From positions 3,782,001-3,846,000 of the forward strand of contig NZ_CP036278.1 in NCBI RefSeq assembly GCF_007748035.1: 64,000 nucleotides of DNA, in the 5' to 3' direction. The notes below the pieces were generated by a model, which saw only the letters and a program-made list of their open reading frames with translations, was not told where the DNA came from and searched no databases. This DNA comes from Aeoliella mucimassa. Its GTDB lineage: Bacteria; Planctomycetota; Planctomycetia; Pirellulales; Lacipirellulaceae. Below, in pieces: positions 1 to 64,000 of the stretch (the stretch's first letter is position 1; each line of letters begins with the position of its first letter). Both the position numbers and the translations under genes were made by a program.

Positions 1-872
1 CAACCGAGCAACTTGACTTGCTCGTGCAGGCCATGCTTGGCAATCGACTTTTCGACTTCGCCGCGCAGCTCGCCATCCCCTACCAAGGCCAGTTCAAACG
101 AGGGATGCGTACGGGCGACAATGGCAGCCGCTTCGAGCAGCGTCATGTGCCCCTTCTGCTCGCCCAACCGCCCGACACACACCAGGCGATTCGTCGAGAC
201 CGGAGGTTCGTACTCACGTTCAAGGTAGTGATGATCGAGCCCACAGTGTACGACCTGAATCTTCGGCCAGTCTTCAAAACGAACCCACCGATAAAGCTGA
301 CTTCGCGCAAAGCTGGTGATAGTCGCCACGAACTTCGCCCGCGAGGCTTTCTCGTCGAACGCGACACAGGCCGCGCGGTCAAACTCTTCAGGCCCATGCA
401 CCATGAAGCTATAGGGATGGTCCCCAAGCACGTGGGCGTACATGGCGACCTCGGTAGGATTCGTTGCAAAGTGCACATGCAGATGCTTCACACCATCGTT
501 CTGCAACCACTTATCGAGTACACAAGCTTCGGCCAGATAGATGAGGTGATAGAAAAGCGAACGATCGCTCCGGCGGCTGACTTTACGTAACAGCGAGAAA
601 GCCTTCAGCAGTCGCGCAGGCTTGCGAAACATCGTCGAGATCATCACCAGCAGCAACTTCGCTACACCGAGAGTAGCGATGTAACGGGTTTGTTCGTGCT
701 CGCGTTGATCGAGCGCATCGACCAACTTGCCAGGCCATGGGCGAAGGGCGTATCGCTGCACTCGGAAACCTTGATCCTCGAGCGCTTTGATCTCGCGCCG
801 GATGAATGTTTGGCTGGGCATCGGGTACTGATTGATCAAGTACCCTATCTGCAACGAATCAGTCGATGACAT
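1..872 (-). CDS. Glycosyltransferase family 4 (GT-B), 3' end beyond the window
   Basis: Reading the minus strand from an ATG at 872 gives about 290 uninterrupted codons to the window edge, so the gene is partial at its C-terminus. The N-terminus has the segment NQYPMPSQTFIRREI, the usual acceptor-domain start of GT4 enzymes, then HVHFATNPTEVA and FMVHGPEEFD. Around residue 230 comes VCVGRLGEQKGH, the start of the nucleotide-sugar-binding half, followed by LVGDGELRGEVE. The predicted role is transfer of a sugar from a nucleotide donor onto the growing exopolysaccharide lipid intermediate in the cytoplasm. The start overlaps the upstream GT2 gene by 14 bases, which argues for one transcript. 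The sugar specificity cannot be read from the sequence. Confidence 0.86.
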   Translation of the reverse strand, partial: MSSTDSLQIGYLINQYPMPSQTFIRREIKALEDQGFRVQRYALRPWPGKLVDALDQREHEQTRYIATLGVAKLLLVMISTMFRKPARLLKAFSLLRKVSRRSDRSLFYHLIYLAEACVLDKWLQNDGVKHLHVHFATNPTEVAMYAHVLGDHPYSFMVHGPEEFDRAACVAFDEKASRAKFVATITSFARSQLYRWVRFEDWPKIQVVHCGLDHHYLEREYEPPVSTNRLVCVGRLGEQKGHMTLLEAAAIVARTHPSFELALVGDGELRGEVEKSIAKHGLHEQVKLLG

Positions 873-2157
873 CCACAGAACCTAAGGTTTGCTGCTTCGA
901 TAAGTGAGGAGCTGGCTTACCCACTTGCCCCGCAGAACGGTCGGTGCGATGCCATTGAGTCTCGGCTTTTCTTACGGCCGCCGAATAGATCGGCAGCTTG
1001 CCCAGAATATAAACGGGCACTCTCGCAAGGTCGCTGAGAGAGAGGAGATTGCGACCTTCCATCCGCCATGCGCCCATAATCGCAAGCGTAAACGCCACGA
1101 AGGCTGTCGTGCAGAGCATGAGCGGTACGAGCGATGCCCCGATGACACCCACTACGCCCGCGACGAACAGCAACATCAACAGGCTCGCCGCGAAGAGCGA
1201 TAGCGGAGGTACCACGAGTTCGAAGACCAGCAGCAACATCGACCAACTTGGGCGCTTGACCAACGAGATCAATAGTTGCGGGACGAACCGACGAATGTTC
1301 CGGAGGTGGCCATGCTCCCAACGGGTACGCTGCGTGGTGGCAGCTGCCTTGGTGCTGGGGAGCGGAGCCGAGATGGTCATCGGTGCATAGAACCGTGGGA
1401 AGTCGCCTTGCTTGGCGAGCTCGATGCCGATGGTCATGTCTTCGACGATGTCGCCCGATGCCCACTGAGTGCGTTGGGCAAGTTCCCAAGGGAAAGCCAT
1501 TCCGGTTCCGGTAAGCAACGAGGGCCCACCGATCGCCGCCAAACCTTGGAGCCGTACCACGTTTTTGAGCATCACCGCGAATGCACTAATGCGATCGCGG
1601 AACGTCGCCTGCGCGGGCACAGGCATGATGTAGGCCGCTTGCAGTGGACACTGCCTAGCCGCGGTGGCCTGAGCGAGCGACTGCAGCGTCCCTTGTACGA
1701 TTTCACAATCGGCATCCACGATCACCATGACTTCAGGGGGATCGGATGCCAGATGGTCGACCCCGTACTGCAGTGCGTAACCTTTGCCTCGCTGCTCGGG
1801 ATTGTCGCGAATAATGACTTCGGCTCCCGCTCGGAACGCAAACTTGGCAGTCCGATCGGTGCAGTTATCGGCAACCACGATCAATTGATCGCCTTGGTTT
1901 AGTTGCTCGAGCATCTTCGAAACAGTACGCTCGATCACCGCTTCTTCGTTATGCGCCGGCATGATCACCGCCAAGCGCGTAGGCTGCGAGCCATGCGCTA
2001 CAATAGGGTCGAGCGATTCGCCTCGCTGGCGGAGTCTCGAGATCCAAGCAGCGACAACCTCCACCAACAGGAATACCGCCAGCAAACTGAACAAGAAGCT
2101 CAGCAGCCCAAACGCGGTCAGGATGGAGTGGAAAACCAGCATCGATCTCCTAGGCAA
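859..2157 (-). CDS. Membrane glycosyltransferase family 2
   Basis: A 432-residue GT2 protein. One hydrophobic helix (about residues 10-38) precedes the GT-A domain, which shows MPAHNEE near 66, the metal-binding DAD at 148-150, VEDMTIG near 238 and QRTRW at 276-280. The Q-x-x-R-W box is typical of processive or membrane-bound GT2 enzymes such as cellulose- or hyaluronan-synthase relatives. Two or three further hydrophobic segments follow after residue 300. It probably elongates or modifies the exopolysaccharide at the inner membrane. The first ATG overlaps the end of the upstream Wzc-like gene by 8 bases; an ATG at 2142 is an alternative. The donor sugar is unknown. Confidence 0.86.
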   Translation of the reverse strand: MPRRSMLVFHSILTAFGLLSFLFSLLAVFLLVEVVAAWISRLRQRGESLDPIVAHGSQPTRLAVIMPAHNEEAVIERTVSKMLEQLNQGDQLIVVADNCTDRTAKFAFRAGAEVIIRDNPEQRGKGYALQYGVDHLASDPPEVMVIVDADCEIVQGTLQSLAQATAARQCPLQAAYIMPVPAQATFRDRISAFAVMLKNVVRLQGLAAIGGPSLLTGTGMAFPWELAQRTQWASGDIVEDMTIGIELAKQGDFPRFYAPMTISAPLPSTKAAATTQRTRWEHGHLRNIRRFVPQLLISLVKRPSWSMLLLVFELVVPPLSLFAASLLMLLFVAGVVGVIGASLVPLMLCTTAFVAFTLAIMGAWRMEGRNLLSLSDLARVPVYILGKLPIYSAAVRKAETQWHRTDRSAGQVGKPAPHLSKQQTLGSVDVID

Positions 2158-4345
2158 TCATACCGACGACAGGCGCCCGAAGATCGATCATGTCTTGGAT
2201 GGCAACAACGCTGCTCGGATCCTTCACGGCCTTGTTGTCGGCAGTTAGCACGATGGCATCGGCTCGGGCTGCCAACATCTGGAAGTCGGCCAAGTTAGCA
2301 GCAGGGGGACCAGCCACCATGATCAGGCTGTAGCTGTCACGGCAATAGTCGAGCAACTCGGTGAGATTCTTCGAAGCCATGGCTTCAACCGGGAACTCAG
2401 CATTGCCGCTGGTAATAAGATCGACATTCGGATTGCTCGTCGACTGAATCAGCTCGCTATTCAGGTGACACGAGGCCGCCAAGTAGTCGGAGAGACCAGG
2501 TCGCAGCGTCTTGCCATCTTTGTCTTTGACTTGGTGGGGATTGTCGTGCAAATGGGCATCTTGCGTGGCAATCTCTCCGCCTCGAGCCGAGAGACTAATC
2601 GACTCAATATTGGTGCGATGCTCGCGAGGATCGAGGGCGTCGACAATCACCACCCGCTCACCACGGTGGGCAAGGCAATCGGCGATGCTAGCAAACACCG
2701 AAGCCGGCGTGGGCGACTTACCAAGGCTGCTCACCAGCACAACGCTTGCCGACTGAGGCAGCGATTGCTGAATACGCAGGGCGGCCATACGCACCGCTTC
2801 ATTATTACGCCAATCCGACGACGCCTCGACGCGACGCATCGCTTGATCGAGCACGCGAGTTGCAATGAGAGGCAAGTTCCATTGCTTGCTGAAGGCGATG
2901 ACCGGGGTATCGCGTTGATGCAACCATTCGAGACCAACGACTGGTGCCGACAGCAGCAAACTCACCGCGACAAACGACATCACGAACAGTTTCTTCTTGT
3001 CCGAATCAACCGTGACGGTCTCCAGACTGGCTGGCACCAACAACGAGAACTCACGCGACCGGCATTGCTCCAGTTGCTTCATGTTGTCGAGCTGCGAACT
3101 TACTAACTCCAAGCGAGCATCCGCCGCAGTCAGCGATTGTTCGTAGTCGGCGACTTCCGAAGAACTGGAAACAGCCACTCCACCAGCTTCGTCCGTAGCT
3201 TCCTTTTGATACTCTTGAAGACGTGCCTCGAGCATGGCGATCTGATTCGTTACAGGAATCATGTCTAGTCGCCGCTTCTCAATGGCTTCGGCGTCTTTCA
3301 CAATCGAATTCTGCAAGGTAGCCATCGCAGGGGTCATGACCACCGACAGAGGTCCAAGCTCCTGTTCGCCCAAGGCCGACAAGGTCTGCTCCCATTCATT
3401 CAGGGACAACTCCCCCTGGTCTTTCTTGAACTGCTCCAATTCACTGTAGATTCGTTGCAGTTCTTTAAAGCGAGCAGAATCTTTGGTATACGCTTTTCCT
3501 AATGTCCGGAGTTGCGCGAAGCGAGCTTCCAGCACCTGCTCCTTATAATTGTTGACGTCGGCTTGCTGAGATTCCTCAATCCGCTCAATCTGTTGCTCCA
3601 TGCCGAGCTTCTCGACGTTCTTTGCATCGATGCTAGCCTGAGTGTTGGTCATTTTCGCAAGTACACTGGTGTATCGCTCCGAGGCCAGGCCGCCGGATCG
3701 CAACTCTTCGTCATAGCGCCGTCTGGCCGCTTGCAACTGTTCGCCGGTTTCGTCCACCTGACGCTTCGCTTCGAGTTGTGCAACTTCAACATGCTTCATG
3801 TGCTCGCGAAGAATCGACTTGCGACGCTCAGCGGCTTCGTCAATGAGCAGCTGCATGGTGTCGTTCACCAGCGCAACGCCCTTCTCTGCGTCCGGCCAAT
3901 TTAGATCGAGGTTCATCACACTCGATCCATTGGAGATCTTCATGTGAAACATGCTCGCCAGCTTATCTGGCGGGATGTTTAAATCGTGCTTTTGCGACAA
4001 TCGCTGCATGCTCTCTGCGGAGAACAGGATTTCCTTGTAGGTAGGAAGCGATGGTGGATGGTAGACCTGCGGGCCGGGAGGCATCGGCAGCCCCGTGTAA
4101 ATCAGACTTCCCGAGACATGCGCAGTTTGCTTGCTGTTTTCACCAGCAATCCAATACGCAACACCCCCTGCCAGTACAGCGGCAATCAAGAAAGCCCACC
4201 ATCGGCGTTTGATCACGGTGATCAGCAGAGGGGGTTTCTCCAACTCCACACGACTATTCACAGCGGTGTAGTCGCCCGACGACGAATTGCGTTCGGTGTG
4301 AACGGTTTTTCCTGCCGGAATTGGCATTAACTCGCGGTTTGTCAT
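2150..4345 (-). CDS. Wzc-like polysaccharide co-polymerase with degenerate kinase domain
   Basis: A 731-residue protein with the layout of Wzz/Wzc polysaccharide co-polymerases: a cytoplasmic N-terminus, a membrane helix around residues 49-66, a long periplasmic coiled coil (about 170-430), a second helix around 445-470, and a C-terminal BY-kinase/ParA-like domain. The kinase part keeps NEAVRMAALRI, resembling the usual E-x-x-R-x-L-R-T motif, and VVIVDALDPR, resembling Walker A'. The P-loop is not in place: a GKS occurs but lies about four residues too far from the following helix. No C-terminal tyrosine cluster is seen. It therefore likely sets chain length or organises export without normal autokinase activity. 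It sits 50 bases downstream of the acetyltransferase gene. Confidence 0.82.
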   Translation of the reverse strand: MTNRELMPIPAGKTVHTERNSSSGDYTAVNSRVELEKPPLLITVIKRRWWAFLIAAVLAGGVAYWIAGENSKQTAHVSGSLIYTGLPMPPGPQVYHPPSLPTYKEILFSAESMQRLSQKHDLNIPPDKLASMFHMKISNGSSVMNLDLNWPDAEKGVALVNDTMQLLIDEAAERRKSILREHMKHVEVAQLEAKRQVDETGEQLQAARRRYDEELRSGGLASERYTSVLAKMTNTQASIDAKNVEKLGMEQQIERIEESQQADVNNYKEQVLEARFAQLRTLGKAYTKDSARFKELQRIYSELEQFKKDQGELSLNEWEQTLSALGEQELGPLSVVMTPAMATLQNSIVKDAEAIEKRRLDMIPVTNQIAMLEARLQEYQKEATDEAGGVAVSSSSEVADYEQSLTAADARLELVSSQLDNMKQLEQCRSREFSLLVPASLETVTVDSDKKKLFVMSFVAVSLLLSAPVVGLEWLHQRDTPVIAFSKQWNLPLIATRVLDQAMRRVEASSDWRNNEAVRMAALRIQQSLPQSASVVLVSSLGKSPTPASVFASIADCLAHRGERVVIVDALDPREHRTNIESISLSARGGEIATQDAHLHDNPHQVKDKDGKTLRPGLSDYLAASCHLNSELIQSTSNPNVDLITSGNAEFPVEAMASKNLTELLDYCRDSYSLIMVAGPPAANLADFQMLAARADAIVLTADNKAVKDPSSVVAIQDMIDLRAPVVGMIA

Positions 4346-4395
4346 ATCTCAATACCAGTTAGACCCAGTTGGTACTACTTGTTTATATGCGTTTA

Positions 4396-4926
4396 TCAGA
4401 GGGCGTCGCAGGCAACGCTTTCCTCCGGACAGTCACTTACACCCACAATCCTCGCCGGAATGCCAACGGCAGTCGCCCCTGCAGGTACGTCCTCCAGCAC
4501 GACCGCATTTGCTCCAATACGTGCGTGATCTCCGACGATCACGCCCCCGAGTATCTTTGCGCCAGCGCCAACATCCACATGCCCCCCTAGCTTCGGAAAG
4601 CCAGGTATCGAACCACCCTCTCCAAGTGTCACTTGGTGAAACAACAAACAATTCGGACCTACAACCGCTTGCGGGTGAATTACGATTCCATTCGGATGCG
4701 GCAACAACAGCCCACCCGCAATATTAACGTTCAGTGGGATGTCACACCCACACACCACCGACCAAAAACGATGACCCAACAAATACCACTTTCTCAACAA
4801 CCAATTGACTGGCCCGCCTTGCTGGGTTGATTGGTACCCGCGCACAGTGCGCAGAAGTTGCTGCGAGGGACGCCAGAACTTGGTCACCCTTTCGCGGCTC
4901 CAATCAGGTTGCGTGGCGGAAATCAT
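4396..4926 (-). CDS. CysE/LbH-type serine or sugar O-acetyltransferase
   Basis: A 176-residue protein with hexapeptide repeats of a left-handed beta-helix. Visible pieces include IPLNVNIAGGLLL, HPNGIVIHPQAVVG, FHQVTLGEGG, GGVIVGDHARIGANAVVLEDVPAGATAVGIPARIVG. The paired histidines in HPNGIVIH and FHQV match the catalytic region of serine acetyltransferases (CysE) and of polysaccharide acetyltransferases. Inside an exopolysaccharide operon, acetylation of the polymer or a precursor is more likely than cysteine synthesis, and the protein is shorter than ordinary CysE at the N-terminus. Its ATG overlaps the stop of the upstream ligase-like gene in an ATGA junction. Confidence 0.84.
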   Translation of the reverse strand: MISATQPDWSRERVTKFWRPSQQLLRTVRGYQSTQQGGPVNWLLRKWYLLGHRFWSVVCGCDIPLNVNIAGGLLLPHPNGIVIHPQAVVGPNCLLFHQVTLGEGGSIPGFPKLGGHVDVGAGAKILGGVIVGDHARIGANAVVLEDVPAGATAVGIPARIVGVSDCPEESVACDAL

Positions 4927-6281
4927 AGGGAATGTCCAGGATGTAAATCTCGAACAACTTTAAAGTGCATTTTTGGAATGGAAGCGTGCTTCGACTCGGT
5001 GGTTCTTTCCACCGCCTTCAAGTCATAAAGGCAGTAGGTGGAGGCTCCTGCCGCCAGAACGTAAAGGGGATTCACCATCCCATTCACCAGCGAGTCCAAC
5101 AAAAAAAGAAGTGGCAAGAACGCAAGCAACACGGCAAACCCGCCTGCGGTGTTCATCTGTTTTTTACTCATTTTAATTAGCGCTAGCAGAGAGGGGAGAC
5201 TGCACACAAGAATTAAAGACACGACTTGGGGAATGCCATGGTTTCTTGCTTCTAACAGCCACAATTGGTCTAACCCCTTCCCCCATCGTCCGTATCCGAA
5301 CACAGGGCTGCTTAGTACACTCCCTCGAACCTTATCTTCTTGAGCCAACCGGGCATTCATCGATCCGCCACGATTGGCATCGCCCGTAATCGCGACGGCT
5401 GTTTGCGAGACAATCTCGCCCGAGAATACACCACTCAATCGGCCAGACACCCAGAACGGTGCAATCAGCAGTAATGGCAAGATCACTATTTTTGGACCAA
5501 AGTGCTTTGCCACGAAAAGCGCACTAATCGCAACCACTCCTAAGGCCAACGCGCCTGTTGAACGCGACAAGACAGTAGTCAGCACCATCAATGGCAAGAA
5601 GTACTTGGTAGAGAAACCAAACAACAGAGGAAGCTCTTTGCGGCGCCAGAGCCAGATGCCGATTACGGTGGTGAGCACCATAAACAAGCTGACCATGAGT
5701 CCATGTTGCATGAACACCATGGGGCGCCACCCGCCCATCCGAAACGTTTGGGCGAAGGAATGTTGGTGGAAACCGTAAAACATGCTATGCAGCTGGGGGC
5801 TCATCCGAACTTCGTACAGGCAGAACGGCATGTAGGCGATTCCAGCCAGATAAAAAGCTCGTGCGAGATAGCGAATGCCATCGGCATCCGAGAAGTACAT
5901 TCTGCCCACCAGGTAGGGCCCTCCCCACGTAGCCAAATATTGCGCGACAATGCTGAGACCATCCCACACCCCATTTCCATTGGCAACCGAGCATACGCCG
6001 GGCCATAAGCAGTAAGCGATGATCGGCAAGTCGACCCAATGAAATTGCAACTTTGCTACTCGCTTTGCATCGAATAGCAGCACCCCGACAATCACGGTCG
6101 AGCAGGCGGCCATCATTTTATTGAAGTCCAGAAAGCCCGAAATCGGAATGGTTGCCATTGGCAGGAACAACCAAGCTCCGAACAGTGTAAGTGCCGCAGC
6201 TTTACGAGGGGTCATCCAGCCAAAGAAAGCGATACCAAGCGGCATGATGCCGAACATCGCCAAGTAAGCGAGTGGAGTCAT
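4923..6281 (-). CDS. O-antigen ligase / Wzy-like membrane protein
   Basis: A 452-residue, very hydrophobic protein with about ten or eleven predicted membrane helices. A periplasmic stretch near residues 310-345 contains RLAQEDKVRGSVL and SPVFGYGRWGKG, resembling the large loop of WaaL/Wzy proteins, which usually carries a conserved arginine and a P-x-x-G-x-G segment. The segment GGWRPMVFMQHG is also common in planctomycete members of this family. It likely polymerises or ligates exopolysaccharide units at the outer face of the inner membrane. The start overlaps the end of the upstream GT2 gene by 4 bases (ATGA). Ligase and polymerase cannot be told apart from sequence alone. Confidence 0.8.
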   Translation of the reverse strand: MTPLAYLAMFGIMPLGIAFFGWMTPRKAAALTLFGAWLFLPMATIPISGFLDFNKMMAACSTVIVGVLLFDAKRVAKLQFHWVDLPIIAYCLWPGVCSVANGNGVWDGLSIVAQYLATWGGPYLVGRMYFSDADGIRYLARAFYLAGIAYMPFCLYEVRMSPQLHSMFYGFHQHSFAQTFRMGGWRPMVFMQHGLMVSLFMVLTTVIGIWLWRRKELPLLFGFSTKYFLPLMVLTTVLSRSTGALALGVVAISALFVAKHFGPKIVILPLLLIAPFWVSGRLSGVFSGEIVSQTAVAITGDANRGGSMNARLAQEDKVRGSVLSSPVFGYGRWGKGLDQLWLLEARNHGIPQVVSLILVCSLPSLLALIKMSKKQMNTAGGFAVLLAFLPLLFLLDSLVNGMVNPLYVLAAGASTYCLYDLKAVERTTESKHASIPKMHFKVVRDLHPGHSL

Positions 6282-7342
6282 ACGGAGGCCTCCACTGCGG
6301 GGTTACGACTTATAGCCGGACTGGCAGTTTCCTCTGCCCCGGATAGTCCACCGGGGCGTAGTTCAGCAGGGGCATTCTTGACATTTGCGAGAAAGCGACT
6401 GATCTCGGAAAACTCCTTAATCAACGAAACATAACCGACGGCTCTTGCATTGTAGAAGCGGTACCAGAACTTTGAGTCCCCCATCTCGTGACTCCCCGCG
6501 GAGACCATGCTCAGCAACCGGTATCTAAACGCATACAGGCGATTCGCAATTGATCGACGCAGGTAAATCCCGCGCGAGCGGTGTGTTGCGGGCTTCTTTA
6601 ATATTTCGAGCCACACCCACGCCCATTGCATGGCAAATACGATCGACTCAATGTAGTTCACGTCCAGGCGTTTCGCTGGAATCACATGGGTCAACTGCAG
6701 CATAGGAACATAGGCAACCTCCCAGCCCAACATCCGTGCGACAGCGGTTTTTTCGAGGTCTTCGCAACAACCTGGACCATCACCGATACGATCGGGGAGT
6801 CGTGTACCAATATGCTGGTAAATGCCTTGCATCAATTGTGTACGGCCGACCATGCCGGCGCCGATAGGAGCTTTTCCCATCACCACTTCATCGCCAAAAT
6901 CACGCACCGCGAGCATGCCACTAGCCCATGGGCTGATAGCATCGAGGTCGACATCTTCTTGTTCAAACTCGGGAAGAACCTTACCACCTATCATCCCGAT
7001 ATTCGCGTTCTGGTCCATGAATTGGACAGCCGATTCCAGATAATCCGCATCAAGCAAGTTATCGTCGTCCACGACGCAAAAGTATCGCCCTTCAATCTCG
7101 CGAAAAGCTTTCTGAAGTGCATAACTCTTGCCAGGTTGGGCTTCATGCAGCACACGACCTTGGATGCCTGCCGCTTTAATGGCTTCCAAAGCAACTTCGG
7201 CCGAATTGTCTTTGCTGGCATTATCGACGACAACCAGTTCCCACTGCTCCACCGGCAAGCTCTGCAACCCGAGCGCAGCAATCGTGCGATCAAGGCACCA
7301 AGCGCCATTGTAAGTACAAGTGATAACTGAAATTCTGATCAT
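6278..7342 (-). CDS. Glycosyltransferase family 2
   Basis: A GT2 enzyme of 354 residues when started at the ATG at 7342, which places SVITCTYNG directly at the N-terminus as the family expects. An upstream in-frame ATG at 7369 would add nine residues. The nucleotide-binding aspartate lies in VVVDNASKDNS, the metal site in VVDDDNLLDADY, and the acceptor helix follows. The C-terminal third (YLRRSIANRLYAFRYRL and after) matches no motif I know. It is predicted to add one sugar in exopolysaccharide assembly. It is the third glycosyltransferase of the operon, 33 bases after the preceding GT2. Confidence 0.87.
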   Translation of the reverse strand: MIRISVITCTYNGAWCLDRTIAALGLQSLPVEQWELVVVDNASKDNSAEVALEAIKAAGIQGRVLHEAQPGKSYALQKAFREIEGRYFCVVDDDNLLDADYLESAVQFMDQNANIGMIGGKVLPEFEQEDVDLDAISPWASGMLAVRDFGDEVVMGKAPIGAGMVGRTQLMQGIYQHIGTRLPDRIGDGPGCCEDLEKTAVARMLGWEVAYVPMLQLTHVIPAKRLDVNYIESIVFAMQWAWVWLEILKKPATHRSRGIYLRRSIANRLYAFRYRLLSMVSAGSHEMGDSKFWYRFYNARAVGYVSLIKEFSEISRFLANVKNAPAELRPGGLSGAEETASPAISRNPAVEASV

Positions 7343-7375
7343 ACAAATCTGAAGACTAAGTCTTTCCAAGCCTGG

Positions 7376-8311
7376 CTATCGTCCTCGTAAAACGCAAAAC
7401 GCTAAAACCCATGAATCGTATCTAAAGGGATTGCGAACTAATGATCTCGCAACCATTTTCGCAGCGGTGCTTCGATTGCCAGCACCTAGAGCCCACCATC
7501 CCCAATTCACCAATACGTCGAAACTACTAATGTTAGTGTTCAACGCTTCCGACGAATAACGATCGAGTGTCACATCCTCAGCGAGTTCACTGGAGACTTC
7601 GGGAAGATTCCGCCGCGAACGGGCTTGCGACTGGGCGATCGCTACGATATTCCGCTGCCGCGCCGCATTCGTTCTCGAAACCGACTTAGGATGCATGCGA
7701 TACTTGAGCAGACACTCCGTAAGATTCTCGAGCTGACCGATTTCTCCTAACCGCAGGAAGATATCCACGTCTTCCGCAGGGCAACATTCAACTCTATATC
7801 CACCGACCTGAGCGACAGCTGCTGCTCGCATCATCACCGAAGGATGCGAGACACATCCTCCCAACGAGGTTAGGTGATGACCGTCAATCGCTTCATGGCC
7901 ATATTGATGGAAGCCTGGCCGGATATCCCAGCCTCCGTCATCAACCAGTACCGTGTTCGTCCCTAACACCACACATTCGGGGTGTTCCTGCAAATAGGCA
8001 ATTTGTTTCTCGAATCGTTCGGGCAACGAGATGTCATCCGCATCCATGCGAGCAATAAATTCACCCTCAGCATCCGCTAACATCTCGTTGAGCGCTACGA
8101 CGTAGCCCGTATTCGCACGCGACTTCAACCGAATGCGTTTGTCTTTGCTTGCGTACTTCTCCAGGATGGCTAAACTTCGATCCGACGAGCCATCGTCGAC
8201 AATCAGGAATTCAAAGTCACCACATGTCTGCGCAAGGATGCTCTCTACCGCTTCGGCGACGTATCGCTCAGCGTTGTAGACAGGCATAATGACTGAAATC
8301 AATGGACGCAT
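7376..8311 (-). CDS. Glycosyltransferase family 2
   Basis: A GT2 enzyme of 311 residues from the ATG at 8311, where the protein begins MRPLISVIMPVYN. A longer frame from 8362 would overlap the upstream sulfotransferase and adds nothing family-like. Motifs are LIVDDGSSDRS (UDP-sugar binding), ARMDADD (metal-binding D-x-D) and PAEDVDIFLRLG (the ED catalytic region). GGCVSHPSVMMR is a common motif of this subgroup. The protein is probably cytoplasmic or peripheral, adding a sugar to the lipid-linked repeat. The 20-base gap to the sulfotransferase fits a shared transcript. Confidence 0.88.
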   Translation of the reverse strand: MRPLISVIMPVYNAERYVAEAVESILAQTCGDFEFLIVDDGSSDRSLAILEKYASKDKRIRLKSRANTGYVVALNEMLADAEGEFIARMDADDISLPERFEKQIAYLQEHPECVVLGTNTVLVDDGGWDIRPGFHQYGHEAIDGHHLTSLGGCVSHPSVMMRAAAVAQVGGYRVECCPAEDVDIFLRLGEIGQLENLTECLLKYRMHPKSVSRTNAARQRNIVAIAQSQARSRRNLPEVSSELAEDVTLDRYSSEALNTNISSFDVLVNWGWWALGAGNRSTAAKMVARSLVRNPFRYDSWVLAFCVLRGR

Positions 8312-8331
8312 AGGAAATCGACGATATAGAG

Positions 8332-9147
8332 TTAGTTGTGAACGACTGACTTCTTGGAGCACTGGTAACGCTCCAGGTAGCTGGCAGCAACCTGCTGCAA
8401 TCGGTCATACATTCTCAAAGCGGTTTTTGCCGTAGGATCGGTAATTGCCTGTTGCTTCTTCGACCTTCGCACGGAACCATCGACTTGATCAAAATTGAGT
8501 TCCCCCTCAACCAAGTCTTCCAGTGCATCACGCCCAGTTCCGTTGATCACCGACTCCGAGTCGAGTAGGAGAAAACGGGGATCGTTTTGAGCCCATTTCA
8601 GCAGACGCGCATAACTTCGGACCCACATTTTCAACAGTTTATTCCGTTCGAACGGAAGGGCTGGCGAGTAAGTCTCGGATGCGTCTCGCAACATGCTGTC
8701 AACAGTTCGCAAAGGACAGCGAAAAACAGTGATAAACCGCACGCTATCAGGCAAGTAAGGCATCCAACTTGGCAACGTTGCGTTGAATCGGGGATCCTTC
8801 AAACAGAATGGAGTTCGAGAGACCAAGCTGCGCACAAAATCATCATCCTCCTCGTCCAATTCCAGCGGCCTGGCAGACAGAGGTAGCACGGCCCAAAACG
8901 ATCTCCAATCCTCATGCGTTTTGGGGTAAACAAACTTCCGCAAGTGAAAGCAGCCTGGTGGATACAGCAACTTGAATATCAACTTATTATTAAGTGTATT
9001 GATCCTTCTGCATTCATAGTAGCCGTAAGGATTGGCCGGAGTCGCTTCGATCAACTCATCACCAAAACTGGCTCCAGTATCCCTGAAACACGCAGTAACC
9101 ATACTGGTACCACTGCGGCCTGTTCCCAGCACAATAACGTTATGCAT
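8332..9147 (-). CDS. Sulfotransferase family protein
   Basis: A 271-residue protein whose N-terminus, VIVLGTGRSGTSMV, is the PAPS 5'-phosphosulfate-binding loop of sulfotransferases. FITVFRCPLRTVDSML near the middle matches the 3'-phosphate-binding strand and helix (R-x-P-x-x-x-x-x-S type). A recognisable Shine-Dalgarno site (ACAGGAG, eight bases before the ATG) supports this start. Placed between transporter and glycosyltransferase genes, it probably sulfates a sugar of the exopolysaccharide or its precursor in the cytoplasm. PAPS synthesis genes are not in this window. Confidence 0.85.
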   Translation of the reverse strand: MHNVIVLGTGRSGTSMVTACFRDTGASFGDELIEATPANPYGYYECRRINTLNNKLIFKLLYPPGCFHLRKFVYPKTHEDWRSFWAVLPLSARPLELDEEDDDFVRSLVSRTPFCLKDPRFNATLPSWMPYLPDSVRFITVFRCPLRTVDSMLRDASETYSPALPFERNKLLKMWVRSYARLLKWAQNDPRFLLLDSESVINGTGRDALEDLVEGELNFDQVDGSVRRSKKQQAITDPTAKTALRMYDRLQQVAASYLERYQCSKKSVVHN

Positions 9148-9259
9148 GGTTAGACTCCTGTAGGCAAAGCAGTGGGGTACGATACTCAGTAATCATGGCT
9201 CGGTAGGGTTGCAGTCCTGCTGGAATACTACGGTTCGAATCAGTCAGTGGTCTCCCACA

Positions 9260-10546
9260 CTACGGCTGTGGCTGCGGCTCCAATTCAACATTCCAGGCAA
9301 CTGGCACCGCTGCTGCGGGTCGATTCGCTGCCGTAAATTTCCAATCCTCAGAATAGGGTGTCTCCAAAACCTCAATGTACAAGCAATCGTTTACGTCAGT
9401 GACCGTACCATAAGGCCGAGTAAACGCTCCCACCGCGATGCGATATTTGCCCGGGGGAAGAATATTTGTATCAACAGCACATTTCACCGTGCGTTCGCCG
9501 GCGTCGCTCAGATCAATCGAACTATCGCTAATCGTGTTCAACACCACCACCAGGTTTTCACGCGTATCGAACACCCGAAGGCCATAACTCAGGTTGGGCA
9601 CATACTCTCGATGATGCCAACGCGTCGTGATAGAAAACGGCTCCCCAAACAACAATACGGAGGGGGAACTGCTAGCATGCTTTTCAATCCGAGCCTCTTT
9701 GAGCACAACTCGACTATCATCGTCGGCAACCGCTTTTTCGTCGGCCTGATACGAGGTGCGATTCGCATCGTAATGCAACTCCATGTATTGCCGCACGCAC
9801 TCATCGGTGCCACCTTCCAATACCACTTGGCCTTTTGCGAGGAGCACTCCTCGATTGCAAAGCCTTTCGACAGCAGCCATGTTGTGGCTAACGAACAGCA
9901 CCGTACGACCTTGGCCTTGCGACACTTCCTGCATCTTGCCTAGGCATTTCTTCTGGAACTGCGCGTCACCGACAGCTAGCACTTCGTCGACAATCAGGAT
10001 TTCGGGCTCTAGATGCGCGGCTACTGCAAATGCCAAGCGAACGTACATGCCGCTCGAATAACGCTTGACCGGAGTATCGAGAAATCGCTCGACTTCGGCG
10101 AAGGCGACGATCTCGTCGAACTTGCGATCAATCTCGGTCTTCTTCATACCGAGAATCGAACCATTGAGGTAAATGTTCTCCCGCCCGGAGAGTTCGGGAT
10201 GAAACCCAGTACCGACCTCGAGCAACGAAGCAACCCGGCCCCGCAATACCGCTCGGCCGGTCGTCGGTTCGGTGATCCGGCTTAGCACCTTTAGCAACGT
10301 ACTCTTGCCAGCACCATTGCGACCGATAATACCGACGACATCTCCTTGATTGACTTCAAACGAGACATCCTTCAAAGCCCAGAACAGTTCGTCCTCACTA
10401 CCTCTTCCGCTAAGTCGTTGAAAACGTTTGAACGGAGCTTTAGCAGCCCCCACCAACGCTTCACGGAACGAAGGGTACTTCTCGTCTTGCTGACCAAGTC
10501 GGTAGGCTTTGCTGAGATTATCGACAGTAATAATGGGGCGGCTCAT
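9260..10546 (-). CDS. wzt: ABC transporter ATP-binding protein, Wzt type, with C-terminal glycan-binding domain
   Basis: A 428-residue protein. The ATG at 10546 is chosen because it starts MSRPIITVDNLSKAYR and forms an ATGA overlap with the upstream gene; the frame stays open 75 bases further up. Residues about 1-245 are a polysaccharide-type ATPase: GRNGAGKST (Walker A), YSSGMYVRLAFA (signature), ILIVDEVLAVGD (Walker B) and SHNM (H-loop). The remaining roughly 180 residues form a beta-rich domain like the Wzt C-terminus that recognises the finished glycan end. It likely powers export of the polymer with the Wzm-like permease encoded two genes upstream. Confidence 0.92.
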   Translation of the reverse strand: MSRPIITVDNLSKAYRLGQQDEKYPSFREALVGAAKAPFKRFQRLSGRGSEDELFWALKDVSFEVNQGDVVGIIGRNGAGKSTLLKVLSRITEPTTGRAVLRGRVASLLEVGTGFHPELSGRENIYLNGSILGMKKTEIDRKFDEIVAFAEVERFLDTPVKRYSSGMYVRLAFAVAAHLEPEILIVDEVLAVGDAQFQKKCLGKMQEVSQGQGRTVLFVSHNMAAVERLCNRGVLLAKGQVVLEGGTDECVRQYMELHYDANRTSYQADEKAVADDDSRVVLKEARIEKHASSSPSVLLFGEPFSITTRWHHREYVPNLSYGLRVFDTRENLVVVLNTISDSSIDLSDAGERTVKCAVDTNILPPGKYRIAVGAFTRPYGTVTDVNDCLYIEVLETPYSEDWKFTAANRPAAAVPVAWNVELEPQPQP

Positions 10547-11727
10547 ACCGAAATGTTCTCCTTCCACTTGCCATATGCTTCTTGCAGAAGTTTCGCTCTC
10601 TTCGCGGCTACATCGGTCCACGTGTAGTGCTTAGCTTCTTCATGTGCACTGGCAGCCATCGATTCTCTGAGTTCACTATCAGAACTGAGCCGCCGAATAG
10701 CGTCGATCCACTGTTCCTTATCATCTATGTCGATTACAAGACCATCGATTCCATCTCTGACTGCCCGGCCAGCACCAGCCTTAGACACAAGCACAGGCAA
10801 TCCATTCGCCATTGCTTCGTAAGTAACTAATGGGCCGCCTTCTTCATGAGAAGGAAAAATAAAGACATCAGCTTCGCTGAAATACTTCTTAATATCAGTG
10901 GTGTAGTTGACCCACTCCACTGAATCATCATCATGGAGCTTCTGGCGATATTTCTCGGGCAGATCTGAACTAATTTCGCCGACGAAAGTGAGTTTTGCAT
11001 TCTCTGGCTTCGCCTCGGCCCAATAATCCAACAGATACGGCACGCCCTTCCGAACACCAACACTTCCAACAAACAAGAAGTTGACAGTGTTTTTACCTCC
11101 AGATTTACTCTCGGCTTCCGCAAGAACTCGCGATGGCGAGTAGCCATAGCTAGCTTCCATTATCTTGTCTGCAGAAACACCATTTTCCAGAAGGGACTTC
11201 GTGACAAACGCACTTGGTGAGAACACTGCGTCAGCTAGCTCTAATCTGCGGTTCTCTTCTTCAATCCCATGTTTATAAATACTTGGCAAGGGCTGCGACT
11301 CTCGCTCGTAAACGGGCGCTAATATATCCGCAGCGTAGTTAATATGGGAGTTAAACAACTCTAGTACTATCATTGCACCTCGCTGTCGAACTCTCTCCAG
11401 ATAGTTAACAGTAAACCCAGCCCAGGGATAGCACACATCGTACTTCTTAACCCTTCTAGCATGCGCGCGTTCACTGAGCTCTCGCTGCTTACTATCACCT
11501 CCAAACCTATAGATGAGCTTGTTCACGAGTGGAGAATACTGCCATCTCAGATTCAGTGAACCTTGTTTTTCAAGATTTCCTTGAGGTGCTGACAATTCAA
11601 CATTCAAGTCCCGCGAATTCATATGTTGGGCAAGTTCTACACAAATGTGACTATGCGACCTACCAGTCAGATACCCAGTAAAGAGCATCCGGACATTTTT
11701 ACTCGACCTATCTTTGATGTGCGTCAT
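10543..11727 (-). CDS. Glycosyltransferase family 4
   Basis: A 394-residue GT4-type glycosyltransferase. The N-terminal half has MLFTGYLTGRSHSHICVELA; the C-terminal half opens with NFLFVGSVGVRKGVPYL near residue 218 and carries FIFPSHEEGGPLVTYEAMANG, split here as HEEGGPLVTYEAMA, the donor-binding E-x7-E motif of GT4. Its base use is visibly more AT-rich than the flanking transporter genes, which may mean separate acquisition. It lies between the two halves of the ABC exporter, so all three are likely co-transcribed. The sugar and linkage are unknown. Confidence 0.88.
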   Translation of the reverse strand: MTHIKDRSSKNVRMLFTGYLTGRSHSHICVELAQHMNSRDLNVELSAPQGNLEKQGSLNLRWQYSPLVNKLIYRFGGDSKQRELSERAHARRVKKYDVCYPWAGFTVNYLERVRQRGAMIVLELFNSHINYAADILAPVYERESQPLPSIYKHGIEEENRRLELADAVFSPSAFVTKSLLENGVSADKIMEASYGYSPSRVLAEAESKSGGKNTVNFLFVGSVGVRKGVPYLLDYWAEAKPENAKLTFVGEISSDLPEKYRQKLHDDDSVEWVNYTTDIKKYFSEADVFIFPSHEEGGPLVTYEAMANGLPVLVSKAGAGRAVRDGIDGLVIDIDDKEQWIDAIRRLSSDSELRESMAASAHEEAKHYTWTDVAAKRAKLLQEAYGKWKENISV

Positions 11728-11747
11728 TTAAGAGCTCCCAGTTCGTA

Positions 11748-12707
11748 TTAAGCAATATCAGCAAAACGTCGTTCCGTTTTGCGGAAGTAAAGCATGCCGA
11801 ACACCAGGAGCGTTACCGTCGTCAGTAACGACATCCCCAGCATTCCCCAAGGAACTTCTGTACCAAAGATCGCGCTACGAAATCCTTCGATGATTCCCGC
11901 CATCGGATTCAATGCGTAGAGCAGTCGATACTTCTCTGGAACAATGGTCGTGGGATACACCACCGGACTCAGAAACTGCCAGGCTTGCACCATAAATGGC
12001 ACTACAAACCTAAAGTCGCGATAGGTAACCGTGAGTGCCGACAACGTGTAGGCGATACCCAACGAGGCACACCACACCATCAACACCAGAAATGGCAGGA
12101 GCACAATGGTTGGCGAAATAGCCACGCCATAGATTGCCATGAGCGTGAGAAAAACACAAAACGACAGTCCCATATCCACCAACGATCCACTTACCGTAGC
12201 TGTTGGAACAAACAGCCTGGGAAAGTAAATTTTGGTGAGCAACTGTTGCTGACTCACCAGCGACATACCACCTTGGGAGATACCGGTTGAGAAAAACAAC
12301 CAAGGCATCATCCCCGCGTACACATAAACTGGGTAAGCAGCAATGAGCGACTCAGGTAGCGTATTCTTAAGTCCCGCAAAGTTACCGAAGATGATCGTAA
12401 ATACGGTAACACTGAAGATGGGAACCAGAATCGCCCAAGCCACCCCTAGGACGGTTTGTTTGTAGCGAACCTTAACATCCCGCCATACTAGGAAGAACAA
12501 CAGTTCGCGATAACGAATCAGCTCACGAAAATCGACCGGCACCCAACCACTCTTCGGTTCGATGACAAGCGGCTCACCATCGTAAGCGGCGTCGGCATCA
12601 ATCGGAGCAATCGTTGAGTCGGCTTGGCCGGACGAGCCATCCAGTTCTGGGGGACTGGACGGAGTATCTCGCAACAGCTCTGGCTCGGCAGCAAGGGAGT
12701 CAGACAT
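11748..12707 (-). CDS. wzm: ABC transporter permease, Wzm type (polysaccharide export)
   Basis: A 319-residue permease of the ABC-2 family. Residues 1-65 form an acidic, low-complexity N-terminal extension that ordinary Wzm lacks. Then come LIRYRELLFFLVWRDVKVRYKQ, shown here as RELLFFLVWRDVKVRYKQ, the typical amphipathic start, and TVLGVAWAILVP, followed by about six membrane helices and a C-terminal NPMAGIIEGFR box. It should form the membrane channel for export of the undecaprenyl-linked polysaccharide with the Wzt-type ATPase at 9260-10546. It is the first structural gene after the sigma-54-type activator, 68 bases downstream. Confidence 0.92.
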   Translation of the reverse strand: MSDSLAAEPELLRDTPSSPPELDGSSGQADSTIAPIDADAAYDGEPLVIEPKSGWVPVDFRELIRYRELLFFLVWRDVKVRYKQTVLGVAWAILVPIFSVTVFTIIFGNFAGLKNTLPESLIAAYPVYVYAGMMPWLFFSTGISQGGMSLVSQQQLLTKIYFPRLFVPTATVSGSLVDMGLSFCVFLTLMAIYGVAISPTIVLLPFLVLMVWCASLGIAYTLSALTVTYRDFRFVVPFMVQAWQFLSPVVYPTTIVPEKYRLLYALNPMAGIIEGFRSAIFGTEVPWGMLGMSLLTTVTLLVFGMLYFRKTERRFADIA

Positions 12708-12775
12708 ATATATTTGCAGGCGTAATTTTAAGGTGGGAATTAGTAAGGCGGGGCCTGTATTCGCTCAACCGCAGA

Positions 12776-14464
12776 TCACCTTGGTGATTTACGGCGTTTG
12801 CGAACATGAGGGATACCATACAACTTGATCTTGCGATACACGGTCGCCTGCCCAAGACCAAGTAACTGCGACGCGTCGACGACGTGCCCGTCAGTATGTT
12901 GAAGTGCTTCGATGATCGCGGCTCGTTCGCGTCGTTGAATCGGTGTTAACTCCGCTAACGCGATCGAAGTCTCTCGTTCACTGGCAATCGGCAATGGCTG
13001 CCCGCCGTTCGTCGCTTGCGAGTGGTAATTCCGCATCGGACTCGTCGCGCTGAGACCAAGTGGCGAGTGCACACTAGCACGGAAGCTGGGAGAGTGGAAC
13101 TCTGCCGGAATATCCATTGGCTCGACGATTTCGCCTTTGGCGAAAATGGCGATCCGTTCAATCGCATTTTCCAACTGGCGAACGTTGCCTGGCCAATCGA
13201 AGGCTTCGAGTACATCCAAGGCGTCCTGCGAAAAACCACCCACGGTACGGTTATGGTTCTCAACAGCACGCTTCAAAAACAATTCAGCAAGTTCGGCAAT
13301 ATCTTCCGGACGCTCTCGCAGCGGAGGCAAGTGAATTGGGACGACATTTAAACGGAAGAACAAATCTTGCCGCAGTCGCCCTTCATTGACGATCGATACA
13401 GGATCTCGGTTGGTTGCACCAATGATGCGAACGTTCACCGCTTCTTCTTGTTGTGAGCCAACTTTGCGCAGCTTGCCTTCCTGCAAGAAACGCAACAACT
13501 TGGGCTGGAGGGTCAGTTCCATCTCGCCAATTTCGTCGAGGAACAAAGTTCCCTTATCAGCAGCCTGACACCAACCCAACTGATTTTGCGTAGCGTGCGT
13601 AAACGAGCCTTTCAAATGGCCAAACAACAGGCTCTCAGCCAGGCCTTCGGGGATGGCCGACATATTCACTGGAATAAAAGGCGAATCATTGCGTGGGCTC
13701 AATCGGTGAATCGCTTGAGCAACAAGTTCTTTGCCGGTTCCGCTCTCGCCCCAGATCATTACCGTGGCATTCGTGCTGGCAACCTCAGCCACCTGCCGGC
13801 GTACTGCCTGCATGGCTGGGCTTGTTCCTCTTAAGAACGACCGCAGATCTATCATTTCTTGCGAGCTATCTATCTGAGATGGCCCGTCGAACGAACTGCC
13901 TCGGCGACGCCCTGACATATAGGGAGAGTTTGGCTTTGCATGCCCATTCTCGCTATTGCCATTCTTGCCATTGATCGGCGAAGAATTGAGACCACGATCA
14001 ATCCGAACGGTCGACTCACCTTCGTGAACCAGGGAGCGACTATTCGTCTTTCGGAATGTACTCACTTCCGAAAGCAAACTCTCCATATCTTTGGAGCTGA
14101 AATCGCCGTGATACACGTCGAAGGCACCCGCCTTCAACGCCTTTACCACATCGGAAACATTGTTATCCGTGGAATTCAACCACCCCGCCACGGGGACTCG
14201 TTGCTTCCAATCGGAGATCAGACTATTCGAATGGGCGTCGGTTAAAGAGAGTATCACCGCGTCGTAGTGACCTAACTCCCGACCAACAGCCTCAGCATCC
14301 CCATTAATCTTAGGAATGCTTACGCACTCACCATGCACTTCGTGCAGCAACGCCTTAAGCGACCCAGCCGCCGATTGATTATCGACAGCCAAAAGCACTC
14401 TTGGAGGACGCTCATGGACACAATTTGGGCGCGGATTCTCAGCAGTTTTTTCAATAGTAGACAT
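12776..14464 (-). CDS. Sigma-54-type transcriptional activator with degenerate receiver domain
   Basis: A 562-residue protein started at the ATG at 14464, because GGAAGAAG lies just upstream; a longer frame begins at 14491. Residues about 20-140 resemble a receiver domain but lack the clear DD pair and phospho-aspartate. A linker of about 60 residues follows, then the AAA+ domain with GESGTGKE (Walker A), GTLFLDEIGE (Walker B) and RQDLFFRLNV (arginine finger). The sigma-54 contact loop reads GSFTHA instead of the usual GAFTGA. The C-terminus is a Fis-type helix-turn-helix (DASQLLGLGQATVYRKI). It probably regulates the exopolysaccharide operon and perhaps the divergent rhamnose genes. Confidence 0.86.
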   Translation of the reverse strand: MSTIEKTAENPRPNCVHERPPRVLLAVDNQSAAGSLKALLHEVHGECVSIPKINGDAEAVGRELGHYDAVILSLTDAHSNSLISDWKQRVPVAGWLNSTDNNVSDVVKALKAGAFDVYHGDFSSKDMESLLSEVSTFRKTNSRSLVHEGESTVRIDRGLNSSPINGKNGNSENGHAKPNSPYMSGRRRGSSFDGPSQIDSSQEMIDLRSFLRGTSPAMQAVRRQVAEVASTNATVMIWGESGTGKELVAQAIHRLSPRNDSPFIPVNMSAIPEGLAESLLFGHLKGSFTHATQNQLGWCQAADKGTLFLDEIGEMELTLQPKLLRFLQEGKLRKVGSQQEEAVNVRIIGATNRDPVSIVNEGRLRQDLFFRLNVVPIHLPPLRERPEDIAELAELFLKRAVENHNRTVGGFSQDALDVLEAFDWPGNVRQLENAIERIAIFAKGEIVEPMDIPAEFHSPSFRASVHSPLGLSATSPMRNYHSQATNGGQPLPIASERETSIALAELTPIQRRERAAIIEALQHTDGHVVDASQLLGLGQATVYRKIKLYGIPHVRKRRKSPR

Positions 14465-14546
14465 GAACTCTTCTTCCTGCTCGCATAACATACGGCAATA
14501 ATAGCCGCATACAATATGAGCTGGGCCCCTAAGAAATATTCACAGG

Positions 14547-14607
14547 TGTGTTGTATGTCGGGTTGGGAACCCAACAGGTAGGTGCGAATCTTTCGCTGTA
14601 CAACACA
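14547..14607. promoter_or_regulatory. Nested inverted repeats upstream of the sigma-54-type activator
   Basis: An outer perfect 9-base inverted repeat (TGTGTTGTA at 14547-14555, TACAACACA at 14599-14607) encloses a second perfect palindrome, GTTGGG-AA-CCCAAC, at 14562-14575. Together they could form an operator for the activator itself or a structured leader in its mRNA, since they sit 83-143 bases above its ATG. No T-run follows, so it is not a simple terminator. Confidence 0.4.
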
Positions 14608-14901
14608 GAAGGAAACTCAGGATCGAAAATGACAACTGTTACATCACTCTCAAACAATACTCCCGCAATCAACTCGATGGCAAAATGCCCAGAGCGTGAG
14701 ATTCCAAGCCACGTATGCTAGGATGCATGACTCTTTCACCCCCTCTGGTGTGTGATGTCAATCGCCTGACTTATGGTAAGCCTGCTTCCATCCCCCAATG
14801 ATCATCTGTTCCGTCCCCTCCAAGGGGCTTATATCACCGAGAGAATTATCAATCCGTTATTATTGATGTGTATTCGAAAATTCACTAACAATAAGACGCA
14901 G

Positions 14902-14970
14902 TATAATCGTCAGGGAAACCTTGGCAACAAAAACTGATAGAAAAACTGTAAATTATCTCAAAGTGATAAT
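14902..14970 (+). promoter_or_regulatory. Candidate promoter -10 box and dyad before the rhamnose operon
   Basis: TATAAT occurs at 14902-14907 on the plus strand, with only a weak -35-like TTCACT about 15 bases upstream. Further down, ATTATC (14952-14957) and GATAAT (14965-14970) form a perfect 6-base inverted repeat with a 7-base spacer that could be an operator. The assignment is tentative because the -35 match is poor. Confidence 0.3.
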
Positions 14971-15119
14971 AAATAGAGAAGTTTGCGGGCAGTTTGGCGG
15001 ACTACCCTTTGTGCAGTTATGATTCGATAAGGCGTTCATTATTTGTGGTCCGCAGGTTACAGCTGGCTTTTCGCGTGCTGCAACTTTACAAGTCTATCAC
15101 ACAGATCCACTTGCCCAAC

Positions 15120-16712
15120 ATGCAAACAATTATTGTTACTGGGGGTGCCGGTTTCATCGGCTCCAATTTTGTCCGCCTGGTCCTAGAATCCACGGATTTC
15201 CAAGTTGTCGTCCTTGACAAATTGACTTACGCCGGAAACCTAGGTTCCCTCCCTTTGAGTGACTATCCAGAGCGTTTGCACTTCATACGTGGGTGTATTG
15301 GCGATGCTGGTCTGGTAGCTGATTTGCTGGAAAAATACACGCCCACTCGCGTGTACAATTTTGCCGCCGAATCGCACGTCGATCGCTCGATTGATGCTCC
15401 GGATGAGTTCATTAAAACGAATGTGCTGAAAACCGGTGTTCTGCTGAAGCAGTGCCTGAATTTTTGGGAATCGCTCGAGCCCGAAGCCAAATCGGCTTTC
15501 CGTTTCCTGCATGTGTCGACTGATGAGGTGTATGGCTCGCTCGGCCCAACTGGGCTGTTTACCGAACAAACTCAGTACCAACCGAACTCTCCCTATTCGG
15601 CATCCAAGGCAGCATCCGACCATCTGGTGCGAGCCTACCACCACACTTACGGACTGCCGACGATCATTAGTAACTGCTCCAACAATTACGGGCCTTATCA
15701 GTTTCCTGAAAAACTGATTCCCGTGATTGTGCTTAACGCCGTGGAAGGCAAGCCGCTGCCGATCTACGGCGACGGCATGAACGTGCGTGACTGGTTGTTT
15801 GTGACCGACCACTGCAAGGCCTTGCAACTTCTGGGCGAGAAAGGCCAACCGGGCGAGGTCTACAACATCGGCGGCAATGCCGAGAAAGCCAACATCGACG
15901 TTGTCAAAACCATCTGCGGTGTTGTCGACGAGCTTTGCGAAGGCCTTGCGCACTCGCCATGCGAGTCGCTTATCGAGTTTGTAAAAGACCGCCCGGGCCA
16001 CGATCGACGTTATGCGATCGATGCCTCGAAGATCTCCAACGAACTTGGCTGGACCCCTTCGGTCACGTTCGAAGAGGGTATTCGCCAAACCGTCGAATGG
16101 TACTTGGCCAACTCCACTTGGATCGAAGAAGTCACCAGCGGCGAGGGGCGCGAGCGTATCGGTCTGCGGACCAAGCAGGACGGACCAGTGGTTCATGTCC
16201 CTTGGACCACGCCGGCCGAAAAATACGTCGACGGTCCCATCGAAGGTATCGAGCCGAAATCGTTGAAGACTTTCTCCGACCATCGCGGTTGGCTGATCGA
16301 ATTGTTCCGCAACGACGAATTGCCAACTGACAATGCGCCGATCATGGCGTACGTCAGTCAGACCGAACCTGGCGTGGCGCGGGGGCCTCACGAGCACGTC
16401 GATCAGGCTGACTACTTTGCCTTTATTGGCCCTGGCGATTTCGAGCTCTGGCTGTGGGACTCCCGTCCCCACTCCCCCACGTACGGCAATCGCTCGGTCG
16501 AAGTGTATGGTGCGTCGAACCCCACCGCGGTGATCGTGCCAGCGGGTGTGGTGCACGCTTACCAGAACATCAGCGACGAACCGGGCTGGGTGTTCAACGG
16601 GCCGAACCGCTTGTACGCCGGGCCTGGCAAAACCGAGCCAGTCGACGAAATCCGCCATGAGAATCAAGAAGATTCTCCCTACCAGCTTGGCCAACCGAAG
16701 TCTAACAGCTAG
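15120..16712 (+). CDS. rfbB: dTDP-glucose 4,6-dehydratase fused to dTDP-4-dehydrorhamnose 3,5-epimerase-like domain
   Basis: A 530-residue bifunctional-looking protein. The ATG at 15120 is chosen because [14 protein letters not shown] follows at once; the frame is open further up from a TTG at 14994. Residues 1-330 are RfbB: GAGFIGS (NAD site), STDEVYG, and the catalytic pair in YSASK at Y159/K163. From about residue 375 an RfbC-like cupin follows, with [23 protein letters not shown] and [11 protein letters not shown]; the histidine in RGPH matches the catalytic histidine region. It would convert dTDP-glucose to the 4-keto-6-deoxy form and epimerise it. RfbA and RfbD follow directly, and no separate rfbC lies here, which supports real epimerase activity. 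Confidence 0.9.
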
Positions 16713-16770
16713 CTCACAGGCTCTCGATACCTTCCACGGTTTCGCCCCCCCCCAAAAAAGGCAGCTTTCG

Positions 16771-17655
16771 ATGAGCTCTGAACGTAAAGGCATAATCCTG
16801 GCCGGCGGCGCGGGTACGCGCCTGCACCCGATGACACTCGCGGTCAGCAAGCAGCTGATGCCGGTGTACGACAAGCCGATGATCTACTACCCTCTCTCGG
16901 TGCTGATGCTGGCTGGCATCAAAGAGGTGCTCATCATCTCGACTCCGCACGACACTCCGCACTTCGAAAAACTGCTCGGCACCGGCGAGCAGTTTGGCAT
17001 CCGTGTCGAGTACGCGGTGCAACCCGAGCCAGGTGGTTTGGCTCAGGCGTTTACCATTGGGCGGGACTTCCTCGATGGCTCGCCGGCCGCACTCGTGCTG
17101 GGCGACAACATCTTTTACGGCCAAGGTTTTCAGCAACTCCTGCGTAACGCCAATGCTCAAGAGTCGGGCGCGACCGTGTTTGCGTATCAAGTGCTCGATC
17201 CTGAACGTTATGGTGTGGTGGAATTCGATGACCAAGGCAAGGCGTTGTCGATCGAGGAGAAGCCCAAGACTCCCAAGTCGAACTTCGCTGTGCCGGGCTT
17301 GTACTTTTACGACAGCCGCGTGTGCGAATACGCAGCCAACCAAAAGCCATCGGCTCGCGGCGAGCTGGAAATCACCGACCTCAACCTCACCTACTTGCAT
17401 CAAGGCGAGCTAACGGTTCAACCTTTCAGCCGTGGCTTTGCCTGGCTCGACACCGGCACGCCCGACTCGTTGTTGGACGCGGCCGAGTTCGTGGCCGTGA
17501 TCGAGCGGCGGCAAGGCCTCAAGATCGCTTGCTTGGAAGAAATTGCCTGGCGGCAAGGCTTCATCTCGCGCGAACAGCTTGCTACTCAAGTTGCCGACAT
17601 GAAGAGCACCTATGGCGAGTATCTCCGTCGTCTACTTTCCCAGAGCGAGGCCTAG
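16771..17655 (+). CDS. rfbA: Glucose-1-phosphate thymidylyltransferase
   Basis: A 294-residue enzyme, the normal RfbA length. The ATG at 16771 is used because [16 protein letters not shown] follows and because an earlier frame start would overlap the fusion gene. The nucleotide-binding signature is GGAGTRLHP at residues 12-20; [24 protein letters not shown], and [10 protein letters not shown] are further hallmarks, and [10 protein letters not shown] is near the C-terminus. It makes dTDP-glucose from dTTP and glucose-1-phosphate, the first step of dTDP-L-rhamnose synthesis in the cytoplasm. It is 58 bases after the fusion gene and 3 bases before rfbD. Confidence 0.96.
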
Positions 17656-17658
17656 GCC

Positions 17659-18546
17659 GTGACCAATCCTTCCGATTCTCCTATCGACTCGCTTCCATAC
17701 CAACGCATCCTCGTGACCGGCGTGAAAGGCCAGTTGGGAACCGATCTCTCCCTTACCTTAGGAGAGAAGTGTCTGGGGTTTGATCGCGATGACTTCGATT
17801 TGACCGAACCGTCTGAGACCCGCGAGCACCTGCTTCGCGCGGCTCCCGACTTGGTGATCAACACGGCTGCCTACACGGCGGTCGACAAAGCCGAAGAAAA
17901 CGAATCGGACTGTTTCGCGGTCAACGCGGATGCGGTGGCCAACCTGGCCGAGGTGTGCGAAGAACTTGCTTGCCCTCTGGTTCAGATCAGCACCGACTAT
18001 GTTTTCGGCGGCGATAAACAGCGAAAGACTCCCTACCTCGAGGACGACACGCCCGATCCGCAAGGCGTGTACGCGAAGAGCAAACTCGCCGGCGAGCAGG
18101 CTGCTTCCACCTGGCGCGAGCACCTGATTGTGCGCACCTGTGGGCTGTACTCGGTACACCCGGATGGTCCGATTCGCGGCCGCAACTTCTGCGACACCAT
18201 GCTCTCGCTCGGGCGTAACAACACTCCTCTGCGAGTGGTCGACGACCAATGGTGCACGCCGACGTTTGTGCCGCATCTTTCGCAGATGATTTTTCAGCTG
18301 CTGGCGCGCAACGAGCGCGGTGTGTTTCATGCCACCGCTGACGGGCAGACTACCTGGTTTCAACTTGCCAAAGAACTGTTTTCCGCAGCGGGTCTCGACG
18401 TCGAGCTGACGCCGATTCCGACTTCGGAATACCCAACTCCTGCCGAGCGCCCGCAGTACAGCGTGCTGGCGAGCAGCAAGCCGCTGGAGCGACCCGACTG
18501 GCGTTTGGGTTGTCGTGAGTACGCGGCCTTGCAATCGGCCAGTTGA
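17659..18546 (+). CDS. rfbD: dTDP-4-dehydrorhamnose reductase
   Basis: A 295-residue protein that starts with GTG at 17659, three bases after the rfbA stop. RILVTGVKGQLGTDL is the NAD(P)H-binding loop, NTAAYTAVDKAE and STDYVFGG are family signatures, and the catalytic Y138/K142 lie in YAKSK. It reduces dTDP-4-keto-L-rhamnose to dTDP-L-rhamnose, closing the pathway begun by the two upstream genes. The product probably feeds the glycosyltransferases at 1-11727. The gene ends 10 bases before the oppositely oriented GH16 stop, with no room for a terminator between them. Confidence 0.95.
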   Translation: MTNPSDSPIDSLPYQRILVTGVKGQLGTDLSLTLGEKCLGFDRDDFDLTEPSETREHLLRAAPDLVINTAAYTAVDKAEENESDCFAVNADAVANLAEVCEELACPLVQISTDYVFGGDKQRKTPYLEDDTPDPQGVYAKSKLAGEQAASTWREHLIVRTCGLYSVHPDGPIRGRNFCDTMLSLGRNNTPLRVVDDQWCTPTFVPHLSQMIFQLLARNERGVFHATADGQTTWFQLAKELFSAAGLDVELTPIPTSEYPTPAERPQYSVLASSKPLERPDWRLGCREYAALQSAS

Positions 18547-18556
18547 TCGTCGTTGC

Positions 18557-19336
18557 TTACTTCTTTTCCAAGTCGTAAACGCGGACGTAGTCGATTTGAA
18601 ATTCGTCGGGCAGCTTCGCCGTGGAGATGGTCTTCGACCACTCACCGATTTCGTCGCTGAACTTCACGTAGAGCGGCACCTGGCACACACCGCTGGCGGT
18701 GGTGGTCCAGGTTGGTTTGCCATCGACGTAGAACACGTATTCGTCGGCTTTCCACCAGAGCCCGAACGTGTGCCAACCCTCCATCACGCCTGGCACTTCG
18801 GCATCGGTAAACTCGTTCTGGTGGGCGTCGCCGTACCCGTCCCAATGCAGGGCGTGATGCACTTGATCGTCGAGCGTAATCTTCTCGAAGATGTCGATCT
18901 CGGTACCATCGCGACCGTCGTCGCCAACCTTGTTCACGCTATCGTTATACAACCAGAACGCAGTCCAGTGCCCAGGCTCCTTTTGTAGTTTGACGCGGGC
19001 GACGTAGTAGCCGAACTTATGTTCGAACTTATCCCGCGAGCGAATGCAGGCGTTGAGATAGCGATCTCCCTCGCGCAGCGTTTTGATGGCGAGATGCCCC
19101 TCGCCATCCAGGGCGACCGCTTTGGCCGACCACCAAGCCGCGCGACGCTTGTACTCGGGAATGTCCCACTTCGATTCGTCGAGCTTGTCGCCGTCGAACT
19201 CATCGTTCCAGATGAGTTTCCAATCCTGTCCTTCGGGAGGAGTCGGTAGCTCCTCCTGCGGATCGGCCGCCCAACTGATGGTGGTCATCGTGGTGAAAGC
19301 AATCATCAAGCAGCACCATCGCATTTTCGCCTGCAT
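18557..19336 (-). CDS. Secreted glycoside hydrolase family 16
   Basis: A protein of about 259 residues from the ATG at 19336; an ATG at 19324 is also possible, and 19381 would put 15 extra residues before the signal peptide. A hydrophobic signal sequence ends near SWA. The fold follows with LIWNDEFDGDKLDESKW, the usual GH16 opening, and EIDIFE, giving catalytic E146, D148 and E151, the GH16 E-[I/L]-D-x-x-E box. GH16 enzymes cut beta-glucans or algal galactans (agar, porphyran, carrageenan). The sulfatase encoded just upstream hints at a sulfated galactan, but the substrate is not provable here. Confidence 0.9.
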   Translation of the reverse strand: MQAKMRWCCLMIAFTTMTTISWAADPQEELPTPPEGQDWKLIWNDEFDGDKLDESKWDIPEYKRRAAWWSAKAVALDGEGHLAIKTLREGDRYLNACIRSRDKFEHKFGYYVARVKLQKEPGHWTAFWLYNDSVNKVGDDGRDGTEIDIFEKITLDDQVHHALHWDGYGDAHQNEFTDAEVPGVMEGWHTFGLWWKADEYVFYVDGKPTWTTTASGVCQVPLYVKFSDEIGEWSKTISTAKLPDEFQIDYVRVYDLEKK

Positions 19337-19424
19337 CGCATTTCTCACTTCTATTCTATCGATTCGTAAATGGCATCTCATTCGTTGACCATGGTCACTT
19401 TAGCATCACTTTCCAGTGCGGTTG

Positions 19425-21305
19425 CTAGCCGCCGGTGATCTGTTGAACGGTACGCTGGAGGTACTGATTCGCGTTCTTCTGTAATTGACGCTGCATCCAA
19501 GCATCGGGAATCTGCTGCTCCAGGTGGACGTGTTGCACCGCGTTGAGCAGCAACACTTCCTGCATGGGACTAAGTGAGTTCTCAAACTCGCTCAGCAGAT
19601 GCTGCTTGCCCCGCGCGTGATCCAACCGGCACAACGCATGGGCGGCCACGATGCGAACCGCGGGCGATTCGTCGCTCAATAGCCCCAGCAGCGTATCGGT
19701 GGCTGGCTTTGCTTGGTTTCCCAGCACGACAAAACCGAGGGCCCCCCAGTAGCGTTTGATGGGATCTTTTGCTTGGCAAGCTTCAACTAGTTCGCCGATC
19801 GATGCCGGATCGCGCTGGCTGGCAACGAATGCCAGTTCCATGTACTCCTGATAACTACATTCGTCGCTGCGGACATACGCGAACATGGTGCCATCCTGCG
19901 CCAGATCTTCGAACATCGACTCCGGCACCACTCCGGTGTCGCGAACCTCGACCATCTTTTGCTTCAATCGATTCCGCATCGCCAGCAGTTTGTCCGCAAA
20001 GTTGGCATCGCCGGCCAGGTTGTGCACCTCCCAAGGGTCAACCTCGGTATCGTAGAGTGCTTCGACGTCTTGATCGGGTTCCCATAACTGCTGGTGGTAG
20101 CCGGTGAGCTGCCCTTGTTGCCAAGCGGTTCGCCAAGCAACCCACGACGGCATCGAGTAGGTGTAAAGACTGTAAGGCGACGCAGGCAAGTGTGGCGTGA
20201 ACCGGCGAATGTACTTGTAGCGACCGTCGGTGATCGCCCGACGCATGCCGGGGATGCCATCGAAGCGACCGCCGTACAGGAAGACGATGTCGTCCTCGGG
20301 GGCTGCTTGTTGGTACTCGCCCATGAACGCCCGCCCCATCATGTTTGCCGGCGGTTCGATACCGCAGAGACTCAGCAGCGTCGGCGCAAAGTCGACGAAC
20401 GCGACGAGTTCGTCGGTCTCTTCGTTCGGTTTGAGCGTGCTCAGGTGCTGCCATTTTTCTGGCACCCGAATGAGCAGTGGTACCCGCACGCCGGAGTCGG
20501 TGAGGTAACGCTTACCACGGGGGATGGTCCCCCCATGATCGCTGTAATAAAACACGATGGTGTCTTCAGCCAATCCGCGGTCTTCCAGCTCCTCTAGCAG
20601 CTCTCCGACCTGGCGATCCAACGCGGTCATCATGTCGTGATAGATCGCAATATCCTCGCGGACTTCTGGCAGGTCGGGTATCGAATCGGGCACGGTCACC
20701 TCGCTCGGTGCGAGCCGCGGCGATTCCGGAATTAGCCCTTTTTTCCGGCGGTTTTTCACATTCTCGGGGAACAGCGAGCTTTCGTGCGAGACCGTCAGAT
20801 TCACGATCGCAAAGAATGGCTGACCTTCCGCACGATTCTTGTAATGGGCTTTGCCGTTGCATTGGTCCCAGTACGAAGCGTCCTTGCCGGCCTGGTTATA
20901 GTCGGTCTTTGACCTGTTGGTGCAGTAGTAGCCCGCATCGCGCAAGTAGGTGACATACGGCTTGATGTCGGCTGGTGTTTTATAGCGACTTCGCATGTGC
21001 TGCGTGCCGAGCGATACCGCATACATTCCATTGAGCAGCGTCGATCGCGCGACCGCACAAACAGGAGCATTCGAGTACGCCCGCGTGAACTTCACTCCTT
21101 CAGCAGCAAACTGGTCGAGCGTAGGGGTTTCGGCCTGTTTGTTGCCATAGCAACCGAGCCAGAAATCGGAATTGTCCTCGCTGGTAATCCAAAGCACGTT
21201 CGGCCGCTCGGCTGCGACTGTAATTTGCGGCACCAGCACTCCGGCCAGCACGATCAGACCCAGGAAATGTCGACCACCTAACACACGATTGCGTTTGACT
21301 TGCAT
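19425..21305 (-). CDS. Secreted arylsulfatase-type sulfatase with HEAT-like C-terminus
   Basis: A 626-residue S1-type sulfatase. A signal peptide covers about residues 1-33, followed by RPNVLWITSEDNSDFWLGCYG, shown here as NVLWITSEDNSDFW. The formylglycine site is C83 in CAVARSTLLNG; position +2 is V instead of the usual P or A. YYSDHGGTIPRGK later supplies metal and sulfate ligands. From about residue 505 a helical stretch (WGALGFVVLG, SPAVRIVAAHALCRL) resembles HEAT repeats. It should remove sulfate from a polysaccharide or oligosaccharide outside the cytoplasm. It lies between the lactonase and GH16 genes on the same strand. Confidence 0.9.
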   Translation of the reverse strand: MQVKRNRVLGGRHFLGLIVLAGVLVPQITVAAERPNVLWITSEDNSDFWLGCYGNKQAETPTLDQFAAEGVKFTRAYSNAPVCAVARSTLLNGMYAVSLGTQHMRSRYKTPADIKPYVTYLRDAGYYCTNRSKTDYNQAGKDASYWDQCNGKAHYKNRAEGQPFFAIVNLTVSHESSLFPENVKNRRKKGLIPESPRLAPSEVTVPDSIPDLPEVREDIAIYHDMMTALDRQVGELLEELEDRGLAEDTIVFYYSDHGGTIPRGKRYLTDSGVRVPLLIRVPEKWQHLSTLKPNEETDELVAFVDFAPTLLSLCGIEPPANMMGRAFMGEYQQAAPEDDIVFLYGGRFDGIPGMRRAITDGRYKYIRRFTPHLPASPYSLYTYSMPSWVAWRTAWQQGQLTGYHQQLWEPDQDVEALYDTEVDPWEVHNLAGDANFADKLLAMRNRLKQKMVEVRDTGVVPESMFEDLAQDGTMFAYVRSDECSYQEYMELAFVASQRDPASIGELVEACQAKDPIKRYWGALGFVVLGNQAKPATDTLLGLLSDESPAVRIVAAHALCRLDHARGKQHLLSEFENSLSPMQEVLLLNAVQHVHLEQQIPDAWMQRQLQKNANQYLQRTVQQITGG

Positions 21306-21404
21306 GGAATCCTCTCGCTAGGTTTGCACGCGCTCATCGGCGACAACACGCACACCCCAACCTGCTGGCTTGGTTGATTTGAAGAGATCCGTTCACCACG
21401 CTGG

Positions 21405-22655
21405 CTACTCGTTGGTGGAGGGTTGCGATACGTTTTCGAAATCGAGAAACACGATGCACGAGGGATTACCTACCGGTACGTATTGCTCGGTGAACTTTAG
21501 CTCGCCGGTATCGCGGTTCACGCGAAACACGGCCAGGTTATCGGCGCGTTGGTTGCAGGAGTATAGGAACTGCCCCGACGGCTCGAAGGCGAAGCTCCGA
21601 GGATAGTCGCCGCGAGTCCAGTGGTAGTTCACAAACTCCAGTTCGCCCTGCTCGCCGATGGCAAACACGCTAATACTATCGTGCAAGCGGTTACCAGCAT
21701 ACAGAAACTTACCATCGGACGACACCAGAATCTCGGAGCAAAAGTTGCTTCCCGCGTATCCTGGCGCGAGCGACGCGATGGTCTGTCGCTTGGTCAGGCT
21801 ACCACTCTTGGAGTCGAAGTCGAACAAGGTGACCGTGGAGCCTTCTTCCTGAATGGAATAGAACCAGCGGCCGTTGGAATGAAAGGAAAAATGCCGCGGA
21901 CCATCGCCGGGGGGCAACGCGACGAACGGTTGCTCGGCCGGCGACAGCTTGCCCGACTCGAGATCGAGCTGCCAAACGTAAATGCGATCCTGCCCGAGAT
22001 CGACATGTACCACGAACCGGCCCGAAGGATCGGTCTCGATCATGTGGGCGTGCGTCCGATCGTGGCCGCTGATGGCAAAACTCCCCTCAGGGGCGTGCGT
22101 TGCTTTCGTCGGCCCAATGTTTCCGGTGGCGGCCTGCACGTCGGTCGGTTCGCCTAACTCGCCGCTGGCCAGAATCGGCACCACGGCAATCGATCCCCCG
22201 AAGTAGTTGGCCACCAGCAAGTACCGCCCGCTGGGGTGGATGCTCACGTAGGTGGGCCCTGCCCCGCCGGAGCTGACCGTGTTGATTTTGGTGAGACTTC
22301 CATCCGCACGATCGATGGCAAACGCACTCACGGTGCCATGCTGCTGCTCGCCGACGTGATCGGTTTCGTTGGCCGTGTAAAGTCGCGTGCCTGCGGAGTT
22401 GATCGCCACATGGCTGGGGCTGGTGCCCAATCGGCATTCACCCACCGCGGTAAGTCCCCCAGTCGAGCGATCGACACGGAAGATATGGATCCCGCGACCA
22501 TTGCCCTCGGGCAGGTCGACCTGAGTCGGCAGCGGGTCGTGAAGCGGAGAGCTAAACGTGCCCACGTACGCGTACAACGGTTCTTCCGCACCCGCAAAAG
22601 AGGATGCCACCATCAAACAAACAGAGAGAGTCAAACAGAGTGTGGTGTATCGCAA
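21405..22655 (-). CDS. Secreted lactonase-type seven-bladed beta-propeller (6-phosphogluconolactonase-like fold)
   Basis: A protein of 416 residues if it starts with the TTG at 22655. That start is favoured because TAGGA lies about ten bases upstream and because it opens directly into a signal peptide (LCLTLSVCLMVASSFAGA). A frame back to an ATG at 22877 adds 74 residues of no family character. Propeller blades are marked by repeated SPSHVAINSAGTRLYTANE, GPTYVSIHPSGRYLLVANY and GPRHFSFHSNGRWFYS, typical of Pgl/YbhE-type lactonases. The secreted form suggests hydrolysis of an extracellular or periplasmic sugar lactone rather than the pentose-phosphate step. The real substrate is unknown. Confidence 0.85.
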   Translation of the reverse strand: MRYTTLCLTLSVCLMVASSFAGAEEPLYAYVGTFSSPLHDPLPTQVDLPEGNGRGIHIFRVDRSTGGLTAVGECRLGTSPSHVAINSAGTRLYTANETDHVGEQQHGTVSAFAIDRADGSLTKINTVSSGGAGPTYVSIHPSGRYLLVANYFGGSIAVVPILASGELGEPTDVQAATGNIGPTKATHAPEGSFAISGHDRTHAHMIETDPSGRFVVHVDLGQDRIYVWQLDLESGKLSPAEQPFVALPPGDGPRHFSFHSNGRWFYSIQEEGSTVTLFDFDSKSGSLTKRQTIASLAPGYAGSNFCSEILVSSDGKFLYAGNRLHDSISVFAIGEQGELEFVNYHWTRGDYPRSFAFEPSGQFLYSCNQRADNLAVFRVNRDTGELKFTEQYVPVGNPSCIVFLDFENVSQPSTNE

Positions 22656-22948
22656 GGCTATCGTATTCCTATAGGAGTGCGTTCGACAAAGTTGGTTGGT
22701 AAGTGGTTTCGTAAGTTGTTTGACGCAAGCTACGCAACTGAAATCACGCTCGACGAGCGTCTTCAAACCAGGCGTCGTCAATTCGTCGGAATGGGGGTTC
22801 CGAAAGGGCTTTAGCTTACCTGATTCGCCGAGGGGATGCCTGAATCGGCCAGAAGCACCGCGGAACGATTGCGGCACGTTGAGCCGCTCGATTTAGAATT
22901 GCCCCCACCACCGCGAGTGGGGGCTAAACGGATTGTTCTAACTGCCTA
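22656..22948. other. Intergenic region upstream of the lactonase gene
   Basis: About 290 bases between the lactonase start and the IS630-type element. It holds the first of three GCCCCCAC/GTGGGGGC hairpins (22901-22924) and presumably the lactonase promoter, which I could not pinpoint. The open frame that runs through here on the minus strand (to 22877) has no recognisable protein character. Confidence 0.55.
22901..22924. repeat. GCCCCCAC hairpin, copy 1
   Basis: Arms GCCCCCAC (22901-22908) and GTGGGGGC (22917-22924) form a perfect 8-base stem with an 8-base loop. The same arms recur at 24133-24172 and 24266-24289. No T-run follows on either strand, so it does not look like an intrinsic terminator. 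Confidence 0.75.
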
Positions 22949-24108
22949 GTACGTCGTCCCGGAAGTCATTTCCTATAGAGTTCAGGGAAGACGCGTTTGG
23001 CGTCTTTTCGATGGAAGGTCCAATTGATTTTGATTTTCTTCCGATTGCGGTCGCGTGAACAGTGGGAGAGTTCGCTTTGAACCTTGTCGAGCGAAGCCAA
23101 CCGACGTCCCAGGCATTGTCGCTGTATGGCCGAGATTTCGATCTCGGCCATGTTGAGCCAACTGGCATGCTTGGGGGTAAAATGCCACACAATCCGCTCC
23201 AGCATTGGCCGAGCCGCCTCCTCGCCAAAGGTTTCGATCAACGACTTCTCGTTGTGCGTGTTGAGGTTGTCCATCACCAGATGAACCCGCTCTGCGTCGG
23301 GATAGCGCTTCAAGAGGTCGCGGACGAACCGGGCGAAGTCGGCTCGCTTGCGGTGACGCTTGGCCTGAACGAATCGCTTGCCCGCCTTCGGCTCGACCGC
23401 CACGAACACGCTGCAGGTTCCGCAGCGGCGGTACTCGTAGTCCTGCTTCGCGATCTTGCCGGGTGCCGCGGGCTCGGGCGGCCGCGCGTCGTCGACCCTC
23501 TGATAGGGCTGCTCGTCGAGGCAGACGACCGGCTCGTTCGGGTCGAGCGGCTTCTCGTACTGCTCGAGGACGTCCTCCATCCGCTCACAGAACTCGTCGT
23601 TCAGCTTGGGCACGCACCAAGTTTTTTTCGCCACGGCTTCAGGTCGTGTTCCTTGAGCCACAGCGAGACCTCCGTCACGCTGAGCGAATCGACGAAGCCT
23701 TCCTTCACCGCGTGCTCGCACAACAATTCCAGCGTCCAGCGAGCCCGTCCCTCGGGCGGCTCGCTGCACGCCAGGGCGATTACCTGTTGCTGCTGCCGCT
23801 TGGTGAACTCTGGGGGGCGGCCCGAGCGAGGCGCATCGTACACCGCCCGCTGGACGCCCTCTTCGCAGAACCGCTTTCGGACGGCTCGGACGTTGCGCGT
23901 CGTGCAGCCCACATGCTCGGCGATCTCTTCGTCGGTGCATCCCGAGTCCGATTTCAATAATATCTGGCAGCGACGCACCACTTGCGCCGCGCGGGCGCCT
24001 GAGCGTGCTAGCTGCTCCAAACCTCCACGGGCCTGGTGGTCCAGGCAAACAATGTGCTTTTTCATTCCGCAGCATATAGCAGCGGAATGGATTTCAGGAA
24101 AGACGTAC
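22949..24108 (-). mobile_element. IS630-family insertion sequence, 1160 bases
   Basis: The ends are imperfect inverted repeats beginning GTACGTC on each side; over 29 bases that include the flanking CCTA about 23 match. The target dinucleotide TA is present on both sides (22947-22948 and 24109-24110), as IS630 and Tc1/mariner-type elements require. A single transposase gene fills the element. It is inserted between two copies of a short GC-rich hairpin, upstream of the lactonase gene. The TA boundary was set by family rule, because the flanking bases also happen to match. Confidence 0.88.
22966..24065 (-). CDS. IS630-family transposase, made by a -1 frameshift
   Basis: Two overlapping frames together make one transposase of about 365 residues. 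Frame one starts at the ATG at 24065 and encodes the helix-turn-helix half (LARSGARAAQVVRRCQILL, TDEEIAEHVGCTTRNVRAV), ending at 23601. The second frame carries the DDE half: VCLDEQPYQ, HLVMDNLNTHN and WLNMAEIEIS, ending at 22966. The frames join at a run of seven A residues on the minus strand (23632-23638), read A-AAA-AAA-C, where a -1 slip takes lysine codons into ACT-TGG. Such an A7 site is typical of programmed frameshifting or slippage in IS elements, so the gene is probably intact rather than broken. Confidence 0.86.
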
Positions 24109-24132
24109 TAGGACATAACGACTTACGATTTT

Positions 24133-24172
24133 GCCCCCACCCCCAAAAAGCGGAACAACGATTCGTGGGGGC
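24133..24172. repeat. GCCCCCAC hairpin, copy 2
   Basis: Arms GCCCCCAC (24133-24140) and GTGGGGGC (24165-24172), with a 24-base loop. It has the same TTTTG lead-in on the left as copy 3. Confidence 0.7.
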
Positions 24173-24265
24173 TTTATTCACTCCCTCGGCAGTTTTGGCA
24201 TTCTCCTAACTTATTTGAGTAACACGAGTTGCATCGACGACTCCAAAACAGGCTCACGACGTTTT

Positions 24266-24289
24266 GCCCCCACCCGCTCAGGTGGGGGC
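24266..24289. repeat. GCCCCCAC hairpin, copy 3
   Basis: Arms GCCCCCACC (24266-24274) and GGTGGGGGC (24281-24289) with a 6-base loop, extended by an outer T/A pair. It lies about 190 bases past the stop of the giant gene, but no T-run follows on the minus strand, so a terminator role is not supported. Confidence 0.75.
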
Positions 24290-25694
24290 ACAACCAGGGT
24301 TGGTTATACGTTTACTTACTCTCTCTCAGCACTGGCATTAAGGTTCATTTGTACAGATACCATTAGAGCAAATTGGCGCCGAGATGCAAGCAAAATAGTT
24401 GGCCATTTAGAAGGTGCTGCGAGGCAGCAACACTCGTATCGATAGAGTCTTGCCAGCTAATTGCTAGTAAGCACAACACTAGCAGCGGGTATTGCGAAGC
24501 GTTGCTCGCTTGCTTCGCAACGCGGCTGCAACCATCGCCCCGCAGTACAGCAGCAGTGCAGAGCTGGACTCTGGCACCTGCTGCGGATTGGTTGTGACGC
24601 TGAAATCGACCGATTGACCGAAGTGGCTTCGCCAGACTTGATAGTCTTCCTGGTTCACCAGGCCATCGCCGTTGCCATCGCCGAGACCAAACGGGATCGC
24701 ATTCGATCTACCAAGATTGTCGCGCCATACAGTGTAGTCGGCGAGATTCACGAAGCCATCAGCGTTGTAGTCGCCCTGCAAGGTGGGCACCACTACCAAG
24801 GAGAACGCATGATCGTCAGAGTATGCAAACAGCGACAACACCGCATCCCAATTCGGTAAGATCTGTAACTGGAAGTCGCCGTGGATCATGTCGGCCGTGG
24901 CGATCTCGAACACCTGCCCCACGGAAGGAAGGAATCCGTCGATCAAATCGATCTGCAAGATGCCGTTGAGCCACAAATCGCCCGCGACAACCAACTGGTC
25001 GAACGATCCCAGTTCGGTTCCGCCGAGTTCGATCACGGTCTTCGCGCCTAGCACAAGATCGCCGCCGAAGTTTACCCTCGCGGGGCTGGCTCCAGGAGAG
25101 AAGGTGCCGAGTACTTCGAGTGCACCAGTACCCACGGTCCCGCCGGGACCATCGAGATCGCTGTAGACCAGCACTCGGGAGTTTTCCAGTAGATTCAAGG
25201 CACCAAATTGATGCAGTGCCCCAATGATCGACACCTGTGTATCGCGTGAAACGCCGATGGTACCATGGTTCGAAAGATTACCATGCCAATCGATATTGCC
25301 CGACACAAAAGAGAGTTGCCCCTCGTTGGTCAGTCCACCAGAAGCACGGACCGTGGAATTGCGAACTGCAAACAGTCCCTCCGCTTGGTTGACGATGTCC
25401 CCCAGCAGCACCAGGTCGTCGGCTTCGTCAAGCACTTCGATAAAACCATAGTTACTCAGGCTACCTTCGATACGCCCGTGTCCGTGAATCACTCCGTTGT
25501 TGGTAAACGTGACGGCCTGAATGTTTGCCAGCGATCCTTGCAGTTGAATCTCTCCGTCGTTTTGTAGAGCGCTGGTGACGAGCGCAGCGTTCTGATCGAC
25601 TGTTAGAATACCGCCTGACTCGACGAGTGTTGCTCCATCCACCTCGAGCCGCTTATCAGCATCGAGCGTGTAATAACGACCCCAGGGACTCTGG

Positions 25695-25703
25695 TTACTG
25701 ATG
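25695..25703. repeat. Target-site duplication of the IS903-type element, left copy
   Basis: TTACTGATG at 25695-25703 is repeated exactly at 26739-26747 on the other side of the element. Nine bases is the duplication length of the IS903 group. The perfect match implies a fairly recent insertion. Confidence 0.93.
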
Positions 25704-26738
25704 GGCCTTGTTGAACAATTAGTCACAAACCTCCGTAAAAACTAACGTGGAATGGAACCACGTACCTTTTTTACGGAGATCGAACATGGCTACGAAAGAA
25801 AAACGAACCTACAAAGTCACGAACTGGAAGGAGTATAACAAGTCGCTCATCGAGCGTGGAAACATCACTATTTGGTTTAGCGACGAGGCGTTGGAGAACT
25901 GGGAACATCCTAACGACCAGACAAAAGTCGGTCGCCCTTTTGTCTTCAGCGATACGGCGATCGAGTGCTTGCTGACGATTCGCGAACTGCTGAAACTTCC
26001 CTATCGGCAGACTGAGGGATTCGGCCGCTCGCTGGTGGCGATGTTGGGCGTCGAGGCAGCGATTCCCAATTATTCTTCGCTCGCCAAGCGAGCCAGCAAG
26101 CTGAATGTTTCGCTCGATATCGCTAACAAGAGGGGCGACATCGATATCGTGGTGGATAGCACCGGCATGAAAGTGTTTGGCGAGGGCGAATGGAAGATGC
26201 GGACGCATGGCAAGTCGAAGCGGCGGACATGGCGGAAGCTGCATTTGTCGGTGAATCCTGACACCCGCGAGATTGTGGCGGAGATTTTGACCGAGAACAG
26301 TTGCCACGATGCCGATGCGGTTCCCGAAATGCTGGAGCAGGTGGAGCAGCCCGTAAAAAAGTTTCACGGCGACGGTAGTTACGACAAGTGGAAGGTTTAT
26401 GAAGGGCTGGAATCCGAAGGCATTGAGCCGGTGATTCCGCCGCAGCACAACGCCAAGATCAAACAACATGGCAACTCTGCGGAGGAGCCTTTGCCCCGGG
26501 ACGAGGCAATTCGTCAGATTCGACGCAAGGGGCGTAGGAGTTGGAAAGAGGAAGTGGGCTATCATCGTAGAAGCTTGGCGGAAACGACCATGTACCGAGT
26601 GAAACAAAGCTTTGGGAGCCATCTCAAAAACCGAGTATTCGAAAACCAACAAACGGAAGCCCGCTTGCGCTGTAAAATCATCAATCAATTCACCCAACTC
26701 GGGCTTCCACAGTTCGAGTGGAGTTAGTCAACAAGGCC
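25704..26738 (+). mobile_element. IS5-family (IS903 group) insertion sequence, 1035 bases
   Basis: Both ends read inward GGCCTTGTTGA, very close to the GGCTTTGTTGAATAAA end of IS903. The element is bounded by a 9-base direct repeat and carries one transposase gene on the plus strand, opposite to the gene it disrupts. The length is close to that of IS903 (about 1.06 kb). The terminal matches degrade after the first 11 bases. Confidence 0.93.
25786..26727 (+). CDS. IS5-family transposase (IS903 group)
   Basis: A 313-residue transposase. The ATG at 25786 is preceded by ACGGAG at good spacing; a frame start at 25747 lies in the inverted-repeat side. The DDE residues appear in IVVDSTGMKVFG (first D), FHGDGSYDKW (second D) and YHRRSLAETTMYR (E), the IS5-type Y-(2)-R-(3)-E signature. 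YRQTEGFGRSL and GRPFVFSD near the N-terminus are also typical of the IS903 group. The gene is uninterrupted, so the element may still be mobile. Confidence 0.94.
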   Translation: MATKEKRTYKVTNWKEYNKSLIERGNITIWFSDEALENWEHPNDQTKVGRPFVFSDTAIECLLTIRELLKLPYRQTEGFGRSLVAMLGVEAAIPNYSSLAKRASKLNVSLDIANKRGDIDIVVDSTGMKVFGEGEWKMRTHGKSKRRTWRKLHLSVNPDTREIVAEILTENSCHDADAVPEMLEQVEQPVKKFHGDGSYDKWKVYEGLESEGIEPVIPPQHNAKIKQHGNSAEEPLPRDEAIRQIRRKGRRSWKEEVGYHRRSLAETTMYRVKQSFGSHLKNRVFENQQTEARLRCKIINQFTQLGLPQFEWS

Positions 26739-26747
26739 TTACTGATG
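26739..26747. repeat. Target-site duplication of the IS903-type element, right copy
   Basis: TTACTGATG at 26739-26747 matches the left copy at 25695-25703 exactly. Confidence 0.93.
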
Positions 26748-26879
26748 GCAAAGTCATCCTGCGTTAGGTGCAACACGCCCGATTCGAAGCGAAGCAATTG
26801 CGAATTGCTGATGGCACCTACCGACAGGGTTCCGCCGGCGATGGTGAACGAGGACTGCAGTGTAGCAGTGCCATCGATT

Positions 26880-28290
26880 TGTAGTTCACACCCAGGTGAG
26901 ATCAGATAGCTCCCCCCCATGGCTTCCTCCAGTGCTTCACCAACGGCAAATCTGGTGGACTCCGGTAGCACCAGCTTGCCAGAGTTGAACTCGAAGGTTC
27001 CCCCCGACTCGACTGTAAGTGATTCGCAGATCAGCGTCCCCCCGTTGATGGCTACGGATGCATTGTTCCAGAGTTGGAGTGCACCAGCGATCTCGACCAC
27101 GCCGCCGTAGTCGATAAAGAGTTCGCCGGATCCACCCGAGTTGGATTGATCACCGCCAATATACACCCCCGCAGCAGTCCATTGCGATCCAGAATCGGTC
27201 ACACGGACGCTCGCCGAGGCCCCCGCCTGGCGACCGAGATAGGCGGTGCCGCTTGTGACTTTACCGCCTGATTCAACAACCAGTGATGCTTCGCCTTGAT
27301 CGCCGATGATCAGGTCTTGCTCGCTGACAACTACAAGCTTCATTCCGCTGGTTAAGGTGAGTTCCGAACCTAGACTTGACGAGACCGAGTCGATTACCAG
27401 CGAGCTATCGGTTACTTCGAGGGTGCCACTGGTCCAATCGAACGAAGGATTCGAACCGCCCAAAGTTTCGATGGCAAATCCGCCTACTCGAAGAGTGCCG
27501 CCATGAAGACCGACAGCGCCGGATTGCCACACTTGCAAATTACCGGCAATTTGCACCAAGCCATCCTGTTCGACGAGTAACGTGCTCGCTCCGCCAAGGC
27601 TGCCCGCCAGATCGCTGCCGCCCACGTAAACGGAACCATTGGATTGCCATTGCGAGCCGGAGCCGGTCACTAGCACGGTTCCAGAACCACCCGTTTGGCG
27701 ACCGAGATAGGCACTACCACTAATGATTTGGCCGCCCGAGTCGACCACGACCGAGCCTTGATTTTGATCGCCGATGACAAGTGCGTTGTCATTGGCAAGA
27801 TGCAGCTGCATTCCGCTACCCAAAGTGAGCTGTGAGTTCATACTTGTAGACGCAGCATCCACCACTAGCGAGCTTTCTGTCACTTCCAAGATTCCATTAG
27901 TCCAATTGAAGTGAGAATGCCAGTCGCCTGAGACGGTCGAATCGATTGCCAATGCTCCAACGCGCAGAGTACCACCGTGGAGCTCGACAGCACCGGTCTG
28001 CCAGACTTGCAAAGTACCAGCGATTTGCACCAGACCATCCTCTTCGACTCGAAGTGTGCTCGCACCATCGACACTGCCCGCCACGTCACTGCCGCCGACG
28101 TAGACCGAACCGGTGGATTGCCATTGTGCGCTAGCGACTTGCACCAACCCCGAAGCACCATTTTGTCGCCCTAAATACGCACTACTGCTGGTTAATAACC
28201 CACCTGATTCGACAACAAGCGATCCATTGCCCAGATCGCCGACCGTTAGATCGCCACTTACGTTCCAGGCGGAGGAATCATCGCAGATCC
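26880..28290 (-). repeat. Three tandem passenger-type repeats in the giant gene
   Basis: The coding sequence repeats with a period of about 465 bases (about 156 residues). Each copy has SLVVESGG-like, AYLGRQ, VYVGG, GLVQIAG-like, LQVW and GGTLRVG-like pieces in the same order. Matching DNA is visible near 27230, 27700 and 28165 (plus-strand coordinates of the AYLGRQ codons). Such repeats usually form an extended beta-helix. They could also recombine and change repeat number. Confidence 0.85.
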
Positions 28291-30258
28291 GCACCGAGCC
28301 GGTGGTTCCCGTATCCGCAGCAATCACACCGCTCGCACTCGACACCGTCGCTGCCAGGCGTACTTCTAGCGAGCCATCAGCAACATCCGCTACGACCAGT
28401 TCGTTTTCGATTTGCCAGGGAATGGTGATACCATCGTACAACAAGTTCAAAGCTCCCGTTGCCAAGATGGGAGGAGTGCCATACGACATCAACTCGGGCA
28501 GGGCAAATTCGGTCGTCATATCGTAAGGCAATCGATACACATCACCAGCTTGGGTGGTAAAGTAAAAATTGCTTGGCGAGGGTTCCCACGCATCGCCATC
28601 GGCCCACAGCCCGTAAAAATCTGCTTGGGCGTTCAGCGGACGCTGTACGTAACCTTGGTTGAATAAATCGTTGTTGGTGAGCTGATGTTCGAGTACCCAC
28701 GACTCTCCTTGATTATCGCTGGTCCACATGCCAATCTGCCCGCCGGTGCCGTACTGTTGGGGCCCATCGATAAAGGGAGCGATAATCCGCCAGGTGTCGC
28801 CTTCGACATAAAGTGAACCGTGATCGTAGTTGTGATCGGTGGTCATCACATCGCGAATCACCCATCCATCATCGTAGTAGGCGGTTTTTACAGTTCTGGT
28901 TTCCGTGCCTGGAATGTGTGTTGGCGATGTGACGAACAGGATAACTGGGTTGCCTTCCGAATCGTAATTAATGTCCTTCAAGTACACCCGCTCATCGCCG
29001 ACGGAGTCGTACACCAAAGCATCGGCTGAACGTTCCGTAAAAGGCGTGCTCAATTGGAGCCCAGCAGCATTTTGCCAGGTGGCACCAAGATCGCCTGTTT
29101 CAGCATAGTAGAGGTCGGTCCGATAGTCGGAACCATTGCCGATCTCGGGATGAATATTAAAGATGGTGCCGACCGTTCGTCCGTCGTCTTTCACCCAACT
29201 CGTTTGGTATTGCCCCGCTTCTATCTCGGAGAACGTCTGCCGTGTGGTCCAGGTATCAGCGTCAGGCGACGTTGAATAAAAAAGGTCGCGGTCTCCATCG
29301 ATATAGCGAGTGTGGAGCAACAGGAACTTCTCATCACCTGGAGCATTCGGCAGATACCAGCCGCCTGCATAGCTAAACCGCGGCTCGCCGGCTGTGCTGC
29401 CAAATACAGCCATGTCTTCAGCAGAGTAGTCGAGCAATTCATCAATGCTATCGATCGAATATTGCTCACTGCTCCGATGGATGTAGGAACGACGTGCTTC
29501 GCCGTGAGTGGAGCTAAACAAATACAAGTACCCTTCGTCGTCGATCGATAACACTGGCGAGTCGTGAGCGTCGGAAGTCGCTGTGTCGACCCAAATCTGA
29601 GGCCGGGCGACCATACCGGTCACGTGGTCGTAATAAGAAATCGCATGCCCAATGCGGTGTGTCGAACTAGGATCGATATCGAGCGAAATCCCAAAAAATG
29701 TTTTCTGTGCAGCTTCCGAATACACCGCCATGGGTGCGTTCTGCTGAGGATAGGTGCCGAGACCACCACCGTATTTATTAGGAGCGGACCCGCCGCCAGA
29801 GGTCACTTCGTACCAGATACCCTGGAACCCATTGGCCGGAGTCGCACTGATTTGGGCCGAAGCAGTCGACAGCATCAGCGAAAAGGCAACTATCCAACCA
29901 CTAACGATGGCGGCCGATTTCCTCAAACGAAAAAGCGGGCGACTCTCACCAGCTGAAGCAGCAATACAACCCCAGCAACTATCAATACGCGCAGCATCGA
30001 CACGCAGACCACACTTACGGATACACAAGCGCCCGCCCCCCATACTCCGATTCATCGTCGACCGGCAGAGATACCACCAGGATTCGTCGACGACACCAAC
30101 CTGAGTGTAACCACCGCTACATGGGAGTCAACACTTTCAAGGCAGCACTCACACAAGGCATGAACACTAGTGGTTTTTTACCACTCTATTCGACCCTGAT
30201 TGTAACCTCTCTTCGCGATGGTTGCCAGGGCAATGCTGAACCTTAAAAGAGGGCGTCA

Positions 30259-30663
30259 TCAGGACCTGGAGGTCGCCTTTGCCCGGGCGGATCCCCAGGC
30301 TAGTCCGCGGGTGATTGCCTGGCGGGCTTGGTCGAGGGTAAAGGGCTTGGCGAGCTGGCCGACGTTGTCGTGGGGTTGCTCTCTCAGGGTCGCCCCGCGT
30401 TCGAAATAAGCCGACATCAAGATAATCGGACACTGAGGAACCTGCAGTCGTAGCAGTCCAAGGGCTTGGTTGCCATTCATGCCTGGCAAGCAAAGATCGA
30501 GCAGCACCAGGTCGGGGCGGGTTCGCGAGACGAATTGCAATGCCTGCTCGGCCGACGAGGCGGTTTGCGTCTGGTGCCCCATCCGCGCTGCGAGCCGGCT
30601 GAGGCACCAGCAGATGGCATGATCGTCGTCTACGATGAGCAGTCGAGACATGAGTCGGGGCAT
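30259..30663 (-). CDS. Orphan receiver-domain response regulator
   Basis: A 134-residue protein consisting of one receiver domain and a short tail. LLIVDDDHA supplies the acidic pocket (D12-D14), LVLLDLCLPGMNG the phospho-acceptor D56, LMSA the switch serine, and AKPF the conserved lysine (K106). An ATG four codons in (30651) is an equally possible start. There is no output domain, and no histidine kinase gene lies in the window, so it must signal by protein contact or through a distant kinase. Confidence 0.88.
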   Translation of the reverse strand: MPRLMSRLLIVDDDHAICWCLSRLAARMGHQTQTASSAEQALQFVSRTRPDLVLLDLCLPGMNGNQALGLLRLQVPQCPIILMSAYFERGATLREQPHDNVGQLAKPFTLDQARQAITRGLAWGSARAKATSRS

Positions 30664-30871
30664 TGGTAAGCGGGCGGAATGGTCCGGTGGATGCCTACCA
30701 ACAATGCAAATCGGGGGCCGCTTGCGGTGAAATCTGCCAAGCGGGCTCCCACGCTCAAAAACCAGTGCTTTTAGCCTTTCCTAAGGGAAATTCCGCCCCC
30801 CTGGTGGTGTTGATCCGGCCGACAGCAGCGTTGAAAGATTCGACGCCTGCCAAATATGGCCCGTCGGTAGC

Positions 30872-32254
30872 CTATTCGCTCGCCGGCAGTCGCGCGGCGT
30901 ACAGCACGTAGCCGGCGCACAGCAGACTGCCGATCGCGGAGATGCCGATGATGTAGCTCATGGGCCGCGGGGTGCCATCGGCAAGAATTCCCACGAGCGC
31001 CGAGCCGAAGATGCCCGAGCCGTACTGCATGGCTCCCACCAGAGCCGACACCGAGCCAGCGCGCTCGGGGAAGTCGGCCATCGCGCCCGAGATGGAGTTC
31101 GCCACGATGAGCCCAACCATGGCTACGAACAGCAGCAGCGGAACCACGAGTCCCCAAAGTCCACCAAAACCGGTCACCGCGTTGGCGACCAGCACCACCG
31201 AAGCCACCGCTCCTCCGACAGCACCGATGGCCATCAATCGAGCGATGCCGAGGGTCGGCACCAACCGGGCGTTCACCATGTTGGCGATCATGATCCCTAC
31301 GACACCGGCCGAGAACAACCACCCGTAGGCTTGGGCCGAAATGTGGTAGTACTCCATGTACGCGAACGGCGTGCCCGCGATGTAGGCAAACATCCCTGCG
31401 TAATAAAACGCGCTTACCCCCGCGTGACTCAGCAGTCGTGGCTCGCGAAGCAGGTGCACGTATCCCGCCATCGCGCGGTGAATCCGATGCGGCTGCCGGC
31501 GATGCGTCGGCAGCGTCTCGGGAATGGTGTACACCGCGATCAGCGTGGCGGTACCAATGCCGACCAGGGTCCAGAAGATCGCCTGCCAGGAACCATGACG
31601 CAGGATTTCGCTCCCCAGCACCGGTCCCAGGAGGGGAGCGATCGCCATGACGGTCATCAATGTCGAGAGCATCTGCGCGGCGCGGGTGTGTTCGTAGAGA
31701 TCGCGAACCATCGCGCGACCGATCACCACGCCGGCGCACGCGCCGGAAGCCTGTACGATGCGGCAAGCAATCATCTGCCAGGCAGCGGTGGAGAGCGCGC
31801 AGCCCATCGATCCGAGAATGAACAGCCCCAGCCCAAGCGCAACCGGCCCCCGCCGACCGAACCGATCGCCGATTGGCCCCCACAGCAATTGACCAAGGCT
31901 GAAGCCAATCAAGTAGGTCGAAATGGTAAGCTCCATCGTCCCGGCGCTGGTGTGCAGTTCGCGGGCGATCGTCGGCAGCGCTGGCAAGTAAAGGTCGGTC
32001 GAAATCGACGCGAACCCCATGAGCGTGCTTAGAATGCCGAGCAACCAAATACTGCTCGGCACGTAATGCTCGACATCCGCAGCCGGATAGGCAGCCTCGG
32101 CGGCTCCGGAATACGAACGATCGAGCGGACACTCACTAGCACAGGCGGATGCATCGGCGTTAGAAATTTGCTTACTCCATGGTAACTTGGTTTTACTATT
32201 GCTAGGCGAATCGACTCGTTGGCGACTATTCGCCGGCGACTTCGCCAAACTCAT
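30872..32254 (-). CDS. Bcr/CflA-type MFS drug efflux transporter
   Basis: A 12-helix major facilitator protein, about 460 residues from the ATG at 32254; an ATG at 32311 and a GTG just before SSIWLLGIL are alternatives. STDLYLPALPTIARELHTSAGTMELT, given here as TDLYLPALPTIA, is the Bcr/CflA opening, followed by WGPIGDRFGRRG (motif A) and RIVQASGACAGVVIGRAMVRD, shown as RIVQASGACAG. It probably exports small toxic compounds in exchange for protons. The N-terminus overlaps the end of the aldo-keto reductase gene, which is why the start is uncertain. Confidence 0.88.
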   Translation of the reverse strand: MSLAKSPANSRQRVDSPSNSKTKLPWSKQISNADASACASECPLDRSYSGAAEAAYPAADVEHYVPSSIWLLGILSTLMGFASISTDLYLPALPTIARELHTSAGTMELTISTYLIGFSLGQLLWGPIGDRFGRRGPVALGLGLFILGSMGCALSTAAWQMIACRIVQASGACAGVVIGRAMVRDLYEHTRAAQMLSTLMTVMAIAPLLGPVLGSEILRHGSWQAIFWTLVGIGTATLIAVYTIPETLPTHRRQPHRIHRAMAGYVHLLREPRLLSHAGVSAFYYAGMFAYIAGTPFAYMEYYHISAQAYGWLFSAGVVGIMIANMVNARLVPTLGIARLMAIGAVGGAVASVVLVANAVTGFGGLWGLVVPLLLFVAMVGLIVANSISGAMADFPERAGSVSALVGAMQYGSGIFGSALVGILADGTPRPMSYIIGISAIGSLLCAGYVLYAARLPASE

Positions 32255-33104
32255 CGGGATCGGGGCCACCGCGTTGGTTGGTGTGAAGCGCATCGATCGC
32301 CGCGATTTCATCTTCCGTCAGAGCGAAGTCGAAGATCGCGAAGTTCTCTTTGATTCGCCCCGGATTGGCCGACTTGGGAATCGCCGAGTAACCGTGGTCG
32401 AGCTGCCAGCGCAGAATGACCTGAGCAGGCGTTTTGTTGTACCTCTCTGCCAGTTCGACAATCACGGGGTGCGTTAGCGGATCCTTGGCCGGATCGGGAT
32501 TGTCGCTCCAGTAACGATTCACCCCGCCGATCGGCGACCACGCCTGAGTGACGATGCCAAGTCGCTGGTTGGCTTCGACCACGGCTTGCTGAGTGAAGAA
32601 CGGGTGGAGTTCAATTTGATTCACCGCGGGAACCACCTCGGTTTCGGCAATCAAGTCGTCCAGATGCTGCGGATTGAAATTGCAGACACCGATGGCCTTC
32701 ACGCGACCTTCGTCGAGCAACCGCTCGGCCGCCTTATAGGAAGCAATCGTCGCTTCAAAGCTCTTTGGCACCGGCCAGTGAAGCAAGTAAAGGTCGACGT
32801 AACCGAGGCCAAGTTTCTCTTGACTCGTATCGAAGGCTCGCAGTGCCTGGTCGTAACCAAAGTCTTTGATCCACAGCTTGGTGGTCACGAACACCCCATT
32901 CCGCGGAACCGTGCTACCACGCACCCCCTCGCCGACTTCCTTCTCGTTGCCGTAGATAGCCGCGGTGTCGATCAGCCGATAGCCATGGTCGATGGCTGTT
33001 TTCACTGCCTCGACAGTTTCGTCGGGACCGCTACGATAGACCCCCAACCCAAAGGCGGGCATCGCAACACCGTTGTTGAGTGTGATCTTTTCGGTACTTT
33101 GCAT
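32226..33104 (-). CDS. Aldo-keto reductase
   Basis: A 292-residue enzyme started at the ATG at 33104, which follows AAAGGAACC at good spacing and begins with the family-typical ITLNNGVAMPAFGLGVY; a longer frame to 33197 has no family match. The catalytic tetrad is visible as DTAAIYGNE (D and Y), TTKLW (K) and LLHWP (H). GVCNFNPQHL and the C-terminal SAIPKSANPGRIKEN are the NADPH-binding pieces. It reduces aldehydes or ketones such as keto acids with NADPH in the cytoplasm; the natural substrate is unknown. Confidence 0.93.
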   Translation of the reverse strand: MQSTEKITLNNGVAMPAFGLGVYRSGPDETVEAVKTAIDHGYRLIDTAAIYGNEKEVGEGVRGSTVPRNGVFVTTKLWIKDFGYDQALRAFDTSQEKLGLGYVDLYLLHWPVPKSFEATIASYKAAERLLDEGRVKAIGVCNFNPQHLDDLIAETEVVPAVNQIELHPFFTQQAVVEANQRLGIVTQAWSPIGGVNRYWSDNPDPAKDPLTHPVIVELAERYNKTPAQVILRWQLDHGYSAIPKSANPGRIKENFAIFDFALTEDEIAAIDALHTNQRGGPDPDEFGEVAGE

Positions 33105-33217
33105 GGCAATGGTTCCTTTCTTGCTTCGATACTCGCTGCAGATCGCTTTTTCCACTCGCCCCCCAAGTTTCGGGGGCTGCGAAACATCAGGCAACACCGC
33201 AAGATTCTAACGTCTTG

Positions 33218-36200
33218 CTAGTCGGTTTGCTTGGTGGTTTCTTTGCTGCCGCGGAAGAACTCGTCGAGGTTCTGGAACGCGACGTAAAAGATCGGGATAA
33301 AGAACACCGCGAGCACGGTCGAGGCGATCATTCCCCCGAACACCGCGGTGCCTAACGCTTTCTGCCCGGCCGCTCCTGGTCCGTTGGCAAACACCAGCGG
33401 GGTAACCCCCAGGATGAACGCGAACGAGGTCATGATAATCGGGCGGAAACGCATGCCGGCTGCTTTCACGGCCGATTCGAGGATCGACTTGCCATCGGCT
33501 CGCAGTTCGCGAGCGAACTCCACAATCAGAATCGCGTTCTTACTGGCCAAGGCAATGATCAGCACGATGCCGATTTGCGTGTAGACGTTGTTATCCATTC
33601 CGCGCACCGCCACGGCGATCACGGCTCCCAGCAACCCGAGCGGTACGACCAGGATCACCGAGATCGGCAGAATCCAACTTTCGTACTGCGCGGCGAGCAC
33701 CAGGTAGACCAGCAAGATGGCCACGGTGAAGACGAAGATCGATTCGCCGCCCACCTTCTTCTCCTGATAGGCCATGCCGGTCCAGTCGTAGTCGACCCCT
33801 ACCGGCAAGGTTTCGGCCGCCAAGCCTTCCATGATGCGGAGCGCGTCGCCCGAACTGTGGCCCGGCTTTGATTCGCCGGTCACGCTGGCAGCAGGATAAA
33901 AGTTGTAACGATTGATCACCTGCGGGCCGAGCGTACGATGCACGGTGGCAATCGCACTCATCGGAATCATCTGCCCGCTGCGATTGCGTACTTCCAGCTG
34001 ACGAATGTCTTCGGCTTCGGCACGAAACTCCTGATCGGCTTGCACCCGGACCTGATAGGTCCGCCCGAACTTGTTGAAGTCGTTCACGTAGGCCGATCCC
34101 AAGTAGGCTTGCAACGTCATGAACACGTCGCTCAGGGGAATATCCAACGTTTCAACCTTCACGCGATCGATGTCAACCCGCAACTGCGGAACTCCCGCAC
34201 GGAACGACGAACGAACCGCGGTGAGCGCCGATTGCGAGTTGGCATTCTGCACGATTGCTTCGGCGGCCGACTGCAGTTCGTCGATACCAACGTCGCCGCG
34301 GTCTTCGACTTGCATCTCGAAGCCACCACGGACGCCAAGACCACGAATCGCTGGCGGAGGGAAAGCAAACGCGACCGCTTCGCGGATGCCGCCCACGCGT
34401 TGCTGGATTTCGCCGATGATCTTCTCTTGCGTCAGCCCCTTCTCCGCGCGTTCCTCGAAGTCGGTGAGCGAGGCAAACACGGTTCCCGCGTTCGGAGCGC
34501 TACTGTTATCGAGCAGCGAGAGACCGCCAATCGTCACCCAGCTCGAGACCCCTTCGGTTTCGGCCAGCGCGGCGTCGATCTTGGCCATGACTTCTCGCGT
34601 TCGCGTTTGCGATGCCGCATCAGGCAGTTGCACCGCCATGAAGATGTATCCCTGGTCTTCGGTAGGGATAAAGCCCGTGGGTAGATTCACGTACCACCAG
34701 CCGGCCAAACCGAGCAACACTGCAAACACCATGAGACCGATCCATACGGCTTTCACGATCCGTCGCACGATCACCAGGTAGATTCGCTCGAAGAAGCTGT
34801 ATACCGCTTCGAACCAGCGGAACAGGAACATCTTCTTCTGCTTGGTTGGCTTGAGCCAGAGCGCGCACTGGGCTGGCTTGAGCGAGACCGCGTTAATCGC
34901 ACTAATCAAGGCGGTTGCGGCAATCGTGAGCGCGAACTGTCGATAGAGTTGGCCGGTGATGCCGCCCAGCGTGGAAGCCGGAATAAACACCGCCAGCAGC
35001 ACCAGCGTGATACCAATGATCGGGCCGAGCACCTCGCTCATTGCCTTGATCGTGGCCTCCTTGGGGGGTTCGCCGCGTTCGATATGATGCACCGCGTTTT
35101 CGACCACCACGATCGCATCGTCGACCACGATGCCAATCGCCAGAATCAGCCCGAATAGAGTGAGCATGTTGATCGAGAAGCCGAGCATCAGCATGGCGGC
35201 AAAGGCTCCGATGATCGTCACCGGGACCGTGGTCGCGGGAATCAGGATGGCTCGCCAGTCCTGCAGGAAGACCAGAATCACCGCCAGTACCAGCAGGCCG
35301 GCTTCGAATAGCGTCTTGTAAACCTCGTGCACCGACGCGGCAACAAACTCGGTGGTATCGAGTGGAATATCGTAATCCATGCCTGCGGGGAACTGACGCT
35401 TCAGACGTTCCATGGCCGCCTTCACGTCTTCGGCCACCTGCAGGGCGTTCGCCCCTGGCAACTGATAGATACCCAGATTGGCGTTCGACTGGCCTTGCTT
35501 CTCGGTGAACTGATCGTACGACTGACTGCCGAGCTCGACGCGGGCGACATCCTTCAGGTAAACGATGCGAGTCCCCTCGCCCGACTTGACGATGATGTTC
35601 TCGAACTGCTCTGTATCGCTGTACCGACCTTGAGTTTGCACCGAGTACTGAAACTGCCGGCTATCGGGTGTGGGTGGTTGGCCGATCTGTCCCGCGGCGA
35701 CTTGCACGTTCTGCTCCGCCAGAGCCGATACAACGTCGCTGGCGGTCATGTTGCGTGCCTTGAGCTTCTCGGGATCGAGCCAGATACGCATGCTGTAGCT
35801 CGCGGTGCCGAACACGGTGACTTCGCCGACACCGTTGATGCGGCTCAGCTCGTCGCGAAGTCGAAGCGTTGCGTAGTTCGACAAGTACAGCGTATCCATC
35901 GCGGGATCGTCGCTGGTAAGCGATAACACGAGAATAATGTTGGTCGACTGCTTCTTGACCGTAACGCCTTGGCGGCGGACTTCTTCGGGCAGTTGCGGCT
36001 CGCCAATGGCAACTCGGTTCTGCACCTGCACCTGGGCGTCGTCGAGATTCGTGCCGATTTCGAACGTCACGGTCAACGAGTAGGAACCGTCGCCGGAGCT
36101 GGTCGACTGCATGTAAAGCATGCCTTCGACGCCGTTGACCTGCTGTTCGATCGGCGCGGCGACCGTGTCGGCCACCGTCTTCGCGGTCGCCCCTGGATAG

Positions 36201-36346
36201 TTGGTAGTCACACGAACCGTCGGCGGCGTGATCTCTGGATACTGCTCGATGGGAAGCTCCCACAAGCAGACAGCACCGATCAGCATCGTGACCACCGCAA
36301 TCACGTTGGCAAACACCGGTCGTTCAATAAAGAACTTGGAAAGCAT
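33218..36346 (-). CDS. RND efflux pump inner-membrane component (HAE-1 type)
   Basis: A 1042-residue permease of AcrB/MexF type. It starts MLSKFFIERPVFA and carries PEITPPTVRV, the proton-relay pair in IGIVVDDAIVVVENA, GGITGQLYRQFALTIA in helix 6 (shown in part), GFIPTEDQGY and a second membrane half with YLVLAAQYESW and ALASKNAILIVEFA. It exports drugs, dyes or other amphiphiles from the periplasm using the proton gradient. Together with the adaptor just upstream it needs an outer-membrane TolC-like channel, which is not encoded in this cluster. A MarR regulator heads the same transcript. Confidence 0.95.
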   Translation of the reverse strand: MLSKFFIERPVFANVIAVVTMLIGAVCLWELPIEQYPEITPPTVRVTTNYPGATAKTVADTVAAPIEQQVNGVEGMLYMQSTSSGDGSYSLTVTFEIGTNLDDAQVQVQNRVAIGEPQLPEEVRRQGVTVKKQSTNIILVLSLTSDDPAMDTLYLSNYATLRLRDELSRINGVGEVTVFGTASYSMRIWLDPEKLKARNMTASDVVSALAEQNVQVAAGQIGQPPTPDSRQFQYSVQTQGRYSDTEQFENIIVKSGEGTRIVYLKDVARVELGSQSYDQFTEKQGQSNANLGIYQLPGANALQVAEDVKAAMERLKRQFPAGMDYDIPLDTTEFVAASVHEVYKTLFEAGLLVLAVILVFLQDWRAILIPATTVPVTIIGAFAAMLMLGFSINMLTLFGLILAIGIVVDDAIVVVENAVHHIERGEPPKEATIKAMSEVLGPIIGITLVLLAVFIPASTLGGITGQLYRQFALTIAATALISAINAVSLKPAQCALWLKPTKQKKMFLFRWFEAVYSFFERIYLVIVRRIVKAVWIGLMVFAVLLGLAGWWYVNLPTGFIPTEDQGYIFMAVQLPDAASQTRTREVMAKIDAALAETEGVSSWVTIGGLSLLDNSSAPNAGTVFASLTDFEERAEKGLTQEKIIGEIQQRVGGIREAVAFAFPPPAIRGLGVRGGFEMQVEDRGDVGIDELQSAAEAIVQNANSQSALTAVRSSFRAGVPQLRVDIDRVKVETLDIPLSDVFMTLQAYLGSAYVNDFNKFGRTYQVRVQADQEFRAEAEDIRQLEVRNRSGQMIPMSAIATVHRTLGPQVINRYNFYPAASVTGESKPGHSSGDALRIMEGLAAETLPVGVDYDWTGMAYQEKKVGGESIFVFTVAILLVYLVLAAQYESWILPISVILVVPLGLLGAVIAVAVRGMDNNVYTQIGIVLIIALASKNAILIVEFARELRADGKSILESAVKAAGMRFRPIIMTSFAFILGVTPLVFANGPGAAGQKALGTAVFGGMIASTVLAVFFIPIFYVAFQNLDEFFRGSKETTKQTD

Positions 36347-36386
36347 TTAACAAAAACCTCAGTGGGTAGTGCGTCTAAAGCAACAA

Positions 36387-37622
36387 TTACTCAGCAGCGG
36401 GGGTTGGCTCCCCTTCGTCCGACTCATCATCTGTATCCGCGGGCTCCGCGGCTTTTGCATCGTCGCCTGCGGATGAGTCCTCTTGGGTGGTAGCCTCAGC
36501 GGCACCTTTTTCCTCAGGCACTACCTTGCTTCCAGGCCGAGCACGCTGCAGCCCTTCGACGATTACCTTGTCGCCAGCTTCGACTCCGCTGAGCACCACC
36601 CGCTCGTTCTCCAAACTCTCCCCCAGCTCGACCGGGCGGAAGACGACTTCGTTCTCGTCGTTGACCACCAGCAAGTAATCGCCCCGCTGGTTGGTACCAA
36701 TGGCGTTCTCGGGAATCACCAATCGCGGGCGAGGCTCACCAACAGGAATGCGAAGATGCACGAACAAGCCCGGCTGTAGCTTCTCTTGCTCGTTTTCGAA
36801 AGCCGCGCGACACTCGGCCGTGCCGGTGCCGGGATCGACCCCAAACTGGCCAAAGTCGAACCGGCCGTGAAACGCGTAGTCCTCTTCGTTGCCGATCGAC
36901 ATATCGACCTCTACTTCGCGAGCTGTCTGCATGTCGCCTGCTTCTTTGATCTTCATGAATCGCAGCAGGTCGTCCTCACTCACCGTGTAGTAAGCATGCA
37001 TGGGAGTGACCGACTCGATCGTGGCCAGCAGCGTAGTCGCAGGCTGCACCAGATTGCCTAAGTCGACCTGGTGCCGACCAATCCGCCCCGCGAAGGGAGC
37101 GGTGACCTCCGTGTATCCGAGATTGAGCTTCGCGTCGCGCAGAGCGGCCTCGGCTGCTTGCACGTCGGCGATCGCCGAATCGCGGTCGGCAATGTCCTCG
37201 TCCAATTCGCGCTTGACGAGCGGCTCGGTACGCGCAAGTTGTCGCTTCGCCAGGTCGAGGCTCGCTTCGGCCTTGGCCAGCGCGGCTTCGGCCGACTGCA
37301 CTGCAGCCTCATACGGCTCTTTGTCGATCACGAACAGCAATTGCCCTTTCTCGACGAGCTGACCATCCACGAACTTGATGGCATCCAGGTAACCACTCAC
37401 CCGCGAACGAAGCTCGACGGTCTGCGCCGCCCGGGTCTGCCCGACTGTGCGGAAATACTCCTGCACCTGTCGTTGCTCCGGGTGGGCAACCGTGACCTTC
37501 GGCGGTGGCGGCGGGACGTACTCGTTGGACGACTCGCACCCTACGGCCACTACTACGGTCGACGCTATCACACTCAAAACAGATCGGTAGTTCATAGCTG
37601 ACATTAACTTCACAAAAGGCAT
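36387..37622 (-). CDS. RND efflux periplasmic adaptor (membrane fusion protein)
   Basis: About 411 residues from the ATG at 37622; ATGs at 37604 and 37595 are possible, while 37760 would overlap the MarR gene widely. A lipoprotein-like N-terminus ends in VVAVGCESS. The lipoyl/hairpin region shows VELRSRVSGYLDAIKFVDGQLV, cited here as RSRVSGYLDAIKF, and GYTEVTAPFAGRIG, followed by the beta-barrel part with NAIGTNQRGDYLLVV. An acidic low-complexity tail of about 45 residues is unusual. It links the inner-membrane pump to an outer-membrane channel. It sits 41 bases upstream of the pump gene. Confidence 0.92.
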   Translation of the reverse strand: MPFVKLMSAMNYRSVLSVIASTVVVAVGCESSNEYVPPPPPKVTVAHPEQRQVQEYFRTVGQTRAAQTVELRSRVSGYLDAIKFVDGQLVEKGQLLFVIDKEPYEAAVQSAEAALAKAEASLDLAKRQLARTEPLVKRELDEDIADRDSAIADVQAAEAALRDAKLNLGYTEVTAPFAGRIGRHQVDLGNLVQPATTLLATIESVTPMHAYYTVSEDDLLRFMKIKEAGDMQTAREVEVDMSIGNEEDYAFHGRFDFGQFGVDPGTGTAECRAAFENEQEKLQPGLFVHLRIPVGEPRPRLVIPENAIGTNQRGDYLLVVNDENEVVFRPVELGESLENERVVLSGVEAGDKVIVEGLQRARPGSKVVPEEKGAAEATTQEDSSAGDDAKAAEPADTDDESDEGEPTPAAE

Positions 37623-37659
37623 ATACGGGGGTTCTCTTTCTTGAGAGCACACTTCTCGA

Positions 37660-38109
37660 TCACTTGCTGGCGTTCTGATGCTTCTCCAACCGCTCATGGA
37701 TGAGCATGAGTTGGTCGCGAAGTCCATCGAGTTCGGTTTTCGACATCCCGTCGGTGGCACACTTCTTCACACGATCCTTGCATTGCAGCACCCGCTTCCA
37801 GACGTCTTCGGCGGCCGGGGTCGGCACAATGCGATACTTCCGACGGTCTTCTTCGCAAGTTTTCCGCTCAATCAGTCCATCGCGCTGCATACGATCGACA
37901 ACCGAAACGATGGTCGACGGTTCGACTCCCGAACAACGCGCTAGCTCGGCTTGCGACAGATCGCCCTTCAAGGCGAGCCAGGCGAGGATCTGAAACTGGC
38001 GGTACGAGATGCCGACCTCCGACAATTCGGCATTCATCATGCTTTCGAGTCGATGGGCACACATGTGCAACCAGTACCCGATGTCGGTAGTAAAGTCGTG
38101 CCTGAGCAA
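37660..38109 (-). CDS. MarR-family transcriptional regulator
   Basis: A 149-residue regulator. It starts with TTG at 38109, supported by AGAGGT seven bases upstream and no ATG that keeps the first helix. The winged helix-turn-helix is GDLSQAELARCSGVEPSTIVSVVDRM, shown as QAELARCSGVEPSTIV, and the wing contains RDGLIERKTCEEDRRKYRI, cited as EEDRRKYRI. As the first gene of the RND operon it probably represses its own promoter and is relieved by a pump substrate. A dyad at 38123-38155 just upstream is a fair operator candidate. Confidence 0.9.
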   Translation of the reverse strand: MLRHDFTTDIGYWLHMCAHRLESMMNAELSEVGISYRQFQILAWLALKGDLSQAELARCSGVEPSTIVSVVDRMQRDGLIERKTCEEDRRKYRIVPTPAAEDVWKRVLQCKDRVKKCATDGMSKTELDGLRDQLMLIHERLEKHQNASK

Positions 38110-38516
38110 AGGGGGACCTCTAATTAGTTAGACATCAAATGGTTAGCCTACTAATCATATAATCCCAGAAGGGAACGACCAGAACGGATTCCCGATGCAA
38201 GCAGAAGAAAGTTTTGAATTGCGGATTACTGAGTTACTCACTCATCGGCATGCCGAACCACAGATAGTGCAATCCACCTACACCTAAGTGGCACACTTGA
38301 AATGTGAATTACGCGAGCCCGAACGCTACGAATGTTGATAGCCACATTCTTTTTCACGATCGCGCAAGAATGACGCGGAGAGCGCTAGTCGGCTAACGCA
38401 CGACTATCGCAAGAGACGTTGGCCGCAGCAAAGGTTCGCGCTACGAACCAGTGGTTTACAAGAAAGCGCAGAACTCGACTACTGAATAATCGAGGGAAGA
38501 GTACCACCCAGCAATG
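38110..38516. other. Intergenic region of 407 bases, no gene
   Basis: It lies between the MarR gene start and the 3' end of the Bat operon, both on the minus strand. The first 50 bases hold the MarR operator candidate. In the rest I see no open frame with protein character, no RNA gene and no clear terminator for the Bat operon. Confidence 0.6.
38123..38155. promoter_or_regulatory. Candidate MarR operator
   Basis: ATTAGTTAG at 38123-38131 and CCTACTAAT at 38147-38155 form an imperfect inverted repeat (7 of 9 positions) with a 15-base spacer, 14 bases above the TTG start of the MarR gene. This position is typical for MarR autorepression. The match is by eye only. Confidence 0.4.
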
Positions 38517-41309
38517 CTATAGACAGACGACCTGTTCGCTGCGGAGCCAACCATCCCCGCCCGATGCCTGGCGAACCTTGAGCCAGTCGCCACGCTGCTT
38601 GACCACTTGCACCGCGTCTCCTTCGGAGAGCTTGGCACCGCTCTCGGAAAACCGATTACCATCCCCTTCGCGCAAGTTGACTTCGGCAACCGTAACGATG
38701 GCCTGCGACTCACTCGTCGCAGGCCAGTTGGCGAAATAGCCACTGGCCGCCAGTACGGTGACCAAAGCCGAAACCGTCGCGAGCGACTTCCAGGCGAATC
38801 GGCGGCCGATCACCCGCAAGCCGATAACGAGCCACAGCGCGCACCACCCAGCCAGCGCGGTCATCCCCAGCGTTCGCAGACCGATGCGCTCGAGCAACCA
38901 CTGATTCGCGAGCGGCAGCAGATCGTTCAAATCCACCGAAGTAGCTTCAGCGGACTCTGAAGAACGACTGGCCAACAGTCTGCGGGCGTGCTGCAGATTC
39001 GTCAGCGCAGTCGGATGGGTGGGGTCGATCGCTAGCGCCCGCTCGTAGTAAGCGATCGCCTTGCCGAGTTCCCCCGCCTGCAGATAAGCGTTCGCGGTAT
39101 TTGTAAACAACTGGCTGTTTCGAATGCCACTGTCGACCAGCAGTTCGTACTTGGCTGCCGCATCGGCAAAGCCTTGCTTGGCCTCGGCCGAGTCGTCGCT
39201 GGTGACCTGCAAGGCCTGCTGATAGGCAGTGTTCGCCTCGTTGAACAGGGCGAGCTGCTGATCGTGCGTGAGCAAAGCAGCTTGACTCGTGTTTGAAGGT
39301 GCGGCTGCCAGGCTGTTTGCTGCCATGGCCATCGCCAGAACCAGGAAATTGGCCACCCGGTGGGGAGAAAGGCCATTTTGTTTCGTCTGCCGCGCAGGCG
39401 TGGGGGTACGACGACTGCGAAGCAAGTGACTCTGCAGCCCGGCGACCACTGCATGTGCCTCTTGCTTGATGGTTTCGACCGGCACCGGTCGGCTGACTCC
39501 GCTCGCGTGCACTTGCTGCGCGGCCTGAAACACACGTTCGCAGCGGACCGCGAGAGAATGCTCTCCCCAGGCTCGTAACCGACCCAGGATGGCCGAAGTG
39601 TCCCCGCGCCCGCTTGGTAGCTTCAGTCGCACACCGAGGTAGTGCGCCAGTTCATCGGCCACCTCTGGAATCGTCATGGCGTTCGTCAAACGAGCGTCGA
39701 TGCGATGCATGCCCCATCCCCAGCGAGCCAGGAGCGACGCACAATCGCTACGGTACTTGGCAATTCCGATTCCCACCACGATCGTCGGTGGCAACGCAAT
39801 CACCACCAAGGCGGACCACGGAATCGCCCGGCGCGGCGATTCGTTTGAGAGCACGCTGTTGTCCGAAGCATTGTGGAACGTCGCCGACGTGTCTGCAGGC
39901 GACATGCCATCGTCCGCGGAGGGTACGTCTGCCCCCGCCTGCCCGCCGACAATCGCATCCATGGCCAACGTGTCGGCCTCGTTCACGTGAATACGAACCG
40001 GCTTGCTATGCACGGTAACGTACTTCTGCTGCAGTGGATCGAAGTAGGTAAACGGAATAGCTGGGATTTCTTTGATGCCAGCTTTCCGCGGCCGAATCGA
40101 AGCGGAGAACAGTTTGCGGTCACCCTGCACGAAGCCTGCGAGTGGGCCACGTGGCACTTTGAAATCGGCAGTGAGTTCTGGCAACTCGTCGAGCGGTGGG
40201 GCCTGCACCAGCTCCATCGGTCCCGTGCCTACGATGCCGATGAGCAGCTCGATCGGATCGCCCGCTTTCACGACCACCTGACGAGCTTCGGTAACGATTT
40301 GGTACTCGCCAACCGCTCCGCGATAGTCATCCGGGCGGCCTTCGCTGGGGATCGGTTGCACGTTGATCGGATCGACCTCCGCGTCGGCGACGATCGGCCG
40401 AGTGGAGCGCACCACGAGTCGCTGCCCGAAGGGGGAGGGAAAGTCGTCTCGCCCCATTCGACTTGGCATTCCCCCTGGCAAATCGTCGAAGAAGGTGCCG
40501 AACGGATCGCGAGCCGCTCCCAGCTGGGTGGGATAGTCGACGATCACGTGAACATCCTCCGCATCGATCTTGCCAGGGCTTTGCGGATAGATGGTCGCTT
40601 CGATCTGATATAAGTAGTAACTATGCTCAACGCCGTCGGAGTCTTTGCGAATCACCTCTTTCGCGCCGGGCCGCTCGCGGTTGTGGGCCATCTCGAGCAT
40701 GCGATCTTGGAACATGCCCCAACTCGAACGCGGCGAGACCATTTGCCACATATCGCCGGCAGACAAGGTGAGCTGCCGCTCGCTGTCGCGATAGGGTCGC
40801 AGCCAGATCTTCAAGGTGAGATCGAGCGCCTGCCCAACGTAGATTTGCTTCTCTTTGCCAGCGATCTCGACAAACAGCAAGTCGCCGGTCTCACTTTTCG
40901 AAGCCATAAACTCGATATTGCGAGTCTGATGCTCCTCGCCATCGGCGCGGATAGTAATGGCAGGCAACTCAAACCGCCCGACCCGCAGCGGGGTGAGTTC
41001 GTAGCTGTAGGTTACCGAACTAGTTCGGGTGGTCACTCCGTTGATGCTCGTAATTTGAGTGCTCTTGCCAGGTGCGCCTTGCGAGCGGATTTCGACACCA
41101 TCCACGGTTGGCATCACCGGGGGATCGAAGTCCTTCGCGTTGCGAATCTGAATCTGCAACCGGACCGGCATCCCCACGTAGGTATCCTTGGACGAGATTC
41201 CTACACGCACATCGGCTGCCGAGGCGGGCAACATGCTGGCCGCCAGCCCCAGGGCCAGTAGCGCCGAGATTCGATAGATGTTGTTTGCGTAATACATATC
41301 GAGGGTCAT
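38517..41309 (-). CDS. BatD-like protein fused to BatE-like TPR and SH3 domains
   Basis: About 930 residues from the ATG at 41309 (a TTG at 41333 would overlap batC). After a signal peptide ending in ASA comes a long region of immunoglobulin-like modules: VGISSKDTYVGMPVRLQIQI, VEIAGKEKQIYVGQALDL, and RQVVVKAGDPIELLIGIVGTG, typical of BatD (oxygen tolerance). A membrane helix lies near WSALVVIALPPTIVVGIGIA. The last third has TPRs (AYLQAGELGKAIAYYERALAI) and ends with a bacterial SH3 domain (AEVNLREGDGN, GDWLKVRQASGGDGWLR), the usual content of BatE. It likely acts in the cell envelope with the VWA proteins encoded upstream. Confidence 0.86.
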   Translation of the reverse strand: MTLDMYYANNIYRISALLALGLAASMLPASAADVRVGISSKDTYVGMPVRLQIQIRNAKDFDPPVMPTVDGVEIRSQGAPGKSTQITSINGVTTRTSSVTYSYELTPLRVGRFELPAITIRADGEEHQTRNIEFMASKSETGDLLFVEIAGKEKQIYVGQALDLTLKIWLRPYRDSERQLTLSAGDMWQMVSPRSSWGMFQDRMLEMAHNRERPGAKEVIRKDSDGVEHSYYLYQIEATIYPQSPGKIDAEDVHVIVDYPTQLGAARDPFGTFFDDLPGGMPSRMGRDDFPSPFGQRLVVRSTRPIVADAEVDPINVQPIPSEGRPDDYRGAVGEYQIVTEARQVVVKAGDPIELLIGIVGTGPMELVQAPPLDELPELTADFKVPRGPLAGFVQGDRKLFSASIRPRKAGIKEIPAIPFTYFDPLQQKYVTVHSKPVRIHVNEADTLAMDAIVGGQAGADVPSADDGMSPADTSATFHNASDNSVLSNESPRRAIPWSALVVIALPPTIVVGIGIAKYRSDCASLLARWGWGMHRIDARLTNAMTIPEVADELAHYLGVRLKLPSGRGDTSAILGRLRAWGEHSLAVRCERVFQAAQQVHASGVSRPVPVETIKQEAHAVVAGLQSHLLRSRRTPTPARQTKQNGLSPHRVANFLVLAMAMAANSLAAAPSNTSQAALLTHDQQLALFNEANTAYQQALQVTSDDSAEAKQGFADAAAKYELLVDSGIRNSQLFTNTANAYLQAGELGKAIAYYERALAIDPTHPTALTNLQHARRLLASRSSESAEATSVDLNDLLPLANQWLLERIGLRTLGMTALAGWCALWLVIGLRVIGRRFAWKSLATVSALVTVLAASGYFANWPATSESQAIVTVAEVNLREGDGNRFSESGAKLSEGDAVQVVKQRGDWLKVRQASGGDGWLRSEQVVCL

Positions 41310-41326
41310 GCTTCGGTTTCTATTCG

Positions 41327-42535
41327 TTACCAATCGCGATCGACCGGGATGTGGCGGTCACGCTCAGCCGCTTGACGACGCAGCCGGCGGAGCATTTCGC
41401 GGTCGCGAATCGCTTGCAGCATTTTTTCGGCTTCTTCTTCGGTCATCTCCCCTTCCTTCACTCCTTGGACGGTCTGGCCTTCGGCAGCTTCGCTCGACGA
41501 ATCTTCCTGCGACTCCGCAGCCGACAGCTCGCCCTGCGGAGGTTGCTTGCGCTCATTCGCGGAATCCTCCGTCGCGGATTGGTCGCCCTGAGTCTCTGGC
41601 GCTTCCGCCTCGTTCGACTCGGAAGCGGGCTTCTTGTTCGACGTCTTCGCCCTCTGCTCGGAGTCAGGGCGAGAATCGGCTTGCTGGTTCTCTTCGGCGG
41701 AAGCCTCTTGCGAATCCGACGACTGGTCAGCCGACTCTTCTTGCTTGGTTTGTTCTCCTTCTTGAGCGTCTTGCGACTGCTGTTCGTTTTGCTGCTCTTC
41801 CTTTGCCGAGGTTTCCGACGGCTGCGATTTGTTCTCCTGGTCACTCTCCTGCTGCATGCTTTCCTGCTGCTGACCGTCGGACTGCTGACTATTTTCTTGG
41901 TCGCTGGAAGACTCGTTTTGCTCTTGCTCTTGTTGTTCTTGCTCTTTCTGCTCCGGTTCTTCTTGCTTCTCCTGTTGTTCCAGTTCTTGCTGTTGTCGCT
42001 CCTGTTCTTCTCGCTTCTCTTGTTCTTGCTGTTCGCGGAGTCGATCGATCATCCGCGCGGCCAGCTCGATGTTCGCCCGCGTGTCGTCGTCGGTGGAATC
42101 GATCTCCAGAGCACTACGGTAGTGCCTAATCGCCGACTGAAGTCGCTCGATTGCTATCGAGCGATCCTTTTCGGCCATCTGTAGCCCCGTAACGTAATCG
42201 CAATTGCCCAAATTGAACCGGGCGTTAGCGGCGAGCCGATCGTCGTCGGCCGCGGCGACCGACTCGAACTGCTCGGCAGCGGCCGCGATGTCGCCCTGCT
42301 TGTAGTGGGCGAGGCCGTAGTTGTATTTGAGTACCGGCGACGGAGGGCCCAGCTCCTGCAACTTCTCGTACCCAGCCATCGCCCCGGCCAAGTCGCCATC
42401 GGCAAGCAACTTGTTCGCTTGATTCAGCTCGGCTGCCTGTTTCGCTACCTGCTCTGAAGGCAACTCAGCCGCATCCGACCGACTGCCAGCAGTCAGTAGC
42501 ACAACTAAGACGATAAAGAGTGTTCTTGTGGACAT
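41327..42535 (-). CDS. BatC-like TPR protein with long Gln/Glu-rich tail
   Basis: About 402 residues from the ATG at 42535, five bases after the upstream gene, with a signal peptide ending near SDAAE. Residues about 30-150 are TPR units (KYNYGLAHYKQGDIAAAAEQF, NARFNLGNCDY, AIRHYRSALEIDSTDDDTRANIE). About 220 residues of glutamine, glutamate, serine and lysine follow, ending in a basic helix (MLQAIRDREMLRRLRRQ). BatC proteins have this TPR-plus-low-complexity plan. It is predicted to be periplasmic or membrane-associated and to scaffold the VWA proteins. The biochemical role is unknown. Confidence 0.85.
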   Translation of the reverse strand: MSTRTLFIVLVVLLTAGSRSDAAELPSEQVAKQAAELNQANKLLADGDLAGAMAGYEKLQELGPPSPVLKYNYGLAHYKQGDIAAAAEQFESVAAADDDRLAANARFNLGNCDYVTGLQMAEKDRSIAIERLQSAIRHYRSALEIDSTDDDTRANIELAARMIDRLREQQEQEKREEQERQQQELEQQEKQEEPEQKEQEQQEQEQNESSSDQENSQQSDGQQQESMQQESDQENKSQPSETSAKEEQQNEQQSQDAQEGEQTKQEESADQSSDSQEASAEENQQADSRPDSEQRAKTSNKKPASESNEAEAPETQGDQSATEDSANERKQPPQGELSAAESQEDSSSEAAEGQTVQGVKEGEMTEEEAEKMLQAIRDREMLRRLRRQAAERDRHIPVDRDW

Positions 42536-42540
42536 ATCGA

Positions 42541-43659
42541 TCACGCTGCATTCGATGGTTCGTTGACTTCGGAGGATCTCTGCGACGTGCTGGACTCGGC
42601 TCGCTCGAGCATAGCCGCGCTTGCAGTGGCTTGCGCAACTTGGCGTCGAGGCCAGGTGGAGATCACCACCTCGGTCAGCAGCAACAGCAGTGCGGGAGCC
42701 AGCAGCCATTGGAAGCGAGCTTCGTACTGCTCGATGGTTGCCGACTCGAACTCGGTTTGTTCCACGCTGGCGATGTATCGGTGATACACCTGGCTCATGT
42801 TGACTTGCTTGGTGCCTGCTGGAATGTAAGCCCCTTCGGTCTCGACAGCGACTTGCCGCAGGATGTCGCCATTGAGTTTCGACCAGACTTGCTCTCCTTC
42901 ATACTGCACGTAAGTGTTGCGACGATTGTCGGCCACCGGAATCCGAGCGCCCTGATTCATGTCGCCGAGCCCGATGGTAAAGATGCGCACGCCCGACTCG
43001 TCGTGCACCTTCTTGGCAATGGCCACAGGATCGCTCTGTTGGTCTTCACCGTCGGTAATGATCACCATCGCCTTGTGGGCGTTCAGCTTGGTCAAGAACG
43101 ACTCCGAGGCCACCTCAATGGCTTCGCCCAGTCGCGAGCCTCCGCGGCGGACGCTTTGCGGGCCGACCTCTTCGAGCGATTGCTTGAAGTCGTCATAGTG
43201 CGTGGTGAGTGGGATCTCTTGCTTGGCATCGCCGGCAAACACAACCAACCCCACGCGATCGCCGGTCATCTCGTCGACCACATCCATGATCTGCTGCTTG
43301 GCTCGCGCCAGCCGACTCGGCGAGGCATCCTCGGCCAGCATCGACCGCGACACATCGAGCACGAACATCACCTCGATGCCTTTCTGCGGTACTTCGCGCG
43401 CCACCTTGCCCCATCGCACGTCGACGAGTGCGATAACCATCAAGCACATCGACAGCAGCACCAGACACGATGCCAGCAGGTTACGCCATTTCGTCCCGCC
43501 GGGAAACACCCGCCCAACGAGATTCGCAGTGACAAACCGCCCCCTGGCTCGCTTGCGGGCGACGACCGCCAGCACCATGGCGACCACCACGACCGCTGGC
43601 AGCCATAACCAGATGAGCTGGCCCGAATTGCCGATTTGGATGTCCATTGAATTGAGCAT
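42541..43659 (-). CDS. BatB-like VWA domain membrane protein
   Basis: About 372 residues from the ATG at 43659, with an ATG at 43647 also possible. Two N-terminal membrane helices (LIWLWLPAVVVVAMVLAVVA and a second near residues 55-75) precede a von Willebrand A domain with a complete MIDAS: DVSRSM, a later threonine in the VVFAGDAKQEIPLTT strand, and IITDGEDQQSD. A third helix lies near the C-terminus. It pairs with the BatA-like protein encoded just upstream, probably as a metal-dependent adhesion module at the inner membrane. The start lies 10 bases before the end of that gene's neighbour region, fitting one operon. Confidence 0.88.
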   Translation of the reverse strand: MLNSMDIQIGNSGQLIWLWLPAVVVVAMVLAVVARKRARGRFVTANLVGRVFPGGTKWRNLLASCLVLLSMCLMVIALVDVRWGKVAREVPQKGIEVMFVLDVSRSMLAEDASPSRLARAKQQIMDVVDEMTGDRVGLVVFAGDAKQEIPLTTHYDDFKQSLEEVGPQSVRRGGSRLGEAIEVASESFLTKLNAHKAMVIITDGEDQQSDPVAIAKKVHDESGVRIFTIGLGDMNQGARIPVADNRRNTYVQYEGEQVWSKLNGDILRQVAVETEGAYIPAGTKQVNMSQVYHRYIASVEQTEFESATIEQYEARFQWLLAPALLLLLTEVVISTWPRRQVAQATASAAMLERAESSTSQRSSEVNEPSNAA

Positions 43660-43669
43660 GGGAGGAATG

Positions 43670-44767
43670 TCAGGCAAGTTCACGAAACAGGGTGTTAGCA
43701 AGAATCACCCGCGAAGCGAGCAATCCCAACGCGACCAGCACCAAGGGGGGACACGCCCACGAACCGAGGGATCCGCCTTGGATAGCAAGCTCGCGATAGT
43801 CGACAAAATGCCGCTCTTCGATTTTGGTTTTCTCCAGCTGATCGATTTCGTGATAGATCTCGGTTAGCGACTCGGTATCGGTAGCACGAAAGTACTTACC
43901 ACCGGTGACTTCGGCTATTTGCTTGAGCGTGTCCTCGTCGATGTTTACTTCGGCCCACTCAATCTGTTGCCGCCCGGTGAAGGGATTCATCACTGGCACT
44001 GGGGCCCGCCCGCGGGTGCCGACTCCGATGGTGTAGATCTTGATGTCTTTCTTCTTCGCCAGTTCGGCCGCTTGTTGCGGATCGACCTCACCAGCATTGT
44101 TTTCACCATCGGTGAGCAGCAACACCACTTTGCTCTTCACCTTTTCGTCCTGCCGGTCGTCGAGCGAGGCGAGCTTCTCTACAGCCAGGCTAACCGCGTC
44201 GCCCAAGGCGGTGCCATCTTCCGATCGCTGGCTGACGATCTCCTGGCGAATCAACTGGTTGGTTACAAACGGATGATCAAGCGTCGGCGGAGTAATTGCG
44301 TCGGCATAGCCCGCGAATGTGATTAGCCCCACCAGGTCGCTCACTCTGCCGGACAGCGAATCGGATTCGTCGGACTCGTCCGCATCGGTGTCGCCAACGA
44401 TGAATCGACTGGCAACATTCTTGATGGCGGTCAAACGGTCGACTTGTTTGCCATCGATCTTAAAATCGAGCGCCCGCATACTTCCCGAACGATCCACAAC
44501 CATCTCAATGGCAATGCCATCGGCATCGATCACCGTCTGCTCCCGACCCTCGCGGGGACGCGCTAAGGCGACAATCGCCACAGCAATAGCGGCCAAGGTC
44601 AGCACCGCAGGAAGCCAGGCGAGACGCTGCCGCCAGGTGGGGCGTAGATGCTGCAGCGATTCGGTAGAGCTAAACGGTACCGCCGTATTCCGCCCCCCCG
44701 CACACAACCGCCAGGCGATCAGGGGAAGCAGGAGTAGTAGCAGGAGCACCCAGGGATCATGAAACAT
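43670..44767 (-). CDS. BatA-like VWA domain membrane protein
   Basis: A 365-residue protein starting at 44767, overlapping the previous gene by 11 bases. It opens with a membrane helix (LLLLLLLPLIAW), has a second near residues 50-70, then a VWA domain whose MIDAS is VVDRSGSM, with LITFAGYADAITPPT and LLTDGENNAGE. A long acidic insert (DTDADESDESDS) lies in the domain. A last helix is near ACPPLVLVALGLLASRVI. BatA and BatB proteins are thought to act with MoxR ATPases in metal insertion or envelope stress; the partner MoxR is at the head of this operon. Confidence 0.9.
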   Translation of the reverse strand: MFHDPWVLLLLLLLPLIAWRLCAGGRNTAVPFSSTESLQHLRPTWRQRLAWLPAVLTLAAIAVAIVALARPREGREQTVIDADGIAIEMVVDRSGSMRALDFKIDGKQVDRLTAIKNVASRFIVGDTDADESDESDSLSGRVSDLVGLITFAGYADAITPPTLDHPFVTNQLIRQEIVSQRSEDGTALGDAVSLAVEKLASLDDRQDEKVKSKVVLLLTDGENNAGEVDPQQAAELAKKKDIKIYTIGVGTRGRAPVPVMNPFTGRQQIEWAEVNIDEDTLKQIAEVTGGKYFRATDTESLTEIYHEIDQLEKTKIEERHFVDYRELAIQGGSLGSWACPPLVLVALGLLASRVILANTLFRELA

Positions 44768-45758
44768 GCTGCCCTCCTGTTGGTTGTGCCTGCATTGGCT
44801 GCTCGCACTCGGCGATCAGCCCCCGGGCGTCGTCGAATGCTTGCTGCAGTGCGGGCAGTTCCACTTCACTACGGGCGAACTTTATGTTGTCGGCGATCGC
44901 CATGAGCGATTCGAGTCGCTGGGCCGGATGCTCTGGAAGCTCCATCGTCTGGGCCGCGATGCTCAAGAACTCAGGCGTCGTACGAGCACGAATTGGCAGA
45001 GCGTACTGCAACTCGAAGTACTGCCGAACGATTTCGACCAGCTCGTTGTACACGAGAGCACCATCAACCGACGGCCCCGCCAGCAGTTGCTGCAGGTCCT
45101 CGATTTCCAAGAGAGCCCACTTAGCTGGCGAGAGAGTCTTCTTTCGCATCAATAGCACCGTTGTTGCCAGCACCGCGACACCAACTACGCCGGCCCCAAC
45201 AATCCACCACACGATCTGTCCGCCTGAGTTCGTCGATGGAATCTCGATATCGACAGGGTCTTTCACATCGTGCAACTTCGTGGGATCCGTTTGGTCTTCC
45301 AGCAAGCTGGCGATAGTCACCACCAACGGCTCGCTTTGCATAGCGTAAAACGTCTCGGGACGAGCAGTCGTAGCAACTTGAACATCGAGCGACGGAATCG
45401 TTTGCTCGCCGGTTCTGAGCGATTCCAATAGCGCAGTTAGCTTCCATAGCCTTTGGTTCGAACCATCGCCGAGGGGAATATCCTCTACGGAAGTTTGACT
45501 CAGCACGTCGAGTTCGCCGAGTTTGTCCGGCAAGCGGGGCAAGCGGACTTGCGTTCCACTGGGAGCAGTGACTTCGAGCACGAACTCCATCGGATCGGCC
45601 ACCAGAGCGGTGGACTTATCGACTTGCGCATGGATGGCAACGTCGTCCAGCGAGCCAGCTGCTTGAGAAGCAGCCTGAGCGGGACCCGCATTCCAACTGG
45701 CAGCAGCAGCTAGCAAGACGAGGCAAAGGACAGCGATGCTTTGTCGAGAAGTTTTCAC
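44757..45758 (-). CDS. Bat-operon membrane protein of unknown role (DUF4381-like)
   Basis: About 333 residues from the GTG at 45758, chosen because it makes a GTGA overlap with the DUF58 stop and follows GGGAGA; a longer frame to 45911 lacks family character. A signal peptide (AVLCLVLLAAAASWNAGPAQAA) is followed by an immunoglobulin-like region (DKSTALVADPMEFVLEVTAPSG), a membrane helix (VWWIVGAGVVGVAVLATTVLL) and a helical cytoplasmic part rich in charged residues. Proteins in this position of Bat operons often carry DUF4381. It probably links the membrane-anchored VWA proteins to the MoxR/DUF58 pair, but no function is shown. Confidence 0.75.
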   Translation of the reverse strand: MKTSRQSIAVLCLVLLAAAASWNAGPAQAASQAAGSLDDVAIHAQVDKSTALVADPMEFVLEVTAPSGTQVRLPRLPDKLGELDVLSQTSVEDIPLGDGSNQRLWKLTALLESLRTGEQTIPSLDVQVATTARPETFYAMQSEPLVVTIASLLEDQTDPTKLHDVKDPVDIEIPSTNSGGQIVWWIVGAGVVGVAVLATTVLLMRKKTLSPAKWALLEIEDLQQLLAGPSVDGALVYNELVEIVRQYFELQYALPIRARTTPEFLSIAAQTMELPEHPAQRLESLMAIADNIKFARSEVELPALQQAFDDARGLIAECEQPMQAQPTGGQHVS

Positions 45759-46630
45759 GATCGATTCTCCCTTCGATGGAAGAAGCGACGCAGTGGCTCG
45801 ACAAAATCTTCGCCGGTGTAAACATGGATCGGATCGAGGTTCAGCCGGCGGAATAGAGTATCTCGCTCCTGCATTCGGCGTTCGGCGAACTCCCGATACG
45901 CTTCTCGACACGCCCGACTATTGGTATCGAGGGTGACCACTTTGCCAGTCTCCGCATCGCGAAGTCGCACCAGGCCGACCTTCGGCATTTCGAGTTCCCG
46001 CTGATCGGCGACCACTACGGGTATGATGTCGTGCTTGCTACGAGCAACCTTCAGCGCCTTTTCGTACCCGGTATCCTGGAAGTCGCTCACCACAAACACC
46101 ACCGTGCGGCGCGACATCGTGCGATTCAAATGCTCTAACGCAGTGGACAGACTGGTACCAGTTCCCATCGGAGTGCAATACAACAGCTCGCGAATAAGTC
46201 GCAACACATGACGCGTCCCCTTGCGGGGCGGTACAAACTTTTCGATGCCATCGGTAAAAAGCGTCAGGCCAACTCGGTCGTTACCCTTGATCGCCGAGAA
46301 AGCCAGGGTCGCGCTCAATTCGGTCACTTGCTCACGTTTGGTTTGCCAGTTCGACCCCATGCCTTGCGAACCACTCTGATCCACCAGCAGCATGACCGCC
46401 ATCTCGCGTTCTTCGCGAAACAACTTCACGTAGGGATGACCGGTACGGGCAGTGACGTTCCAATCGATCGAGCGGATGTCGTCGCCGAATTGATACGGTC
46501 GGACCTCTTCGAACTCGATACCACTCCCCCGAAAGGCAGAGTCCCACTGCCCAGCCAGCAATTCATCGACGATGTGAGTCGTATGAATCTGGATTCGTCG
46601 GATCTTCTTGATGATTTCGCGCGGTAACAT
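45755..46630 (-). CDS. DUF58 protein
   Basis: A 291-residue DUF58 protein. Hallmarks are GIEFEEVRPYQFGDDIRSIDWNVTAR, given here as EEVRPYQFGDDIRSIDWN, then KLFREEREMAVMLLVDQSGS, whose DQSGS is a VWA-like MIDAS, and VVFVVSDFQD. DUF58 proteins nearly always sit next to MoxR ATPases, as here (60 bases apart), and are thought to be their partners in folding or activating membrane or metal proteins. No membrane helix is seen. The GTGA overlap with the next gene supports translational coupling. Confidence 0.93.
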   Translation of the reverse strand: MLPREIIKKIRRIQIHTTHIVDELLAGQWDSAFRGSGIEFEEVRPYQFGDDIRSIDWNVTARTGHPYVKLFREEREMAVMLLVDQSGSQGMGSNWQTKREQVTELSATLAFSAIKGNDRVGLTLFTDGIEKFVPPRKGTRHVLRLIRELLYCTPMGTGTSLSTALEHLNRTMSRRTVVFVVSDFQDTGYEKALKVARSKHDIIPVVVADQRELEMPKVGLVRLRDAETGKVVTLDTNSRACREAYREFAERRMQERDTLFRRLNLDPIHVYTGEDFVEPLRRFFHRRENRS

Positions 46631-46690
46631 TCGTTGTTAGCTTGGTTGAGTGATGGAGAACCCCTTCCCTTCGCTTGGATCTTGTCGGCA

Positions 46691-47701
46691 TCACGGCACC
46701 GGGATCGCATTGAGAATGGTCTGCACAATGTCGTCTGCCGATTTTTCCTCGGCTTCGGCCTCGTAGGTCAAGATCACTCGATGGCGAAGCACGTCGAGGG
46801 CGATTTCCTTCACGTCGGAAGGCAACACATGCCCCCGACCATGCAAAAACGCATTGGCCTTGGCCGCCAGCGTGAGGTTGATCGTCGCCCGCGGCGACGC
46901 CCCGTAATGAATGAACTCGTCGAGTGATAAACCATATGACTTTGGCTCGCGCGTGGCGATCACCAGGTCGACGATATACTCCTGAATCTTGCGATCAACA
47001 TAGATTTGGTCAACCAGCGCCCGCGCTGCCAAGATATCGGCCGGGGTGGCGACCGCCTGGGTGGCAATCTTCGGGCGGGTCGAGGCCATCCGCTCCAGAA
47101 TCGCCAGTTCCTGATCGCGATTCGGATACCCAACGACTACCTTGAGCATGAAGCGATCCATCTGGGCTTCGGGCAGTGGGTAGGTTCCTTCTTGCTCTAC
47201 CGGGTTCTGCGTGGCCATCACTAGGAAGGGTTCGTCGAGCAGATACGTTTCGCTGCCGATGGTGACCTGCCGCTCCTGCATGGCTTCGAGGAGTGCACTC
47301 TGCACCTTGGCTGGCGCGCGGTTAATCTCGTCGGCCAGGATGATGTTCGAAAAGATCGGGCCTTTCTGCACCACGAACTGCTGATCTTGCGGGCGGTAGA
47401 TCAAAGTGCCGATCAAGTCGGCCGGTAGCAAGTCGGGAGTGAACTGCAAACGCTGGAAGCCAGTCTGCACGCCTTTCGCCAGGCACGACACAGCGGTTGT
47501 CTTTGCCAGCCCCGGTACCCCTTCAATCAACAAGTGCCCGTTCGCAAGCAATCCAACCAACATGCGGTGAATCAACACCTCCTGCCCGACGATTGTATTA
47601 CCGACCTCAGCAATCAGCTGGCGGAACGGCTCGCTCTGGGCCTGAATGTTTTGCGAGAGTGCTTCGATGGACTCGTAGGTCACTTGATCGGCGGAAGTCA
47701 T
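46691..47701 (-). CDS. MoxR-family AAA+ ATPase
   Basis: A 336-residue AAA+ ATPase. Walker A is GVPGLAKTT, Walker B ILADEINRAPAKVQSALLEAM, with the characteristic DEINR; QNPVEQEGTYPLPEAQMDRFML, cited as NPVEQEGTYPLPEAQ, is the MoxR sensor region. The winged C-terminal part contains GASPRATINL. It heads the Bat operon with the DUF58, membrane and VWA genes downstream, and likely remodels or activates a target in the cytoplasm or at the membrane. The promoter should lie in the 728-base gap upstream. Confidence 0.95.
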   Translation of the reverse strand: MTSADQVTYESIEALSQNIQAQSEPFRQLIAEVGNTIVGQEVLIHRMLVGLLANGHLLIEGVPGLAKTTAVSCLAKGVQTGFQRLQFTPDLLPADLIGTLIYRPQDQQFVVQKGPIFSNIILADEINRAPAKVQSALLEAMQERQVTIGSETYLLDEPFLVMATQNPVEQEGTYPLPEAQMDRFMLKVVVGYPNRDQELAILERMASTRPKIATQAVATPADILAARALVDQIYVDRKIQEYIVDLVIATREPKSYGLSLDEFIHYGASPRATINLTLAAKANAFLHGRGHVLPSDVKEIALDVLRHRVILTYEAEAEEKSADDIVQTILNAIPVP

Positions 47702-47985
47702 GGTTTCTATTCCTTAGACAGGTGGGGTAAGGCCACACCTAGACCTTCGGCGGGGGAAAGTAAATGGCGGGAGCCCATGGTGCAGTGCACGTCGATGCTG
47801 GCAGCTAGGATCACTCGTAGCTGGGGCTCGTAAGAGCCGGTCTGGCGTCTCGGCACCGACCTACTGGGCTTCTGTGAGGCGGCGGTGGGTTCGGGGCCTC
47901 AACATGTTACCTTACGAAGGCCAAACAGGGATAGTTCTCTTCTCTGAAGTCAATTAAGCGAGAACCGCCTACCGAAGTGCGATTC

Positions 47986-48044
47986 GGCAGGCAACCCGCA
48001 ACCTGCCTGTCGATATCATGCCGAACTGTGCAGGCAACCTGCAA
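47986..48044. promoter_or_regulatory. Pair of dyad repeats between two divergent operons
   Basis: GCAGGCAACCCGCAA (47987-48001) and GCAGGCAACCTGCAA (48030-48044) match at 14 of 15 bases and start 43 bases apart, close to four helical turns. The first is bracketed by GGCAGG and CCTGCC, the second contains GCAGG-CAA-CCTGC, so each has dyad symmetry. They are candidates for a regulator site shared by the two operons. Confidence 0.35.
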
Positions 48045-48273
48045 AGTGATGCAGAGGAGTTGCCTTGCACTCGATCAGCAGTGACGCTCCGACAGATCTC
48101 ATCTATTGCCGCGCGGAGGCTGTTCTCCGGAGGCTCTGCGGGGCATCTGCCAGCGCCCCACTCAGTCTTTCAGTCGCACCCTCAGTCGCGCAGTCGTCCG
48201 GCCAACATGGCGGCCAGCCCCGCAGTGCCATTTATCGCCAGCTTGGGTTGGCCGGGGCTTGGCAACTTGCTGG

Positions 48274-48296
48274 GGGCAGCTCGAGAGCAGCTGCCC
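48274..48296. repeat. Hairpin GGGCAGCT/AGCTGCCC
   Basis: Perfect 8-base arms (48274-48281 and 48289-48296) with a 7-base loop, followed only by TTCT. It lies about 135 bases before the YqiJ-like gene and could be an attenuator or mRNA leader structure. A role as terminator is weak because no T-run follows. Confidence 0.4.
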
Positions 48297-48429
48297 TTCT
48301 CCGCTCGAAGGCCCTCTCGAGCCGCTTAGTCAGATTCTGACAAACTTCCACCCTTCTCGTCCTCTTTTTGGGGAAGCTTGGGCCGGGGCCGGCGAACAGT
48401 TATCATAAAACGTTTTGGGCTGCTATTTC

Positions 48430-49098
48430 GTGCAAATAGAGGAGCATCCAGCAATTTTCCAGTTCTTCGAGTACTGCCTGGCCTGGCCGGTGATGCCGGC
48501 TTCGACCCTGATGGCATTGATCTTGATTTACGGCCTAATCGCCTTGCTTGGGGCCGCGGACCTCGATTTGTTTGAATTCGACGTGGATGTCGACGTAGAC
48601 GTCGATGGCCATGCGGGTTCGGCCACCAGCGTGGGATTAGTCGTCCTGAAATTCTTGAATTTGGGCGATGTTCCAATCATTATATGGCTGGCGTGTTTTG
48701 GACTATTTTGGTGGTCCTTGTCCTTAATTCTGTGGGTGTTCTTCGACGGTCAGCCGGAAGATCTCACGTTCTGGGGCGGGGCGATCCTGGTATTTCGCAA
48801 TGCCGGCATCTCGCTACTAGGGGCTAAGGGACTTACTGAACCTCTGCGTGAGATGTTCGACGAAACCGAACAATACACTCCCCAGAAACTGATCGGTCGA
48901 CTCTGTGAAGTCTCCACTTACGAAGTCACCGACCAAGGGGGACAGGCACGCATCAAGACCGATGCCGCCCCGCTACTTATCGATGTACGAACAGAAGACG
49001 ACCCCCTTCACAAAGGCGACATCGCTACGGTCGTAGCCTACGATGCCGCAACCAAGACTTACCAGATCAAGCAACCACCTACTGAGATTATCCCATGA
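48430..49098 (+). CDS. YqiJ-like OB-fold inner-membrane protein
   Basis: About 222 residues from the GTG at 48430; a TTG at 48415 and an ATG at 48493 are alternatives, and no ribosome-binding site decides. Two membrane segments (ASTLMALILIYGLIALLGA and IIIWLACFGLFWWSLSLILWV) flank an acidic stretch of alternating D and V residues. The C-terminal part (QKLIGRLCEVSTYEVTDQGGQARIK, VRTEDDPLHKGDIATVVAYD, TYQIKQPP) is the OB-fold of YqiJ/NfeD-type proteins. In other bacteria YqiJ partners the flotillin YqiK. Its stop overlaps the flotillin start (ATGA), which supports the same pairing here. Confidence 0.85.
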   Translation: MQIEEHPAIFQFFEYCLAWPVMPASTLMALILIYGLIALLGAADLDLFEFDVDVDVDVDGHAGSATSVGLVVLKFLNLGDVPIIIWLACFGLFWWSLSLILWVFFDGQPEDLTFWGGAILVFRNAGISLLGAKGLTEPLREMFDETEQYTPQKLIGRLCEVSTYEVTDQGGQARIKTDAAPLLIDVRTEDDPLHKGDIATVVAYDAATKTYQIKQPPTEIIP

Positions 49099-51206
49099 TG
49101 TTACTCGCCGACACAAGCAATGCACTAATAGTAGGCATTGGTATAGGTTTCATTGCCCTCGTGGCAGTCATCATTATTGGGCTCGCCTTATCGCGGTTCT
49201 ATCGCAAGGTTGCCCCTGAAGAAGCGCTCGTGAGGTCGGGTGGTGGTCAGTTGGCAGTTGCCACCGGGCAAGGCATGTGGGTCTTCCCCATCGTGCACCG
49301 TGTCGATCGCATGGACCTTACCCTTAAGCGCATCGAGATTGCTCGACAAGGGAACGACGGCCTCATTTGCCGCGACAACATCCGCGCCGACATCAAGGTC
49401 GCCTTCTTCGTGAGGGTCGACAAAGAAGACGAGAAAATCAAGGAAGTCGCTCAGTCGATCGGTTGCACTCGCGCATCGGACGAACTCACGCTAACCGACC
49501 TTTTCGATGCAAAGTTCTCCGAAGCTCTGAAGACCGTAGGCAAGCAGTTCGACTTCGTCGACTTATACGACAAACGAGAGCAGTTCAAAGCGGAAATCAT
49601 CAAAGTCATTGGCATCGATCTCAATGGCTACCGACTCGACGATGCAGCGATCGACTATCTCGAGCAAACTTCGGTCGAATTGCTCGATCCGAACAATATC
49701 CTCGACGCCGAAGGTATCAAGAAGATTACCGACCTCACGGCCAAAGAGCACGTTCGATCAAACGACATCACGCGGGAAAAAGAAAAGGTCATCAAAAAGC
49801 AAGATGTCGAAGCCCGCGAAGTGATACTCAATCTGGAACGTCAGCAGATTGAAGCGGAAGAAAAAATGAAGCGCGAGTCGACCGAAATCCGCGCTCGCGA
49901 ACAGGCCGAAGCCCGCAAGGTGCAGGAACAAGAGCGATTGAAAGCGGAAACCGCTCGCATTCAAACCGAGGAAGAACTTCGCGTCGCCGAAGAAAACAAA
50001 GATCGCCAGATCATAGTCGCTGAGAAAAACAAGCAACGCACCGAAGCGGTGGAGGTCGAACGTGTCGAACGCGACCGCATGCTCGAAGTCACCGAACGCG
50101 ATCGTCTGGTTGGCATCGCCGAAGTGGAAAAAGACAAGGCCATCGAAGTCGAGAATCGCAGTATCCAGGAAGTGATTCGCGAGCGCGTGATGGTGGAACG
50201 TGCGGTGGTCGAAGAGCAAGAGAAGATCAAAGATACCCACGAATTCGCCGCTGCCGAGCGTTTAAAGAAGGTCACCGTGACCAAGGCCGAAATGACCGCC
50301 GAACAAAACTTGGTGATCGAGGTCAAGGCCGCCGAGGCGACCAAACAAGCGGCCTCGTTGAAGGCCGAGCAGGTGGTGATCGAAGCGGATGCTCAACGCA
50401 ATGCTGCCGAACGCAAGACGCAGGCCATGAAGATGCTGGCCGAAGGTCGTACCGCCGAGGAAGCGGCCGAAGGTCTCGCCAAGGCGCACGTGCAGATCGC
50501 CAATGCGGATGCCATCGAGAAGACCGGTACCGCCGAAGCCACGGTGATCGAGAAGAAAGCCATGGCCGAAGCTTCCGGCGTCGGTGCCATGGCCGAAGCG
50601 AAGGAGAAGGATGGTACCGCCGAGGCGAACGTGATGAAGCTGAAGTTCAGCAGCGAAGCCAACGGCATTACCGAAAAGGCCAAGGCCATGAAGTTGTTCG
50701 ACGGCGTCGGCCGCGAGCACGAAGAGTTCAAGCTACGCCTGAACAAAGACAAGGACATCGAGATCGCTGCCATCCAGGCGCAGCAAGAAATTGCCGAAGC
50801 CCAATCGACACTTGTCGGCGAAGCCTTGAAGAGCGCCCGCATCGATATCGTCGGCGGCGAGAGCGAGTTCTTCGACAAGATCGTCGATTCGGTCAAGGGT
50901 GGTAAAGCGGTCGATCGCTTTATCCACAACAGCGAAGTGCTGACCGACGTGAAGAACACGTTCTTTAATGGCAACTCCGAATACTTCAAGGAAAAGACGC
51001 AGCAGTTAGTCGATCAATTCAACTTAAGCCCCGACGACGTGAAGGATCTGTCGATCTCGGCACTGATTTTGAAGATGCTTGGAATGACCGATGCGGACGA
51101 GACACGCAGCGAACTCAATCGCTTGCTCGATACGGTTCATCAACTCGGTGTGTCGGACAAACGACTTGCCGCGTTGGGCATCAATCAGGCAAAAGCGAAA
51201 CAGTAG
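49095..51206 (+). CDS. Flotillin-like SPFH protein (YqiK type), extended
   Basis: A 703-residue flotillin. After one N-terminal helix (ALIVGIGIGFIALVAVIIIGLALS) the SPFH/band-7 domain reads PEEALVRSGGGQLAVATGQGMW, given here as EEALVRSGGGQLA, DNIRADIKVAFFVRV and DAKFSEALKTV. From about residue 210 to 560 there is an unbroken charged coiled coil rich in AEA repeats (KAMAEASGVGAMAEAKEK). A folded C-terminal part follows (DRFIHNSEVL, KDLSISALIL). E. coli YqiK is about 550 residues, so this one is longer. It should form membrane microdomain scaffolds. The giant ATPase gene follows 58 bases later. Confidence 0.92.
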   Translation: MMLLADTSNALIVGIGIGFIALVAVIIIGLALSRFYRKVAPEEALVRSGGGQLAVATGQGMWVFPIVHRVDRMDLTLKRIEIARQGNDGLICRDNIRADIKVAFFVRVDKEDEKIKEVAQSIGCTRASDELTLTDLFDAKFSEALKTVGKQFDFVDLYDKREQFKAEIIKVIGIDLNGYRLDDAAIDYLEQTSVELLDPNNILDAEGIKKITDLTAKEHVRSNDITREKEKVIKKQDVEAREVILNLERQQIEAEEKMKRESTEIRAREQAEARKVQEQERLKAETARIQTEEELRVAEENKDRQIIVAEKNKQRTEAVEVERVERDRMLEVTERDRLVGIAEVEKDKAIEVENRSIQEVIRERVMVERAVVEEQEKIKDTHEFAAAERLKKVTVTKAEMTAEQNLVIEVKAAEATKQAASLKAEQVVIEADAQRNAAERKTQAMKMLAEGRTAEEAAEGLAKAHVQIANADAIEKTGTAEATVIEKKAMAEASGVGAMAEAKEKDGTAEANVMKLKFSSEANGITEKAKAMKLFDGVGREHEEFKLRLNKDKDIEIAAIQAQQEIAEAQSTLVGEALKSARIDIVGGESEFFDKIVDSVKGGKAVDRFIHNSEVLTDVKNTFFNGNSEYFKEKTQQLVDQFNLSPDDVKDLSISALILKMLGMTDADETRSELNRLLDTVHQLGVSDKRLAALGINQAKAKQ

Positions 51207-51264
51207 CGTCAACTCGCAAAGTTGTCTCTAGCCTCGATCCTTTCAGCACTGCGCGTTCAATCCA

Positions 51265-54200
51265 ATGGCTTCGTCCGATCCGTCCAAAGCTGCGCCGACA
51301 AGTGACACGCCTGAGGAGGTGCAACTTGAAAGTGGTGCCTACGAGATACTCCGTAATCGCCTGCGCGAGCATGCCAAGGAGTTACGCAAGCGTCTCGACC
51401 AGCTAAACGACGCCCGCAAAGATGTGTTTGGCTCCATTGCTACCACTTTGGTAGCGACGGAGCGCATTACCACTCAGAACAACTGTATTCCCCGCGACCT
51501 GGTGTCGATCGGAGATCAGTTTCTGTTTGGCTACAACGTACACATGGGGCTCAAAAGCGAAACGGTTCTGGCCGATGTCTTCTCAGCCTACGAGTTTCGC
51601 GACCACTCTTTCCGCGAAGGGTCGCTCGATCTACTGAAAGACGAGCGATTCGAGCGGGAGTTCAGCGAACTCTACAAGTACTACAAAGACGCCCGCTTTG
51701 CGAAGTTCTTCGTCAAAACACCGCACCTTTATATGGTGTTCCGCGTCGGCACAAATGCTTCCGACATCAAGGCCTTCAAGTGGTTGCAGTCCGACGGTCA
51801 GCTGACCTATGTCGACAACCGCAGCGACCATGAAGTGGCTTTTCCACCGCAGCACGAATTCAAGTGGATCCGCACTACCCGCGATATGCACTCAAGTGGT
51901 GTCCACCCGCATATCTCGATCGAAGATCGCGTGTTTGTCGAAACCGTCGGCGGCGACCTGACGGTCAAGATCGAGGACAACACCGATTCGGGTGCAGGTA
52001 TCTATGCCGAGCCGGTCGACAATCTCGACCAGACACTCGACGATGCCCTGATCTATTACGCGATCATCGGCAACATCATCTTACTCAAGATCCGCCCTTA
52101 TCAGGAAGAAGCCTTTCGCTACATCGTCTACAACGAGAAGATCCAGGAAGCCCGGCGCATCGATGCCATCGAGCACGCGTGCGTGCTGCTGCCAGACGGG
52201 CATGGGCTGATTTTCTCGAATGGCTATTACCTGCAAAATGGCGAGCACAAGACGTTTGAGCATGACACCCGCGACATGCTGTTCGAACGCCGGGTGGCGG
52301 CGCCGAATGGCGAAGACTATCTTTACGTCTTCTACAACCGTTTAACCGGCGTTTACGTATTGTTGCGTTACAACGTCATCGAGCAACGTGTCGACACACC
52401 GCTCATTTGCAATGGTAGCTCGCTGTTCGAAGCGGGCGAACTGGTCTGCTTTCGCGGTACGGAAAAACCCGAGAAGCACCACGCGCTGCAAGTTTGGCAG
52501 ACACCCTACGTGGGAATCGACTACGTTCCGCCGACGCAAACCGATTCGCAGCTCTTCAAGATCGGCAATCGTGAAATCGTCCGCGGCATGGCCGAATGCA
52601 ACGCAGTGCTATCGCTTATCGATAAGGAACAAGCCTACGCAGAGCTCTATATCGATCTGGCGAAGCAAACCGGCGACATCCTCGACTCCTATTTCTGGAT
52701 CGACCATGCCGAGACGTTCACACTAAGCGAACCTCTCAAGGAGATCCAGACCGCCGCCGGGGCGGCCATCGACGAGTTCGAAAAGGTTCGTCAGGTCCGC
52801 CAGGCGACCGCCAAGCAAACCGCTAGCACCCGCGACCGGGCGAACGAGATCCTTTCCACGGTGGGTCATGGGCGGTTTGAGACGATCGATGAGTTTGTCT
52901 CCGCACTCGGCGATCTTCGCGCCGTACGTGGTGCGACCATCTCGCTGCGCGACCTCCGCTACGCCGATCTGACGTTGATCGATTCGCTGGAGAAAGAGAT
53001 TGTCGAGCAGTCGGATCGGCTTGCCGAGCGTTGCGTTGAGTTTCTGCTCGGCGACTCAGCACTTGCCCCCTACCAAACACGGATTGCGGAGCAGACGGAG
53101 CAAATCGCTCAGCTCGATCGTGTCGCCGACGCCAAGACACTGCTCGCCGAGATCGACCAAGGGGCCCGCGAACTCGAGATGCTGATCGAGATCGTCAGCA
53201 ACCTGAAAATCGACGATGCGACCCATCGCACCGCGATTATCGACAGCATTTCCAGCATCTTCGGCACCATCAACGGCGCTCGCGCCTCGATCAAGTCGCG
53301 AATCCAGGAACTAATGTCGGTAGAGGGAGCTGCCGAGTTTGGTTCGCAGATGAAGCTGCTCGATCAGAGCGTAGTGAGCTACCTCGACCTGTGCGATTCT
53401 CCGGCCAAGTGTGAAGAGTTGCTAACGAAGATCCTGGTTCAGATCGAAGAACTTGAAGGCCGCTTTGCGGAGTTCGATGAGTTTGTCATCCAACTGAGCG
53501 ACAAACGCGATGAGATCTACAACGCGTTTGAATCTCGCAAGATGGCCCTGGTCGAGCAGCGCAACCGCCGGGCGAGCACGCTAGCGAGCGCGGCCGAACG
53601 CATTCTGCAAGGCATCCAGAACCGGGTGGAGCACTTCGACGAAGTCGACGAGATTCACTCGTACTTCGCCTCGGATCTGATGATTGAGAAGGTCCGCGAC
53701 CTGATCGCCCAACTCGAAGAGCTGGAAGATACGGTCAAGGTCGACGATATCCAAAGCCGCCTGAAAACGGTTAAAGAAGATGCGATTCGCCAGCTCAAGG
53801 ATCGCAAGGAACTATTTGTCGGCGGCGACAATTTGATTCGCCTGGGCAATCATCAATTCACGGTCAATGTGCAGACGCTTGATCTGACGACGGTGCTACG
53901 CGACGAGCAAATTACTTTGCACCTGACGGGTACGAACTTCTTCGAGCCACTCAAAGACCAGCAGCTGCTGGAATGCCGGGATGTGTGGACTCAGGAGGTG
54001 ATTTCGGAGAATCCCAAGGTCTACCGCGGCGAATTCCTCGCCCACGTGATGCTTGACCATCTGCTTCGTAACGACGACGAGCGGGCGGCCTTTCTGCACG
54101 CGACCGACGAAGAGCGGCTGAAGATCGTGCAGCAATTCATGGGCCCCAGGTATCAAGAGTCGTACGTCAAAGGCGTGACCGACAACGATTCGTCCGCCAT

Positions 54201-56796
54201 TTTGCATGAACTGCTGAAGATGCATCAGCAGATTGGCCTGCTCCGCTATCACACCCAAGCCAGGGCTTGCGCCCGCTTGTACTGGGACTACTTCATGGAC
54301 TCGGCGGAACGCAAGCTCATGGCCTCGCGTCTGCGGGGCGTGTCGTACATCGACGAGGTATTCCCTGGATCGAGACAGAATGTCAACTACATCCAAGATC
54401 TGACCGGCCAGCTTCAGGCATTTGTTGCGACCACCCGATTGTTTGAAGACTACCTGGTGGACGAGGCTGCCCGCTATCTGTTTGCCGAACGCACGCAACC
54501 GGTCGAAGGTCGCGTCGATACAAGTTTTGCAGTGAGTCGCATTGCTGCGGACGCGTGCGATCAGTTCCTGCGATTGCTTCGCCATCACAACTACGAGGTG
54601 CATTACAGCCGCAGCGTCGAATCGCTGGCAAAGTCGCCGTCTGCGCTGTTTACCCTGATTCGCGATTGGGTCGATGCCTTCCTCCCCACAAGCGAAGTTC
54701 CCACCGAGTATCGCGATGAAATTGCAGCGGTACTCATGAAGTACGATTCGTCCGCAACCAGCACTGTCGAGGGGCAATCGCTGGTCGAGGCCCATACGAT
54801 CGTGGATGGGCAGGTAACCGCGGACCTTTCGAACATGCTCGGGGCGCATCCGGTAATCAAGTCGGGCGGCTATCAGCTTCACTACAACCACTTCATGAAG
54901 AAGATGGGGCACTTCCGCCGCGACGTGGTGCCTCGCTACGAATCCTTTCAACATCGCAAAGCGGAGCTTGTCGAAGCGGCTCGCGTCGACATGCGACTCG
55001 ACGAGTTCAAACCTCGGGTGCTCACTTCATTTGTCCGCAACCGCTTGATCGATACAGTCTATCTGCCTCTGATCGGCGACAACCTCGCCAAACAGATTGG
55101 ATCGGCTGGCGAATCGAAACGCACCGACCGCATGGGCCTGCTGCTGCTGGTGTCGCCGCCTGGTTATGGTAAGACCACATTGATGGAATACCTGGCCAAT
55201 CGGCTTGGCATTATCTTCATGAAGATCAACGGCCCCGCGATTGGCCACCAGGTCACGTCGCTCGACCCCGCCGAAGCCCCGAACGCCGCTGCACGTGAGG
55301 AAGTGGAGAAGCTGAACCTGTCGCTCGAAATGGGCGACAACGTGATGATCTACCTCGACGACATCCAGCACTGCAACCCCGAGTTCCTGCAGCGGTTCAT
55401 TTCGCTCTGCGATGCTACCCGAAAGATCGAAGGTGTTTACAAAGGCCGCACGCGGACCTACGACCTTCGAGGTCGTAAGGTAGTTGTCGTGATGGCCGGA
55501 AACCCCTACACCGAAAGTGGGGAGCGATTCCGGATTCCCGACATGCTGTCGAATCGTGCCGACATCTACAATCTCGGAGAGATTATCGGCGATTCGGCCG
55601 AAGCCTTCGAAATGAGCTATATCGAGAACTGCCTTTCGAGCAATCCCACCCTCAGCAAGCTGGCGAGTCGCAGCCAGAAAGACATCTACTCGTTTATTAA
55701 AGTCGCCGAAACTGGCGAGCGTGATCAGGCCGACCTGGAGGGAAGTTACACCTCGGTAGAGTTCGATGAAATCGTCTCGACGATGAAGAAACTGCTGCGA
55801 GTCCGCGATGTGATTCTTGCTGTGAACCGGCAGTATGTCACCTCCGCAGCCCAGTCGGACGACTACCGCACCGAACCCCCATTCAAGCTGCAAGGTTCCT
55901 ATCGCAATATGAATCGCATTGCCGAGAAGGTAGTGCCGATCATGAATGATGCGGAGTTGCAGTCGCTCATTCTGTCGAGCTACGAGAACGACGCGCAAAC
56001 CCTCACCTCCGACACCGAGTCGAATCTGCTGAAGCTTCGCGAGCTACTTGGCATCCTCACCAAGGAAGAAACAGCTCGCTGGGAGAACATCAAACGTACG
56101 TTCCGCGAAAACTTGAAGATGAAGGGCATCGACAAGGACGACCAAGTCGGCCAGGTTGTAGTGCAGCTACGCTCGTTCAGCGACGGACTTAACGCGATCG
56201 AACGGGCGATGGCCGATGGAATCGACCGCTTTGCGGAACTTTCTGCTCGTGCAGTTCCGGAAAGCGAAAGCGATCTCAGCGAGCGTGAAAAGCACGAAGC
56301 GGAACAACTGCGAGCCGAAGAGATCGTCGATCGCTTGAGCCAACTCAGCTCGGGGATTACTGGCATCCACAAAACGATCGACTCGGGACTCCGCACGCTT
56401 TCGGAACTTGCCGACAACGACCGGGCAACCCCGGCACCGACGCCCGTCCCCTCCGAAGGGGCGATACCAGTTGCCGTAGCGGTGGAAGCCATGCACGAAC
56501 TGGCTAACGAACTGCGCAGCCTTACCACGAGCACGGTTCCAGTCGACCCCACGCGCAACACACGCGTGTCGGTAAGCCATCGCGTTCCTAAGTCGATTCT
56601 CGGGGTGATTGAGAGCCAGTTTGAGCTGATGAAAGACTCTATTGCTCCGCTACTTACCGTCACGGATCGTCAGTCTCAGACATTTGACGAGTTGAAAGCA
56701 ACGTTCCAGCAGTCGCTCCAACAAACAGCCGCGCTGATCACGGAACTCAAAGAGTCGCGTCAAAAGCATCCCAATCCACCAAGAGACGAGGAGTAG
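51265..56796 (+). CDS. Giant AAA+ ATPase (DUF3686-like, often called DNA repair ATPase)
   Basis: An 1843-residue protein starting at the ATG at 51265; no Shine-Dalgarno site is visible. Residues 1 to about 440 are beta-rich and look like a repetitive propeller-type region (FKWLQSDGQLTYVDNRS). Long coiled coils follow (about 500-850). A helical region and an AAA+ domain come next: SPPGYGKTT (Walker A, K about 1303), IYLDDIQH (Walker B, with D1366 in place of the usual E) and VVVMAGNPYTESGERF (sensor 1), then a MoxR-like lid. The last 200 residues are charged and coiled. From memory the family resembles DUF3686 plus AAA. A repair role is not shown. The layout suggests a membrane-linked remodelling machine working with the flotillin encoded just upstream. 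Confidence 0.82.
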   Translation: MASSDPSKAAPTSDTPEEVQLESGAYEILRNRLREHAKELRKRLDQLNDARKDVFGSIATTLVATERITTQNNCIPRDLVSIGDQFLFGYNVHMGLKSETVLADVFSAYEFRDHSFREGSLDLLKDERFEREFSELYKYYKDARFAKFFVKTPHLYMVFRVGTNASDIKAFKWLQSDGQLTYVDNRSDHEVAFPPQHEFKWIRTTRDMHSSGVHPHISIEDRVFVETVGGDLTVKIEDNTDSGAGIYAEPVDNLDQTLDDALIYYAIIGNIILLKIRPYQEEAFRYIVYNEKIQEARRIDAIEHACVLLPDGHGLIFSNGYYLQNGEHKTFEHDTRDMLFERRVAAPNGEDYLYVFYNRLTGVYVLLRYNVIEQRVDTPLICNGSSLFEAGELVCFRGTEKPEKHHALQVWQTPYVGIDYVPPTQTDSQLFKIGNREIVRGMAECNAVLSLIDKEQAYAELYIDLAKQTGDILDSYFWIDHAETFTLSEPLKEIQTAAGAAIDEFEKVRQVRQATAKQTASTRDRANEILSTVGHGRFETIDEFVSALGDLRAVRGATISLRDLRYADLTLIDSLEKEIVEQSDRLAERCVEFLLGDSALAPYQTRIAEQTEQIAQLDRVADAKTLLAEIDQGARELEMLIEIVSNLKIDDATHRTAIIDSISSIFGTINGARASIKSRIQELMSVEGAAEFGSQMKLLDQSVVSYLDLCDSPAKCEELLTKILVQIEELEGRFAEFDEFVIQLSDKRDEIYNAFESRKMALVEQRNRRASTLASAAERILQGIQNRVEHFDEVDEIHSYFASDLMIEKVRDLIAQLEELEDTVKVDDIQSRLKTVKEDAIRQLKDRKELFVGGDNLIRLGNHQFTVNVQTLDLTTVLRDEQITLHLTGTNFFEPLKDQQLLECRDVWTQEVISENPKVYRGEFLAHVMLDHLLRNDDERAAFLHATDEERLKIVQQFMGPRYQESYVKGVTDNDSSAILHELLKMHQQIGLLRYHTQARACARLYWDYFMDSAERKLMASRLRGVSYIDEVFPGSRQNVNYIQDLTGQLQAFVATTRLFEDYLVDEAARYLFAERTQPVEGRVDTSFAVSRIAADACDQFLRLLRHHNYEVHYSRSVESLAKSPSALFTLIRDWVDAFLPTSEVPTEYRDEIAAVLMKYDSSATSTVEGQSLVEAHTIVDGQVTADLSNMLGAHPVIKSGGYQLHYNHFMKKMGHFRRDVVPRYESFQHRKAELVEAARVDMRLDEFKPRVLTSFVRNRLIDTVYLPLIGDNLAKQIGSAGESKRTDRMGLLLLVSPPGYGKTTLMEYLANRLGIIFMKINGPAIGHQVTSLDPAEAPNAAAREEVEKLNLSLEMGDNVMIYLDDIQHCNPEFLQRFISLCDATRKIEGVYKGRTRTYDLRGRKVVVVMAGNPYTESGERFRIPDMLSNRADIYNLGEIIGDSAEAFEMSYIENCLSSNPTLSKLASRSQKDIYSFIKVAETGERDQADLEGSYTSVEFDEIVSTMKKLLRVRDVILAVNRQYVTSAAQSDDYRTEPPFKLQGSYRNMNRIAEKVVPIMNDAELQSLILSSYENDAQTLTSDTESNLLKLRELLGILTKEETARWENIKRTFRENLKMKGIDKDDQVGQVVVQLRSFSDGLNAIERAMADGIDRFAELSARAVPESESDLSEREKHEAEQLRAEEIVDRLSQLSSGITGIHKTIDSGLRTLSELADNDRATPAPTPVPSEGAIPVAVAVEAMHELANELRSLTTSTVPVDPTRNTRVSVSHRVPKSILGVIESQFELMKDSIAPLLTVTDRQSQTFDELKATFQQSLQQTAALITELKESRQKHPNPPRDEE

Positions 56797-56801
56797 CCGA
56801 T

Positions 56802-59021
56802 CTACTCCGCTGCACTGCTTAAGGTGACTTCCGACTGGGGAATCGCAATGTCGTCAACTCCGACCTGAACTGCATGGACTCCAGGAGGAACGTCTTGGAT
56901 CCACAAGATCCCTCCCTGCTCGGTTCCCTGCACCTTCTTACCATTCAGTGTAATTGAGTCGACTTGTTGCCCTGCAATTTCGGGCAGTCCAATATCAGCA
57001 GTACTGTTGCCTGGCACCGAGACATTCAGTGTGTATCCTTGAGCAGTTCGTTGGAACTCCACTTGCACGGGGCCGCGGATGGTCGGCACTTTTGCTTCGA
57101 ACTTCTCGAGGCTCCCTGGCTGGGGCTGAATAATCACCTTCTTGAACCCGGCTTCCCCTGGGCGGACACCGACCAGGTAGCGGGGAATCAGATTCGCTGG
57201 GGCGGCACCCCATGCATGGTTCCAGTCGAGATTCGGTTTGTACTGCTGATCCCAGGCTTCCAGGGTGATGGTCGAACCGACTCGAATCATATTGAACCAA
57301 CTACGCTTGTCTTCCGAACGCAGCAGGTTCAACGCTTGCTCCGACTCTCCATGCAGATAGAGTCCTTCCAGCAAGTACTGGGCAGCGTACACGCTGCATC
57401 GCATCCCTCGTCGATCAAGCAAGCGGGCCACGCTGGCCACCTGCTCTTCCGGCACCACTTCGAATGCAAGTGGAAATAGATTCGCGTGCAAAGAAGCATG
57501 CTCGCTCCCCTCACCATCGAGGTAGCACCTTCGCCGAGCATCCCAGAGCTTGCGGTTAAACATCTCCTTGAAAGCGGCCGCCTTGTCTGCAAACTGCTTG
57601 CTGTCGTCCGGTAGCGAGAGCACCTCGGCAATCCTGGCCATCCGCTCTAGCGTGGCAAAGTGGAATGCATTCACCACCGTATTCACCGGGAGCATTTCGT
57701 AGCCATCTCGCTCGGCTTGGGGCCAGTCGACAATGTCTCGATAGCCGTCACCAGAGGTGTCGAGCAGGCCATCTGCTCGCTCGGCGGCCGACAAATGTTT
57801 TTCGCTCTTGAGCTGAGCGTAGCATTTCTGCAGGGACTCCGTGTTGCCGGTATACATGTAGTCTTCCCAAGCTATCAGTACGGAATGTTGTTTCCATTCT
57901 GTTGGCCAGGTCGAGTGCTTCATCAAGTACTCGTGGGAATAGCGCGCCAGCGCGTACTCTTGATCGACTCCGTAGTGAGCCAATTGATTGATGTAGGCGT
58001 CGGCTTCGTAGGGGATGCGCTCGCGATCACCATCGACGTACACCCCACAGAACGAAGTTGCACGAATGGAGTACTTGCACAGTTCCCATATCGCATTCAA
58101 CACCTCATCGCTCGACTCAAAGTGCGAAGCCGACATATCGAAGGGATAGTCGATTCGCACCCGCGATATCTGCTCGGACTTCCAAGCATCAGGAGCACCG
58201 AGCAATTCGACATATCGAAACGGAGCGACCACTCCAACCTGTTTGGGCAGCGTCACCGCGTCGCCATGCGTGTTGCGATGATCGACGGGAGGCCGGACTT
58301 CGATTTCGCTGGCCCCCTCTTCCACCTCGACCTGTACTGAATAGTAGCGAATCGTCCCGCCTGGATTTGCATCGATTCGTCCCTTGCCCATTCGTTCGCC
58401 AAAATTGACCGTCATGGTGAAAGAGTCCTTCACCGGCGACTCGAACGACAACTTCAGATAGCCAAATGCATCGCGGCCGAAGTCGACCAACACCCCACCG
58501 GACTCAAGCGATTTTAGTTGCTCAGGAGATTCCGTCGTTGCTTCTACTGGATAACGGGATGTGAGCTCTGGGGATAGTTTGTCCGCCATCACGAAAGATT
58601 GTGGGCTCGACCATTCGGATGGCTGTCCTTCGCTATTCCACACCTGGACGCGCCAACTGTAGCTGCCACCAGGTAGCAATGGAGGTCCTGCGTACTCGAC
58701 GTTAATCGATTGATCGCTGGCTACGCGCTCCGTATCCCACAGCAACTCGCTTGCTGCATCATCGGCGGCGCTGTCCTGCTTTAATTGAACGCGATAGGCC
58801 GACTGTGTGAATGCGGTCTCGCCGGTTCCACACATCCAGGCAAACTCTGGTTGCGGATCGAAGATCACCGTTTTAGTGGGGTGCTTTAGAAACTCGCACG
58901 ACAATTCTGCAGGCGGAGGAGGAACAGTGTTCCGCGAAGGCTGCTCACCACACGCCATGCTGCTGAAGAGTAAGATCGCTGCAGAAATCATCGGAATGGA
59001 TAGACGTAACATGTTATGCAT
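56802..59021 (-). CDS. Alpha-L-rhamnosidase, GH78 family, lipoprotein-like
   Basis: About 739 residues from the ATG at 59021; ATGs at 59012 and 58991 are close by, and 59090 would overlap nothing useful. The N-terminus ends in LLFSSMACGEQ, a plausible lipoprotein cleavage site. A fibronectin-like module (YRVQLKQD, GSYSWRVQVWNSEG) is followed by a beta-sandwich and the alpha/alpha barrel with VDGDRERIPYEADAY, the region of the catalytic acid of GH78, and NWHWGAAPANLIPR-like DWNHAWGAAPANL. It removes terminal rhamnose from polysaccharide fragments in the periplasm or at the outer membrane. It lies 81 bases downstream of the BNR-4 giant. Confidence 0.9.
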   Translation of the reverse strand: MHNMLRLSIPMISAAILLFSSMACGEQPSRNTVPPPPAELSCEFLKHPTKTVIFDPQPEFAWMCGTGETAFTQSAYRVQLKQDSAADDAASELLWDTERVASDQSINVEYAGPPLLPGGSYSWRVQVWNSEGQPSEWSSPQSFVMADKLSPELTSRYPVEATTESPEQLKSLESGGVLVDFGRDAFGYLKLSFESPVKDSFTMTVNFGERMGKGRIDANPGGTIRYYSVQVEVEEGASEIEVRPPVDHRNTHGDAVTLPKQVGVVAPFRYVELLGAPDAWKSEQISRVRIDYPFDMSASHFESSDEVLNAIWELCKYSIRATSFCGVYVDGDRERIPYEADAYINQLAHYGVDQEYALARYSHEYLMKHSTWPTEWKQHSVLIAWEDYMYTGNTESLQKCYAQLKSEKHLSAAERADGLLDTSGDGYRDIVDWPQAERDGYEMLPVNTVVNAFHFATLERMARIAEVLSLPDDSKQFADKAAAFKEMFNRKLWDARRRCYLDGEGSEHASLHANLFPLAFEVVPEEQVASVARLLDRRGMRCSVYAAQYLLEGLYLHGESEQALNLLRSEDKRSWFNMIRVGSTITLEAWDQQYKPNLDWNHAWGAAPANLIPRYLVGVRPGEAGFKKVIIQPQPGSLEKFEAKVPTIRGPVQVEFQRTAQGYTLNVSVPGNSTADIGLPEIAGQQVDSITLNGKKVQGTEQGGILWIQDVPPGVHAVQVGVDDIAIPQSEVTLSSAAE

Positions 59022-59102
59022 GTTCAAGCTTGCTGTAGAGTGACTATTAGAATCTCCAAACGGCGGAACGCCGTTGGTCGGTCGTACCATTGTATCTTAC
59101 GA

Positions 59103-62100
59103 TTAACGATGGCGGGCGAGTCGGCCACCACCGAGCAGAGCGAATCCGCCCATCAGTAGCCCGGCATTTGGCTCTGGTACGCGGGCCGATTGCTCGGCAT
59201 TTGCTGGGAGTTGCTCGCCGAAATGCGATTTCCAAAGCTCGTAATCAAGCTCGTCGACATGCAGATCGCCATTGCCATCCGCCTTGAGCCCTGCTCCCGA
59301 AGCTCCGAGAGACTCTCGCCACACGGTGTAGTCGGCGAGATTCACCACGTTGTCGTCATTGTAATCGCCTAGCAGCCCATCGATCACTTCGATCACCCCG
59401 CTGGACAGCACTTGCGAGTTATCCCATTTCAACCCTGAAGGCAGTTCGGGGAGCGCGAGCGATTCGAACACACCTTGAATGGAGGTGAAATCGAACAAGT
59501 CGTAGGAATCACCAGCAGTGGGTGTTGGTGCCTCGTTGGCAAGGGTGACTTCCACCTTGCCATAGGCGTAGATAGCTCCCGTAACGGCCACGCGATCGTA
59601 GAGTGTGGGATCGGTGAGATCGAGTTGGATAAGAGCACTCTCCTGTAAGGTCAAATCGCCCTCGATCGTGAAAGCGTCGGGCGCGACTGGCGTATAGGAT
59701 TCGCGGAGCAAGCGAAAGAAGTCGACATCGCCGATGACATCGCTGTGAGAGTTGGCAAAGCCCACCGCACTAATCGTTTCGCTCAGCAGTTGCAATGGCC
59801 CCGTAATCTGCGTGTAGTCGACATCCGTAGGGAGCTTGGCAAAAAAGCTAGCGGTATAGCCTCCCTGCCCTGCCGTGGTGTCGAGCACTACGCGCATTTG
59901 CATGTCGCCGCCGTTGGTGTTGAGCGTCGGCCACGAAGTGGTCGCCACGGTACCGCTGGAGTCGTTGCCCAACAGCACCTGATTCGGTCCATTGCCATTA
60001 TCGCCACGGAAAAGCATCCACGCTTTGCCAGTGGTTGGATCGGCGATAAAGCGGTTGCCATTACCTGCCCCTCCATCCATCAGCCCTTCCAGGAAACCGA
60101 TAGCAAACCAATCGGCGTCACCCGAGACATTTTGGAAGCTGGCGTCGAGTACGTAACGATTCCCCTCTTCGATTTCCAGCGGCAAGGTTGCCGAGGAGCC
60201 ACTCGCGACGCTAACCCCATCAGCGTTGCTCGTTATCGAAGAGTGAGCCGACCAGACTTCGCCGCCCGAGATGGTATCTGGCGAGAGACCATTGAGCGGA
60301 GAAGAGCCGTCTCGGCCAAACCGCTCTTCGTAGATCACTCCGTTGCCCAAACTCGTGTATGGTGTGACCTCGAGAATCGAACCTTGCTCCATCGTCAGAT
60401 GACCTTGAATCCGCCCACCGCTCTCAAGTCGGGCGTTGGGTTGCACCCAGGTCGGTCCTACGCCGGTGCTGCCATCCACAATGAGTGTACCCGCGAGAAC
60501 ACGGGTTTCTCCCTCGTAGGAGTTGAGGCCCGCCAGCCGCAGCGTTCCCTCACCCTGTTTGATGAGCTCACCCGAACCGTTGATCGCGCGGTCGACAATC
60601 AATTGCGAGTTCTCGCCTACCTGTATCGCATTTGTGCTGCCCTCGAGTGAGACTGTGTCGGTAAGGGTCACCGACCTATCGGAAGCTACTTGCAGTGCTC
60701 CTTGCCCACCGCCATCGCCGGAGAGTTGAACTTCCTGCGGATAGACTCCGCTCTGTTGCAGCAGGAGCTGCCCCCCAGCATTGATCTGAACATGAGCCTG
60801 AGAGCCACCCAACCCGTCGGCACTCAGCACTTCTGCACCAGCATTTGCACCGACGAATACCTCGCCGACAAACAAAGCATTGTTTTGCAGCGATGTCGAG
60901 CTGTTGAGCACTTCGACCCGACCTTGTCCCAACATGTTCTCCAGGTTTGCTTGCTGATGCACCCGAATTACGCCATCGTTGAGAATGCTTATAGGATTCG
61001 TCGGAAAGACCGTACCGACCGACTCCGCGGTGCCGATTTCCAGCACGCCACGCGGCCAGACTTCAAAAGCACTTGCCATATCCGCCGCGTTGCTGGCATC
61101 CATCACTACCACTCCTTGATCGGCGGCAATGATGGTGCTGACCATCGCGTTTGCGTCGCCAGTGATCGTGAGAGTTGCATTCGACACCCGCGTGGGACCA
61201 CTATAGGTGTTGTTCGAGGTCGCCAGATTCAGCGAACCACCGCCGACTACCGATAGACTACCTGCCGCCAGGCTACCATTACCGGTAAACACATAGTCCC
61301 CCGTGGAATCTACGACCACTTTGCCAGCTTGGATGCTGGAACTCAAGTCAATGGTTCTCGCGGTTGCTTCGTCGTCGAAGGTTACATTATCGTACGCTTC
61401 GAACAACGTCGAATCGTCAAAGTGCTTGAAGTTCGATGCCGCCGAATCCCACGTGCTAGTTTCGGCCCCAGTCCAGTGAATCACTCGTCCCAAGGCCGCC
61501 TGGGTGTCCCATGCGACGATCGACATAGGACTGCCGCCATTGCTGCTGTTGCCATCGATCGTCTGCTGCAGAATGTGGAGGTTACGCGACGAGTCCCATT
61601 GCATGCGGTCGATGGTCGGCTCGAAGTAGCCAAGATCGTCGGTTGTAAGCTTGATGAACTCCCAATCGTCGCGCGAATCCGCTTGCGAGTAGGCGACGGT
61701 GATACCACCGCCGTTGTCGTTATCCTTGTAGACCACGAACGCGCGGTTGTAGTCGTCGAAAACAATCTGGGGCCGCCCCATGTGGTTGTTGCCGAGTTGG
61801 GTCTCGGGCACGGGGGTGTTGGGATCGGAACGCCGATGGGTAATGCGTGAGGTAAACCACTCGTTGCCATCGTTGCCGACAAACATGTACTGCCGGCGAT
61901 GATCAGGCACCGGGTCGTTGGCCCCCGGGGACCACCAGGTGGCAATCGCGGGGCGGTCGTACGCGTCGACGGCCTGAGTGCCAGTGTTGATAAGGCTCGA
62001 ACCCTCAGGGATGTCGACAATCACCTGCGAATTCGGCTCGTCGATCACGTCGGGATAGGGAATGGTACCATTGATATCCTTGTACCAAGTCACCCCATCA

Positions 62101-62948
62101 TCTGGCGAATAGGCGTAGAACAGGTTGTGGTTCGTCTGAAATCCCACGTGCCCGGTCGGCGACGAACTGTTGTACCTATACGTCCAACTGGCATGCAGTC
62201 CGCCATTCGAGTCGTAGCTCAGATTGTGGGGATAAGCGTTGTAGGTCAAACCGGAACTATCGGTATTGGCCACCCACACTCGATCGGCCCACGACCAGGA
62301 GTCGTTCGTGTCGTTGAACCGGGCAATCCGGTAGACCCCGTTGCCAGAACTACCCGTGCGATAGTTAAAGAGAAGATCTCCCGAGTTTGGCACCCGGATG
62401 AAGTTAGGGTAGGTGGTCGACAGCTCGTCCTCACCAGTCATGGTATTGAGCGCACCGGAGTTGCCAACGGTGTCGCCAGTGAATTGCAGTGGCTCACCCC
62501 CGTCGACAGGTGTCGTACTTCGCGTATAGAGCAACGGGTTATTATGAGTGCCCCACGCAACGTGCAAATAACCATCGCCATCGATGCCTAGCACCGGCAC
62601 ATTATGGGCGTCGTTGATGTTATACGAGGTGAACTCGGTAACACGGATATCCCAATCGTTTGTCGCAGCAGTCAGATCACGCCGCGATACAATGAGCCTT
62701 CCATCTTCGCGATAATAGACAACGAATTGGTAGTTACCCGAAGTAACCATCGACTCGTTTTTGAAGGCGGTCGAGTTGATCGACACGCGATCGCGCCCCA
62801 ATTCGTTCGTGCCAGAATCGTTGTCTGTGATCAGATTCACTTGCAGATAGTCAAGTGGATCGGTCTGAGCCTGAGCACTGCAGCAAACGAACAGACTGAA
62901 TAACGACAAACATACACACGCGGCGCGGCAACGGGAAATCGAGATCAT
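59103..62948 (-). CDS. BNR-4 polysaccharide-lyase-like secreted protein with passenger repeats, dockerin and PEP-CTERM
   Basis: A 1281-residue secreted protein. The signal peptide ends near SAQAQ. Residues about 30-480 are a BNR-4 beta-propeller (NINDAHNVPVLGIDGDGYLHVAWG, cited here as DAHNVPVLGIDGDGYLHV), the fold of PL24/PL25-type ulvan lyases. Then come passenger-associated transport repeats (KQGEGTLRLAGLNSYEGETRV), a lectin-like domain (EERFGRDGSSPLNG), a dockerin-like pair (GDYNDDNVVNLADYTVW, DGNGDLHVDELDYELW) and a PEP-CTERM tail (VPEPNAGLLMG, helix, ARHR). It likely cleaves a uronic-acid polysaccharide and is sorted to the cell surface. The GH78 gene follows on the same strand, which fits a rhamnose-containing substrate such as ulvan. 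Confidence 0.86.
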   Translation of the reverse strand: MISISRCRAACVCLSLFSLFVCCSAQAQTDPLDYLQVNLITDNDSGTNELGRDRVSINSTAFKNESMVTSGNYQFVVYYREDGRLIVSRRDLTAATNDWDIRVTEFTSYNINDAHNVPVLGIDGDGYLHVAWGTHNNPLLYTRSTTPVDGGEPLQFTGDTVGNSGALNTMTGEDELSTTYPNFIRVPNSGDLLFNYRTGSSGNGVYRIARFNDTNDSWSWADRVWVANTDSSGLTYNAYPHNLSYDSNGGLHASWTYRYNSSSPTGHVGFQTNHNLFYAYSPDDGVTWYKDINGTIPYPDVIDEPNSQVIVDIPEGSSLINTGTQAVDAYDRPAIATWWSPGANDPVPDHRRQYMFVGNDGNEWFTSRITHRRSDPNTPVPETQLGNNHMGRPQIVFDDYNRAFVVYKDNDNGGGITVAYSQADSRDDWEFIKLTTDDLGYFEPTIDRMQWDSSRNLHILQQTIDGNSSNGGSPMSIVAWDTQAALGRVIHWTGAETSTWDSAASNFKHFDDSTLFEAYDNVTFDDEATARTIDLSSSIQAGKVVVDSTGDYVFTGNGSLAAGSLSVVGGGSLNLATSNNTYSGPTRVSNATLTITGDANAMVSTIIAADQGVVVMDASNAADMASAFEVWPRGVLEIGTAESVGTVFPTNPISILNDGVIRVHQQANLENMLGQGRVEVLNSSTSLQNNALFVGEVFVGANAGAEVLSADGLGGSQAHVQINAGGQLLLQQSGVYPQEVQLSGDGGGQGALQVASDRSVTLTDTVSLEGSTNAIQVGENSQLIVDRAINGSGELIKQGEGTLRLAGLNSYEGETRVLAGTLIVDGSTGVGPTWVQPNARLESGGRIQGHLTMEQGSILEVTPYTSLGNGVIYEERFGRDGSSPLNGLSPDTISGGEVWSAHSSITSNADGVSVASGSSATLPLEIEEGNRYVLDASFQNVSGDADWFAIGFLEGLMDGGAGNGNRFIADPTTGKAWMLFRGDNGNGPNQVLLGNDSSGTVATTSWPTLNTNGGDMQMRVVLDTTAGQGGYTASFFAKLPTDVDYTQITGPLQLLSETISAVGFANSHSDVIGDVDFFRLLRESYTPVAPDAFTIEGDLTLQESALIQLDLTDPTLYDRVAVTGAIYAYGKVEVTLANEAPTPTAGDSYDLFDFTSIQGVFESLALPELPSGLKWDNSQVLSSGVIEVIDGLLGDYNDDNVVNLADYTVWRESLGASGAGLKADGNGDLHVDELDYELWKSHFGEQLPANAEQSARVPEPNAGLLMGGFALLGGGRLARHR

Positions 62949-63003
62949 GGTTCACAGTCTTCGGTTAAAACGATTTCGCTAGGCATCGATCTATGGTCCT
63001 ATC

Positions 63004-63432
63004 TTAGAACTTGTCCACAAACGGCCCGGAGTTCTTATCGCCGTCCCAGGTCAGTTTAATTTCCAAATCATCGGTAGGCCCATCAATCGTGACCCATAGT
63101 TCAGAGCTAATCTTATTGGCGTATCGCTTGGGAGCATGCCATCGGTTGGAGCGTTCGTCAATCGACTCGACAGCCGACACTATTGCCAAATGCGTACCGA
63201 CCGGCGCACCATCATTGAGCTCATAGCACGACATCTTGAACGTTCCATCCGACTGAATCGTTGCCTGGGCAGTACGACGGTCGTTGGCCAGGATCTTCAC
63301 CTGCCCCACGGTCAGTGGTTGTCCATCAATCGTGACCTTTCCAGAGACAGGAACGATTTCTGGATGTTTGTCCTGACAACCAACGCACACAAACAGTACA
63401 GCTACACACACCGCCACCTTAAGGTGATTCAT
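63004..63432 (-). CDS. Small lipoprotein with carboxypeptidase-regulatory-like domain
   Basis: About 142 residues from the ATG at 63432, preferred because GGAAG lies nine bases upstream; an ATG at 63441 is possible. The N-terminus is a lipoprotein signal (VAVLFVCVGCQD). The domain reads PVSGKVTIDGQPL, then TIQSDGTFKMS and GAPVGTHLAIVSA, the pattern of the beta-sandwich proteins that follow DUF1559 genes in planctomycetes. It is probably attached to a membrane facing the periplasm. Its function is unknown. Confidence 0.85.
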   Translation of the reverse strand: MNHLKVAVCVAVLFVCVGCQDKHPEIVPVSGKVTIDGQPLTVGQVKILANDRRTAQATIQSDGTFKMSCYELNDGAPVGTHLAIVSAVESIDERSNRWHAPKRYANKISSELWVTIDGPTDDLEIKLTWDGDKNSGPFVDKF

Positions 63433-63469
63433 AGAGATCATCTTCCGCTTTATCCAGTTCGAGAAACAA

Positions 63470-64000
63470 CTAGCGTGGTCCAGGCGAGGTGGGAACCGAC
63501 TCGACGTACTCGTCGGCATTGGAAAGTCGTGTCGACATCTGGCGATAGACATCCTCCGAGACATCTTCGGTCAGATAGGTAACGCTACCATCGCCCATGC
63601 CGAAGTTCGCCCCACCAGGATGGCGACTGTTGAACCCGCAATGGGTGCGGGTTCCGGAGTTTTGAATCGATTCGCCCAACTCAGGGATCGTATTCAAAGG
63701 ATTCACCGTGGTTCGCATCGACGAGTTGCAACGATTGCCGTTCGACCAGATGTTGCTTGCGAGCAGGTCGCCGCTACCATCTTCGGCAAGGCGTCCATGA
63801 CCATCGACGGTTTCGCCAAAGAACATGGTATTCGATGTACCATCGGTAATTTCACGCAGCTTGATGCGTCGCACGTAGAAAAACACACCGGTGTTGTTCC
63901 ACTTGAGATCAAAGGCCTTGCCGCGTGGATCGGCTCGGTCATTGAACAATGGATCGGGACCGTTTGGAGGACCCACGTCGCCTGCGACGCCTGCGTAGCT
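63470..64000 (-). CDS. DUF1559 (H-x9-DG) protein, 5' part beyond the window
   Basis: Partial at its N-terminus: the frame is open to the window edge (YAGVAGDVGPPNGP is readable). It contains REITDGTSNTMFFGETV and ends with HPGGANFGMGDGSVTYL, the H-x9-DG motif that defines this planctomycete family. Full-length members begin with a type IV pilin-like N-methylation signal, which is not in view. The role is unknown, perhaps a pseudopilin of a type II secretion-like system. The lipoprotein gene follows 37 bases downstream. Confidence 0.93.
   Translation of the reverse strand, partial: SYAGVAGDVGPPNGPDPLFNDRADPRGKAFDLKWNNTGVFFYVRRIKLREITDGTSNTMFFGETVDGHGRLAEDGSGDLLASNIWSNGNRCNSSMRTTVNPLNTIPELGESIQNSGTRTHCGFNSRHPGGANFGMGDGSVTYLTEDVSEDVYRQMSTRLSNADEYVESVPTSPGPR

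What the first reader, a model, noticed from the sequence alone, without database searches (positions are those of the whole stretch)
48430..56796. YqiJ, flotillin and an 1843-residue AAA+ ATPase form one tight gene set
The YqiJ-like and flotillin genes overlap by four bases (ATGA), and the giant ATPase begins 58 bases later on the same strand. Flotillins and YqiJ are known to make membrane microdomains; an enormous AAA+ partner with a propeller-like N-terminus and long coiled coils is not part of the usual description. I infer a membrane-anchored remodelling or defence/stress machine. The common label of DNA repair ATPase has no support in the sequence beyond family naming.
Basis: partly seen in the sequence, partly recalled or inferred. 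Interest (0 to 1): 0.72.

Follow-up and report, generated by a model that had tools for sequence, protein, structure and literature searches.

The report
Flotillin paired with giant AAA+ ATPase
Three neighbouring genes encode a small membrane protein, a membrane-scaffold protein (flotillin) and a very large ATP-driven protein that occur together in distant bacteria; the gene set has been described before, but what it does is unknown.

Summary
In detail: a YqiJ-like gene, a flotillin-like gene (49095-51206) and an 1843-residue AAA+ ATPase (51265-56796) in line, with a 4-base overlap and a 58-base gap. In a 393-genome sample of the window's phylum, 42 have the ATPase and 42 of 42 have all three genes in this order. 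The ATPase goes with one long flotillin subfamily: 52 of 52 ATPase genomes in two phyla; of the 15 next-closest flotillins, all in genomes without ATPase, none matches the last 80 or so model positions, one being cut by its contig end. In 4 of 4 genomes with an isolated ATPase, that flotillin lies elsewhere. No other neighbour family is common. The set is not new: PMC11237479 describes it, with PspA and abbreviated. The window's genome has no PspA match, so PspA is not needed here. Best reading: a flotillin-scaffolded, membrane-tethered AAA+ remodeller for envelope stress; docking and client are inferred. Defence and DNA repair found no support.

The parts
48430..49098 (+). YqiJ-like membrane protein (YuaF/YqiJ type); alternative start TTG 48415; acidic D-x-D repeat between the hydrophobic segments
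   Evidence: Pfam YqiJ_N 1.8e-6; 26 of 45 aligned relatives hit YqiJ_N and 3 of 45 hit NfeD; profile hits YuaF 2k14 weakly, E 0.082; hydrophobic segments about 20-50 and 75-106 (numbered from 48415)
49095..51206 (+). flotillin-like SPFH protein, 703 aa: one N-terminal transmembrane segment (10-28), then a conserved SPFH-like region (about 80-215) and a long charged and alanine-rich region
   Evidence: ORF; 6 of 51 relatives hit Band_7; profile hits QmcA 8z5g, E 0.0011, over profile positions 363-448; hydropathy; conservation
50772..51203 (+). flotillin C-terminal part (residues 560-703), seen only in flotillins of ATPase-bearing genomes; candidate ATPase docking part (inferred). Best conserved up to about residue 625
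51265..56796 (+). giant AAA+ ATPase, 1843 aa (DUF3686 + DUF7902 + AAA), no transmembrane segment found
   Evidence: Pfam DUF3686 7.6e-191, DUF7902 1.7e-28, AAA 1.5e-6; hydropathy
51445..52500 (+). predicted beta-propeller (residues 61-412), inside DUF3686
   Evidence: AlphaFold pLDDT 85.8 for residues 1-880, 26 strands in this stretch; best PDB fold matches include many propeller proteins, clathrin heavy chain first (which entries are propellers is recalled)
52549..53814 (+). long helical, coiled-coil-like stalk (residues 429-850), containing DUF7902
55027..56064 (+). AAA+ module (residues about 1255-1600): Walker A 1297-1305, Walker B 1362-1369, sensor-1 Asn 1413, arginine-finger candidate 1431, sensor-2 candidate Arg 1547 (motif roles recalled)
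   Evidence: G1300, K1303, T1304, D1365, D1366, N1413, R1431 and R1547 are invariant in the 69 rows and the 78 rows; positions; best fold matches CbbQ, RuvB and NorQ

Best explanation
The three genes encode a membrane-tethered AAA+ remodelling machine. The YqiJ-like protein and a dedicated long flotillin build an oligomeric scaffold on the cytoplasmic face of the inner membrane. The soluble giant ATPase is recruited to it, most likely through the flotillin's C-terminal part. Its AAA+ ring, of MoxR-like fold, uses ATP to remodel client complexes at the membrane, with the beta-propeller and helical stalk choosing or holding the client. The likely setting is envelope stress. Shown here: co-occurrence without exception in the samples, operon order, an ATPase-specific flotillin subfamily, invariant catalytic residues, predicted folds, and absence of PspA from this genome. 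Inferred: physical docking, ring assembly, client and the stress.
For: Linkage: 42 of 42 genomes of one phylum; 57 of the 61 genome-contig loci with at least 4 kb upstream (80 of 415 relatives were kept); 11 of 11 fetched plasmid-collection loci for flotillin and 10 of 11 for YqiJ. Pairing beyond linkage: the 4 loci of those 61 without flotillin lie in genomes that encode the same flotillin on another contig, 4 of 4. Subfamily: the flotillin model (691 positions) is matched to position 673 or beyond in 42 of 42 and 685 or beyond in 10 of 10 ATPase genomes of two phyla; the next-closest flotillins, 4 and 11, all without ATPase, have strong matches ending at 551 or earlier. The 12 plasmid-collection records with the ATPase are the same 12 whose flotillin match covers at least 80% of the query, of 315 with any flotillin match. 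Catalysis: key residues invariant. Topology: flotillin one N-terminal transmembrane segment, ATPase none. Envelope-stress context: CesT/Tir-like and PspA genes upstream in 10 of 80 loci and in Hymenobacter, and a YjfI-PspA operon on pQBR103.
Against: No experiment and no complex prediction was run; co-occurrence does not prove contact. The separating part is not sharp: in G342, which lacks the ATPase, a weak second piece (18.6 bits) reaches model position 602 and shifted tail profiles match partly (E 0.0011 and 0.091); G528 is cut by its contig end. On plasmid-collection records the flotillin match ends at residues 607-658 in 8 of the 12, and a search with residues 561-703 alone misses 4 of the 12 and covers under 60% in 4 more, though those of these flotillins that I fetched are 643-731 aa long. 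Distance correlations (ATPase-flotillin 0.92) do not control for relatedness. One locus has no detectable YqiJ (L130). The profile match of the AAA part to the window's own MoxR is weak (probability 4.6%, E 0.0089). The unlinked cases are draft genomes, where foreign contigs are possible.
Confidence: 0.5

Rival explanations
1. A PspA (ESCRT-III-like) membrane-repair module: the ATPase takes apart PspA polymers as Vps4 does with ESCRT-III, and flotillin places PspA; the window holds a shortened copy working with a PspA elsewhere, as PMC11237479 suggests for abbreviated operons.
For: CesT/Tir-like and PspA genes lie upstream in 10 of 80 genome-contig loci plus Hymenobacter (blastp from two anchors, so a lower bound); YjfI-PspA on pQBR103; PspA within 4 kb of the set in 2 of 42 genomes, G103 and G020 (coordinates); PspA over its cut-off is commoner in ATPase genomes, 26 of 42 against 59 of 351; proposal in PMC11237479 (passages).
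Against: The window's genome has no PspA_IM30 match, all 18 candidates scored, while the same search finds it in 9 of 14 control genomes. 16 of 42 ATPase genomes have none over the cut-off; 3 of those 16 have sub-cut-off matches, and one search scored at most 7 candidates a genome, so these absences are less firm. The enrichment is confounded by lineage: 16 of the 26 lie in one family in which 28 genomes without the ATPase also have PspA. The AAA fold ranks Vps4 44th.
Confidence: 0.2
2. Co-regulated but not physically joined: flotillin and ATPase serve the same stress response without contact.
For: No contact has been tested; other ORFs fit between flotillin and ATPase in several loci (20 of 111 gaps above 450 bases).
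Against: The ATPase goes with one flotillin subfamily and not with the other flotillins of the same phyla, and that flotillin is present even when the genes are apart.
Confidence: 0.17
3. An anti-phage or other conflict system.
For: Patchy: 2 of 43 genomes of the window's family; present on some plasmids.
Against: PADLOC: one weak hit in the P-loop region only; 0 of 50,697 phage records; no relative in a pattern-based viral scan; no other common neighbour in 121 loci (neighbours not scanned against PADLOC); strongly conserved sequence (36-66% identity to the window over residues 1-880 in 68 homologues).
Confidence: 0.08
4. A DNA-repair ATPase, as the public label says.
For: Pfam's description of DUF3686 ('ATPase involved in DNA repair') and RuvB similarity of the P-loop region.
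Against: RuvB_N is below its curated cut-off and, DUF3686 itself apart, no family described as DNA repair passed its cut-off; the common neighbours are the two membrane-protein genes.
Confidence: 0.03

Closest known systems
CesT/Tir-PspA / YqiJ / band-7-flotillin / AAA+ neighbourhood and its abbreviated form (PMC11237479, mSystems 2024, Ravi et al., author name recalled; passages read)
   Same: [quoted passage not shown] the abbreviated form lacks PspA in the operon
   Different: The paper suggests a PspA encoded elsewhere; here the genome has no match. The tie between the ATPase and one long flotillin subfamily is not in the passages I read.
SPFH2 / NfeD2 operons yuaF-yuaG and yqiJ-yqiK (PMC2636767, passages read)
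   Same: Two-gene core: NfeD-like membrane protein followed by flotillin
   Different: The word ATPase does not occur in that text. This flotillin is a distinct, longer subfamily; the window's genome also has an ordinary 566-aa flotillin
SPFH-AAA+ pairs such as HflKC-FtsH (interaction with FtsH stated in PMC2636767; the rest recalled)
   Same: AAA+ machine tied to an SPFH scaffold in the membrane
   Different: No protease family hit and no transmembrane segment found in this ATPase; AAA+ module of MoxR-like fold
MoxR-type AAA+ ATPases, CbbQ and NorQ (fold matches)
   Same: AAA+ fold; arginine and sensor-2 layout by eye
   Different: Here embedded in an 1843-residue protein with propeller and stalk, and no VWA gene is common beside it

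Membership tests
Abbreviated YqiJ-flotillin-AAA+ operon (PMC11237479) | YqiJ/YuaF-type membrane protein | tested here: met
   YqiJ_N 1.8e-6; weak profile match to YuaF, E 0.082
[quoted passage not shown]
   One TM segment; Band_7 in 6 of 51 relatives, not in the window protein itself
Abbreviated YqiJ-flotillin-AAA+ operon (PMC11237479) | AAA+ ATPase with beta-propeller and coiled coil | tested here: met
   AAA family; predicted folds
PspA/ESCRT-III envelope-stress system | PspA (PF04012) in the operon or the genome | tested here: not met
   0 matches in the window's genome; 9 of 14 control genomes positive
SPFH / flotillin superfamily | Band_7 domain in the window protein | tested here: inconclusive
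   No Pfam hit for the window protein; relatives up to 3.1e-14
Active AAA+ ATPases | Walker A, Walker B, sensor 1, arginine finger and sensor 2 residues conserved | tested here: met
   Invariant in 69 rows; motif roles recalled; activity itself not testable here
MoxR-type AAA+ | Closest solved folds are MoxR types | tested here: inconclusive
   CbbQ ranks first and NorQ recurs (target TM up to 0.62), but RuvB ranks 2nd and 3rd and a RuvB fragment also reaches 0.62; profile comparison to the window's MoxR weak
MoxR-type AAA+ | VWA partner encoded with it | tested here: not met
   Only the three genes are common; the MoxR-VWA operon next door is kept without the set in 3 of 3 relatives looked at
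Anti-phage defence system | Match to a defence model for the three proteins | tested here: not met
   One weak P-loop hit in PADLOC
SPFH-AAA+ complex (HflKC-FtsH type) | Physical complex of flotillin and ATPase | not testable with these tools
   No complex prediction or biochemistry available

The most novel reading that the evidence does not exclude
The ATPase and the long flotillin form one dedicated, PspA-independent SPFH-AAA+ machine that spreads between phyla as a self-contained unit: a non-proteolytic counterpart of HflKC-FtsH, in which the flotillin C-terminal part is the docking site for a propeller-bearing MoxR-like ATPase.
Probability: 0.35. Interest if true: 0.65.

Novelty: new member of a known kind. 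Interest (0 to 1): 0.45.

Why it matters
What bacterial flotillins do is, to my knowledge (recalled), still open. A flotillin subfamily that in the samples searched here appears only with one particular ATPase, and the reverse, gives a concrete partner and a short region (residues 560-703) to test. It would also separate an SPFH-AAA+ machine from PspA, with which it has been discussed so far.

Tried and rejected
Rejected: part of the neighbouring MoxR-DUF58-VWA operon (kept in 3 of 3 relatives looked at, without the set). Rejected: fusion of the ATPase to a further gene (the two very long frames run through masked sequence). Rejected: a phage-borne unit. Rejected: a base-composition island; GC is 0.54-0.57 in the set and 0.53-0.59 around it. 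The promoter scan found 3 sites against 4.1 in shuffles; 17 terminator-like sites exceed the 9.4 of shuffles but lie inside the genes. A single-sequence PDB search with the flotillin gave nothing at E 0.01. In one search my blastp step missed the ATPase of L119; the profile search found it with both partners.

What the counts leave out: one search kept the best 80 of 415 relatives; 19 of the 80 have under 4 kb upstream and are not in the 57 of 61 (8 of these 19 show no flotillin before the contig ends). One of the 12 plasmid-collection records (H4) was not fetched. The 111 flotillin rows behind the tail profile were filtered to 600-760 aa, so that part is not independent; rest on whole-genome searches with a profile built from ATPase-linked flotillins. 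In one search at most 7 candidates a genome were scored. Several plasmid-collection records are 1.7-11.9 Mb and may be chromosomes or second chromosomes. Structure models were read from the tool's summaries only; blades were not counted in coordinates. Among the fold matches are also non-propellers (dyneins, nuclear-pore parts), and all TM-scores there are low.
Full report
Check of the observation. The window holds the three genes as described. The ATPase has DUF3686 at residues 39-477, DUF7902 at 599-682 and an AAA domain at 1293-1372. The small protein hits YqiJ_N; the flotillin-like protein hits no SPFH model itself, but 6 of 51 aligned relatives do.

Is it more than one genome's accident? 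In a sample of 393 genomes of the window's phylum, 42 have the ATPase. All 42 have YqiJ and flotillin upstream on the same strand in this order (40 loci; the window; G327, cut by its contig end inside the ATPase). From genome contigs, 415 relatives were found and the best 80 kept; by record title they include Planctomycetota, Bacteroidota, Verrucomicrobiales, Desulfobacteraceae, Calditrichia and Cloacimonetes. Of the 61 with at least 4 kb upstream, 57 have both partners. Twelve plasmid-collection records carry the ATPase, in Proteus, Streptomyces, Deinococcus, Hymenobacter, Nonomuraea, Pseudomonas, Halomonas, Photobacterium and Vibrio; I fetched 11, of which 11 have flotillin and 10 YqiJ. Six of the 12 records are 169-562 kb, among them pQBR103; the other six are 1.7 Mb or more and may be chromosomes. 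Clustering all neighbours in 121 loci gave three families found in most (118, 95 and 84 loci), namely these three genes; the next cluster is in 16.

Pairing beyond linkage. The four loci of the 61 without flotillin nearby (L039, L057, L058, L080) lie in genomes that do encode the same flotillin on another contig, 4 of 4; these are draft genomes. A profile of this flotillin (691 positions) found 139 of 393 genomes at E 0.001, but only 46 with more than 150 bits. Of these, 42 are exactly the ATPase genomes, matched to position 673 or beyond. The other four (G008, G009, G049, G342) have a YqiJ-flotillin pair and no ATPase; their flotillin genes are not cut by contig ends, and their strong matches end at 551, 467, 312 and 322. 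Against a sharp border, G342 has a further weak piece (18.6 bits) to position 602. A second phylum, centred on a genome titled Bacteroidia, gave the same picture: 10 of 345 genomes have the ATPase; the same 10 have the full flotillin (to position 685 or beyond), beside the ATPase in 9 of 10 by coordinates; 11 others without ATPase have a partial match (209-329 bits) ending by position 515, one of which (G528) is cut by its contig end; the remaining 43 matching genomes are weak.

Among 72,556 plasmid-collection records, 315 match the window flotillin, 12 over at least 80% of its length, and these are the 12 with the ATPase. In 8 of the 12 the match ends at residues 607-658. A search with residues 561-703 alone finds 8 records, all among those 12; 4 of the 8 are partial and 4 of the 12 are missed. 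A profile of residues 560-690 gives no good match in the four ATPase-less flotillins (best E 0.091 in G342; 0.0011 for a profile of 535-625) and none in the genome's own ordinary flotillin. So the flotillin subfamily is ATPase-specific in these samples, while the exact border and role of its C-terminal part are less certain.

Anatomy of the ATPase. AlphaFold gives a confident model for residues 1-880 (pLDDT 85.8): a first helix, a strand-rich domain at 61-412 with 26 strands, then long helices to about 850. Foldseek's best PDB matches include many beta-propeller proteins, clathrin heavy chain first, along with some non-propellers; TM-scores are low. Residues 690-1843 (pLDDT 84.8) hold a small strand-rich piece, a helical region, the AAA+ module and a poorly predicted C-terminal tail. 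The AAA+ part resembles CbbQ, RuvB and NorQ most; Vps4 is 44th. Key motif residues are invariant in 69 rows and in 78 with the plasmid-collection rows, so an active enzyme is expected (inference).

PspA. PMC11237479 proposes that abbreviated operons might work with a PspA encoded elsewhere. The window's genome has no PspA_IM30 match, with all 18 candidates scored, while 9 of 14 control genomes have one. In the phylum sample 26 of 42 ATPase genomes have PspA over the cut-off and 16 do not (3 of these with weaker matches), against 59 of 351 genomes without the ATPase; that search scored at most 7 candidates a genome. The association is confounded by lineage: 16 of the 26 lie in one family. PspA lies upstream of the set in 10 of 80 genome-contig loci, all with titles of Bacteroidota (phylum recalled), and on two plasmids, and within 4 kb in 2 of the 42 genomes by coordinates. 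PspA thus looks like an optional partner.

Mobility. Only 2 of 43 genomes of the window's family have the ATPase, and 0 of its 3 congeners. In three relatives (G304, G400, G405) the MoxR operon that lies left of the set is present with other genes beside it over the 13-14 kb read. With the smaller plasmid records this suggests horizontal gain; loss in the relatives is not excluded and no insertion site was determined.

Mechanism. The best-supported reading is a flotillin-scaffolded, membrane-tethered AAA+ remodeller. Co-occurrence, order, subfamily match, motif conservation and transmembrane segments are shown; docking through the flotillin C-terminal part, ring formation, the client and the stress are inferred.

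What is known. PMC11237479 (mSystems 2024; Ravi et al., name recalled) describes the set with CesT/Tir-PspA and in abbreviated form (passages read). PMC2636767 (Hinderhofer et al. 2009, name recalled) describes NfeD/YqiJ-SPFH operons (passages). Searches for DUF3686 and for 'DNA repair ATPase' with flotillin found 0 papers. A search for flotillin, YqiJ and AAA+ ATPase listed one paper holding all three terms, PMC11237479; a search with defence terms listed nothing that looked relevant by title and start of abstract. These searches cover open-licence papers only, and I found no experimental study of the ATPase in them. Other papers: PMC8581546, PMC9239133, PMC10948618, PMC10936438 and PMC11153139 (passages); PMC10434171 (listing and start of abstract).

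Noticed in passing
L122 (pQBR103) 40-13244: Ten genes in a row: YjfI, PspA, rhomboid, DUF2491, DUF350, DUF1190, glutathionylspermidine-synthase-like, YqiJ-like, SPFH, ATPase. It joins two PspA operon types that PMC11237479 treats as separate groups.
   Followed up: partly
window 48550-48620: The YqiJ-like protein has a D-x-D-x-D acidic repeat between its hydrophobic segments that recurs in the consensus of 45 relatives; possibly a metal-binding loop (guess).
   Followed up: no
window 43670-47701 (-): A MoxR, DUF58, BatD-like, VWA-like operon is divergent from the set; kept in three relatives without the set.
   Followed up: partly
L168 4923-6623: The window's genome also encodes an ordinary 566-aa flotillin far away, without the long C-terminal part; a weak YqiJ profile match (E 5.4e-6) lies in the same locus.
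   Followed up: partly
L053, L055, L059-L061, L063-L065, L067-L069, L073, L079, L081: In these Bacteroidota-type loci various ORFs fit between flotillin and ATPase, alike only between near relatives as far as seen by eye; the gap looks like an insertion spot.
   Followed up: no
L113 (from G103:C89): Two PspA genes in tandem directly upstream of YqiJ and a third further downstream, in a genome of the window's phylum (coordinates).
   Followed up: no
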